A stretch of DNA of 64,000 nt, from the NCBI GenBank assembly GCA_026874595.1, contig CM049318.1:40447956-40511955 (forward strand), read 5' to 3'. Within the stretch, counting starts at the first letter, position 1. Every line of letters begins with the position of its first letter. This document shows positions 1 through 64,000 of the stretch, piece by piece. The notes beneath the pieces are model-generated. The model had not been told where the DNA came from, made no database searches, and worked only from the letters and a program-made list of their open reading frames with translations. Source of the stretch: Sipunculus nudus (taxonomy: Eukaryota; Annelida; Sipuncula; Golfingiida; Sipunculidae). The translations under genes were made by a program, and so were the position numbers.

Positions 1-928
1 ATACGACCAAAAGAGAAACTATACCATTCATGTCTTTACAAACGAAAATCCTTTCATGGAAAACAAGGTGAATTCATCAGCGTCATTTCCGTTTTATAAA
101 AAAATCTAAATTCTTCGGAGTTTTTACCGCTAACTGCATGTTATTCTCAAACAAATGAATTCTGTTAGTAAATTTAAATATTATATTTTCTAAAGTAAAA
201 ATGTATTTAAACATGGCAGATATTGGTAATGTCATAAGATATTTTAAGATCAGCCGCATCAGAGTTCAGATATTTGTATATCTGTTTTCGTTGACGAATT
301 GGCTCTTAGGCCCAGATCTCTTTGAGCAACGTAGCACTTTACCAGGTGGTCTTACAAAATGCTTTCAAGGTAAAAACTGCAGGCTATTCAATGTATAAAA
401 TGTAAGGTGTTTCGATGTGTTAAACTGAGGTTTTCATAGAACTCAATCAGCAGTTTATATTTTAATGTTTTAAAAATATCGTGTAAACAAAAAATAGAAT
501 TTGAATTAACAATAATAAGTCTGCATTGTATAAAAATATATTATTAATATAATAATAAACACGAAAGCTAAAGAACATATTATATTATGAATCTGATGTC
601 TGATTATAGTACGCAGCCTATATGATATCCAACCAAATATATCATACATTCTAGAGTAACCTATACATAACAAGAATATGTAAAATAACTCCTGACATTC
701 CCGACTGATGGCGATAACAGTAGATCAGTTGCTGCACCATGAAAGTTCCTTCCATGCTTCATAGCTTTTCTAAAGATAAACACGATCTGTATAATCTAAG
801 CCACGTAAACTGCGAGTTCGTTTTATCATAATTTCACTTACCTGAGTGCGATAGATATCCACTCGGCCCGAACCTGGTGTTTTGCCGTCTTCTCCCGGTT
901 GCACATGTAACTGACATGTGACCATAGA

Positions 929-934
929 CACGTG
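929..934. promoter_or_regulatory. Conserved CACGTG box, copy A
   Basis: GACACGTGATCACTGATCG is nearly identical in the three flank copies (929, 27465, 49523) inside otherwise divergent non-coding sequence. CACGTG is the classic E-box core bound by bHLH factors. Regulatory use is an inference; recent duplication alone could explain the conservation. Confidence 0.25.
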
Positions 935-2205
935 ATCACTGATCGAACTGGACAGTTCAAGATGCACACAGGTTACCTTTAGTTTACTGATATATGCAGA
1001 CACGGCGTGTTTACCACGCGCTGTCAAACATGCAAGCTCTGGTTTTAATAAATTGGTCGGCCGCCGAAACAGGTCAAAAGATAGAGGTGATACAGTTTTG
1101 CAGGCTTCTGGTCAAGGCTCTCTGTGTTCTGGATGTACATACGGCAAATAATAAACGACGTACGACATATAAACCTACTCGCTGAACATGAGTAAGCAAG
1201 AATCGTGTGGTTTGGCACATGTGTAGGCTACTGGTGAATGCGTTTAGATTTCAGTACTCGCGCGCGGTCATCTGTGGCGACAACTCCCACTTTATTTATA
1301 CGTACACAGCGAAGCCGTGTCTTTCTTTGTAGGGTGTCCCTGACCAAACACCCAGCAATGGGGACAGTGGCCTGGTCTTGCCAGACCGCATGTTTGGTTG
1401 ACGGCGTCATGTGGAGCTTAATTCTAAGTTTACTTTTATCCACCTTTACGGACTTTCGGAGCCACCGACACCGACGCGATAAGTATTGAACAAAGGGCTC
1501 TTATCTTCAACACGAAAACGTACAACCGAATAAAGGACCGTTAAGATGAATTTCATTGACGAAATAAAGTACCTAAAACCTGTGCTTTGTCTCTTTCTTT
1601 CTGTAAAGATAAATATAGGCACACTACCCAGGCGGATGATGGGTTTAGACAGGCAGTTGGGGAGGTATCAGTAACTGAATGTTTAAGGTATGATTATTGT
1701 TTAAAACCCCTGTATCTAAATTCATACTTAATTTGTTTATATTCATATTAGACTCCATAAAGTATACATTTTTTTAAACCTGGTACTATGATCTTTCTAA
1801 TATATTTAAATATAATTTAAATTGTTAAAAGGTCCACTATTCTTAGCCCCCAGTTACTAAATCCCCTTTTAAATATACTAATATAACTCTACATGACAAT
1901 ATCTCAAGAACGGTTTTTTTTGTTTTACCTCTAATGATTCTATCTACTTTAAAAATGTTTAACTATTTATTTGAATGAAAATTTAAATTTATACCGGACA
2001 AACTACCATGTGCATCAAACAAGATACCTTAATTATGTTTTATGAGTTTAGTTTTAAATCAGCTGACTTCCAATCATGCTAAGCTATGCCGTCAACAGAA
2101 ATCGTAACCAAGAGAGATTTAGACCGACATCGGTGAAAGTCTTATTGATATTCCTTTCGAAATCCGAAATCATGTGCGATTTCCAGTACGGAAAAATGAC
2201 TTTTG

Positions 2206-2208
<3 letters not shown>

Positions 2209-2250
<42 letters not shown>

Positions 2251-2262
2251 TATTTATATATA
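2209..2262. repeat. (TA)n microsatellite, flank copy A
   Basis: Interrupted (TA)n. The paralogous tract in copy B was the target of the Gmr1-like element. Confidence 0.9.
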
Positions 2263-2575
2263 TATATAATATTTTAACCTAAATTTATCTTATATTGTTC
2301 CTTCCTGCATTATTAGCATGATAATTACTATGAATATTTTTTATATGCTGCCTAAATATGTTAAACTTAAGTTTTTTTTATAAATATATATTGCAGTGAA
2401 TAATATTGCGTGCAGATGATAATTTTTATGATTGGTAAACCATTCAATGCATAAGTGCAAGGGGTATATGTTGCTAATTTTCACTTAACAGTAATATTAA
2501 AAGTGATAAAGGATCAGCATGCACACATGTATTAAAGACGTAATATTGATTCATAAATAAGGAGTCTCGATATCA

Positions 2576-2800
2576 GAGAATATTGTGTAAAATCTTTTAA
2601 AACTTGTCTAAATTATATATTTTACGCACAATGTGGGTAATGAATTCTATAATTTAGGTCCCTGATAAATAAAATGTTTCCGCATAATTTTAGTTCTAGC
2701 AAAAGGTAGCTTTGCTTCACGGGAAAACCTCGTATGATAAAAGTATAGTTCTGAACGTGATTCTGCTGGGACGTAGAAAACCCGGCCCAATCAAATAACG
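2576..2800 (-). pseudogene. Antisense LINE tail upstream of PAN-like promoter, copy A
   Basis: Homologous to 51063-51332, where a minus-strand frame resembles the C-terminus of non-LTR retrotransposon reverse transcriptases. Here the frame is decayed. Confidence 0.4.
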
Positions 2801-2833
2801 GGAAAGTCGGCCGCTCATGCCATTGGTGAAGTC

Positions 2834-2990
2834 TATAAAAGCGGCTTGGGCAGAGGAGCCGCCATCAACTCAATGTCTAAACATCACCGACCGCGTGTCC
2901 TGTTTTTAACGTACTGATCATCGTTATCGGCTTCTGTGTCAAAGGAACGAACTGCAAATAAAAAAAAAGTTTCAAGGCAGGATCTACTTG
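2834..2990 (+). pseudogene. Truncated copy A of the PAN-like gene 5' end
   Basis: TATA box, leader and signal-peptide codons closely match 51341-51510 (shared string CCGCGTGTCCTGTTTTTA). The start ATG region present in copy C is deleted and the copy contains a stop after the signal-peptide equivalent (AACTGCAAATAA). Similarity ends at AAAGTTTCAAGG, where the minisatellite begins. The TATA octamer is intact, so transcription is still possible, but no secreted product can be made. Confidence 0.75.
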
Positions 2991-3490
2991 TACATAACGT
3001 TCTTGCTTTTGGCAAGACCGCCTTGTACGTACGTACCTTCTCCTTGCGGGACCTACTTGTACGTACGTACCTTCTCCTTGCGGGACCTACTTGTACGGGA
3101 CATGCTTTCACTTTGCGGGACCTTCTTGTACGTAACGTACTTTCTCCTTGCGAGACCTACTTGTACGTATATACTTTCTCCTTGCGGGGCCTACTTGTAC
3201 GGGACATGCTTTCACTTGGTGGGACCTATTTGTACGTAACGTACTTTCTTTTGGCGCGACCTCCTTGTACAAATGTACTTTCTCCTTGCAGGACCTACTT
3301 TTACGTGACATGCCTTCACCTGGGGGGACCTAATTCTATAAAACGTACTTTCTTTTAATGCGACCTACGTATGTACTTTCTCCTTGCGGGACCTACTTTT
3401 AGGTGTTATGCTTTCATTTGGCGGGACCTATTTGTACGTAACGTACTTTCTTTTGGCGCGACCTCCTTGTACGTAATGTACATCCTTCTG
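2990..3490 (+). repeat. Minisatellite of about 36 bp period (copy A)
   Basis: Roughly a dozen imperfect monomers share TTGCGGGACCTACTTGTACG and ACGTACTTTCTCC elements. It fills the gap between the truncated PAN-like exon and the 3' end of PEBP gene 1. Open frames of up to 140 codons on both strands are by-products of a period close to a multiple of three. Confidence 0.85.
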
Positions 3491-3785
3491 ACGTACGGGG
3501 ACAAGGAGGTGAAATTCACTAATATAAATACATCAGAAGCCAAATAGAAAATGCATTTATTCTATTATCATTAACTATTACTTTTGTGAGATGCAACACT
3601 TACAGCATCAAACTATTTGTTTTAATTACATTTATGACAAATCTCTCATATTTATTTATTTGCTGCTTCATGGTATTTAAACTTATAATAACTCATAATA
3701 AAATAAAATAAGAAATATCATGTCCGACTGGCCATGTCATCTTTGTTAAACATGCATGATTCTGAAGGGAAAATCATTACAAGAA

Positions 3786-6700
3786 TTACCTAAAGTAAGT
3801 TTTGCTGAAGACTAACAGTGCAGCCACCAGATAGCACATCATATCGGCACGAAAGTGTCCAGCGGCCGAAATCGGCCCGACCGTCTTGTCTGGACAGGGA
3901 CGGTACCAGCGACAGTACTCGTCCTGGTTCCCAGAACGTTGAGAGAGTGTATAGTTAACAAATTCGTCATTCTTGCTCAACATCCAAGTTACACCAACGA
4001 GCCGTAGGTTGTTGTCCTGCACGAACCCATTCACATTGAACTGGCACCTAAAACAGTAAAATGTCAGAGAAACAATATATTATTATATATTAAATAATAT
4101 TAACTTGTTAATCATTACCTGCTAGAGAAAGGGAAAAATTATGATATGAAATAAAAACTTTACTGCTCCATCACATCAAGTAAAAAACCCCGAATACTGC
4201 CGATATATATATAGATTCTCTATATAGCAGGTTCTCTTATATAACTTCCAAAAAGAGGCTTATTAGCCTGTCCTAATGTTATCTCTGATACGCCTTAAAT
4301 ATTTTTCATCAAAATAATGGAATTGTTTCACAAAACAGTAACAAACCTTGGGCAACTGCCGGCCCATTTCGATGTATTGGGATATGTATTAAGTTCCGTT
4401 TGTTCATAAAGTAGATAGTAGTATGTGTGCGGCTTCTGATCTGGGGGCATCGGTCCTCTGTACGTGTGAATTACTTCTCCGGACGTGACGTCACCGTCTT
4501 GTATGTTGCGCACAAGCCAATGCACCAGAGGGCGCTCGTTAGAGCCGACGCTTTGAGCAGGTACATCCGGGTCAACCATCAGAAGTGTAAGTATGTCACC
4601 TACGAAATTTATAATCCATAATAAAACTTATAATCTGTAAACCCACTTGTAAAACGTGTAGTATGTGTTAAGCATTTTCAGAAAGACGCCAATGATATAT
4701 AAGAGAATTAAAAAAGGTTAAGGGGAATATTACAAGTGACAGGAGCTTGACGAAATTACACCTTTTTCTTACGACTGATTAAAAAAACAGATAATTAGAT
4801 TTAGCATTGTTTGTATTTCTGAAATGCTTAATATTCTCCTAAGATTTGAAAATAAACAAATACCATATGGATGACGATTTCCTAAATTCAATTTGGATCA
4901 TCAGGAACGGCATTTTACGTGTCCTTTTTTTCTAATTTAACATGTCAGTAAAGAAAAAAAATTAATCCTTCATAACATTTTTATTTATAATCTTGAATAT
5001 TCAAATATTAATTTGATAAGAAATCAACGGGGTGAATATGAGCTGAATATGAGCTTTTATTTCGAAAACTCATAGCGGAAAGAAGATGGGCACACATGGA
5101 AATTAGTATTTATAGTTTTCTAAAGAAACATTCTGCATATTAAAAATCATATTACAAATCATTTAAATAGTAAGTATTACACAACTGCTTCAAAAGTAAC
5201 AATGTTGGATAGTCACGTAATGAGGACGGCACGCGGCTTGCCTGGTACTTACCTTGCAGAGCGGTTTTATTATCAGGGTACAAAGTCCTTAAGGACAGCT
5301 GTACTTTGGGAGGATTTCCTGATTTCGTGTCTCCTGCCTTCACCATACCATCACCTACCGGGTCTAGCTTGAACACGTTTCCTCTGAAGAAAAATTTACT
5401 CTCAATATTTATTTGTCAGTCCTTTTCTAGATATAAATATATGATTCAGATTGTGCATACTACATGAAATGCAGAAACACGGTAATAACTGATAAATCAC
5501 AACGCCAAAAGTTAGAATTCATAGCCAAGCAGAGTAAAAGCGAACTCCAAAAGCAGCAAAGACATAAACCAGGTGAATTATCAGTTTCTCGTAAGATTTA
5601 ACACATTTGAGTGTATTTAACAACATTCATTTGATTAATGTCTTCAACAGGTCAGTATATTGGTTATAGATATAATATATTAATAACATTTTAAACCTTT
5701 TAACACAATGTATATCTATATTCTGACCTGTTAGTGAACGGTCTGTCACAGTAGGTGAAACTGAACTCTGGCGAGTAAAATGTGACCGACATGAAAACGC
5801 TCAGTTTGATTCCTGCTGGTATGAAGGGCCGAGGATGTCGAGAAAGTGCTAAAATTATAAAAACAAAATAAAACTGTATCGTATTTTATATAAATTAACA
5901 ATATTGCAGACACTATATATTATTAATGTTTGCCCTTATCCTATCAAACATGATGGTTTAAAATAAATGAAGCTTGATGGGGAAATTTTCTCTCCTAAAA
6001 AATATAAGGAATTTAATAGCGTAATTTCTTTTTCAGAAAAGTCCTGACAGGCTCTACTATATGGACTTTGCCCTACCTTGTGTCACCAGAGAAGCACAGT
6101 TGTCTCCGTAATTCCTCATCGACTGAACGGAATAAGCGTCGTACCAAGCTTTTAACCAGTTTACACCGATGGGACCTATGAATTAAAACATATCAGGTAA
6201 TCCTTATCCGGTCTATTTAAACTTATTGGCCCAGTTAAAATAATATTTTACTGGCCTAAATAACAATGTTACAATTGTGACGTCCAAATTTTTATCATAG
6301 TAAAGGTCTGTTTCCATGTGCGCATATATGCGTATGAGCGTATATGCGTGATAAAATAGGTGTTTCCATGTGCGCGTATATGCGTAAATGCGTGTACTGG
6401 CAGACATATATTTGTACAGGGGATCACGCAGGTCTTCCCCAAAATGATGGTGAAGTGGCGTCATTTTACCCTGAATCCCTGAGTTTACGCAGACCCTATT
6501 CGTGAAAATTGCTCGTGGTGATTTCTACACATATACGCACATACGCATATACACTTACAGAAACATGGAAACACCCAAGTTACAAAATCTTTAGAACGAT
6601 TTTAAACACATTTACGCGCAAACACATATACGCGTACATGAAAACATACCTTAAGACACAGATGATCCTTGGTTTGATTCTTTTACCTGACTTAAGTCAC

Positions 6701-7672
6701 CTTATTGCAACAGACCCCGTGGTGTACACGGGAACTATAACAATAATCAGCATATCACATACAAAACAGATGTGACAAGTGATTATAAATACAATAATAA
6801 CATGATACTTTAATGCGTATTATCCAGCTGTAAACACATCCCCTTTAACATTTTCTGACCAGTTGAATTCTTTGAGGTAAAGTCTGAACTATCTTATTTT
6901 TTATACATATAGACAATAATTCGTTTTATTCTTTCAGCCTTTACAGTTAAAATAGTGTATTAAACAGAACATAGAAAATTTTCTCTCTACAACAGATATA
7001 TAAATTAGATGATATATCACCTGATATGGATCTCACGTATGGCAGTGAAACGTGCATGTTGAATACTACTGGGCTTTATGGGTGTTTATTTTACAATTTA
7101 CATTTTCTCATGTTCTGAACACTTTAAAAACTTTGGATTTTTTTTCTGATCAGAGATTGAAAAATGTTACCCATTCTAAAGGCAACAACTGTATTTCAGT
7201 CTAGACTTATTCCTATAACTGCTTGAACAGGTTTTTTTCTGAATAAGGCTTACTTATAATTTCAAAGGCTCTAGTCATTATTAATTATGATTATTTTTAG
7301 TAGTCGTGGTAGAAATAGTAGTAATTGTTAAAAAAAGGATAACCAGACAAGTTCTGATCGCACCAAAATGGAATCTAAAGCAAGACATTCCTCTTTGCAC
7401 TTTTACAGGTTCAACCATGTACGATGCGATTTATCTGATAAAAAAGTCAACAGTTAAAAAAACAGATTTAGTTTTCCCTGAAGCAAAGTCTATTTTTTTT
7501 CATTTCAATAGTACCGGCAATTTTTTTGTCATCTTGAAACCTTAACCACAACCTCTTCAATATTATGCATTTTCTAGTATTCATGCATTTTGTGATTCAT
7601 AGTTCTCTTAATGTTTCATTGTTTCCTCGCCCACAAACTTGATCCACCGTCTAGATTTGGCTATTGTTAACA

Positions 7673-7716
<44 letters not shown>

Positions 7717-10700
7717 GCATATAATACCTATATACCTTGCAACTGATATTCCCTCATGAAATCGGTCACGTTGTCTCTGGAAACTCTGAAAGCTAGCGTA
7801 GCTCGCCAAATCGGGCTCACGACAATATCCTTATGGTCTTGCCGAAAGACGAAATAAACATAGGGGTTCGCTTGATCCCTGTAGTTCCGTGGTCCGTTAT
7901 AAGGCTTAATCATCTGAAAAGGATATTTAAAGTTTTAAATCAGTCTTGTGCGAAATAATGAAGAAATAAGATGATACCTTATTATGCTAAACCACGCAAC
8001 TACTGCACTCACTGAAACACTGGCATAATTTAATCTGTTTTCAGCTGGATTTTAAATGCGATTATTATGATTCTGTGTGTGTGTGTGTGTGTGTGTAACC
8101 TGACATTTAATTCGATTAGACACAGTCAATAGGCTTACATTAACAAAATAGTTATCTCAGGTCAATTATGATTTTTTATTATTGATAATGAACTGGCGTA
8201 GTAGGGGTAATTACAAGACATTATAAAATACAAATATTGCAAGAGACAAGATACCAGTAAGCCCTGGGTTTGATGTAAGTTTTCCTCGATATAATAAGGC
8301 ACTCACCTTCCCTCCACGAAGATCATCTGCCGGAATGTTTACAGTCACCTGGTGAGTGAAGAAGAAACCAGCATCTATCACAAGCAATGTGTAGTGCTCC
8401 CCGCTGTTAGTTTCCCACGTGACTTCCGGTGCTGAACGTGCGTCCCATGGATTATGGGTATCCGACGACAAAGGGTCAAGGGTGAACTTGCGGGAGACTG
8501 GTCTCAGTCCAGCATGGTCACAGCCACTAAACTTTCCTGTGTGACATCATCAAATTTTATTTATTTATTTTTATGCCCCCGCCACAAAGTGGCCGGGGCA
8601 TATAGTTTTACCCATGTCCGTCATTCCGTCCTTCCGTCATTCCGAAATCAAACAGTCGCACGGACTTTTTTTTCGCAATGCCTGCAGATATTGGCCTGAT
8701 TTTCGGTGTGTGGTCAGATAATGACCAGTTACAGATCGAGTTTGCGTTTCGTCCCGGTTGACCTACTCTTGAACGTTTTACGACTCTTTAACTTAGAAAA
8801 TTTTTATGAAAAATAGAAATTTTCATGACAAATACACATGTCGGACTTTTTTTTCGCAATGCCTGCAGATATTGGCCTGATTTTTGGTGTGTAGGCAGAT
8901 AATGACCAGTTACAGATCGAGTTCGCGTTTCGTCCCAGTTGACCTACTTTTGACAGTTTTACGGCTCCTAAACTTAGAAAATTTTATGAAAAATAGAAAT
9001 TTTCATGACAAATACACATGTACGGGCTTTTTTCCGCAATGCCTGCAGGTATTTGCCTGATTTTGTGTGTGTCGACAGATATTGACCAGTTACAGATCGA
9101 GTTTGCGTTTCATCCCAGTTGACCTACTTTTGACCGTTCTACGGTTCCTGAACATAGAAAATTTCATGAAAAAATATAAATTTCCATGACAAATACACAT
9201 GTACAGACTTTTTTTCGCAATACCTGCAGATATTGGCCTGATTCTTGGTGTGTGGGCAGATAATGACCAGTTACAGATCGAGTTCACGTTTTGTCCCAGT
9301 TGACTCGCATTGCCGATTTGACGTTGCTCTAACATAGAAAATTTCATAAAAAAATAGATATTATTTTATAGCATTTTATAAAACTGTCTTGATGAACTGG
9401 TTACAGCTTAATAAGTTTTCAGATACAGACTTATTGACTAATAATGTGATATGGAATAATAAGATGATAGTATATAAAAACAATCCTCTTTTCTTTAAAG
9501 ATTGGATCAAGGCTGGTATTATATTTATCCAGGATATGTTTATCCGGGACGTAATGATAACCTATGAACAGGCAGTGCAGTTGATAGGTGATGGCCCAAG
9601 TAGAATCCTGGAATATAACGTGATGATGAATGCTATTCAAAGCTCAAAAAAACGCCTACAGATGGCGCCACTAAAGGTAATCTTTAGGAGCACTCCGATC
9701 GCTGATTGGAACTTGAAAAAATTAAGATTGTCGATAACCTCCGATACTGTAGACCAGCCCCCGTCTAAGCGGTTCTGGGAAGGAAAATACCCCGGAACAG
9801 AACTCGCAAAGAGTTATTGGGAAACTGCATATCATTGTTCTGGGGAAATTAGACTCCGGGTACTACAGTGGAAGATATTGCATAATATTTTTCCGACAAA
9901 AGTTATGTTACACAAAATGGGCATAGCTGATTCAGAAAAATGTATGTTCTGTGACGAAGTTGAATATATAGAACATTTCTTTTACCGGTGTAAAAAATTA
10001 ATGCCGTTCTGGGAGTATATAGAAAATTATATTCCTAACGTTATTAACAGACGAATTATCTTAAGCGAAAGGCGTGTTATCTTAGGTTATAGTACGGAGG
10101 ATAGAGTACAAGATAATTTATCAGTTCAAGACGCAAATTTCGTAAACAAAACTCTGCTTCTTGGGAAAAAGTCTATCAGTAGGTCAAGATACGGAAATGG
10201 TACTGATGTTAGATATTTATTTGACAGCGAAGTTGTCATATAATCGAGTAAAGTATTAACGCTTAGACTTATGACACATTTGTAAATCTTTGATTGCTAT
10301 GTTATACATTTAACGAAGATATTATGTTTATATGGCATGTGTGTATTGTGGAAAATAAAACAGAAAAAAAAATACATATATGGGCTTGTTCAAAGGATAT
10401 GGACATGCACTTTAAAATGAATACCCATTTTGAGGCAGGGATATAATGTAGCATTTGCAGCTATGGAGGCGTACCTTATACGTCTAGGATTTTGGATGAC
10501 CTTTAATCAACTAAGTTAAAAAATAAAAACAAAAGAAAATAGAAATTAAAGAAGCCCTCCTCGCCACAGTCAAATTTTAACACAGGAGTAATACGCATGA
10601 AATATTAACTTTATTTATTTTACATGGATTATATAATTATTAATACCAGGTTACTATCCATGGTCCGGATGGTGGCATTCAATCGTTTATGGGGGTCGAG

Positions 10701-13700
10701 AAAAACCAGAATACCACTGATCTTGCACAGGCCATACAACCCATTCGCATAGCCATGCCGGGGATTTTTTTCGCCAGCGGACCGTTCCGCCTTACAATCT
10801 TTTTTGTTGATAAAAAACGAAAGATAGAACTATACTTGTACCCTTGTTGACAATACAGACAGGACGAAGAAGGAAAATTACTTTAAATTCTTTCAGAAAT
10901 GTTAATAATTAAGTCAGAGCAAGTAAATAAGATACTGTGTGGAGATGGTAAAGGCGATATCTCAGTGATTTAGTTTCAAATAAGATTAATCAGCTTGAAA
11001 AATCGGGTGAAATTAAATACTGAATCTCAACTCATATATGGTTCCTGCTGAAACTTCTATGTACAAAAGGGTTGTTTTTCACAAACTCTAAGGGGTATTA
11101 GGTACGTTACTATCGCTGTTGATGTTGTAGTTTACCATTGTACAAGTAAGTGTTTGTTTTAAGGTGAGTGTCCTTATCTTTCGAACAAGCCCATATACTT
11201 ATTGATTGCAATTAGACTCGCGGAGTTATTAGCTAACAGATGTTGATAAGTCGGTTCAACTAAAATTCTGCCTTCTAGACATTTTGTACTATGTTTATAT
11301 CTAGTAGGTAAGAAAATATATTAATTGTGTTGATAAAGAAGATGCCGTCACGAAAAGAAAAAGAAGAAAAAAAAAAAAAAAAAAAAATAGAAATTTTCAT
11401 AACAAATGCATATGTACAGACTTTTTTCCTCTATGCCTGCAGATACCACCCTGATTTTTTATGTGTGGGCAGATAATGACAGTTACAGATCGAGTTCGCG
11501 TTTCGTCCCGGTTGACCTACTTTTGATTGTTTTACGGCTCCTAAACAGAGAAAATTTCATGAAAGACAGAAATTTTTATGGAAAATGCACATGTATGGAT
11601 TTTTTTTCACAATGCCTGCAGATACTGGCCTTATTTATGGTGTGTTGCATGATAATCACCCGTTACAGAACGAGTTTGCATTTTGCCCTTGTTGACCTAC
11701 TTTTGACCATACGACACCTCCTGAACTTATAAATTTTTTTTCAAAATTTAACAAATGTTACTAATTTGCCCCAGGCGGGGGCTTTCGTGTCGTTCCGACA
11801 CATCTAGTTATTTATAAAATACAAGATTTCAAAAGTAAAAAAAAGTGCTTCGGATATAAATAATGAAAAAGATTATACTGGCTATACAATAATCATTAAC
11901 AGTTCTATAATTTAAACGAGGGTACAATTTTAACCCTGAATCATATTTTACATTTTCTTAATTTCTTGGTTAAAAAGCTAACTTAAAAGAGTGAGTGAGT
12001 TCGATGAATGAATAATCTATATGGCATCTCATTTTTTTAGTAATGGCTTTAAAATATAAGTAGTGTTAAAATGTATATAATGAGAAGAATGATATATATT
12101 TTAGTTTATAAAAAAAAATACATTGATCTCTAATGATAAATTCCGAAATTACTCTCAGGGAATATATAGATTTAGTCCATTGGCCAGAAAGTGAAAACCT
12201 CCCCCCCCCCCCCCCCAGGGAATTTTCGCGACCCCCCTAGTTTTTATCCTGAAGGTGTCCTTTACTCATTTCCAGGTTTTTCACCCTGAAAAATCACTTT
12301 TTTTACAAACTGCGGCTAAATTTTTAATTTTTGCAGCTTAGACGACTTTGTGTCACACTATCGGCTATAACTTCATAACTATGCATCATAATTGCATAAT
12401 CATGGTATCAAATAAACCGTAGGAAAGTGTGCTAAAAAAATAAAATATAGTTTAGCCCAGGTAAAAGAACATGCTACAATTCTGTGGGCATTATTTTACC
12501 CCTTACCCCTTATTTTTATGCCAAAAAAATTTATATCTACGTACAAACGTTTGATGCCAAAGGCAAATTTGTTGGATATAGGCCTATCATTGAGTTTGGA
12601 TTGTTCCATTTATTGATTAAGAGTGATGCATGCATACAATTGCCACGGTAACCCATATTCTTGGAAATAATTTACAATACCGATGAAATATACCGCATAT
12701 ATTTCAAGCATTTTCAGGCGATACCGTCTTCACGGTGTATACTGCTCCCCACAAATTAAGCATAACTGCCAAATTTTAATATCATTGGCTTTCAAGGATC
12801 TTGCTTAATTAAACGATTACAGAAGGGGTTTAAGGACATATGGAAAACAAAATAGTAAATGCATGTACTCTACCCAACCCTTTCAAATCATGAAGTGGTC
12901 GAAACTGCAATTAATTAAACCTAACAGCTTAATCTAAATAAGCATCTATTTTGCCACTGATAGAATCTTACCGTATTAATTTTTTTTGCTGACAAGTATA
13001 CAAAACAATATATATATTTATGAACCACAAGAATTACCCATTTATGTAAGTTCCTTAAATATATTTACTGATTACACGTTTAAGGTTATGCATGTTTTCA
13101 GTTATACCTGCAATATCACATTGTGTTTAGCTCAATGACTTTGAAGATTTAAATGCAAACCGAAATCATTGATATTGATAAATATCTGACATTTTTTAAA
13201 ATATTTTTTAGTCACAAATAGAAAAAAGTCTAATAATCTAATAAAAAATAAACAATAATTATTCATATATAAACAATAACTATTTATTAGCAAACACAAT
13301 TACACTCAAGCAAGGTTTGATCAGCTTATAGAAACGAACAAAGTTGTACCATATAGGATAGATATGGTCTCAGAAGTACCAGACAAAATTCCTGTATTAT
13401 GTTGGCAATTGTACTGGCCGTTTTACCAATAAAAGTATCATAACGTATGTGCAAAATAAATACAAAGAAATATTGTAATTGTTAAACTACCATGTATCTG
13501 GTCACATTGTGCCATGGTATAAAGACAATACAGTAATATTAAAGAAGATCACTGGCAATATGTGTCTACCCATAAATGAAATGGGTTTATGATTCATCAT
13601 CGTAGATGATATCCACTAAATTGTTGATGTCAATATCATCGACATCTAAGTCATCTTCATCACTCTCAGCCTTTCCGTCTAGTATGATATCAATAAGCTC

Positions 13701-16700
13701 TTGTGGCAGCATGTCTCCTTTCACCCAATCTATCTGCAGTTCCCCTTGATCATCAAGTCTCCATCCTTTGCCTACAGGACTTGGTATGTCAGGATAAGCT
13801 ACATCTGACATGTTCCAGATATAAGCCTGGTAGTTGCATCTAAGGATATGCATGTGAAGCGATGATTTGCATGGGGGTAAGAGGCTAAGGTCAATACCAT
13901 CAGAACTCGATAGTGCCTGGCCTTTCTTGGGTTGAAACTTCTGTTTGAACATGTCATACCGCAGCTTATTTACATTTGTGTAGCTGCTCTTCCCATACAT
14001 GCAGCAAACAAAGTGTTCCAGCTCATCAAATGTTCCATCAGAAATATTTGTGGTACTTGCCAAAGAAGCAAATGATGACTGAAACCCAGGGAAGGAATCA
14101 AGGGTCTTCTTTGGTGTTAGCTTCCCACGACGGACAAAAGCGCTTGTGGTGTCACATCCGGTAAATGCGTGAAGGGAGAACAAGATTTTACAGGAATCTG
14201 CTCCTTGTTTGGCCACAACTGATTTCACGTCAATAAGTCTCCTCTTGTTCGACACTCCCGTATCAAACAAAACAGATTGCTCAATATCATGACAAAACTT
14301 CAAGAGCAACAGAAACACATCAGTGTCTGGTGATCGAACTATGATCACAGTGTCTTCATTTGTTGACTTTGCAGCATGGATGCAGTGAAGAATGATCCTG
14401 GTATCAGCTTCTTGTGAAGAAAAATGACTCTGCTCTTGCACATGTTGGATCGTTTTACCATCTTCACTGGTCAGATGAATGCACTCTTCCTTGAGTGCAA
14501 AATATATGTGCCTGTTCAGAAGTTTGGAGGCATACTTGTCCGTTTTCCACTCACACAATAATAATCTAGTCAGTTGTTCTTTGTTTGTACCATTATTCAT
14601 GAACGTTTTCCAGTCACGAGGAATCTTGGTATTTGGGCCTTGGATCAATTATGTCTGTGACTCACCACGTCGAGATCATTCATATCTCTTGATCGAATTC
14701 TCCTTATAGGCGTCTGTGACAAAGTCTTACCTGGGAACCTTTGGCAGGAGATTGAACACTTTATCGGCACGTTGCTCAAAAGTAGTGGGCAGACCAACAA
14801 GAGCTTGTAAGATCGCATTGCCATCCACAACATAAACTGATTCGGCCAGCTTTGGTGTCTCAGGGACTGTCACACCTGACTCCAGTAAATGAAGTAATTT
14901 AGCTTTTTCAGTCTTCACTGGATGACCATCAGCAGTTGCTAATGCCCATGGTATTGGTGCCAATGGGTAGCTGAGCGTTTTCTCTAAGCTGATATTGTTC
15001 TCCTCTGAAAGCATTAACAGCTGTCCAAAGAGGTTCCTTTCAGCTCTAACTTCGATGTGTTTGTTAGTTGTTCCCATAGCTTTTTTTGTTTCCTTCATTG
15101 ATGCAAATGTAGTCAAAGTGTTCCTTTGGATGGGTTGGTAGAAGCTCACTGATTTATCAACAAATCTCTTTGTAAGAAAATCATTGAAAGCCTTTTCTCC
15201 AACTGCATCAGCATTCAACAAATCAGACTAAATCTTTGAAGTTGCTGGTGCTCCAGATGATAGACAAAACAGTTTGTCCTTAACATCAATCCGAAAAGGG
15301 CTCACAAATCCCTTAAATGATTCAAGAAGTGACTGGATATCTGACTCTGATTTTGTCATTTGTGACTTTCTCATATCCTTGTGCACATCTATCTCTGGGG
15401 AAGTCATATCTGCCTTGTCAAATGCTGCCTGCATGAAAGAAGCTCTGGCATGACGTGTGATACACCACCTGTTGTAGGCTGCAGGATTTCTGCTGAAGCC
15501 AACAATGCCACAATGTGACTTTGCGTGTCTGTTGATCGTCTCTTCAATGGTGAGATCCACAGGATTCCCTGAGGATGGAACATTTGATCTGGAAACACTG
15601 AATCCATTTTTGCGTAGCAAGTCCTCAGCGCCTTAGTGGGTATCTGATAAATTCAACAAGGTAAGGAGATGCACTGGAACGTATCGTGCATAGTTATGGT
15701 GATTGTAGGCAAAAAATGCCGGGCACATATCCCACAATGAGGCAATATGCAAGTCAAGGTCGTTTAACCTTGTTGCTCTGGAAAATCGCAGGAGCAAAGC
15801 GACCTTCTCCATATAGTTCAGCCAGAAGGCAGCCGTTTTGTCAAGCTCTCCTTGACGTATGGTATCCTTGAAAGCACAAAATTCCTGATAAAGTTTTTTG
15901 AAACAATCACTTGCAAGTATGTCATTCAATCCGGCTGGACATGGGGACTTGGTGAGAATCTCAAGTCTCCCCTGCAAGCTGCAAAAGCCGCTCCAGGGTC
16001 TCGTACATCAACTTGTGCACTCTCATGGCACGATTGTAATGTTTACCACGCAACAGTTGATCAATGGATCCACTAGCACAGACACCTGCTTCAATAATAA
16101 TGTCCTCAAAGCCTGATCCAGCCATCATCTTGCCAAGAGCTCCAAGATATGAGCAAATTGTATGGAACACTCCGATCCGTACAAGAACATCTTTGTACTC
16201 CTCTGGATTTTGCCACATTATAGAATATGCCTTCATCACTACAGCTAGATCAAATGTTACGATTGTAACCTTTTGATTCACATCCTTTGTAGCCTGCTGT
16301 GAAATCCTGAGAATCTGCTGTACTGTGGCATTATTGGTGATTGGTCTGTGTTAAGTACCATATAATCTATTGTAGACTGGGAACAAGGTCCATCGTATTC
16401 AGCTTTTCCAGTGAGGGACAACCATCCTGCCCAGCCAGGGACACTTTGATCATAGGACTTGTGCAACCTTGCAAGTACCCATGCAAAGTCAGACTTCTTG
16501 CATTTATTAAGTGAATTTGACTTATTCACAGACACATGCCTTACTGTGAGATGTGGCTCCTTCCTGCTCTTGACAAAACAAGGAGGAAGTTCGGTATCTG
16601 TATACTGAATTGACCTGTCTTTAGTCTTCTTCTGTGGTTGTTCCGGCCCCAGATGGGATTTCTTCTGACATGTCGAAGTTGTCCCAGCTGAAGTGAAGAA

Positions 16701-19700
16701 CATTATTCATTGCAGAGATGGTCCTTGGAAGCAATGATTGGTGTGTTGATTTTATTGCAAATGGCAGTTTCAAGTTCCATGACTTGGGAATATGACTAGC
16801 AGTGTCCAAAGCGATTAAGCAGAGTAATTAGCTCAGCACTGCCTGTCATATGCCTCAATGTCATTCCAAGGAGGACATGTTTGGTCATTTTCCAGTCTCC
16901 TCGACTTAAGGCATAGCATATATCTTGAGCACAAGAATCTACTACTCGCTCCGCCTTTCCTGAAATATCCTTATGGGATTTCCTGCATATCAGATGTGAC
17001 AAAAAGTTCAGCAAGACATCCGGTGGTTTATTTTCTGAAACCATCAACTGAGTTGCTGTAGGTGGCCATTGATATGTAGCTGCATTCTTTTTGGCATCTC
17101 ATAGATGTCGCCTAAGGACAGCAGCAGCTTCCTGAAGAAATCTCTCCTCAGAGGCAGCCATTTCAAATGCCACTTCTACTGCTTGTCCAACTGGCAATAA
17201 GTCTGAATAGATTAGTTCACTCCGGTAGTTAGGTGCCCAAAATTTATTTCTATTCTCAAACTGTTTCTGAAGCTTATTTTTAAGCTTGTGTGTTTTGTAA
17301 TTTGGATTGTATGCAGCGGGATAATGTTCCTGCAAATAAAGCAAATATTTCTCCTTCAACATAGTCACACGTTCTACATTGCATGCATTGATGATGTGTT
17401 TTTCAACGTAATCACAAATGTACTTGAATGCCTCTTTGTGGGCAGTTAATTGTTCACTAGCTTCTTCATCAGGCTCTTTGTTCTCATTTCTAACATCTTT
17501 TCTGGTGTAGTCTCTGCGACAGGAATTATGATAATGTGCCTCTCTCGCACACAAGTCTAAACCTTGGATTTTTCTTAATAATACGTAGTCATGTTTCTGC
17601 TGTGCAGCATCCTGGATGGATTTAGCTGCCGTTTCAGTGACACATTTTGTCAGATATTCTGATTTCTTCTTACACCATATTCTATTTTTCCCACAAAACA
17701 GGCATTGGTCTGAACGAAACAGAATTGCAGAGGATGACAGACGCTTGTGTTTTGATGTTGAAGGACCATCTTCGTCGTCTTGTTCGGTACACTGCCGTTT
17801 CCTGTCTTTTATGTGTCCGATGTTTGTGAACCTCTGATTGCACTTTCTGTGAGCTCCATGGATATCCTTATTAAATTCTACAGGAATATGGGCACATATT
17901 GCGTCCAGTTTAACATTTACATTGTCACTGTCTTTGCGCAATTTTACTGTTTCTTGAATTTTTTCAAAACTAGTTTGAGAAAGCGTTCGAACCTGTTTAT
18001 CAGTCCTCTGCTCAGGAAAATGTACAATACAAGTTACTTTAGGGCATGCTGCAGAGGTTTCTTTTTTTTTACCTTTCTTCTTCCGCAAACTCATCGGACG
18101 TTCTGCCATTATTGTTTATATGGTGTTTATCATAATAAAGGAAAAAACACCCGTTTCTACCTAGTTACTGGAATATGAGAATACAGGCTGGTACAAAGAG
18201 GCAAACTTTCAAATCAAATTTACCTGTACTCTCAGTGAGCGACAAAGGCATGTAAAAAGAAGCAAACGTTTAATTCAAATTTCCTTTTACTTTCAGTGAG
18301 TGACAGCGTTAAACAAATACACCCCTGTAGAAATACGACTTATACAGTCAACCATTTCGACAACTGTTTCAAACGAGTTGGGATGAGGAGAATGCTTAAT
18401 ATTAGCCTGATATTTCATGTAATCTTACTGAATCTTTCCTGGTCAGTTGCCTTCCCAGAAACCCTGATGAAAACAGCCACTGACAACTTGTACTCAAGAG
18501 TAACAAAAACAATCAAAACTAAACTTACATGCAAAGTTTCTTTCTATGTTTAACTAAATGTTTGGCGCCATATATGAACAAAATAACGACCACTTGTTCA
18601 AGTTGTAAGAAGGTGTAGAGTTTGGAGTGGTCAATATTTATGGTGTAGGGAATATTAAAACTATTTTACGCCAGTCGTTTTACAGAGTTTGTTTGTTGCC
18701 AACCTGATATTTCATGTAATAGTATTAGATCCTGCTCGGTCAGTTGCATTCGCAGTAACACTGGTGAAAATAGCCAATGGAATAATTTGTAACATAGAAA
18801 AAAGGTAACATGAGATGCAAAGAGACTTTTCTATGTTTACCTATAGTTTCAATCCATATATATGTAACATAACCATGAATCACTTGTTAAAGTTTTTGAT
18901 TATAGGAAAAGCATGCATGTTTGCCCAGTCAGTATTTGTAGTTTAGGGGTAGCAAATATGCACTTAAAAGGATATTTTTCTACCTTTTTCTAATGTTCCA
19001 TATGTCTTTTAACAATTATTACACAGAGAAAGTTCATAGAAAGACAGTGTATGTGATACCAAAATTGGCAGTAATGCAAACTTTGTGGCAGTGTAGGGGA
19101 GCATTATACACTGTGAAGCTGGTATCGCCTGAAAATGCTTGACATGCATACCTTTCATTGGTTATTGTAAATTATTTCTCAGAATATGGGTAACCGTAGC
19201 AAATATATACATGCATTATTCTTGATAAATAAATGGATAAATGCAAACTCAATGATATGCCTAAATCCTAAAAATGTGCCTTTGGTATCAAAAGTATGTA
19301 TGTAGATACTTTTTTTCATAAAAATTAAGGGGTAAGGGGTAAGATAATACCCTCAGAAGTATAGCATGTTCCTTTACCTGGGCTAAACTATATTTTATTT
19401 TGTAGCATGCTTTCTTACGATTTATTTGATACCAAGATTATGCAATTATGATGCATACTAATGAAGTTATAGCCGATCATGTAACACAAAGTCGCCTAAG
19501 CTGAAAAACTGAAAATTTAGCCCCGGTTTGTAATAAAAGTGATTTTTCAGGGTGTTTGCAGTATTTATATGTTTGGAAAAACCTGGAAATGAGTAAAGGA
19601 CACCTTCAGGATAAAATCGAGGGGGGTCGCGAAAATTCCCTGGGGGGAGGGGGGGGGGGGGAGGGGAGGTTTTCACTTTCTGGCCCATGGACTAATTTCT

Positions 19701-20999
19701 CTCAAAGAGTCTGAATAATTTTATTATTCTAGATAGTCCCTGTATATAAAAGCTGTTTACAAATCAAATCCAGAAATAAAGGACACTGACCTCTCTCAGA
19801 TGTGTAACTGATGTTCAGGAAGACTTCCGGAGCATAGACGGACGCATTCAGTGTGCCGGGCGCAAACATCCGGGACACCAAACTGCGGGTTTTTGTGTCT
19901 GAGTTGAAACAATCTACGTCAATCCTGGCCAAAGCCTCAGAGCACCGTTCAGCCCAGGAATCACCGAACCAGAAGTAATCCGTATCAAACATGGCGGTCT
20001 TGATGCCGGATAAACATTTTGATTTGTCGATGATTTGTCCATTTCCATCAAGGCACGGAGTTTGGCTTTTCACTGTCACTATAGGCAGAGAAACAGGTCG
20101 TGAAACTGTTACATACAAACAAACTGAACGTCTCGTTCGTGCCTGTTATCCCATACACCTATACTGAATTCCATTAACCCCTTCTGCATACATAAACCCT
20201 AGAAACAGACAAACACTCTACTCGAATATATAAATAAAAACTATTTAAATACATGCCTTTGCCACAAAACTAAATATTAATTATTTTTTACGAATATTTG
20301 TGTGTGTCGACAGGTATTGAGCAGAACTGTAATTTCTCGTACCATGTAGCAACATATTTACAGCAGGTATAGTCAATAAATGAAATTTTACAGAACCCTT
20401 ATACTGTGGTTGCCTTTTCATTCGCGAGGGTTTTAATTTCGCGATATTTCCGAATGTGAAACAATCGCGAATATGAAACCCTCGGGAATAAATTGCCTCA
20501 TCAACTAAGATGAATATGAAATGCTGATGCATTTACAAAAACAGATTAGATATCACAGCTCTGGAAACAAGATAATCAGCAATCTAATCGGTACATGGTA
20601 TGAAAACTGACCCATGCACAAGTCATAAGTGAAGGACTGAACCAGATATGAATGAGGTATTGTAGGATGTATTCTAAATTTAAAATCAAGACAAATACTG
20701 CTGCACTTAGATTGTATAAGTTCTGGTGAAATCCCGAAAAGTTCGAAATGAATTAATCGCGAAATTTTAACCTCGCAAATATAAAGCCAAACACAGTGAT
20801 ATCCCGCTTGGCGTACAAGCTAGCATGGCTCAATATTTCTCAATTCCTTTCTCACGGTTATATACTAAATGCTGAGCATATAATCCTGCTTGGAATTGTT
20901 ATATGTTAAAAAAAAACAGGTTTATTAATTTGTGAAGTTCTAAAACCACTCACCGGTAAAAACAGACATTAGGATGACAAATGTCTTCAGGCGATTCAT
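3786..20999 (-). CDS. Secreted two-domain PEBP-family protein, paralog 1 (9 exons, 535 aa)
   Basis: Exons, in transcript order: 20999-20954, 20078-19791, 8536-8307, 7913-7736, 6175-6077, 5848-5728, 5383-5253, 4599-4347, 4047-3786. All introns are GT-AG and phases join without a stop, giving 1,608 nt. The start (MNRLKTFVILMSVF) is a signal peptide. Exon 2 encodes a four-cysteine N-terminal region. Exons 3-6 encode a degenerate PEBP domain (about residues 120-285): the usual DPDxP loop reads LLVIDAGFFFTHQ and the later GxHxY histidine is lost (ANPYVYFVFRQ). Exons 7-9 encode a canonical PEBP domain with MVDPDVPAQS, LVHWLVRNI, YRGPMPPDQ and HTYYYLLYEQ. PEBP proteins bind phospholipid headgroups or other anionic ligands; the ligand here is unknown. 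Several N-x-S/T sites fit secretion. The C-terminus (MMCYLVAALLVF plus six residues) could be a GPI signal or membrane tail. Intron 2 is swollen to 11.3 kb by transposons. Exons were assigned by eye. Confidence 0.88.
6301..6654. mobile_element. MITE with TIRs in intron 4 of PEBP gene 1
   Basis: The ends are inverted copies (TAAAGGTCTGTTTCCATGTG at left; the reverse complement of the right end reads TAAGGTATGTTTTCATGT). Inside are repeated GCGTATATGCGT motifs in both orientations. No coding capacity. PEBP gene 2 has a truncated copy at the equivalent place, so insertion predates the duplication. Confidence 0.6.
6655..7735. other. Intron 4 of PEBP gene 1, remainder
   Basis: AT-rich intron sequence colinear with 43080-44047 in gene 2. 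Nothing coding was seen. It ends in a (TTA)n microsatellite at 7679-7713. Confidence 0.6.
7679..7713. repeat. (TTA)n microsatellite
   Basis: About eleven ATT/TTA units lie 23 bp from the exon-4 donor of PEBP gene 1. The equivalent site in gene 2 carries (TA)n instead. Confidence 0.9.
8071..8096. repeat. (GT)n microsatellite
   Basis: About thirteen GT units in intron 3 of PEBP gene 1. The gene 2 equivalent (about 44390-44435) is an interrupted GT-rich tract. Confidence 0.85.
9389..10243 (+). pseudogene. Non-LTR retrotransposon ORF2 C-terminal fragment
   Basis: A 284-codon open frame covers the region after the RT catalytic core: a thumb/connection-like segment, an YxWETAY-type helix and a zf-RVT-like zinc motif (CMFCDEVEYIEHFFYRC, spacing C-x2-C-x7-H-x4-C). 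This C-terminal zinc motif is common in L1/Tx1-type LINEs. The endonuclease and the RT palm are missing, so the fragment is dead by 5' truncation even though its frame is open. A related LINE lies at 54700-56545. Confidence 0.7.
10381..11193. mobile_element. MITE with about 40-bp TIRs nested in the LINE
   Basis: Left end TGGGCTTGTTCAAAGGATAT and the reverse complement of the right end TGGGCTTGTTCGAAAGATAA are near-identical and remain similar for about 40 bp. TATA flanks both ends (target duplication TA or TATA). It has no ORF. Confidence 0.7.
12173..12790. repeat. Left terminal inverted repeat of the 7.5-kb element
   Basis: Inverted copy of about 19060-19694. It includes the poly-C tract at 12201-12217, the CCCCTTACCCCTTA segment and the GCGATACCGTCTTCACGGTGTA segment, each found inverted at the other end. 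Confidence 0.75.
13587..18109 (-). pseudogene. Decayed about 1,500-residue element protein with C-terminal FEN1/PIN-like nuclease region
   Basis: The gene reads from ATG at 18109 through a long N-terminal frame (17099-18109) with cysteine/histidine clusters (CLFCGKNRIWCKKK, LCAREAHYHNSCRRDY), then through conserved blocks to a 353-codon intact C-terminus (13587-14648). In-frame stops occur near 17100, 15631, 15229, 14726 and 14691. Frame changes occur near 16800, 16650, 16330 and 15970. The C-terminal half has, in order, VYVVDGNAIL, DAYKENSIKRYE-stop-SRRG, EADTRIILH, SPDTDVFLLLL and FTGCDTTSAF. This mirrors the acidic-residue order of FEN1/XPG nucleases (VAIDA, EAEA, EDxD, GSDY plus a following helix-turn-helix). 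Similar long proteins recur in invertebrate genomes, usually unannotated. Nuclease function is an inference. Confidence 0.7.
19060..19694. repeat. Right terminal inverted repeat of the 7.5-kb element
   Basis: Inverted copy of 12173-12790 with scattered differences and a longer G tract at 19641-19668. The divergence between arms indicates an old insertion. Confidence 0.75.
20402..20799. mobile_element. 398-bp MITE with TA target duplication
   Basis: TIRs read TACTGTGGTTGCCTTTTCAT at left and, reverse-complemented, TCACTGTGTTTGGCTTTATA at right, both followed by a TCGCGA-rich block. TA flanks both ends. The intron-1 site in PEBP gene 2 (ACCCTATTCCG near 46015) is empty, so insertion followed the duplication. 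Confidence 0.75.
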
Positions 21000-21586
21000 C
21001 TGGCCGCTCTTTAAAACTGAAGTTAAAAAAGGCCCATGAGGACGCTTGATTGTCTTTTCATAGTACGACCAATAGAGTAACTATACGATCCATGTTTATA
21101 CAAACGAAAATCCTTTCATGAAAATAGGTGAATTCATCAGCGTCATTTAGGTTTTATAAAAATAAAATATATTCTTTGGAGTTATATTTTTTTGCGCTAA
21201 CTGGTTATTCTCAAACCAATGAATTCTGTAAGTCAATTTAAATCTCTTTGAGCAACGTAGCATTTCACCAGGTGGTCTAACAAAATGCTTTCAAGGTAAA
21301 AATTGCAGGCTATTTAAGTATAAAATGTAAGGTGTTTCGAAGTGTTAACCTGAGGTTTTCATTGAACACAGCAGTTTAAATTTAATGATTCAAATATCTA
21401 TTGTGTAAACAAAAATAGAATTTAAATTGACAATAAAAAGTCTGCATTGTATTAAAAAACAGACTATTTATATAATAATTAACACGAAAGCCAACGAACT
21501 CTCTAAATTATGTATCTGGAGTTTGATTATAGTACACAACCTATATGATATCCAACCAAATATATCATACAGTCAAGAGTAACCTA

Positions 21587-24500
21587 CCGTATTTCCTTGA
21601 ACAGACGCCCGGGCGTTTATTTTTTTCAGACCCTGCTTTGACCCGGCGTCTAAACAAGGCCGGCTTTTATTTAAGGCCGGCGTTTATTAAAAAATACATT
21701 ATCAGGCTCGTCAGACTAACCAAAATATAGAACACGTCGAAACAATGAACCCGCCGGTTACCACTTAGTGACATAATTGAAAACATCGCCGGTACACGGA
21801 TTGTGTTTACAAAATTTCCTTAGATGCCATAGTACATCAGCCAGAGGGTTCATCGGTACCAAACAAGTGACGATTGCTATCAATGTTTTTTTGAAAGAAG
21901 TATGTTTGTAGATAATAAAAATGCCTGAAAGCAGTACGAAAGTGGTAGCTTTCTGTAAAATATCAGCCTCTTTTAATATGTACTTGCACCGAAATTGCTA
22001 TTTTGCGGTACATACTGTTATGTATATATTATTTAGTTATAATATTTCATATAATGCCTGTTTAAAAACAATTTTGATGTCAGTTGATAGTAGACATTTA
22101 TAGTTTTCATCTGGTGTGTTATTCATGTATATAGCTTTCAAAATTCCACAGATATGAATACTTTTCCTCACCCTGTATCATAGCAATTTGTGTAATTAAA
22201 GCTAATTTATTAAAACACAAGGTGTATTTCTGATAACACCTACCATGACCAGTTTGGTTTAAATGAAATGATTAATGAAGTCTGAAGTCTTTTAGCTGAA
22301 AAAAAAAAACATGTCTCGCACCCAACTACAGTTTTTGGTTTTGGGCGTAGTCACGGAAAGGTGTTATTCCGTTCTTAAATTAGCCGATACATGTCCCATT
22401 GCCACCAAATGTCCGCAGAAACAATTAATGCCTGGTTGATGTTTTTGGGTACTTTTATGTCGCATGCCCACCCGCTTAGTGAGCCATGATTGGTTAATCT
22501 TCCAAATCATTCCACTCGGCTGCTATCGTTGGCCGATAAATAGACTAAAACTCGGATGTCGCAAGCCGAATGTTACACATGACAGGTATGCAGGCCGGGT
22601 ATTCGGCTAGTTGTTTAAATATATGTTTTTTTTTTTGCATGTCGCGCTTAAAAAAGGGCGACAAGTCATTTTGAGCAGTATATTTTTATTTGTGAGTTTT
22701 TATTATATTTGAGCCTAAGTCACTTGTGATATCTTAGTTTGCCACCGTATCTGCACTTCTGGCCAAATTCGCTTTCTTACAAGAAGTATAAAAGAGCCTT
22801 CGGCTGAGAGAGGGCTATGTTGTCTGCTGAAATATTTCCATGCAAATATTTCCTACAAACTTAACATTTACAATCAAGGCAAGAATAGTAAATGTGCCTA
22901 CAACATTTAGCTAAGGTTGCACCATAAGTAAATGATAGATATTGCAGTTTGCCTTTATGTCAGGACTTACTGTGAATGTGAAGAAGAGCTGTAAGTTATT
23001 CATTCTGAGTTGCCTGTGTTTATACTGTTAACATTTTTTTACAGGAGAGAGATTTCTGAATAAATACCACTTTCTGTAACGGAAACTAGATGTTCATTTG
23101 AACCTTGAGGCAAACAGAGTTTAACCATGAATAAATACCAGTTTTCTAAATTGCCAGTAAGGGCAATGACTCATCCTGTTCCAGTTTTATGTTAAGACAA
23201 AGTCTAGTAAATGCTAGTGATAAGCCCAAATTAATAAAATCAGTTGTTGAACAAATAAAATTTAATTCAAACCTGATTTGACAAAGGAGTTCAGGGATTA
23301 TGTCTCAAACGAAACCCTAGCAGTCCAGTGTCAACTAACTTTTCCGGATTGGAAGGTATACATGGTCCGCCTTGGGCTATGTACTTGTACCATAGAGTGC
23401 CATTAGCATCCCGTTGTTTTAATCTTTAAAATGCAATTTTTCACTTAAAGGTCAGAGAAAAATGTGGCCCTGTCATTCCACAGGTTTAAGGGAGATCATG
23501 ATAATCACTGACTGTTGTACTGGCCTAACAATTATAATATCAATGGGGTTTATGGTTTTGCCCTTAAAAGTATATCGTCTCTCGCTTACTAGGATATAAT
23601 TGTAACTGTTACATAACAAGATGTAGATACATATTCTAAATGTTTTGTTTCATATTATTTTCTTTTATTTAAACGTTTCACTAGAAAAACATTATGAAAT
23701 ATGGGAAATATCTGATTAGTCAATCTTCTGGTGATTTCTATTTTAATTCCTTGCAAGTGCTAACTTCTTATGACTTCATTTGGCAAGGTAGCCGGACTTG
23801 AAATAACTAAAAGATTATAATAGGCTTATAAAAGCCCCGGTGATAATCCAAAATAAAAAATGACGCAATGATTTTCATATTCTACTCGATATAGTCTTTC
23901 CAACCATGTAAAAAAGAACTCACAGATCTGATGTTTTTCTGCCAGAAAGCGCTTGCATATTTATATGATTATGATCTTATAAACTGATATTACTTATTTT
24001 CCCTTAAAACGAAACATTGAATATTACTCAGATAGTTTTATTTTTGAATATGAAAGTTCAAAATACAAAAGGGCCTAATTGTGAAATAATCAATGTAACA
24101 AACAATTCTTTAAAGAGTCTTTATCACACAGCGAACATTCACCCTGAACAGTGAAAAATTACATAGGTAAACAAATTCTCTATGTTTAACACATTATAAT
24201 CTGTTACTTCTTCTGTTGATTTTAAATGTTTGACTTTACCAAGTGCCCCTCTGGTCATAACGCTCAGTTAAATCTATATTGGTCAGTGAACTTATTCTTA
24301 TCTACTCAGGAGGGTTAAAGAGAACCTGTTTACACAATTTCTGAACATTCCAGGTCAAGCGATTACTAGTTGTGCCTTTGTATATATCACACTGATAATT
24401 GTAGCCTTTATTCACAAAAGAAACTTAAAAATCTTACATTGTCTTTTTGCATTGTATATAATCGCGAATAATGATCGAACAATAGAGAGTAAAACTAAGA

Positions 24501-27209
24501 AATACCATTTCAGCTCTTGTCCATCATAATCGGTCAGCTGCATAGGCCTATAGATTAAATTTTCTTATCATTTAGAAAAAAAACACCTAAAAATGTACCG
24601 GTTTTGCTCACAGAAGAAAGGTACACATTAATGGTGCCTTCTGTAGTTTATATACTCGTAAAAGTAACATAATCAATGTTTGGTAAAGCACATTACTTAT
24701 TGTAGGTAAAATCAAATATCATATACAACAATAAGCGAATATAAGCGTAACTACGCTAAGGTAACGCTATCCCTCACATCTACCTATTTTCTATTATTTC
24801 CTGATTTGAGTAGGAAGAACTGAAAAAGATCATATTGACTAAGGTCAGCATAAGTCGCGATACTTTCAACTGACGCTGACATACCAGTCATGTGATCAAT
24901 ATGCTGGGTACAGGTTATAATATCATGAATACTTGTAAACACTTGAGATCAGCAAAAGTAAAATAAAATAAAGACAAAAGTTATACAAGAGTTATATTTT
25001 TTGGCTTGCACAAGTTAGGACAACCTAAAGCTTACAAACAAAATACCAGTCCAATAAAATAATCAACATTTAAAAAAAACTTGGAGCTGACAGTTGCGGC
25101 AGTTCCTGCTGTTTTCGGTTACCGACAAAACGTTATATCTGTTGATATATTCTATATATGGAGTATTTTTTTAAAGGTATGGCAGAAAGGGGGGGGGGGG
25201 AGGGGGAGGGTCCAGGATGTCCGAACCCCCCTTTTCCAGTCGCCATCCCTTTTTTAATGGTTTCAGACTAAGTTTTGTGTCCTGGAACCCCCCCCCCCTT
25301 TTCCGGACCTGGGGACCTTTTTTTCTAGGTTTTGCCATTATTCCTGCTCCTTTTTTAAATCCTGGATCTGTCCGTGTGAGGGCATAAGAAAGTATAACTG
25401 CAGTTGCATACACCTATTGATCATAAATGTTACATCATTGAAAAGATTACATTGCTGGATATAAGTTTGGCATAAAAAGTTGTATACAGTAAATTTTTAT
25501 AACCACTCCTTTGTCGTTTTTCCTAGAGGTGGGTATAACTATAAGAATGTATTACTTCAGCAGTATATACCAAGGGGTCATAAATGGTATGTCATACTGA
25601 AGCGGATGATTTAAGCTATCATTTGAGACCAAATTTGACTGGATACGTTTTGCATATCAAATAGTATGGGCCTTATAACCACTCTGAAGTCGATGTCCTT
25701 GAAATAAAAATTATATACGTCATCCGACATAAAACATCTATTTATTCACTGAAAGCTACCACTTTTATACTGCTATCAGGCATTTTTATTACCTACACAT
25801 GTATACCTATCGAGTACACATGGTGAAAATTTGTCACCAAAATGGTACCGATGATCCAAATTTTGGGGTCTGGATGAAGTACTATATGGGACACGTGCAA
25901 TCTCCACAATCACGCACCATAATAAGAATTAACAGAGAATCACAGCGAAAGATTGCAGTTGTCAACAAGAATCTGTCCGCGCGGGCCTCTGGAAACTAGG
26001 TACCCAGGTGTTTTATATAGCTGTTCCTTTCATTTTACACCGCGTGCACTTGGTAACATATTGTTTCCCTCTGAACACGGGGTGGCTCTTCCATTGGCTG
26101 TTCTCAAAGTACAACTGGTAGCAATGGTTCCATCGAAATACGGGGGTTTGGTACTTATAACGGCAAAGCGTACTTCATTTTCATGACACTTTCCTCTCGT
26201 TAAATATTGAACTTATTCAGCTTGACACAGCGTAATCCAGCGTTTCTGGCCTTGTATATATACTAAACAAGGGGTGGCTCTTCCATTAACTGTTCACCGC
26301 GTACATCTTGCAATATTGGTTCCATCGAAAATCAGGGGGTTGGTACTTTATATCTACACAGCGTAAGTCAATTTCATGACACTTTCCTCCCGTTTTTTTA
26401 ACTGGTAAATCTTTGCACAGCGTATTCGAGCGTTTCCGACCTGGTATATACTGGTATGTGACATATACTGCCGGGAATATTACTGAATATGTAGTTGTGG
26501 ACAAGAGTACATACTATTTTTTTTACTTTACAGATTATCTCAGAAGCGTGGTTTTGGTAACAGTGGGGACGCATTTAAAAGCGCTAAAAATGTAAGCAAG
26601 GAGCGTAATTTGGCTTGACGGTAGCTACAAATTGTACTGCTTGACACCATCATTTGGTGTCTTCATGCTACAAAAGAAATATGTCCCAAATCGCATTTGA
26701 ACAGTTCTATTCAACCATCCGTGAGGTAGACATTCACTATACCAAGTTTTACCGCTTGTGTCAAGCAGTACTATTTTCATGTTGCTTGACAGCAGTGATG
26801 GTGTAGCCATCTCACTGCTTACGTATTTGTGTATCGTTTATTAAGATCGGTGACTGGCTTTTATCATAATGGACGAATCGGGAATATATGGTGTCCCTCA
26901 TGGAAACAAGCATTTACGTAGGATAAAAGAATGATTTATAGACTAAGAGGAATTAAACATATTATCAATACAACACAAACCGAAATTCATACAACAATTT
27001 ATTGCCATTTTGACCGGTAAATACACCAATTTTAATGAAGGGAAAAGACATCTGGCGGCAAACATGGAAACTACTCTGACACCAGGCCTGTGAACAAGAC
27101 CGGCGTCTATATAAGGCCGGCGTTTATTTTTCTGGGACATTGTTTTGCCCCGGCGACTAAATAAGGCAGACAACTACTTAAGGCCCTGCGTCTGTTCAAG
27201 GAAATACGG
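21587..27209. mobile_element. 5.6-kb non-autonomous TIR element, TA target duplication
   Basis: The two ends share a perfect 22-bp TIR starting CCGTATTTCCTTGAACAGAC, flanked by TA at 21585-21586 and 27210-27211. Flank copy A shows the empty site (ACCTATACATAAC near 660). GCGTTTATTT and AAGGCCGGC motifs recur below each TIR. A second, internal inverted pair lies at about 21850-21960 and 25740-25860. A direct repeat of about 180 bp lies at 26030-26450. Nothing coding was found in 22000-25700; the longest frame is 80 codons and low-complexity. The superfamily is not identifiable from TSD and TIR alone. Confidence 0.7.
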
Positions 27210-27749
27210 TATGTCTAACATGAATAGGTAAAATAACTCCTGGCATTCCCTACAGATGGCGATAAAAGCTGCACCATGAAAGTTAATCCATGCTTCATAG
27301 CTTTTCTAAATATAATCGTGATCTGCATATTTTAAGTCACGTAAACTGCGAGTTCGTTTAATCAAAAATTTATTTACCTGAATGCGATAGATATCCACTC
27401 AGCCCGAAACTGTTGTTTTACCGTCTTTTCCCGGTGGCATATGAAACTGACATGTGACCATAGACACGTGATCACTGATCGAAACTGACCAGTATATCGA
27501 TCGTTATCAAGCTGCACACAGGTTACCCTTCGTTCGTATGCAGAAACGGCGTGTTTATGAATTGGTCGGCCGCCGAAACAGGTCCATAGAGGGCGCGGAT
27601 GATGACAGATTTGCAGGCTTCTGGCCAAGGCACTCTGTGTACTGGCTGTACGTACGGCAAAAAATATACGACATATATACCTCCTCGATGAACTGGAGTC
27701 TGCAAAGACTCGTGTGCTTTGGCACAAGTGTACGTGTTTAGATTTCGAA

Positions 27750-27858
27750 GTACTTGCGCGCCATCATCTGTGGCGACAACTCGGACCACGCGCAGTCATC
27801 TGTGGCGACAACTCGGACCACGCGCAGTCATCTGTGGCGAAAACTCGGACCACGGTGA
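27750..27858. repeat. Triplicated 32-bp unit in flank copy B
   Basis: The unit containing CATCTGTGGCGACAACTCGG occurs three times head to tail. Copies A (near 1270) and C (near 49848) have it once, so this is a local expansion in B. Confidence 0.85.
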
Positions 27859-27898
27859 AGCCGTGTCTTTCATTGTAGGGTGTCCCTGTGTTAATAAC

Positions 27899-28176
27899 CA
27901 AGGGCGGATTGGGGGGGGGGGGGGGGGGGGGGTCGCAGGGGAAGCGCGCTCCCCCCCCCCCCCTTTTCGACCTAACAAAAATAAATGGATGAAAACTCAT
28001 AGTACACCGTCACGCTTCCAGTTACAATGTATGTCATGCTATATAATACATATAAGCTACCCCAGATTGCACAATTACAACCCAAACTTTAAAAAAAATT
28101 CTACACCTGGGATGAGGGTACTCACGGCCTCACAATGTGAGCTCACCCCTATTATAAAGTCCTGTATCCGCCCCTG
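27899..28176. mobile_element. 278-bp MITE, CAGGGGCGGAT-type TIR, 5-bp target duplication
   Basis: Left end CAAGGGCGGATTGGGG and the right end, reverse-complemented, CAGGGGCGGATACAGG. ATAAC is duplicated at 27894-27898 and 28177-28181. It contains G and C homopolymer tracts that create false proline-rich frames. It has the same end type as 47694-49330. Confidence 0.7.
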
Positions 28177-28200
28177 ATAACCGACTATGGGGGCAGTGGC

Positions 28201-28239
28201 CAGTGGAGTAGACAGGTGGGGGGGGGGGGATGGTCTCTC

Positions 28240-28285
<46 letters not shown>

Positions 28286-30484
28286 AATAAGTGTGTAGGT
28301 GTTTGTGTGCACGGGAAGTTCATTGTATCATATATAGTGATAAAAAATCAAGTGTACATTGTAGAATGTTTACCTCGTGCATTTTTATAACTCTCAGTCT
28401 ATCACTCTACTTTCAGCAATAAACAAATAGTCCTGTACATGGTTTCATGAAAGTAATAATTTATTTTTAGTTTCGGATTAAATTATAACCATGTGATCGA
28501 TGCTCATAAAATCAGGTATCTAGATATCATCTTGATCATGACAGTATACACTGCTACATGATTTAGAATAGAATTAGTATAATGTATTCCTTTAAGTATT
28601 TAACTCAAGAAGAAGTTATATTGTTAATGAACAAATAAATGAATCCACAACTTAATGAATAATCCAATAAATAGATAAATGATAAATCTCTCGAAAAAAA
28701 ATTCATAATATCAAGAACTATCAAGAACTTATCAAACACGGTAAATAATGAATTAAAACTAAATGGGTTGTCGGAAGTAAACTGTATAGATATATTTTTA
28801 TCATCATTCGCGTCATTTCATTACTATGCCATGTGATGATGATCATATGGCGGAATAAGGGAAAACGCAGGAGAGAAACATACTTGTTAAGTTCTTTTTC
28901 TCTTAAACGGTGCAGTAGTATGAACTGAAGTGCTAGATGTCGCAGACGTTTCTTGTGATCTAGTCAAAGAAATGCCCAAATGTTTGGCGCCCCCTCTCGC
29001 TTCTGTTCGCGAAGTTAAAACGCAGGTGGTCAGTGATACAGTATATATATATATATAATATGAGGCCGAAGTTACAAGATTGCTTAAAATTTCCATGGTA
29101 AAGGTAACTTTCTGAAGCATGGTTTACTTCTTATACTGATACTCTGCCTTTAGATTCAGTACTTTACTACAGAGATGCAGAACTTGCCTAAAAGAAGTAG
29201 AAACTTGCAGGAGTGACTTTATAACTCATCATTAGCCACAATGGCAAAGATTTATTAAAAGGACACAATCAGGAGCAATATTATGCCTATTCTTTGACAC
29301 TATCAGTTCAGTTTTGCCTTAGTCAAATTTCCAAGCGAAACCACCCCAACACACTGTCTCATTACCTCGTATGCGGCTGTTAGCACCATGTTATGGGTCT
29401 GCGTGTTGGTAAACACAGTCCACATGTTTCTGTTTACCATGACAAGGCTGCGAGACCAGAGGTCGATTGTGAGCCTTAACAGGTGGTGTTTCCGCCAGCA
29501 GAAACACGTATTATATTTTTTTGGGTTAAGTTTGTCAGGGTATCTCGTGACTGACGTGCTGGGGCCGGGCAATGCACGCGCTGTGTTTATGTTGAGACTT
29601 TTGATCGCGCCCGGTCTTCTGTTTTCAACACTCGTTTACAGGAGTAAGCAAACGGTTTAAGGGCAATATTTTGGCAGGTACAAATTTATTTTAAAGGAAA
29701 GAATATATTTTACATGTTAATTCAACATGCTTTATAGGTGATTGGGCCCCTTTAAGAAAACACTATAAGTGTATTTTTATTGTCAAGTACATGCAGCAGT
29801 TTCATCCACTTTTTTTAAGCCAGCCTTTTTAGCCAGGACACATATAATTTCCATAAATGTCAATGTCTGCCATTTTAGGCTTCAGTATATGATAAAAAAT
29901 CATTCAGAGCCAAACATTTGATAAAGTCAAATTTCACTCAATCTAATGTGCTCAACTTTTATTATATTACAGGGAAATAATAATTTTGATGATACTAAGT
30001 TTTCTTCTTGAAAAAAAGGAGATAGTTTTCTTTTTTGGTCATTCCATGTGAAATTAAATAATACCTCCTTAATGACAATCTCTAATTTAACTAATACTTC
30101 ATGTTGATACTTTCAATTTTCCCGATAGCAAATATGCAAACCTTTAAGCCATGTATCTGCAAAAGTTTTGTAAATTTGGAGACCTTAACCTAACTTTAAA
30201 TGGGCATTTTCTGCAAAAAGTTGCTAAAATGTTACAAGTTTCCGGAAGTTATTACTTTTCTAAGTATTCATTCTAAATGCATGACGCCTGTAGGGGTTGT
30301 TCTACACTATTATGTGTGTTCGACCTCTTAGACAGATGGGAAATTGAAAATTTACGAAGTTATACCCTGGTAAAAATTCAAATTGATAAAAACATGTTGC
30401 TATTGTTTAGGCGTTATCTTAGCAACATATAAAAAGCAATCGAATTTTTTGATTTATAAGACATTACAACTTAGATTTACATAA

Positions 30485-30536
<52 letters not shown>

Positions 30537-31663
30537 CCAGATTTCAAATTTTAAAGTTGAGTTTTCACAACTAAACATTTATAATAGATCTGCAATCTTT
30601 TTTCCTCTCACCGTTCCTTACATTTATTATGAAAACGTCTGAAGAGCTTTTCTACATGTTTATACTGATTAAATACTTAAAGAAGGCCATTAAACCTGTC
30701 TACTTAATTTTATGATATGAACGCTTGTTTGCAATAATCCTGTTGTGATGATTCTATATTAGAAAAAATTGAAAATGTGAAAAAAATGTTAACTATATGC
30801 TCGCAAGGGATTTTTCTGGGTTTATTTTTCCTTTTTGGAAATTCCTTATTATTTCCCTTTATAAATATTGTCTTTAATACATAACTGTGCCTGTTAGTTC
30901 AAGAATTCTTTGGTATCCTATTTAAGCAATATACATTTTATAGACTATGTCTACACTGACCTCTTATACTGGAACAATTTTGAACATATGATTTTCTTGC
31001 AATAAATTTAAAAATCTTGAAATAGACAGATTTCATTTATTTTCCCTATTCAATTAACAAACTAGAGAACCTAAGGAAAATAATGATGTATAGATTATGA
31101 AGATACCGAATTTTTTTTATATATAAAATTGTTTACTTTTTTGCTAGTTTACCGTGCTTTAGGCCGAATGCATTATAAATTATGAAAGTGGGTTATTTGT
31201 AGAATAATTAAACATATTGATAAATATGATTAATATATTATCATATTGCTAGAGAGCTATATGAAGGTCCTCATCTGTATATTAAATTGTGTACTTAAAG
31301 ATAATAGTAATTACGGTCAGACTGTATAATTGAATATTATGAGCGTATCTCAATTGCAGATACACAATGTACGGAAACCAGTGGTGAAACTTTGAATAAC
31401 GAATTAACTATTGAATGTTTGACGACGCTAGAGAGTTGTTTCTTCTAATACCTCAAAACGTTTGTTATAAATATTATTACTATAAACTGGCATGTATTGC
31501 ATAATTACTATAGATTTTTGCTTTTGTCCCCCATAGAAACCTGGGGGGGGGGGGGGGGATGATTGTACACACCATCCCTCCCCCCCCCCCTCAAACCTAA
31601 AATTCTGGCGGGTATGCATCCCCCCATCCATCCCCCCCCCCCCCGCCACTATCTACGCCCCTG
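28201..31663. mobile_element. 3.5-kb hAT-like non-autonomous element
   Basis: It starts CAGTGGAGTAGACAGGTGGG and ends, reverse-complemented, CAGGGGCGTAGATAGTGGCG. A perfect 8-bp target duplication GCAGTGGC lies at 28193-28200 and 31664-31671. CAG...CTG ends with an 8-bp TSD are typical of hAT elements. Flank copies A and C have the uninterrupted site (ACAGTGGCCTGG near 1366 and 49950). (TA)n tracts lie at 28241-28281 and 30487-30530. No transposase frame was seen; the open frames at 28887-29120 and 29303-29660 are unrecognised. Confidence 0.75.
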
Positions 31664-32556
31664 GCAGTGGCCTGGTCTTGCCAAACCGCATGTAAGGTTA
31701 ACAGCGTCATTTGGTGCTTTCTATCTTACTTTATCCACTAGTATGGACTTACGGAGCCACCGACAATGCTTTCATTTGACGCGATTAATATTGTACAAAG
31801 GGTTCTAATCTTCAACACGAAAACGTACAACCGAATATAGGACCTTTATGATGATTTTCATTGACGAAATAAAGTACCTTAAATCTGTGCTTTGTCTGTT
31901 TCTTTCTGTAAAGATAAATATAGACACACTACCCAAGCTGATGATTGGTTTGGACAGGCAACTGGGGAGGTATCAAGAACTGAATATTGTTTGAAACTCC
32001 TGTTTCTAAATTCATCCTAAAATTGTTAATATTCATATAAGACCCTATAAAGTATACATTTTTTTAACCTAGTACTATGATCTTTCTGTTATATACATAT
32101 TAATGAATTTTTCACTCATTTTCCCCATGATTTTGTAACATTTAAAAATAAAATTTAAATTGTTAAAAGGTACACTGTTTTAGGCCCAAAGTAACAGTAT
32201 TCCGATTTTCAATATACTAATATTACACTACATAACAATATCTGAAAAACTGTTTTTCCTCTATCATGATTATATCTACCCTAAAAAAGTTCAACTATTT
32301 ATTTGAATGAAAATTTAAATTTCATACCACACAAACTACCATGTGCATGAAGAAAGTAGACTTAATTATGTCTTATGAGTTTAGTTTTAAATCAGCTGAC
32401 TTCCAATCATGCTAAGCTATGCCGTCAGCAGAAATCGTAACCAAGAGAGATCTAGACCGACATCGGTGAAAGTCTTATTGATATTCCTTATGGTGCACTT
32501 TACAGTGCGGAAAATGACTTTTGTCATGAGTGTTATATACCATATATATATATATA

Positions 32557-33306
32557 GAAAAAATCAGATTCTGTAATACTAGGCAGCGTGAAATGTCTAG
32601 GGGAATGAATAAAAAAGTCAGTGGTTTTTTTGTTAACAAATAAAAAAGTCAGTGTTTTTTTGTTAACAAATAACTATCATTTATTCTTAAAACAACCCTA
32701 ACAACACAATATACTAAATCAATACAATTATACAGTAAAACAGCGGTATAACAACAAGTCAATACAATCACATAGAAAAATAATGTGTACAGTACCTGGA
32801 TACCAACACCATCACAACGATAAGTCCTTTAAATGTAAACTCTCGGAGAATGACAGTCCAGTGTAAAGCTCTTGTAACATCCAGAAATAAACTGAAGTCC
32901 AAATGCATAAATCCAGGAGAAAGACTTCGAAAATCTATAATTGCCGCATTAGTCGGATAAGGTCCTAGAATCTGACACACGCTTCTGCGTCCGCTGGGAT
33001 CTGCTCTGCTGTTCTCTCTCTTCTAAAACACAGCCCCTTTATATACCTTCACACCTCAAGCCGAGAATTTTCAACTTCTCGAAAAGTCTATAAGATCTTG
33101 CACAACACGCGTTTCAGGAATTATCGAGAAGACCTCCACATACCAGGGCCATCAAGTGACCTCAGCCAGGCGTGAAAACTCCAAGCCAGCACGACAACGA
33201 GAGTTCAACCAGTACGGATTAAACAAAGAATGTAATACGCGGCCAGACACGAGTGCCACAACAGGAGTTACGCCCGTGTCACATAATAAAAAGAGCACCC
33301 GTAACA
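32557..33306 (-). repeat. 3' LTR of the Gmr1-like element, truncated end
   Basis: Matches the 5' LTR from TGTTACGGGTGC through CTAGTATTACAGAATC, then breaks off into (TA)n. The last 70 bp or so of the LTR are missing. About 735 bp are shared, with visible substitutions between the LTRs. Confidence 0.8.
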
Positions 33307-33318
33307 CTCCCCCTCCGT
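33307..33318 (-). other. Polypurine tract
   Basis: ACGGAGGGGGAG in element orientation directly abuts the 3' LTR start TGTTAC, the position required for plus-strand priming. Confidence 0.65.
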
Positions 33319-33458
33319 AAGAAAAAAAAAAGTTTTCACGGAAAACTTTCTTTTAGCGATCACAATCACTAAAATTTTACAACATCTCAAAAATCATCTT
33401 ATTACAACATTACATAAACATCTTGTTCACAACATTTCAATAACATCTCGATTAACAA

Positions 33459-34113
33459 TCAGCAAAGTACATTGTCATTCCCTTTAATGTGCATGGTATC
33501 AAGATTGTAATCTTGTAAGAACAAACTCCATCTCAACAATCTTTGATTTTTACACTTCAACTTGTTCATGAACGTGAGGAGATTGTGATCACTGAAGACA
33601 ATGATAGGCCTGACTGATGAAGTAACATAAACTTCAAAATGTTGCAACGCCAAAATCAAAGCCAAACATTCTTTTTCAATAGTGGAGTAGTTTTTCTGTT
33701 TTGCATTAAACTTTCTTGAGAAATAACAAATTGGATGATCTATGCCATCATTGCCTTCCTGTAACAACACAGCTACAGCAGCAGTATCACTAGTATCTAC
33801 AGCTAACTTAAAAGGTACAGAAAAGTCTGGAGCTGCTAAAACTTTGCAGAATTGCTTTCAAATTCTGAAATGCATTTTCACACTGAACATTCCATACAAA
33901 CCTTTGTTTCTTCTTTAACAAATTAGTCAAAGGTTCAGCTACAGCAGCAAAATTTAAACAAAACTTCCTGTAGTATTCAACCATACCAAGAAAACGCATT
34001 ATTTGCTTTTTGCTTTCTGGTCTAGGAAATGCAGAAATAGCACTTATCTTAGCATCAACAGGTTTAACCTGACCCTGCCCTACAATATGACCCAAAAATG
34101 TTGTGCATGACAA
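33459..34113 (-). pseudogene. rh: RT connection and RNase H of the Gmr1-like element
   Basis: FLGHIVGQGQV and RFLGMVEYYRKF are the RT-to-RNase-H linker. The next frame has YFSRKFN, STIEKECLALILAL and FSDHNLLTF, the usual gypsy RNase H motifs. The frame is broken between 33770 and 33808. It ends about 150 bp before the polypurine tract. Confidence 0.8.
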
Positions 34114-34139
34114 AACTCAAATTTTTCTAAGTTGTCGGT

Positions 34140-34710
34140 CAGACGTGCTTCACCGAGTCTTTCGAAGAGGTCGCGAAGAATTTGCAGATGTTTCTCTCAG
34201 GTGTCGCTGTACACGATAAGGTCATCAATATATGCGTCGCGGCCCTGAATGTCCTTGACAACCATATGGAGGAGGCGCTGGAACGTGGCTGGGTTCTTCA
34301 TGCCAAACGGCATAACTTTATACTGGTACATTCCTTGCGGCGTCACAAATGCGGACACTTCTTTCGCTCGTTCTGTCAACGGAACTAGCCAGAATCCTTT
34401 AGCAAGTCAAATTTGGAGACATACCTGGAGCTACTGACTCTATCAATACAATCATCGATCATCGGAATCGGGAACGTGTCAGTCTTGGTGACAGAGTCCA
34501 GTTTTCGATAATCTGTGCACATACGGTAACTTTAATCAGGTTTTGGCACAAGAATATATGGTGAACTCAAGTTACTTTTACTAGGTTCAATAAAATCATT
34601 GTCCAGCAAATATTGAATCTCATCCTGTAGATACTTTTTGTTTACTGGATTCAGTCTATATGGATGTTGCTTGACTGCGCTTGCCTCGCCAACATCGACG
34701 TCATGGCACA
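34140..34710 (-). pseudogene. rt: Reverse transcriptase of the Gmr1-like element
   Basis: Blocks run KQHPYRLNP, DNDFIEPSKSNLSSPYILVP, a stop after PKPD, YRMCTDYRKLD, FDLLKGFW, MPFGMKNPATFQ and the catalytic YIDDLIVYSDTW (34197-34379). The order is typical of Ty3/gypsy RT. The in-frame TAA after PKPD and a later frameshift inactivate it. Confidence 0.82.
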
Positions 34711-34959
34711 ACATGTTAGTTCGCGTACGAATGTCACTAAACAAATGTTCATTATTCCGCAGCAGGTTCTTGAGATCTTGTTGTTGTTGTGCGGTAAGGT
34801 GTAACAGTTTGGCATCCAGGTTTTTAAGTACGTCTGAGTTTTTTAATGGTACTGTAGCACACTGAATTTCTACATCACACTTACAATCAGTATCTACTTT
34901 AACTGGGTCAGGGTCAGTTTTTACACAATTAACAGCAGTACCATTTTGTACAACATCTG

Positions 34960-36020
34960 ATGTGCTATTTCTGTCATAATACGGTTTCAACATGTTAACA
35001 TGGCACAGTTGTTTCTTCTTACGTCTATCTGGTGTCAACAGTATATAATTCAAATCACTGACTTTCTTGTCAACAATGTAAGGACCAAAATACCTAGCTT
35101 GAATTGGTCTGCAAGGGATGGGAAGTAAGGCAAGGACCTTTTCCCCAGGCTCAAACGTCCTACTTACAGTGTGCTTGTCATACTTTGTTTTCATTTTACT
35201 TTGTGCAGATTTTAGATTTGACTTTGCAATCTCACAAGCATTGTGTCGTTTAGTGCTAAAGTCTGAGACATACTGCAGTAAACTAAGAGAATCAGGATTT
35301 TTACACAAGATTTTTTTCCTTAAAGCAGTTTCAATAGACCTCGAATGGAGTGTCCAAAAACTAGTTCAAAGGGACTGAAACCTAAGGACCCTTGAAAGGA
35401 TTCTTTGACAGCAAACAGCAATAGGTGAATTCCTTCATCCCAGTCTTTCTTTGTGTCATAGCAATAAGTCCTGATCATGTTTTTTAATGTCTGGTGTAAA
35501 CGCTCGAGGGCGCCCTGACTTTCAGGATGGTATGGCGAAGAGCTGTACTGTTTTATACCTAGCTCAAGCATAACTTGTTGGAATAAGCCAGACATAAAAT
35601 TAGACCCTTGGTCAGACTGGACGGATTTTGGTATTCCAAAAGTTGTAAAAAACTTGGTCATAGCTTTGACAACACTTTTGGCATTAATTTCGCGCAATGG
35701 TATTGCCTCAGGGAACCTGGTAGATGCGCATATAATTGTCAGCAAGTATTCATGTCCAGATTTTGTTTTGGGCAGTGTTCCAACACAATCAACAATAATC
35801 CTACTGAATGGTTCCTCGAAAGCAGGAATAGGCCTAAGTGGGGCCTTAGGAGGATTCTTATTGGGCTAGCCTACCATCTGGTATGTATGGCATGATTTAC
35901 ATTATTGTACAACATCTTTCCTGAGGTTAGGCCAATAGAAGTGTGTAATCACTTTCTGGTAAGTTTTATTTATACCTGAATGGCCAGACAAAGGAGCCTC
36001 ATGTGCCATGCTTAGAACTT
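34960..36020 (-). pseudogene. int: Integrase of the Gmr1-like element
   Basis: The HHCC zinc-binding part (HEAPLSGHSG, then CKSCH) lies at about 35880-36015, interrupted by a stop. The catalytic core (35320-35745) shows QSDQGSNF and, further on, HPESQGALERLHQ, the second and third acidic positions of D,D-35-E. After a frame change, a GPY-like C-terminal module follows (RYFGPYIV, LCHVNMLKPYY). It lies upstream of RT in transcription order. Confidence 0.8.
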
Positions 36021-36689
36021 CACTGCGAAAGCTTTTGGGCATTACTATTTGATGTTTTAAATGGCCCACTCATCATCAGCGCATACATCAGGTGGTCGCT
36101 ATTTACGCATAAGCACTCCATTTTTTACATAGAAACAAACTGGGTCCTGTGACAAAAAGAAACTGCCCTGGGAAACAAACATGAAATATCAGGGTCCTTA
36201 TGCTGTTCCGCGATAAGTTCTGATCTTGAGAATGCTGTATCTTGTACGGGCGAGTCATTAGACGAGTCACTAGTGACTCCCAGAATGTTATTATCTGGAC
36301 CATTATCCTCATGTGTGTTTTCTTGGCCATAGATCTAGTTACACATGAAGGATACAAACCATGAATTTCCTGACTTTCCGGATCAGTGTCCTGATCAAGT
36401 GACGGCTTTTCTGTCACTATTGGTACAGGCTGTACTTTATCACCTGCAACATCATTGCCTAGTAGCAACTGAATTCCCTTAAAGGGCAAAGTAGTTCTTA
36501 TGCCCACAGTAATATTCCCAGAAATCAAATCTGACTTTAAATGGATACTGTGAAGCGGAACTGAAGTTTTCCTGTCTGAAAACACACCATTAACAAGTGC
36601 ATGTGTACCAGTAAAGGACCTATTAGAAAACGGCAAAGTGTTTGCTAACATGAGAGTCTGGCCTGAACCAGTGTCCCTAAAAATTCTAA

Positions 36690-38168
36690 TAGGGGTCGAA
36701 TCTTAAAAATCACTTGAAGGTGATAAAAAACTATCATGTATGAATGGCTCAAATAACTCCATTTCAGAGTCAGGAGAGGAATCTACTACCTCAACCTCAT
36801 CAAACAAAGAACTGAAATTGACAGTGTCAGTCATAAACTCTGTTTCAGAGTAATCTAAGGAATCTACATCCTTTTTATCATCAAACTCCTCATGGGAGTC
36901 AACAGAGGAATATACCTCAGCAGAAACAAACTTCTTTTGACATAAGAGGACCTGGCCTCATTTGAAATACTCTCGCAAGAGTCATAAAAGGACTTAGCCT
37001 TGTTTAAAGGATACTCCTCGCAGGAGTCTTGAAAGGACCTAGCCTTATTTAATTCCTCGCAGGAATCAACTGAGGTTTTTATCCCGCAAGATACGGATTC
37101 TTCTTTGGATTCAGACGACACTTGGGCCTCCGTAGCATCAAACTCTTTATTTGAGTCAACAAAGGAGTTGTACCCCTTATTTACATGAAAAGAGCCTGGC
37201 TTTTGTACTATGCTATGCATAGATTTTGAAACAAACCCAGAAGGTTTGCTATTTGGTTTATTCGCAAGTTTCCAGCAGTCAGATATTAGATGACCTTCCT
37301 TCTTGCAGTAATTACAGATTTTCTTTAAAATGACTGGTCTTTGTTGGACTTAGACACAGTGGACGCGGACTGAGGTGTAGCCATTGGCTTTGTTGAACTA
37401 TCAGGACCACTAGTACTGGGTGACTGCGCTGTAAACTTCTTTTGACCATACTGTTTTACATTCTTATTTGTGAATGACTGGTTTTATTTTGTGTGTCAAT
37501 GAATAATCATCAGCTAATTGAGCAGCAATGTCAAGTATTTCAGGACTTTTCTCATCGAGAAATGTTTTAACATCTGCGTTAATGCAGCGCTTAAATTCTT
37601 CAAGCAAAATAAGCTGGCGCAAATTGTCATAATCTTTCATTACTTTTTTAGAACTACGCCAGCGATCAAACAACTGCTCTTTTTTAGTCTAGCAAATTCG
37701 ACGTAGGTCTGTTTTTTGCGCTTTTCCAATTTCTAAATTTCTGGCGGTAAATTAAGCCTCTGGAACTAACTCATAACCTTTTAGGATTAACCGTTTTACC
37801 AGGTCATAGTCAGCAGCAGCTTCTACTGAAAGCTCTGTATAAATTTCTCTGGCCTTGCCAGTCAATACACTTTGTAACAGCATAGTCCAATTTTCCTTAG
37901 GCCATTTTAAATTTTCAGCTACCTTTTCAAAGTGTAATAATTTTTTTTTTAATTCTAGTTGCATAGCAAGGCTGTCATTTTTTTTATGTTTCTTTTTCAG
38001 TCTCTTCAATTAAACCTTTGCTAACTAGATTTTGCATGATTTTAGCAATGATATCAGGCTTTCTCAAAGCCTTTTTCACACTTAGCCCAACAACTGGTTT
38101 TTTGACAACTGTTCAAGTTGATCAGGGTCGGGATCGGCAACAAATGTCTCAGGTTTGAAATCTGCCAT
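36690..38168 (-). pseudogene. gag: gag and protease region of the Gmr1-like element
   Basis: Gag opens with ATG at 38168 (MADFKPETFVADPDPD) and frameshifts soon after. A helical capsid-like stretch covers 37752-38009 and 37464-37673 in different frames. A CCHC zinc knuckle (CNYCKKEGHLISDC) lies at about 37272-37320. An aspartic-protease site (FRDTGSGQTLM) lies at about 36655-36690, with the rest of the protease continuing to 36103 (LLLGNDVAGD). Breaks between these blocks make the region non-functional. Confidence 0.75.
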
Positions 38169-38310
38169 GTTAAGATGTCAAAACAATAAGAAAAAACCAC
38201 TGAGATAAATCCTGTAAACAATGTACTGTGAACCATATGTTATCTTGTAAACAATGTATGATAAAACAATGTGTCCAGGTCAAGGCCTAATAAATTTGAA
38301 AACTATTTAG

Positions 38311-38334
38311 CATCCCGACGAGAGCCCCCAATTT
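38311..38334 (-). other. Primer-binding-site-like sequence
   Basis: TTGGGGGCTCTCGTCGGGAT in element orientation begins two to three bases inside the 5' LTR, where the tRNA primer anneals in LTR elements. The tRNA was not identified. Confidence 0.5.
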
Positions 38335-38336
38335 TA

Positions 38337-39119
38337 TGTTACGTAACCTAATATAAACAGATCACGTATGCGTGTTGAACACAAATTTTGTAATTGAGAT
38401 AAATAAAAACAGATTCTGTAACACTAGGCAGCGTGAAATTTCTAGGGGAATGAATAAAAAAAGTCAGTGGATTTTTGTTAACCAATGACTATAATTTATT
38501 CAACCTAACAACCCTAACAATACAATACACTAAATCAATACAATTATACAGTAAAACAGATGTATAACAAAAAGTCAAAAAATAATGTGCACAGTACCTG
38601 GATACCAACACCATCATAACGATAAGTCCTTTAAATGTAAACTCTCGGAGAATGACAGTCCAGTGTAAAGCTCTTGAAACATCCAGAAAGTAAACTGAAG
38701 TCCAAATGCATAAAGGAGTAAGTCACTGAAAATCTATAATTGCCGCATTAGTCGGATAAGGTCCTGGAATCTGACACACGCTTTTGCGTCCGCTGGAATC
38801 AGTTCTGCTCTTCTCTCTCTTCTAAAACACAGCCCCTTTATATACCTTCAGACCTCAAGCCGAGAATTTTCCACTTCTCGAACAGTCCATAAGATCTTGC
38901 ACAACACGCGTTTCAGGAATTATCGAGAAGACATCGCTGTGCGTACCTCCCCATACCAGGGCCATCACGTGACCTCGGCCAGGCGTGAAAACTCCCAGCC
39001 AGCATGACAACGAGAGTTCAACCAGTGCGGATTAAACATAGAATGTAATACGCGGCTAGACACGATTGCCACAACAGGAGTTACGCTCGTGTCACATAAT
39101 AAAAAGAGCACCTGTAACA
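38337..39119 (-). repeat. 5' LTR of the Gmr1-like element
   Basis: It runs TGTTACAGGTGC...GTTACGTAACA in element orientation, about 783 bp. It matches the left LTR and the solo LTR at 57524-58368. A TATATAAAG box with a downstream purine-rich tract is likely its core promoter. Confidence 0.8.
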
Positions 39120-39469
39120 ATATATAAAACTAAACATATCTTATATTTCCCCTATTTGCTTATCATAATTTTTCTTATTAGTATGATATTTATAATGAAT
39201 ATTTTTTTATATGCTTGCTTATTCTGAATGTTAAATATGTAAACGTCAGTTTTATTTTATAAATGTATATTGCATTGAAATAATCATGTGCAGATGATAA
39301 TTTTTATGATTGGTGATGCGTTCATAGGATAAGTGCAGGGGGTAAACAATGTTACTAGTTCTTTTCACTTAGCAGTAAAATTTAAGTAATACAGGATCAG
39401 TATGCTCAAATGTATTATAGACGTAATATTGATTTATTAACATTATGTCTGGATATCAGAGAATATTGT

Positions 39470-39690
39470 GTAAAATCTTTTAGAACTTGTCTAAATTAAA
39501 TATTTTTCGCACAATGTAGATAATGATTTCTATAATTTAAGTCCCAGGTAAGTAAAATGTTTCCGCATCATTTTAGTTCTAGCAAAAGGTAGCTTTGCGT
39601 CACGGGAAAACCTTGTATAATAAAAGTGTAGTTCTGAAGGAGTTTCTGCTTGGACATAGAAAAATCGGCCCAATCAAATGACAGGAAAGT
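39470..39690 (-). pseudogene. Antisense LINE tail upstream of PAN-like promoter, copy B
   Basis: Homologous to 2576-2800 and 51063-51332, in the same position relative to the degraded TATA box. The frame is decayed. Confidence 0.4.
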
Positions 39691-39719
39691 TGGCCGCGCG
39701 TGCCATTGATCAAGCCTGG

Positions 39720-39900
39720 TCTTTAAGAGCGGCCTGGACAGCGGAGCCGCCATCAACTCAATGTCTAAACACCACCGCTTATGTGTATCCGAAGTGGAAT
39801 GAAAATGACGACGCGTGTCCTGTTTTTTTACCGTACTTATCATCGTTATTGGCTTCTGTGTCAAAGAAACGAACTGCAAAAAAAAACAAAGTTTCAAGGC
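39720..39900 (+). pseudogene. Truncated copy B of the PAN-like gene 5' end
   Basis: This matches 51345-51510, including the ATGAAAATG start region and the signal-peptide segment. The TATA box is degraded and an extra T in the T-run after TGTCCTG shifts the frame. Like copy A, it ends at AAAGTTTCAAGG and passes into the same minisatellite. The shared endpoint shows that A and B descend from one truncated copy. Confidence 0.75.
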
Positions 39901-40105
39901 GGGACATACTTGTACGTAAAGCTCTTTCTTTTGGCGCGACCTCTGTGTTCGTATGTACTTTCTCCTTGCGGGACCTCCTTGTACGTGACATGCCTTCACT
40001 TGGCGGGACCTATTTGTTAGTAACGTAATTTCTTTTGGCGCGACCTACATGTACGAATGTACTTTCTTCTTGCGGGACTTATTTGTACGTGACATGCCTC
40101 CCTGG
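39895..40105 (+). repeat. Minisatellite of about 36 bp period (copy B)
   Basis: Shorter array of the same monomer as at 2990-3490, in the same place between the truncated PAN-like exon and the 3' end of PEBP gene 2. The copy-number difference shows array expansion or contraction after the segmental duplication. Confidence 0.85.
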
Positions 40106-40386
40106 TGGTACACGGCGACAAGGGGATGAATTTACAAATATAAATACAATAGAAGCAACATAGAAAATGCATTTATTCTATCATCATTAACTATAATTTC
40201 TGTGAGCAACAAACTATTTGTTTTACTTACATTTATAACATATCTCCCACGTTTATTTATTTGCTGCTTCATGGTATTCAAACTTATGATAAGTTATATC
40301 AAAATAAAATAAGAAATATCAGATACGATTGGCCATGTTATCTTTGTTAAACAGGAATGATTCTGAATGGAAAATCAGTAAAAGAA

Positions 40387-43300
40387 TTACCTAAAGTAAG
40401 TTTTGCTGAAGACTAACAGTGCGGCCACCAGATAGCATATCATATCGGCACGAAAGTGTCCAGCGGCCGAAAACGGACCGACCGTCTTGTCTGGACAGGG
40501 ACGGTACCAGCGACAGTACTCTTCCTGGTTCCCAGAACTTTGGGAGCGTGTATAGTTAACAAATTCGTCATTCTGGCTCAACATCCAAGTTACACCAACG
40601 AGCCGTAGGTTGTTGTCCTGCACGAACCCATTCACATTGAACTGGCACCTATAACAGTAAAAATGTCAGAGAAACAATATATGATTATATCTTAATAATA
40701 TTAACTTGTTAATCATTGCCTGCCAGATAAGGGGAAAAAACTATGATATTAAATAAAAACTGCTCAAGTACACAAACCCGGGGTCTACCAATATATATAT
40801 AAATGCAGGTCCTCATATATATCTTCAGTATATGTTATATCTGATACGCCTTAAATGCTTTTCATAAAAAAAATATGGAAATGTTAAAAAAAAAACAGTA
40901 ACAAACCTGTCCGCAATTCGGCTGGGACAATTACCGGCCCATTTCGATGTATTCGGATATGTTTTAAGTTCCGTTTGCTCATAAAGTAGATAGTAGTATG
41001 TGTGCGGCTTCTGATCTGGGGGCATCGGTCCTCTGTACGTGTGAATTACTTCTCCGGACGTGACGTCCCCGTCTTGTATGTTGCGCACAAGCCAATGCAC
41101 CAGAGGGCGCTCGTTAGAGCCGACGCTTTGGGCAGGTACATCCGGGTCAACCATCAGAAGTGTATGTATGTCACCTACGAAATTTATAATCTATAATAAA
41201 AATTATGATCTGTATAAGCGCACTGAGAAAACGTATAGAACGTGTTGAACATTTTCGGAATGACGCCCAAGATATATACGAGGATTAAAAAAAGTCTACC
41301 TCAGGGGCAACAATTTGATTATAATCAAACATGCATGTTTGACGGTAAAAAAACGAATTACACGCACAAAATTTTAAGGGTAATATTACATGTGACAGGA
41401 GCTTAACGAAATTACACCTTTTTCTTACAACTTATTAAAAAAGCAGATAATTAGATTTAGCATTGTTTGTATTTCTGCAGTGCTTGATATTCAATTTGGA
41501 TCATCAGGAACGGCATTGTACGTGTCCTTTTAACCGGTCTATTTTCTAACTTAACTTTTCAGTTAAGAAAAAAATCCATCCTTCATAACATTTTTATGTA
41601 TAATCTTGAATATTCAAATATTAATTTGATATGGAACAACGGGGTGAATATGAGCATCTAATTCAAAAATTCATAGCTGAAAGAAGAAGGGCACATATGG
41701 AAATTCGTCGTATAATACAACTATTGTAAAAGTCAGTATGTTGGGTAGTCACGTAACGAGGACGGCACGTGGCTTGCCTGGTATTTACCTAGCCTCTTCC
41801 ACAGGCTCCGATTGACCACTGGGGGGTTGCGGAGCGCCACCGTGTGTCTGTGTAAGAGACTAGGTATTTACCTTGCAGATCATTGTCCGGGTCAGGGTAC
41901 ATGGTCCTTGAGGACAGCTGTACTTTGGGAGGATTTCCTGATTTCGTGTCTCCAGCCTTCACCATACCATCACCTACCGGGTCCAACTCAAACACGTTTC
42001 CTCTGAAGAAAAATTTACTATCAGTATTTATTTGTCAGTCCTTTTCTAGATATAAATATATGATTCTGATTGTGCATACTACATGAAATGCAGAAACCTT
42101 GAAATAAACTGAACAATCACCACGCCAACTGTTAGAATTCATAGCCAAGCTGAGTAAAATTCGAACTCCAAAAGCAACAAAGACATAAACCAGGTAAATT
42201 ATCAGTTTCTCGTAAGATTTAACACATTTGAGTGCATTCAACAACATTTATTTGGTTAATGTCTTCAACAGGTCAGTATAGTAGTATTAGATATAATCTA
42301 CTGATAACACTTTCATAATTTTAACACAATATATATTTATATTCTGACCTGTTAGTGAATGTTCTGTCACAGTAGGTGAAATTGAACTCTGGCGAGTAAA
42401 ATGTGACCGACATGAAAACGCTCAGTTTAATGCCTGATGGTATGAAGGGCCGAGGATGTCGAGAAAGTGCTAAAATTATAAAAACAAAATAAAACTGTAT
42501 TATACTTTAAATTTTCAATATTGCAGACACTATTTATTGTTTATGTTTCCCCTTATCTTATCAAACACGATGGTTTAAAATAAATGAGGCTTGATGGGGA
42601 AACGTTCTCTCCTAAAAATATAAGGAGTTTAATAGAGTAATTTCTTTAAAAAAAGTCCTGACAGGCTCTGCTATATGGACTTTGTCCTACCTTGTGTCAC
42701 CAGAGAAGCACAGTTGTCAGTTGCTCCGAAATTCCTCATCGACTGAACGGAATAAGCGTCGTACCAAGCTTTTAACCAGTTAACACCGATGGGACCTATG
42801 AATTAAAACATATCAGGTCTATTTAAACTTATTGGCCCAGTTAAAATAATATTGTACTGGCCTACGTAACAATGTTATAATTGTGACGTCGAAATTGTTA
42901 CCATAGTTAAGGTCTGTTTCCATATGTGCGGGTATAAGCGTATGTGCGTATATGCGTGATAACATAGGTGTGTTTCCATGTGCGCGTATATGCGTGAACT
43001 GGAAGGCATATATTTGTTGAGGGAATCAAGCAGGTATTCCCTAAAATGATGGTGAAGTCACTTATTTTATCCATATCATATCATATCTTCCATATCATCC
43101 AGCTGTAAACACACCCCCTTTAACATTCTCTCAAATGTTGTAGTGAGATTAAGTTTGAAGTATCTTGTTTTTTATACATCAAGATAATAATTCGTTGTTT
43201 TCTTTCAGCCTTTGCAGTTAAAATAGTGTATTAAACAGAACATAGAAACTGATCGATTTACAACAGATATATAAATTAGGAGATATATCACCTGATATGG

Positions 43301-43986
43301 ATCTTACGTTTGGTAGTGATAAGTTCATGTACAATACTACTGGGCTACCTGAGTGTTTATTTTACAATTTACATTTATCATGTTCTGAACACTTTAAAAA
43401 CTTGAGATTTGATTGCATTTTTTATTCAGAGATTAAAAATGTAACCCAATCTCTAGGCAACAACTGTATTTCCAGCCACTCTTATTCCTGTATAACTGCT
43501 TGAGCAGAGTTTTCTCTGAATAAGGCTTACTTATAATTTCTAAGGCTCTCGTCATTATTAATTATGATTATTTCTAGTAGTAGTAGTAGAAGTAGTAGTA
43601 ATAATTGTGAAAAAGAGATAAACAGAGAAGTTCAGATCGTTTCAAAATGGAATCTCACGCCAGACATTCCTCTTTGAACTTTTACAGGTTCAACCATGTT
43701 AGATGCGATTTATCTGATCATAAAACAGTCAAAAATGCAAAAAAAAAAGATTTAGTTTCCTGGAGGCAATTTTTTTTTATTTCAAGGGTTTCAGCCATTA
43801 TTTTGTCATCTTGAAACCTTTACCACAACCTATTTCCTATAATGTATTTCTAGTTTATTTTGTAATTTATAGTTCTTTTAATGTTACACTTTGTTTCCTC
43901 GCCCTGCAACAACAAGTCAAATGCTCGGCCTATCAAGGATCCATAAGCTTAATCCGTCATCTGGATTTTGTTATTGTTACCATTTC

Positions 43987-44041
<55 letters not shown>

Positions 44042-46229
44042 TTATACCTTGCAAGTCATATTCCCTCATGAAATCGGTCACGTTGTCTCTGGAGACTGCG
44101 AGCGCTAGGGTAGCTCGCCATCTCTGGCTAACGACAATATCCTTACTGCCTTGTCGAAAGACGAAAAACACATATGGATTCGCTTGATCCCTGTAGTTCC
44201 GTGGCCCGTTATAAGGCTTGATCATCTGAAAAGGATATTTAAAGTTTAAATCGGCCGTGTGCAATATAATGAAGTTATGACATGATACCTTATTATGCTA
44301 AATCACGCAACTACTGCATTCACTGAAAAACTGGCATAATTTTATCTGTTTTCAGCTAGATTTCAAATGCGGTTATATAATGATTCTCTGTGTGTTCGTG
44401 CGTGTGTGTGATGATGTGTTTAGGTGTGTGTGTTACCCGACATTTAAGTTCGATTAGACGCAGTCAATAGGCTTAAATTAACAAAATATTTATGTCAGGT
44501 CAATTTTGATTTTGATTTTTTTTTTATAATGTGGTATGGTACATGACAAGCCATTATAAAATACAAATATTGCAAGAGACAAGATACCAGTAAGCCCCGG
44601 GTTTGATGTAAAGTTTTCCTCGATATAAAAAGGCACTCACTTCGCCTCCACGGAGATCATCTGCCGGTATGTTTACCGCCACCTGATGAGTGAAGAAGAA
44701 ACCAGCATCTATTACAAGCAACGTGTACTGCTCCCCGCTGTTAGTCACCCACATGACCTCCGGTGCTGAACGTGCGTCCCACGGATTATGGGTATCCGAC
44801 GACAAAGGGTCAAGAGTGAACATACGGGAGACTGGTCTCAGCCCAGCATGGTCACAGCCACTGAACTTTCCTGTGTGACATCATCAAATTTTATTTATCT
44901 ATTTCATTTCTAAAATACAACCTATCAAAAGGACATAAATGTGCTTCGAAAAGAAATAATGAAAAAGATTATACTGATTATACAATAATCATCAACAGTT
45001 TTATAATTTGGACGAGGGTACAATTTTAATCCTGGATAAAATTTTACATTTTCTTAATTTCTTGGCTAAAAAGCCAAGGAGTGAGTGAGTTCGATGAATG
45101 AATGATCTAAATGTCGTCTCTTTTGTTTATAATGGTTCAATGTATAAGTAGTAATGAAATGTTGGCCTATATAATGAGAAGAATGTTATGTTTTTTTTAG
45201 TTTATTTTAAAAAAATGCATTACTCTCAGCCAACAAATTCTGCATTTCTCTCAGGGAATATATAGATTTCTCTCAAAGATTCTTGATAAATTAATTATTC
45301 TAGATTTTACCTGTATATAAAAGAAGTTTACAAATCAAACCCAGAAATAAAGGAGACTGACCTCTCTCAGATGTGTAACTGATGTTCACGAAGACTTCCG
45401 GAGCATAGACGGACGCATTCAGTGTGCCGGGCGCAAACATCCGGGACACCAAACTGCGGGTTTTTGTGTCTGCGTTGAAACAATCTACGTCAATCAAGGC
45501 CACAGCCTCAGAGCACCGTTCAGCCCAGGAGTCGCCGAACCAGAAATAATCCGTATCAAACATGGCGGTCTTGATGCCGGATAAACATTTTGATTTGTCG
45601 ATGATTTCTCCATTTCCATCAAGGCACGAAGTCTGGCTTTTTACTGTCACTAGACAGAGAAACAGGTCGTGATACTGTTACATGCAAACAAACCGAACGT
45701 CTCGTTCATACCTGTAATCCGATATTGATTTCCATTTGCACCTTACTTGTGAAAAAATTACCCTTCTAAATACATCGACCCTAAAAACAGACAAACGCGC
45801 TACTCGAATATATGAATCAAAACTATCTAAATACATGCCTATGCCAATTGAATATATAAAAAAAACTTATTATTTATCATTTTTTACATATGTGTTTGTG
45901 TTTGTTTGTGCGGACAGGTATGGGGCAGTATACTGTAATTTCTCATTCCTCGGATCGAAGCAAATACAAAGGCATAATTACTGCAGGTAGTCAATAATTA
46001 AAATTTTACAGAACCCTATTCCGCCTGGCGTCCTAGCTAGCATGGCTAAATAATTCCATCTCTTCAATTGCTTTCTCACTGTTATATGCTGAATGCTAAA
46101 CATATAATCCTGCCTGGAATTATTAAATGTTCAGAAAAACAGATTTATAAATTTGTGAAGTTCTAGATATATAAACCACTCACCGGTAAAAACAGACAGT
46201 AGGATGAAAAATGTCGTCAGGCGATTCAT
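40387..46229 (-). CDS. Secreted two-domain PEBP-family protein, paralog 2 (9 exons, 542 aa)
   Basis: Tandem paralog of the gene at 3786-20999 with the same exon structure: 46229-46184, 45649-45362, 44870-44641, 44225-44048, 42795-42691, 42469-42349, 42002-41872, 41174-40907, 40648-40387. Frame is open throughout (1,629 nt). Exon 5 is 6 nt longer and exon 8 is 15 nt longer than in paralog 1, both in frame, so the copies differ by small indels and substitutions but neither shows decay. It keeps the signal peptide (MNRLTTFFILLSVF), the degenerate first PEBP domain (LLVIDAGFFFTHQ), the canonical second domain (MVDPDVPAQS, HWLVRNI, HTYYYLLYEQ) and the hydrophobic C-terminus. The gene is compact (5.8 kb) because it lacks the intron-2 insertions of paralog 1. 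A 73-bp MITE sits directly behind the exon-7 donor. Function beyond ligand-binding PEBP fold and secretion cannot be inferred. Confidence 0.88.
41790..41862. mobile_element. 73-bp MITE at the exon-7 splice donor of PEBP gene 2
   Basis: Ends are TAGCCTCTTCCACAG and, reverse-complemented, TAGTCTCTTACACAG. GGTATTTACC is duplicated on both sides (41780-41789 and 41863-41872). A 9-10-bp target duplication fits Mutator-like elements. PEBP gene 1 lacks it (5240-5260). Confidence 0.75.
42905..43075. mobile_element. Truncated MITE remnant in intron 4 of PEBP gene 2
   Basis: Matches the left part of the element at 6301-6654 (GGTCTGTTTCCAT, GCGTATATGCGTG) but lacks the right TIR. It is a deleted paralog of the same insertion. 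Confidence 0.6.
43990..44039. repeat. (TA)n microsatellite in intron 4 of PEBP gene 2
   Basis: About 25 TA units end nine bases from the exon-4 boundary. The paralogous position in gene 1 is (TTA)n. Confidence 0.9.
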
Positions 46230-46914
46230 CTGGCCGCTCTTTAAAACTGAAGTTAAAAAGGGCCCAATAGGACGCATGACTGTGTTTTCATAGTACGACA
46301 AATAGAGTAACTATACAATTCATGTCTATACAAACAAAAACCATTTCATGGTTAACAAAGTGAATTCTTCAGCATCATTTACGGTTAATGCAAAATTCTA
46401 TGTTCTTCGGGGTTGTTTCCCGCTAACTAGTTATTATCAAACCAATGTATTCTGTTAGTCAATTTAAATATTTTATTTTCTAAAATAAAAATTTATTCAA
46501 ATATGACAGATATGGGTGATGATATAAGATATTTTTAATTCAACTGGTTAAAATTAAGATATTTGTATAACTGTTTTCGTCGACAAATTGGCCCTTTAGC
46601 CCAGATCTCGTTGAGCAATGCAACATTTTACCAGTAACAGCAAGGTGGTCTAACAAAAGCCTCTGAGATAAAATTTCAGGCCAGTTAATGTATAAAATGT
46701 AAGGTGTTTCGAAGAGTTAACCTTAGGTTTTCATAGAACACAGTCAGCATATTATATTTAATAATTCAATTATCTATTGTGTAAAAAATATTATTTGAAT
46801 TAACAGTAATAAGATTGCATTGTATAAAAATAGATTGTTTATATAAAAATAAACACGAAAGTTAAAAAAAAATTCTAAAATTTATATCTGATGTTTGATT
46901 ATAGTACGTAACTT

Positions 46915-47580
46915 CTGATACCAAACTACGCTCTGAACACAACGTGTGACCTCCCGGTGACCTTCCACTCACACGCTGTGAAAAATGGATGGATTTTTCA
47001 GGTTTGGCAAGCAACCAAACCGACGCCTGGGCAAGGTAAAATCTGATTGGCTCAGAGTCTACACAACGATGGCTTATGGAGAGTACGTGTGCTCTAGTGA
47101 AGTGTTTCACCAGAGTGACCGAGTAAGATTTGATTGTGTTGATAACATGCATGACCGTATAATATTAATATGTTGAACCGGATTGTTCGGTATTGCCTCC
47201 GAATAGGCTTGAGACCAGCCGTATCAGCCGGAGAATATATGAAAATCACTCTACGATGAAAAAATCCTATTGTTATCAGAGCCATTGTAAATGCTCTTTT
47301 TTTTCGGTGACATATATATAACCGTCATGCCTTTTCTTCAGCCGTATGTTGAATGCTCAAGCTTATTAAATGTTCAGCATCAATTGATGCTTTATAATAC
47401 TTACTCAACGCCATTGTTTTCCTCAAAAGCCTCGTTCTGACCGGCGTTTGCTGCCTTGGCCTGTACAGAATTCCACAGATACAGCAACGCCTGGTGGCCA
47501 AACCTAACTAACAACTGGGGTTTCGCGCAGCGGTTAGTGGAGCGAAAAGTTTGGCATAGCGTAACCGCTGCTTATGGAGC
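46915..47580. mobile_element. Private insertion in flank copy C
   Basis: Similarity with flank A breaks after GATTATAGTACG (46896-46910) and resumes at about 47590 (AACCAAATACATG). The intervening 0.67 kb is absent from A and B. TACGCTC near its left end and GAGCGTA near its right end are inverted. TSD and TIR could not be fixed, so the class is open. Confidence 0.4.
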
Positions 47581-47693
47581 GTAATATCAAACCAAATACA
47601 TGTATATCCAACATGAATTGGTAAAATAACTCCTAACATTCCCACAGATGGCGATACCGGTTGATCAGGTACTGCACCAGGCAAGTTCATTCT

Positions 47694-48596
47694 CAGGGGC
47701 GGATCAGGATGTTTGAGAACAGGATGGCGCTTATATTTGGTTGGTGGCTGATTGGTATTATTAAATCTCAGTTCTTAAAATTTTGTTTTGTAAATTATAT
47801 ATATAAATATATGTATCACTGTATATAAGTATGTATGTATGTATTCAGGCAAGTTTGAGTGATGGCTAAATTTACGGACATAGGCAAAGCACTTAGCCAC
47901 CTGCAGCGAAAAAAAAAACGCCTTGCATCGTTATTGGACAACTGTTTCGTCGCCTCCCAATATATAGATATAAATGGTGTTAGAACACGGTACGATCGTA
48001 TTTTCTGGAAAAGGCAGTTTCATAATCAGTTTAATTCACGGATATGGTGACATAAAAACTTCTTCACGATATCAAATATATCTTATATGCAATACATCTG
48101 CAACATATTGGCAACTTTAAGTGCATTAAACTTTAGTTATTGTGTATTTTGGTCTAAGAAAACACGGGTCGTACTGCTCATTACTGCCATGAAACAGAAG
48201 CAGTAAGAATGTATACATAGCGGCGCCTATGTTTTGTGTAGTAGTCCCGTTTTGTTAGGGTTATAGACACATTTAAACTGGGAAATTCATGGAATTAGCT
48301 CATCATTACAGAATTGTTTCTTTAAAAAAATGTGATACCCGAGATACTTATGTGTTTTCTTCCTGATATATATACACAGATCATACTGAGCTGAGAATCC
48401 CATCCCATGTACTGTAAGATATATATTTAACATTTCAGTCACCCTTTGTGGGCGAAGCACTGTTACCTTGACTCCGCAATTAGCCATCACAGAGGCTTAT
48501 TTCATCACGCATAACTTATGATAATGTCAAGTACTGACACTAGGTGGACACACTCGGTTTCGGAATATGTAAGCTCTATCTAAGTTCTTTAAGCTG

Positions 48597-48667
<71 letters not shown>

Positions 48668-49330
48668 AAATATTTGAAATATTTGTTATTTTTTTTATTT
48701 AATCTTTTTTCACCATGTATCCCTAAAAGTTAATTACCGGTATATAGGGAAGGGTATATGGAAGGTGGTGTCCCCCTCACATACTCGGAAAATTTTTAAA
48801 TGAGCAATATAAAGAGGATATTTTGAGGCACCTATCACATTAAACATAAAGATTGTCTTTTGGGGGGTTGAGGTATATAAATGTGTGGCCGGCTTTTATA
48901 TTTATATTTCTTCAAAGTAGGGATATTAACTAGAAAGTATAATGTTGATGTCAATGCATGGTGAAAATGTACATCTTCGTTTAAAACTTGCAAAATATAT
49001 TCATCGTGTAAAAGAAATTATCGTTGTAAAATAATTGGTTAAATGTTAAAGTCATATATCAAACTTTTTTTCTCCTCAGGCTAACGGGAAGGCCGGGACT
49101 CACTCAGAGGCGAATGCAATGGGGGGGGGGGGGGGTCATTAATATCCTCAACTTATTAATTGAAAAGTAATTTAAATATGGAAGTTAATAATCTTATTTC
49201 TAGGTAATAAAAAAGAATATGTAAAATGAAATTTATTACGAATTAATTGGAAAAGAAATAAAAAAAACCCAGAGATGTTTCAGCTCAACCGGGAAAGCGC
49301 GCCGCGGGCACCCCCCTGAATCCGCCACTG
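47694..49330. mobile_element. 1.6-kb non-autonomous element, CAGGGGCGGAT-type TIR, 5-bp target duplication
   Basis: It starts CAGGGGCGGATCAGGATG and ends, reverse-complemented, CAGTGGCGGATTCAGGGG. ATTCT is duplicated at 47689-47693 and 49331-49335. Flank A has the uninterrupted site near 750 (GTTCCTTCCATGCTTC). It contains (TA)n at 48600-48664 and a G tract at 49121-49135. No transposase frame. Confidence 0.7.
48600..48664. repeat. (TA)n microsatellite
   Basis: About 32 perfect TA units. Confidence 0.95.
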
Positions 49331-50738
49331 ATTCTACGCTTCATAGCTTTCCTAAAGATAATCGTAATCTGCAAATATAAGTCACGTAAACTATGATTAC
49401 GTTTAAGCATAAGTTTACTTACCTGAGTGCGATGGATATCTGAATTTAAACTGTCCCCTCAGCCCAAACCTGGTGTTTTGTACTCTCCTCCGGGTGGCAT
49501 ATGTAACTGACATGTGACCAGACACGTGATCACTGATCGGACTGACCAGTATATCGGTCTTTATCTGCACCCAGGTTATCTTGAATTCCCTGATATGCAG
49601 ACACGGCGTAGGTATATTCAAGCGCCGTCAAACATTAAAGGTATGGTGTTAATGAATTGGTCGGCCACCGAAACAGGTCAAAAGAGAGAGCTCTTAATGA
49701 CAGATTTGCAAGATCATTGCCAAGGCTCTGTGTGTTCTAGGTGTACGAACACATGAGTTGAACAGGAGTATGCAATGAATCGTGTGGTTTGGTACATGTG
49801 TAGGCTACTGGTGTACGCCTTTAGGTTTCGCAGTACTCACGCGCGGTCATCTGTGGCGACAACTCACACTATATATGTTGAAACGTACACAGTGAATCCG
49901 TGTGTTTCATTGTAAGGTATCCCAGAGCAAAGACCTCACTGTGTCGACAGTGGCCTGGTCTTGCAAGACCGCCGTGTGGTTGACGGCGTCATGTGGAGCT
50001 AATAAATTACTTTATCCATGGAGGTATAATCAGAGCTCTAAATATACCTCCATGCTTTATCCACCGGTATGGACTTACGGAGGCATGTACCGACAATTCT
50101 TTCATATGACGCAATAAGTATTGAACAAAGGGTTCTAATCTTCAACAGGAAAACGTACAACCGAATAGTGGACCTTTAAGATAATTTTCATTGACGAAAT
50201 AAAGTATCTAAAACCTGTGGGTTGGTGTATTGTCTGGTTCTTTCTCTAAAGATACATATATAGACACACTGACCAAGCTGATGAATATGGGTTGCAGTAG
50301 ATCCTGTTGCCATCCTAATTTATGTTTGCACTATCTTAGCGTTTCCTGATACGCCATGTCTCTAATAAACATATATATATATTTTTAATTTGCCAATAAG
50401 TGGTTAAATTTATTCATAATAAATCGATATATAGGTACGTATACCTTGGTCGGGAATGTTGAAACTGCACTATTGGAATAGATGCTCATACCAGAAAAAA
50501 GGACTGTGTGCATCAAGCAAATGGACTTTATTACTGGTATGTCTGATTTTAGTTTTAACTCAGCTTCATGGCTCTAGGTCATGCTAAGCTATGCGATAGG
50601 TCTTTGTTTCTCCGCCGTTTTGCCGACCAAACAAAATCGCAACCATGAGAGATTTTGACTGATATCGATGCAAGTCTTTTTTTTTCAAAATCCGAAATCT
50701 AGGTAGCTCAGAAACATGATTTTGCCATTATGTTATGC

Positions 50739-50743
<5 letters not shown>

Positions 50744-50776
<33 letters not shown>
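50744..50776. repeat. (TA)n microsatellite, flank copy C
   Basis: Same location in the unit as 2209-2262 in copy A and as the LTR-element insertion site in copy B. Confidence 0.9.
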
Positions 50777-50780
<4 letters not shown>

Positions 50781-51062
50781 GAATATTTAAAACTAAATAT
50801 ATCTTATATTGTTAGTGCCTGCATTATTAGTATGATTATCATTATGCATATGCTGGCCAATTAGGGTTGTTAAATATGTTAAACGTAAGGGTTTTATAAA
50901 AATACATTGCATTGAATAAAAAATGTGCAGTGAATAATTCTTATGACTGTTGATGCGTTCATAGCAAAAGTGATATGTGTATATAATGTTGCTAGTAATG
51001 TTCACTTAACAGTTATGTTTAAGTAATACAGGATCAGCATGCACTCATTTAAAGATTAATTA

Positions 51063-51332
51063 TTATGTATCGATATCAGAGAATACTGTGAAACAACTTT
51101 TTGAACTTGTCTCAATTATATATGTTACATAAAATATGGGTAATGAATTCCATAATTTAGGTCCCTGATAAATAAAATGTTTCCGCATCATTTTAGTCCT
51201 AGCAAAAGGTATAAAACCTTTACAAAAACCTTCGTGTGATAAAAGTATAGTTCTGAACGAGTTTCTGCTGGGACGTAGTAAACCTGGCCCAATCAAATGA
51301 CAGGAAAGTCGGCCGCTCGTGCCATTGATCAA
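51063..51332 (-). pseudogene. C-terminal fragment of a non-LTR retrotransposon, antisense to the PAN-like gene
   Basis: The 89-codon frame contains YQGPKLWNSLP preceded by a basic, Arg-rich stretch and followed by a Ser-rich helix. This is the pattern seen at the very end of CR1/Jockey/RTE-type ORF2 proteins (GP-x-LWNSLP). It ends within 10 bp of the TATA box of the PAN-like gene, on the other strand. The resemblance covers a short motif only. Confidence 0.45.
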
Positions 51333-51340
51333 GCCTGGTC

Positions 51341-51348
51341 TATAAAAG
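51341..51348 (+). promoter_or_regulatory. TATA box of the PAN-like gene (copy C)
   Basis: TATAAAAG sits 77 bp before the chosen ATG, in a GC-richer stretch that is conserved in all three unit copies. Copy A keeps the same octamer at 2834-2841; copy B has TTTAAGAG in its place and has probably lost it. Confidence 0.6.
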
Positions 51349-51417
51349 CGGCTTGGACAGCGCAGCCGCCAACAACTTAATGTCTAAACGTCACCGGTTA
51401 TGTATATCCAATGTGGA

Positions 51418-51780
51418 ATGAAAATGGCGACCGCGTGTCCTGTTTTTACCTTACTGATTATCGTTATCGGCTTCTGTGTAAAAGAAACGAACTGTTTCAA
51501 AAGTTTCAAGGTGCTTGACACCAGTGTCACGACGGTTCCTTTCGTGAGTAAATCTCTGACTTCTTTAGAGGACTGTGCATTGCTGTGTCTCGCGTATGAG
51601 CCGGCCTGTCAGTCTCTGAAGTTTTCTGAAATTACTCAGATATGTGATTTGATAACTCTTACTGAGCTTACATCACTGGCTAGTAGTAACGGAGTACCTG
51701 GACTGCCCTCATCTCTGCCACTATCACCTGGAGGCGACAGTGTCACCATTGGCTTTGTCTTTTGGGAAAAACCGAATATA
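51418..51780 (+). CDS. First exon of a secreted PAN/Apple-like protein (partial gene)
   Basis: The exon opens at ATGAAAATG (an in-frame ATG at 51400 would add six residues) and stays open to AATATA followed by a GTAAGT donor at 51781. A signal peptide is clear (CPVFTLLIIVIGFC). The mature part carries the cysteine spacing and helix of a PAN/Apple-like domain (SLEDCALLCLAYEPACQSLK, then a further Cys in ICDLI) and a Pro/Ser/Gly-rich segment. PAN domains typically bind protein or carbohydrate partners outside the cell. A TATAAAAG box lies about 77 bp upstream. The rest of the gene was not found downstream in the window: the following intron is either very long or the gene is itself broken. The 5' part has two truncated copies, at 2834-2990 and 39720-39900. 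PAN assignment is by motif only. Confidence 0.6.
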
Positions 51781-54430
51781 GTAAGTTTATTGTTTTGATA
51801 TTTTCTCCTTTTTTTTGGTGAATAACAGTTCAACAGTCAGTTATTATTATATATGTTAAAACTTCGTATTAACAAGTCAATGTTGTGATGTTTTCTATAT
51901 ATCTATATATATATATATAAACAGGTGAAAAGTCCATTATTGTTAACGATGTTATAACTTCGTATTATCAGTTCATATTTTCGTTTGTTTTCCTATGCAA
52001 CCATTGAAACGCGTATTACTTTCAAGTTACATAACTTTGTATTCCAAGAACAAATGTATCGTCTCTTTAGTGCACTTACAGAATATAAAACAAGCAGCCG
52101 TTTCTTTCGAGTCAATTTTGTAAAAAAACAAAACAAATAAAACTACTAACAGCTAATGAATAATCATATACTGAAACATTTGTATTATAAAATGTTTCAC
52201 ACGACTTCAAACCTTTTGTTTAACTGACAACTAATTATTCACTATTTTTAAATTACCGTAACAATCGGCACACCACGTTTCATCTAAAGAGGCTTTATTT
52301 TCAATTCTGTACAATCCATATGGCGGGCACATTTGTAAAAATCCCCTGTCAACCACTGTCATTGAACCATCCATGATTAAATTAAAAATAACCCTCAAAG
52401 TTATGTGGTAGAGGGTTTAAATGCAAAACCGAAAGCGTGCGTGTGCGATGCGGACACTTATGCGGATATTTTGTGCGTGTGTCCATGAGATACGTTTTTC
52501 AGTGCGTTTTTAGGCCTTTCGCCCTCTTTCACCTCTACAAAATGGCACTTTCCGCATGCGTTTCCGCATGTGTTTCCGTACCCGCGGCTACATGGTCCGG
52601 TTTTCAGAAAACGCCCCGTTTCCGCACGCACTACGCACCGCATAAGTGGACACACTCCTTTATTCCATATGCGCAATTTAAACCGCGTCCGCATCCATAT
52701 CCGTATCCGTACCGCATATAAGTGGACACGCAGCTTAATCTTCTACGTCCTCTAGACAGCAAAGCAGCATGTATATGTCAGTCCAGTTACATCGATGTCT
52801 CCATGTCTCTCTTCAGTTACGTCTTTTGTTTTAAACCTACTAGCAGTATGCCCATTATTTCGACATGCGACCTGTGACATGTGACTTTAAGTGTTTACAC
52901 AAAATGACAGCCCCATGAGCGGTTTCAAGATATTGGAGAGAGTTTTGTTACCAGAAGACGTGTATCGGAAAATTATAGAATTTTTACAACGCCCAAATCT
53001 TCAAATTATAATATAATATCACTTCCTTAAGGGGCAACCACATGTCGTAGAACCTGGTCTACACATCATGTCGTCACTTCCTGTCTTTTTTTCAACCATT
53101 TTTTATTGTTTCTTTAAAAAATATCCAGTGCAATCTGAGATAAAAATTCTCTGACCAATTTGTTTTTTTCTTGGATAGGTTCCCAATAAAGTTCGTGTAA
53201 TCGTTGTAACAGCTATAAGCGAATCATTTCAATTAGCATGACCGCCATGGTTAGCGTTCTTTCCTCCCTCAGTTAAATGACTTTAAAGTATCCAAAACAC
53301 TGAAAATTCGGAGCTTCAGTATGAATCCCAAAGTAATCTGGTTTCCTTGATATTACATAACATCAATGCGAAGAATATTCGTTCTTAACACTGAACGTCT
53401 TTCAGATCGACAATGGAAACACGATCCTGGCATGCATTTCGCCCCTACCTAAGTGTGTCCTTTGTGTTTAATAGAACACGTATGGAGGAAAACAGTGGGC
53501 TAAGTGGTCTAAACATCCAAACATCCGCTACCTTCACAAGTGTCCAATACGTTATGCATACAGCCTTGTCGGGGTGTGTCTTCCGTGCTCACCTAATGGA
53601 CAAGGCGAGGTCACCTTTAAAAGTTCCTCATTCCTTATTTAGTAATATATAGGATAGGATCTTTTCTTGATTGATGATCATGTAGTCTTCTTATTATAGG
53701 GCGATGTTAATATGTTTTCTCTGTTTTTTAAATGAGATGTTCACAGTGAGATAACACGTGTTGTGTCTCGACAGGTAAAAAAAATTTAAAAAAAAAAAAA
53801 AAAATTGTCCGCTCATTCCATATTTTTGTCCTCATATGCAGAGGGTTATCCAGGTATGTCGCACGTGGCCACGGCCAAACCCCCCTTCCGACTACATATC
53901 ATACTGAAGTTAAAATTACCAGACGCAAGAAAAAATATAGCATGGAAAAAAAAAACTTTAAAATATATGTCAATTTTCATTACTGTACACTTTCATCTGC
54001 AATAATTAATACACGGAAATGTATCCGTTGGACATAATTTCTGAATCTGTCATGGTATAACTAAAAAAAATTCGGGATAAGAAATCATGGATTTTAAACT
54101 GATAATTAACGAGTTGGTTGTAATACTTCACTCTTTTTAACCCACTCCCTAATTTCATCAATGTTTCGGGAATTGTTTCTCTTGTTTTGTGTGTCAACGT
54201 TAAGTCTTTGCAGAATCTAAGGTTTTCTCTTATATTTTATTTCCATATATATATATATAATGAAAGATTACCTCATCATGAATTCCTGCGGCCAACCTCC
54301 TCCCAACCCCTCCCAAAATCGTCGGCACCCCCTTCGGTAAAATCTACGCCTCTGATATTTCCTCGTAGAACAATCAATTTTTGTTGTGTGGCATTAAAGG
54401 GACCTGTTTACATACCAGGTTTTTTTTTAA
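51781..54430. other. Non-coding region after the PAN-like first exon
   Basis: Probable first intron of the PAN-like gene, at least in its left part. No further PAN-like exon was recognised. Open frames such as 53413-53652 are short and lack family features. A run ending AAATCTACGCCTCTG at about 54355 looks like the end of another CAG...CTG element whose other end was not found. Confidence 0.5.
52428..52734. mobile_element. MITE with GCGGACACTTATGCGG-type inverted ends
   Basis: The left part carries ATGCGGACACTTATGCGG and the right end, reverse-complemented, GCTGCGTGTCCACTTATATG. Several internal copies of CCGCAT and GTCCAC lie in both orientations. The stretch is GC-richer than its surroundings. 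Exact ends and TSD are unclear. Confidence 0.45.
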
Positions 54431-54449
54431 ATATACATCGAACTAAGTG

Positions 54450-54668
54450 CATTCCCCTTGCAATATTATGGTATCAGCCAATAGTTATATCAAAAACGTC
54501 TGATTACTCCTGTACACGAGTGTAAATACAATTGCATCGGCGCGATCAGTAGTGCCAAACATAAACATAGTGCGCACGCCACCTGTTGGCCGCGAATTCT
54601 TTAAGCCTTAAGGCAATCTTGTCTGAACGGGCTACCCTCTATAAATATGTTTAAATAAATAAAAAAAT
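54450..54668 (+). mobile_element. 219-bp retroposon (SINE-like) with 18-bp target duplication
   Basis: TATACATCGAACTAAGTG occurs at 54432-54449 and 54669-54686 as a perfect target-site duplication. The body ends in an AAATAAATAAAAAAA tail, as expected for target-primed retrotransposition. No clear tRNA promoter boxes, so it could be a SINE or a 5'-truncated LINE. Confidence 0.7.
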
Positions 54669-54699
54669 TATACATCGAACTAAGTGATACAAAACTATA

Positions 54700-56545
54700 A
54701 ACTATAAATTTCTATATAAACCATTCTACCAGAGGTAATTAACGAATACCAGACGGGATTCATGGAAAATAGATATATAGGTGAAAATGTAAATAAAATA
54801 ACTAGTTTTATAAAATATGCTTACAAAAAAAAATTGAATACTATGTTAATGGCAGTAGATTTTGAAAAAGCGTTTGATTAACTTCAAATCGGTTAATGAT
54901 AAAATAAACAACATTTTATCTATATGGAATGCAAGAAAGCTTCCACCAATTGGTAAAATAACCTTATTGAAAAGCTGTATACTCTCTCAATTAATATACC
55001 ATTTATCAGTCCTCCCAACTCCCTGTACAGCTTCTATGAAACAGATTGAAACACGTTTATATAAATTTATATGGGGAAAACATTCAGACTTAATAAAAAG
55101 ACAGACATCAATTGCAACAATAGAGAAAGGGGGACTAAACATGTTTCACATTTCACCAAAAAAGCAGCATTAAAATTGACTTGGATCAATCGTTTATTAA
55201 ATTAAAGCCCTCACGATGCATGGAGAAAGTTAGTTTTAGGATTTTTAAAACTTGGAGAAACCTCGTTCTCATGTACTTTAGCCCCTGAAGATGTAAAAGA
55301 AATCATGACTCCCAAAGCTCCCTTTTGGGAAGAAATAATGTATCACTGGTGTAACTACAATTGTCATAATCCTTGTACATATGAAGATATCATGTCACAA
55401 CGTATTTGGTTCAATTCCCACATAAAAATACATAACAAAGTTTTATTTAAAAAAAAACTGTATTATAGTGGTGTTGTATATATAAAATATCTGGTAAAAC
55501 ATGCACAAAAGAAAGCTTGTTTCATAAGCTATCAAGAATTATGTAATAAATACAAATGTAATATCGACTTTCTTAACTATGCAAGTTTACTAAAAGCTAT
55601 TCGACATACTTGGAGGGAAAATCTACATAGTGGATATAAAGACATAATAACACCTATAGAATTAAATAGTAATATAAAAGAGTTTATAGACAATAATAAA
55701 GGTACTATCCAAATATACAATAAATTTGTTGATAAGCTAAAAGTAGCACCTTATAAAGTGATAACAAAATGGGAAAATGATTTAAATATATCAGATGAAG
55801 ATGTTTATCAGGGGTTCTCTAAGATTTATGTAACAACAATATCTTCAAATCTTCGCATGTTCAAGTATTATGTTCTACATAGAAGGCTTACATTAAAACC
55901 TTTTCTCTACAAAATAAACATAATTGATACAAACAAATGCACTTTTTGTAAAGAAATAGATGAATCATTGATGCACATTTTTTGGGAATGCCCATTCACC
56001 ATTAGTTTATAGTCAGACATTCAAAGATTTTTTAATGAGCAATCCTCTCGGGAATTAACATTGAAACTGACAGATTGCAATGTAGTACTTAGCAATAGTG
56101 AACATGTTTGGATGAATGTGCTTTCTTTAGTTACTAAAATATATATATTTATAATAGTAGATGTTATAAAACGAAACCAGCTTTCTAAGGCTTCCTGCCA
56201 TTCATTAATGAAGTCTGGACAATAGAAAAAAATGATAGCAACAAAGAGAGGAAGCTCCCTCAACATTAAAAGAAATGGTCAAATCTGCTCTGTTACATTC
56301 AGAATTAAATAAATAAAGGTTAATTGGTTAATTGAATGGAAAGACTTAATAATATGACAGTTATAATACCTGGAGAAATAGTTATGTAATAAGTTATGAA
56401 AAATAATTTGTGTGTTTTGTTTTGTCATGCATGTCCTTGTACGCTGTTCTCACATCATGTGTTTGTATAGTCTATGTCATGCTTCATATGTTAAGTCTGT
56501 AATATGTATATCTTTTGTGATTTATTTTCAATAAAAAAAAACTTC
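54700..56545 (+). mobile_element. Internally deleted LINE
   Basis: It begins inside the RT fingers (QTGFMENRYIGENVNKIT), reaches motif A (DFEKAFD, 54858-54878), and then jumps to the post-RT region. It ends with AATAAAAAAAAA at about 56531-56541. It is truncated at the 5' end and missing most of the RT palm. Confidence 0.7.
54858..56012 (+). pseudogene. LINE ORF2 remnants
   Basis: After DFEKAFD a deletion joins a different frame covering 54880-55173 (WNARKLPPIGKITLLK, LIYHLSVLPTP, KGGLNM). A second frame at 55305-56012 holds the C-terminal domain with a zinc motif CTFCKEIDESLMHIFWEC (C-x2-C-x8-H-x4-C). It shares architecture with the fragment at 9389-10243 and probably belongs to the same L1/Tx1-type group. 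It is broken by the internal deletion and at least one further frame change. Confidence 0.72.
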
Positions 56546-57206
56546 GGGGTTTTATATCACTACTTTATACATTTTTGTTCAGTAAAGTATAAATATAAAC
56601 TTGTAACGTGTTCCTTGATCTCTGATCCTATATGAACCCATTGAACAACAGCGGCGAAGTTGCCATCTTGGTGAACTGTATGTGTTATAAAAGAATATAT
56701 GTTACTCATTATGCTCCTTTAAAAGCTCTAAGTAACGATAGCCTTCCATATAATCAATATTTCAGTTAATACACAATAAAGAGTTGCCACTTACCCGATT
56801 CAATTCACATAGCGTGATGCATGGGGAGTTGGGTAAGTGACCGCAAAGTTGTGGGTTCTAGTCCCGTTCAAACTCCTCGCCAAACGCTTTACCACAAGAG
56901 TGCGCCGGCAAATGTATAAAACGAATAGAAATCAAGCATTTAATTGTTGGCTTGTGTTTTCTGCTCTCAAGGGGGCGAGGAGAGTTATAGGATTTTACTG
57001 GCCTCAATGCCTCAAAGTGAATAGTTGCACATCCCTTCCATTGTCAGTATATATGACTACTGACACTACCTACAGATTACCTTTTAAACCCCTAATGAAA
57101 AATCGTTGTCTTTATTCTTCTTAACTAAACACCTTAATCTGAACAAAGAAGAAATTGCTTACGTCCCATATGTAGGAATCATTTAACTTGGTGTCTGTTA
57201 CATGCA

Positions 57207-57210
<4 letters not shown>

Positions 57211-57254
<44 letters not shown>
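57211..57254. repeat. (TA)n microsatellite
   Basis: About 22 TA units, 220 bp before the tract that hosts the solo LTR. Confidence 0.9.
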
Positions 57255-57257
<3 letters not shown>

Positions 57258-57473
57258 CTATCGAACGCACTAACCAATAGCGGATTGTAACTGTTTATAG
57301 TTTATAACAGTAGTAAGACACACCTGGGGTTGTATATTGTTAGTTAACATGTTTATTTTTGACAAAAGACATTTCTAATGTAGCATCCGGTAATCAAATT
57401 AAGAGGTTTCCCATGGCCCAATGGCAAAACTGTAAATGTTATTTACATACATACATACACACATATATATATT

Positions 57474-57477
<4 letters not shown>

Positions 57478-57522
<45 letters not shown>
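57478..57522. repeat. (TA)n microsatellite hosting the solo LTR
   Basis: About 22 TA units ending directly at the LTR. Confidence 0.9.
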
Positions 57523-57523
<1 letters not shown>

Positions 57524-57525
<2 letters not shown>

Positions 57526-58368
57526 TTACAGGTGCCCTTTTATTGTGTGCAGCGGTCTTGCATGTGTTTCTTTTATTGTGCGCAGGGGAGTTCTATGCGT
57601 TGTTGACATTTGGTTGGTGCCACGCGTAGCTCGTGTTGTAGCGGCCTCGCCTGGTCGGATGTTTCAGGCTCGGTTTAATCCGCATTGGTTGAACCCTGGC
57701 GTGTATATACAGAGCGTTCTTGTTCTAGTATGTGCTTTGAGCGTGTTTATTATGTTAGGTTCTTTAGATTGTTTGAGGAATGGAAAATTCTCGGCTTGAG
57801 GTGAAAAGTTATATAAAGAGGCTGTGTTTTAAAGCCGGAAGAGAGTCGAGAGAATATTCCAGCGGATACAGTGTTAGTCAGTTTGTGGGACCTATTCCGA
57901 TAAGTGCAGCAATTATAGATTTTTTCAGATTTTCTTCTGGATTTGTGACGAATCTTATTTGGTCTTCAGTTTACTTTCGGGATTGTTACAAGAGCTTTAC
58001 AATGGACTTTAATCTCCGAGAGAATTTGAGTGAACTGTTCGTCCGGCTTATACATTTTAAAGGACTTATTACTGTGACAGTGGTGGTATCCAGGTACTGT
58101 GCATTTTTTTTTTTTTTTACTGTGTGATTGCATTGATTTGTTGTTATACCGCTGTTATACTGTTTAATTGTATTGATTTAGTGTATCATAATGTTAGGGT
58201 TGTTTTAAGAATAAATTATGGTTATTTGTTAACAAAAAAAATGACTTCTTTATTCATTCCCCTAGACATTTCACGCTGCCTAGTGTTACAGGATCTGCTT
58301 TTTTTTCTCCATTATAAAATTTATGTTCATCACGCATACGTGATCTGTCTATATTAGGTTCCGTAACA
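57524..58368 (+). mobile_element. Solo LTR of the Gmr1-like family
   Basis: 845 bp from TGTTACAGGTGCCC to GGTTCCGTAACA, matching the LTRs at 32557-33306 and 38337-39119 in inverse orientation. It has the TATATAAAG box (57810-57818) but no internal region. It is flanked by (TA)n at left (57478-57522) and an AT/GT-rich tract at right. It supplies the complete LTR end that is missing from the 3' LTR of the internal element. The small open frames inside (57545-58357) are not genes. Confidence 0.82.
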
Positions 58369-58965
58369 ATATGTATATATATGTGTGTGTGTGTGTATTC
58401 AGTTCAAAGTAGCATTTATTGCTTGGAGCATAGTACTCGATACAGCTAAGGTAGAGCAGGTATATATATTCATATATGTAAATATATTCAACGCCACGTA
58501 CTTTCACGATTCAAAAGTACTGTGCAAACAATGACAAAGTACGTTTGTCATGTACGTCGAAATGTCGGCCGACTTGGCCTTGGAATGCCTCAAATATTGA
58601 CCTAATCGATAATGAGAAAACCCCTTTGAAAAAGGTTCTGAAAGGGGGACGAAATCCCTGGAACCCCCTCCTAACCCCGGTCCGCTACTGCTCAGCTATA
58701 CCAGAATGGATTTTTAAGGCGACCTCTTTGGAATGGATTGGTCAAGAATGTTTGATAAATAGTGACCCGTCTCTATCTTTAGGGATGCTCTTGAGGATTC
58801 TGTGCTCCCGATCTTTATCATTCCATTTAAACCAAAATTAACCGATGTGAAAAATATCGATTTTAAACAAATACACCACCAGTCTTAATGCAACGAGTAA
58901 AGGATTATACCTGTATATTAGACTATGAGAATATTAGTGTTATCTCTCTCTCTCTCTACACATGT

Positions 58966-58968
<3 letters not shown>

Positions 58969-59034
<66 letters not shown>
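58969..59034. repeat. (CA)n-(TA)n compound microsatellite
   Basis: A short CA run followed by about 27 TA units. It produces the Tyr-Ile-repeat frames in this region. Confidence 0.9.
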
Positions 59035-59039
<5 letters not shown>

Positions 59040-60690
59040 TCGAACGCTTCAGCTTCAAAACCGAGCGTGCGAAATATTCTTCAAGCATCATCCCGGTATT
59101 CCTGAAACCCCTTATATATATATATTATGTCACTGCATTGCCTTGTATGACATATCCATTGCATTATTTATAGAGGAATTAATGTACAACAACCTTAATC
59201 TAACAGACCAGCGAAGCCTCCGCCAGGCCGCAGGTTATTGTTTTTCCTCGGTTGGTTGGTTCGTTGTTGAGTCTGTTAGAAACTTAAGGAGGATTTGATC
59301 GTGGAGGATTATGGTACACCCAAGTGACAATCCATTCAGTTTCGGAGGAAATCTGAATTACTGTAATATATTCCAGTTCAAAGGAGTATATATCATTGAA
59401 AAAGGCTGATTTATTTTGCCACCGGCAGAACCCCCTCTATTCATTAGTATGAGGTGGCAGCGTTTGTTCATCAGTCTACCGGGTTTACCCTGTTGCTGAA
59501 GTCTGACGCTGTGTAAAAAAAAAGTTTACATTTAATCCGAGGATCCTGTCTGGGGTATTCATGTTGAAGAACGTCTCCACAATCTATAAACAGTCTATTT
59601 TTGGACCGCTAACCAGGGGGATTTATATCCAAATTACAATAGATCTGTAATATAATAGAAAATAATTATATATGAAGCATCATAAAAAATATTAATAGTA
59701 ATGTTATGACAAAAGAAAGGACTGGAACAGAATACAGACACAATTCTTTTGTGCTTCTAGTAAGCTAAAGATGGAATACAACGAGTGATGGAGAGGTCTA
59801 CATAACAGCAGGCCCTGGACAAGTTAATGAACACTATTTTGCAACTGCCTTTGATCATACATTCTGATTTTATGCGGGCACCTCGTGATTCTGAATTCTT
59901 CGGTTTGAGAAGGGCTGAGACGAGGCAATTTTAATAGATTTTTTAAGCAGAAGAGGATTACATAGCCGTGAGCCAGGATACCTAATAAGTTCAAGTATTG
60001 CTCATGTTTACATTGCTACAGAAGGGGAGAGCTAAGTACACTATTCGCCTGTGACTGATCATAATACATACTTACAGCAGAATAAAAAAGCTGTTCACTG
60101 ATCGCGTGCAAACAATGAGGACGGAGAGATTAAACAGAGATTACACGACTACCCTTTCCGCAAAAGAGTAATCAAATGACGTTTTATCTTGTGGTCCGCA
60201 TTACAATAACGTTTTACTTTAACTCAATCTTTTTTAGGCTAGTAACGGTACACAGATTGTCCCATATTTCTTGGTTACGTGCGTTACCGTCCTTTTCATG
60301 TATATGGTACAATGACAATGATCTTATACTTTTTACGGAAAACATGACAGGAAAAACCCTCTATAAATCAGCTAATATTTCATCATCAACTTGTACCATA
60401 TACTGGATTTGACCATTTATTCTAAAGGACTGTCAGTGTGAGTAGGTTAAATATATAAACTCTCCCCTCTTTTTTTCTTATTATTCTATTTGCTTTTATA
60501 TTTTTTAAATTTGACTAAGTATGTACATCTTCAGAATTCCATTCCGGTTTCATACCACGTGACAGGAAAGTAGCACACGCTTCCTCTCATTTTATATCCT
60601 GACTACTGCACCTGCTAGTCCCGGATAGGGAATCGTAAAATTATATATATATAGAGAGAGTAGAATATGTCACTCAGAGACGCTAAAAAT
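59035..60690. other. Non-coding, no feature recognised
   Basis: AT-rich unique-looking sequence. Frames up to 78 codons (60176-60412) carry no recognisable family motif. Confidence 0.5.
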
Positions 60691-60692
60691 GG

Positions 60693-60723
<31 letters not shown>

Positions 60724-60724
60724 C

Positions 60725-60777
<53 letters not shown>
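60690..60777. repeat. Interrupted (TA)n microsatellite
   Basis: Long TA array with a few interruptions. It is followed at about 60790-60820 by a MITE-like end (TTGACGCCACTG) whose partner end was not located. Confidence 0.85.
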
Positions 60778-60780
<3 letters not shown>

Positions 60781-60824
60781 TAAGTCATCCCCCAACCCTG
60801 GAAAAAAATTGACGCCACTGGTTC

Positions 60825-63010
60825 CCATCGCTCGATCATAAGAACTCCTGAAAGGCGTACTCGTCTATGAGTGAACCACAGCCGCGGGGCGCGATGCACA
60901 CAAGTACCGGTTCTCAACATTGAACTATTATACAATGCTGGATCCTCCGGTTTATTGCATTATCCAGGATACAAAATTAATTGCTTCAATAACGTTATTC
61001 AGTATAACTAACTTACTTTTCCATTCAATGTCAAAATTACAAGGATAGCCTAAGTGGGTTTGTTGGACAAACATCATGTTAAAATGTCACGTTCATCATA
61101 TATCCTTTAACAATTTAAGTATCATACAACAGGTATAATGTGAATTGTTAAGTTCAAACCCGATATACATGTCATTTACTAATGGAATATAAAGATAATT
61201 AAACACCGGCACAATAACTTATATAATGAATATTCATATAATCCGAAACGTACTACGCACACAACGGCGGAACCAAGTGGATTGGGGGCTCAAGTGGTAA
61301 AACCAAACCCCTTTATTGAGAAAATTGCCTTTTTGCACTGGTTTCTCCGTCTTTTTATGGGATAACCCGTAAACCCAGCGAATCGTCAATTTAATGTAAG
61401 AAATAAAACAGGATCTTGTGTATATCTTTCTTACCTTGAATCGAAGTATTTTAAATGGTCATTAAAGCTACATTTGAGATCCGTTGATAGGCTAGACATC
61501 TTGGATTCCTACGTTGTGCAATAGGTGTAGTTGCCGGTTCTTAAATACACTTATATCAAACCCTTTGAATTTATCATGGGAAGTCCCATCTTTAGTGAAC
61601 ATCTTAAAAACTTAAGCACCGTCACACGATGCAATTTTCTACACATGCTCTGTGATACCCAAGAAAAAGGTAAAAACTGCATATAAAGCATCCATAACGA
61701 ATTTAAGTCGCGAAGGAAATCGCTGGGCTTTTGCAATAAACTGTGGACGCGTCTTAAAAATACCTTAGGAAATCATGGACAATATTTAGCAAATCACAGC
61801 GTATGTGTAGTATTGGCAGAAAGTCCTAACAGTTGCAGACAATAGATTTTATTTGTGTAAACGTCAATTCCGAGTTTTGTTAGGTGGTCGTTCTTCGACA
61901 CGGTTTCCTGCTGTTGTTGACGATTCTCGCAGAAAAAAATGAAGAAAATGGTAACACATGGTTGCGTAAAAACACAGAAATTGTCGCATCGTGTGAAATT
62001 GTAACAAATCATAAGCGGTCGATTCATTTGAAAGCGTACATGACAAGTTTCATTAAAATAAAAAACTTAGTGTAAGATATCGCATGAATTTATCGTGGGT
62101 TTTGGTAATGTAAAAATTTGTCTCCAAATCGTGATATACGTAGGAAATTGTAAACAACAGTAACAAATCTCAAATTATATGGAGAAGTAGCCGTGAATAG
62201 ACGATTCTGTAGGCACTTTAATTGGGCTGGTAAGTCTAACTTGAGTCGTGATACAAGCCATAGTAGCAGATATGGATTGCAGTGGTCTTTCATCATGTTG
62301 AATATATCCCGTGGTGAACAACCCATAATCATAACAATAAGTTACGATTGATGAATTAACTCAAAAGAATACATGTGAACTCACAACCACAACTAAAACT
62401 ACGTCTCGACGGTAACATGTCCCATCCTGTATCCCGTACAAGCTGGCTGCGTCCAGTAACCCGTGCGAGCCACACACATGCGAAGGGATTTACCAATATG
62501 TTGAGTTAAATCGGATATTTACTCGCTCGAGCTAGGTCTTCTTAGGAAGTATATTAAAAAGTTTACATGCAGTTTATTTTCAAAATGCTTGCTTCTAGAT
62601 TCGATTTTTAATCTATAAATAAAGATTAGTGAGTTAATGAAATGATTGAGAATGTGAAATATCAAATATACTTTCAATTATTAGAATAATTGTCAATTGA
62701 AAATAATTATATCAAACTCGATACTAGTAGTTGTGTAGTTTGTGGGATCAGTCTCGTCTCATTCACGCCGGACAGTTTTCAGTATTTAAAGCTCAAGGAA
62801 ACTTGTCCTTCGAGATCAACAATCCTCGAGAACCAATTATTCCGAGATCCGTGAGTTGTCAAGACCAGCACTTACAGCGACACCATTATACAGGCGGTCT
62901 CGAGACCTGCACTCCTTATAAACACTTATATCCAGATCGGTATATGGTCAGCCGTACTTGGTTGACTGTGAATAGTCCCGTGTTGTTTTTGTTGGATTAA
63001 TATAATTTGC
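60825..63010. other. Non-coding, no feature recognised
   Basis: No frame longer than about 90 codons. The frame at 62731-63000 has no recognisable domain, signal peptide or splice context. Confidence 0.5.
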
Positions 63011-63014
63011 AACG

Positions 63015-63441
63015 CAGTGGCGTAATTTTATCTTCGTGAGGGGGGGGGGGGGGGAGGGGGGGGTTACTCGAAGACACACACAAACGCACACACACACACA
63101 CATGTACACACACACATATATATACCTTTTAACGACACATTTCAAATATATATACGGAATCACATTTCAAATATCTATAGGGTTTAAGAAAATAAGGTAT
63201 TATGTTCCAGGCCATTCTAAATGAAGTTTTGAAAAAAAATCATATTTAACTAATACATGGAACCAAAGTCTATAAATCTATTCATTAATATATTTCATTT
63301 GTAATATATAAATATTTTTTTCTGAATAGTTTGTGCGTGGAGGAGGGGGGGGGGGGGTGATAAAAATTACCAAGAACCCACCATACCCCCCCCCCCCCGC
63401 CTACCCCCCCCCCCCCCCCCACCCCCGCATTGACGCCCCTG
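63015..63441. mobile_element. MITE with CAGTGGCGTA/CAGGGGCGTC ends
   Basis: Left end CAGTGGCGTAATTTTATC and right end, reverse-complemented, CAGGGGCGTCAATGCGGG. Both are followed by long G (or C) tracts (63040-63063, 63341-63420). Target duplication is not clear. A (CA)n tract lies at 63076-63121. Confidence 0.45.
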
Positions 63442-64000
63442 GTAAGACGTATAAAGCAAGAATCCTTCTCTAACTTACCATGATTAATGATTTTTTCATG
63501 TTGACAGGTGGATCATTATATGGATTTGTATTTACTGTTCTCACAACCTTGTTATTTTTAACTAATCATACCCAAAGTATCGGGCCATTACAGGGAGGAG
63601 GAAATTAATTTCCTGCGACTTCCGGTTGTGGTATGTTTAAATATCATAAAATTCTGACATGGAAATGAGATTATATACATACAAGGTAACAGACTGGCCT
63701 CCGTGTGTTTATACATGTATATGCCTATGAGGTGTAGACTTCAATGAACCTAATTTCATGTACATAATATCTGAATATCGATCTACAGATCTAGAAGCAA
63801 TTAATGTAATGAACCTTTGGGATAAGAATGCCGTCATCTGTGTCCTCTATCAATGGCTATATCTTGAGTGAAGAGACTTCGAGGAAAATGTTTAAAGTAG
63901 TTAGATTAATGCGCTCTGCTCCCGGCGACCATTTTGTTAAGCCGACTTGTGAATTATGCACTTATAAATACACTATTTACCATTTTATTGGATATGAATT
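63442..64000. other. Right edge, nothing recognised
   Basis: AT-rich sequence without an open frame of note, repeat or RNA gene. Confidence 0.5.

What the first reader, a model, noticed from the sequence alone, without database searches (positions are those of the whole stretch)
12173..19694. A 7.5-kb TIR element that encodes a FEN1/PIN-like protein instead of a recognisable transposase
Boundaries are secure: about 600-bp inverted arms, a 3-bp ATT duplication and an empty paralogous site in PEBP gene 2. The single large gene is decayed but readable, and no DDE/DDD, Rep/helicase, tyrosine recombinase or RT motif is visible. If intact relatives are mobile, they may use a flap-endonuclease-like enzyme, which would be a new transposition chemistry or a new superfamily. 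An alternative is that this is a non-autonomous passenger of a known superfamily that captured a host-like gene.
Basis: partly seen in the sequence, partly recalled or inferred. Interest (0 to 1): 0.85.

Follow-up and report, generated by a model that had tools for sequence, protein, structure and literature searches.

The report
Decayed Academ-type transposon with flap nuclease
This is a dead copy of a cut-and-paste jumping gene whose enzyme joins a probable transposase to a DNA-repair-like flap nuclease; the combination is real but fits a transposon class already described (Academ, nuclease branch), so it is probably not a new kind of transposition.

Summary
A 7,522-bp element at 12173-19694 has 612/641-bp inverted arms, an ATT duplication and an empty paralogous site (45266-45268). 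Of ten more inverted pairs fetched from the same genome, six carry the same protein and four are non-coding; exact 3-bp duplications flank 7 of the 11. The six loci with gene copies at least 80% identical (82 of 497 candidates scored) lie between such TIRs. One copy has a single stop in 1,418 codons. The C-terminal part looks like a RAD2/FEN1/EXO1-type nuclease: seven acids are conserved among relatives 26-44% identical, and the profile's best PDB hit is Exonuclease 1 (E 0.025, weak alone). The same protein also carries an upstream conserved D...D...E core, split over two frames in the window's broken copy, which is probably why no transposase was seen. A second lineage (41-45% identical where it aligns) has TAG-starting TIRs and a CAA duplication. 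TIRs, 3-bp duplication, DDE-like core and nuclease fit AcademX, the nuclease branch of the known Academ superfamily. Comparison with a reference Academ protein was not possible, and the alignment-based structure prediction could not be run.

The parts
12170..12172 (.). target site duplication ATT, left
12173..12784 (+). left terminal inverted repeat, 612 bp, starts TAGTCCATTGGCC, holds a C-run
13587..15230 (-). C-terminal part of the protein: RAD2/FEN1/EXO1-like nuclease; in-frame stops at 15228, 14727, 14676, 14649. Seven conserved acids at codons 14823-14825, 14712-14714, 14409-14411, 14403-14405, 14325-14327, 14319-14321, 14151-14153
15231..16007 (-). C-terminal part of the transposase-like core, holding the candidate catalytic E (15543-15545) in motif E...N...K; in-frame stop at 15633
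15961..16350 (-). middle of the core in another frame; candidate second D (16249-16251) and GxFH motif (H 16162-16164)
16281..16706 (-). piece of the core between the first and second D, in the same frame as 13587-16007
16650..16707 (-). short open stretch with the candidate first D (16681-16683) in WDNFD
   Evidence: counterparts read by eye in L086, L097, L112, L114, L116
16796..18115 (-). N-terminal part from the start codon at 18107-18109, with paired cysteines (CLFC...) and one in-frame stop (17099-17101)
18406..18894 (+). two internal direct repeats, 18406-18604 and 18703-18894, 68% alike
19054..19694 (-). right terminal inverted repeat, 641 bp
19695..19697 (.). target site duplication ATT, right
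45266..45268 (.). single ATT of the empty paralogous site

Best explanation
A decayed autonomous DNA transposon, most likely of the Academ superfamily, nuclease branch (AcademX). Shown: TIR-bounded insertion with a 3-bp duplication, a family of related copies, and one long protein whose upstream part holds conserved D, D, E (plus GxxH and N...K) positions and whose C-terminal part has the seven conserved acids of a RAD2-type nuclease. Inferred: the upstream part is an RNase-H-fold DDE transposase that binds the long TIRs, excises the element and joins its ends to target DNA with a 3-bp stagger. Inferred: the fused nuclease trims flaps, or cuts the second strand at the element ends or in the target. 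The 4.8-6.4-kb elements without a gene are probably moved by the coding copies.
For: TIRs, duplication and empty site. Ten other inverted pairs, all starting TAG at both ends; with the window, 7 of 11 have exact 3-bp duplications, 3 have one mismatch, 1 has inverted flanks. Six of 10 carry the same protein, mostly at 80-100% identity per piece with some weaker pieces; among the 82 candidates scored of 497, the six loci with copies of at least 80% identity lie inside TIR pairs. L086: 881 + 536 codons around a single stop. Nuclease acids in A3, rows acidic of rows covering: 21/21, 23/23, 23/23, 23/23, 24/24, 23/23, 22/22 (rows not all independent). Profile A4: Exonuclease 1 is the top PDB hit, E 0.025, two collinear stretches. 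hhalign of A4 to 49 archaeal FEN1: score 30.0, 0 of 200 column shuffles as high (max 27.9), reversed 17.2. Weak PIN_4 match in the L086 protein, E 0.13. Core: D320 9 of 10, H349 10 of 10, E577 14 of 15, N581 13 of 13, K585 15 of 15. DUF6589 in 2 of 22 rows, best E 9.2e-5. L129, 41-45% identical over residues 16-543 and 1168-1409 of the L086 protein, has 128-bp TIRs starting TAG and an exact CAA duplication. AcademX: 3-4-bp duplications and, by implication of the passage, the nuclease (PMC10045372). Academ is expanded in bivalves and treated as a DDE/D superfamily (PMC10294476).
Against: No Academ reference sequence was on hand, so membership rests on features. The single-sequence fold of the nuclease part failed (mean pLDDT 35) and the alignment-based fold was never accepted. 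The two Exonuclease 1 stretches are weak on their own (independent E 81 and 3.4), and an earlier profile ranked R2D2 (E 0.53) above Exonuclease 1 (E 1.3). The FEN1 alignment puts DTD and GCD in register but places the EAD motif two columns off. DUF6589 stays below its curated cut-off and did not appear for L086's 881-residue piece or its whole protein. No TIRs were found around two other relatives, L097 and L130. The middle of L129 showed no match. Single-sequence comparison of the window's nuclease with FEN1 was no better than shuffles.
Confidence: 0.84

Rival explanations
1. A DDE transposon superfamily separate from Academ, related to DUF6589, that carries a RAD2 nuclease.
For: Membership in Academ could not be tested by sequence here; DUF6589 similarity is weak.
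Against: The Academ features given in the passages read (nuclease, 3-4-bp duplication, DDE/D class, long element) are matched here, the DDE class only by conserved residues.
Confidence: 0.08
2. The flap-endonuclease-like domain is itself the transposase and no DDE chemistry is involved.
For: Its acids are among the most strictly conserved positions of the protein, and no library matched a known transposase.
Against: The upstream core is conserved too: second D in 9 of 10 rows, E in 14 of 15, and a first D read by eye in five loci.
Confidence: 0.05
3. A non-autonomous passenger of another superfamily that captured a host FEN1-like gene.
For: The window copy is broken; four related TIR elements are non-coding.
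Against: The nuclease and the upstream core share one open frame in L097 and L119. Related nuclease parts are found at dozens of diverged loci. None of the 10 other TIR pairs showed a large frame other than this gene.
Confidence: 0.03

Closest known systems
AcademX, the nuclease-encoding lineage of the Academ superfamily
   Same: DNA transposon, 3-bp duplication (3-4 bp in print), encodes a nuclease, DDE/D class; statements read as passages in PMC10045372, PMC9587614 and PMC10294476. That the nuclease is called XPG is recalled from Kojima 2020, which is not held.
   Different: Arms over 600 bp in the window's copy; six of seven coding copies are 6.5-7.7 kb and one 5.2 kb, against a 5,565-bp mean of curated bivalve Academ; no direct sequence comparison was possible.
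AcademH
   Same: Same superfamily
   Different: Helicase in place of nuclease, 9-10-bp duplications (PMC10045372, passages).
RAD2/XPG family nucleases (FEN1, EXO1)
   Same: Seven conserved acids and the GCD...G.GK..A region matching Exonuclease 1; DTD and GCD in register with FEN1
   Different: Too diverged for single-sequence detection; linked to a transposase-like core.
Pfam DUF6589
   Same: Weak collinear similarity over the core
   Different: Below the curated cut-off; absent for the whole L086 protein.

Membership tests
Academ superfamily, AcademX lineage | 3-4-bp target site duplication | tested here: met
   3 bp exact in 7 of 11 pairs, one mismatch in 3, inverted flanks in 1; CAA in L129
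Academ superfamily, AcademX lineage | encodes a nuclease (XPG type, name recalled) | tested here: met
   Conserved acids and Exonuclease 1 / FEN1 profile matches; sequence level only, moderate strength
Academ superfamily, AcademX lineage | DDD/E transposase core | tested here: inconclusive
   Conserved D, D, E candidates; fold not predicted
Academ superfamily, AcademX lineage | sequence relationship to reference Academ transposases | not testable with these tools
   Kojima 2020 not held; no Repbase sequences on hand
Academ superfamily, AcademX lineage | terminal inverted repeats | tested here: met
   not found for L097 and L130
RAD2/XPG nucleases | seven active-site acids in order | tested here: met
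   Conserved in this family; the pairing with FEN1 D34, D86, E158, E160, D179, D181, D233 is by recalled motifs, and hhalign supports it for DTD and GCD but not exactly for EAD
RAD2/XPG nucleases | RAD2 fold | tested here: inconclusive
   Single-sequence model pLDDT 35

The most novel reading that the evidence does not exclude
The fused flap nuclease is an obligatory second catalytic centre of transposition which, together with the DDE core, sets the short 3-bp stagger (against 9-10 bp in the helicase branch): a two-nuclease transposition pathway. I know of no experimental demonstration, but did not search for one specifically.
Probability: 0.25. Interest if true: 0.6.

Novelty: new member of a known kind. 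Interest (0 to 1): 0.25.

Why it matters
It turns a suspected new chemistry into a probable member of a described superfamily. It also gives a genome with many diverged, partly intact nuclease-linked copies, 3-bp duplications and an empty site, which makes the role of the nuclease in Academ transposition testable.

Tried and rejected
Viral-contig scans for relatives of three pieces found none. Pfam, PHROGs and PDB searches with single window pieces gave no match at its curated cut-off or better than marginal, and L086's 881-residue piece found nothing in the PDB. The A2 profile found nothing in the PDB. A regular expression for flap-nuclease motifs (2 of 200,000 shuffles matched) was dropped, because it was written from the query and only 1 of 49 archaeal FEN1 matched it. 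The IES glutamate after GxFH was considered as the catalytic E and rejected, because some relatives have Q or G there. Structure prediction without an alignment was poor. The alignment-based job always met a full queue, so no fold search was run. TIR search around L097 and L130 found none. Three unpaired TIR stretches, L094-L096, were fetched but not analysed beyond their ends and open frames; L095 and L096 show the same end.

Full report
What was checked. The element at 12173-19694 is real and its edges are exact. The two arms (612 and 641 bp) align over their whole length with 535 of 597 aligned positions identical and 59 gap positions. The sequence ATT stands at 12170-12172 and again at 19695-19697. 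Blast of the two flanks against the window places the left flank on 44897-45268 and the right flank on 45266-46017, overlapping by 3 bases; the alignment at the junction is clean on both sides. A terminal 29-base pattern is found only at the two ends, with none in 100 shuffles.

The gene. One protein is encoded on the minus strand from 18109 to 13587. The two longest in-frame stretches (18115-16799 and 16007-13590) hold six stops, and the reading frame changes several times between 16800 and 15960.

The family in its own genome. The assembly has 1.43 Gb in 153 contigs; a search with 161 bases from the left end gave 119 candidates, of which 40 were scored and 40 matched. From these I chose and fetched ten further inverted pairs and three unpaired stretches. 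All ten pairs start TAG at both ends. Exact 3-bp duplications are seen in L084 (GGA), L085 (TTT), L087 (ATA), L089, L090 and L092 (TAA) and in the window (ATT): 7 of 11. L086, L088 and L093 have one mismatch in three; L091 has flanks that are inverted copies of each other. Six of the ten (L084-L089) carry the same protein (L085 lacks the C-terminal part). Four (L090-L093) have no frame longer than 160 residues and form a separate non-coding group that shares a small part of its length with the coding group. In L086 the protein is open for 881 and 536 residues around a single stop. A protein search of the same genome with the nuclease part gave 90 matches (82 candidates scored of 497), from 99% down to 27% identity. 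The six loci with copies of at least 80% identity are the window, L084, L086, L087, L088 and L089, all inside TIR pairs.

The nuclease. An alignment of the window's part with 14 relatives (26-44% identical) has five of the seven acids invariant and two at 90% or more. In the larger alignment A3 the seven positions are acidic in 21 of 21, 23 of 23, 23 of 23, 23 of 23, 24 of 24, 23 of 23 and 22 of 22 rows that cover them; some rows are close relatives or fragments of one locus, so these are not independent counts. I pair them with the FEN1 active-site acids by recalled motifs. With a first profile the PDB search ranked Exonuclease 1 behind R2D2 (E 1.3 and 0.53). With a broader profile of 21 sequences the best PDB hits are Exonuclease 1 (E 0.025; next other protein, ribosomal eS25, E 0.55), in two collinear stretches around VFD...K..ER.RR and GCD...G.G..A, each weak alone (independent E 81 and 3.4). 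A profile comparison with 49 archaeal FEN1 scored 30.0, with 0 of 200 column-shuffled controls as high (maximum 27.9; reversed alignment 17.2); it aligns the DTD and GCD motifs with their counterparts, but places EAD two columns off. A first try with 15 sequences was marginal (26.1 against 24.8 for the best of 60 controls), and a single sequence gave nothing. I take this as good but not conclusive evidence for the RAD2 family.

The transposase-like core. Upstream, in relatives that are open over this region, the positions D320, H349, E577, N581 and K585 (L097 numbering) are kept in 9 of 10, 10 of 10, 14 of 15, 13 of 13 and 15 of 15 rows. The first D, in a DN.D motif, was read by eye in L086, L097, L112, L114 and L116 and was not counted systematically. 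Pfam DUF6589 matches a window piece at E 0.018, the joined window pieces at 2.6e-4, 2 of 22 alignment members at best 9.2e-5, and a slice of L086 at 0.012, but not L086's 881-residue piece or its whole protein. The assignment of D, D and E as catalytic is inference.

A second lineage. L129 matches the L086 protein at 41% over residues 16-543 and 45% over 1168-1409, with no match between; it has 128-bp arms starting TAGACTGT and an exact CAA duplication. For L097 (33% over 349-1409) and L130 (43% over 1045-1378) no TIRs were found in the stretches fetched.

What it is. PMC10045372 (passages read) states that AcademX makes 3- or 4-bp duplications and AcademH 9- or 10-bp, and relates the difference to the enzymes, helicase and nuclease, that they encode; that the nuclease belongs to AcademX follows from this. 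PMC9587614 (passages read) lists Academ among superfamilies with a DDD/E transposase. PMC10294476 (passages read) reports a bivalve-specific amplification of Academ with 100 curated elements of mean 5,565 bp. The window's element fits these features. I recall that the Academ nuclease is called XPG; Kojima 2020, where I recall it from, is not held. Which animal the window comes from was not determined.

How it probably works. Step 1 (inferred): the N-terminal cysteine-rich region and core bind the long TIRs. Step 2 (inferred): the DDE core cuts at TAG ends and joins them to a target with a 3-bp stagger. Step 3 (inferred, least certain): the RAD2 nuclease removes flaps or cuts the non-transferred strand. 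Shown here are the anatomy, the repeated 3-bp duplications, the linkage of both parts in one protein, and the conservation of both sets of residues.

Noticed in passing
L090-L093: A 4.8-6.4-kb group of elements shares the TIR ends but holds no frame above 160 residues: likely long non-autonomous partners.
   Followed up: partly
L091:398-412 and 5213-5227: The two flanks of this element are exact inverted copies of each other over the 15 bases shown, so the element may sit in a larger palindrome or at an assembly foldback.
   Followed up: no
window 33459-37349: Minus-strand frames that look like a gypsy-type retrotransposon (integrase- and reverse-transcriptase/RNase-H-like by eye).
   Followed up: no
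window 8667-9362 and 11382-11737: Repeated units left of the element, about 76-85% alike.
   Followed up: no
window 19695-21586, 45266-46907 and 2-663: Diverged duplicated blocks around the insertion site (77-86% alike), consistent with a small gene family; the PEBP name was not tested.
   Followed up: no
window 9350-10243 and 55206-56012: Frames ending in cysteine/histidine motifs as in LINE reverse transcriptase ends, by eye.
   Followed up: no
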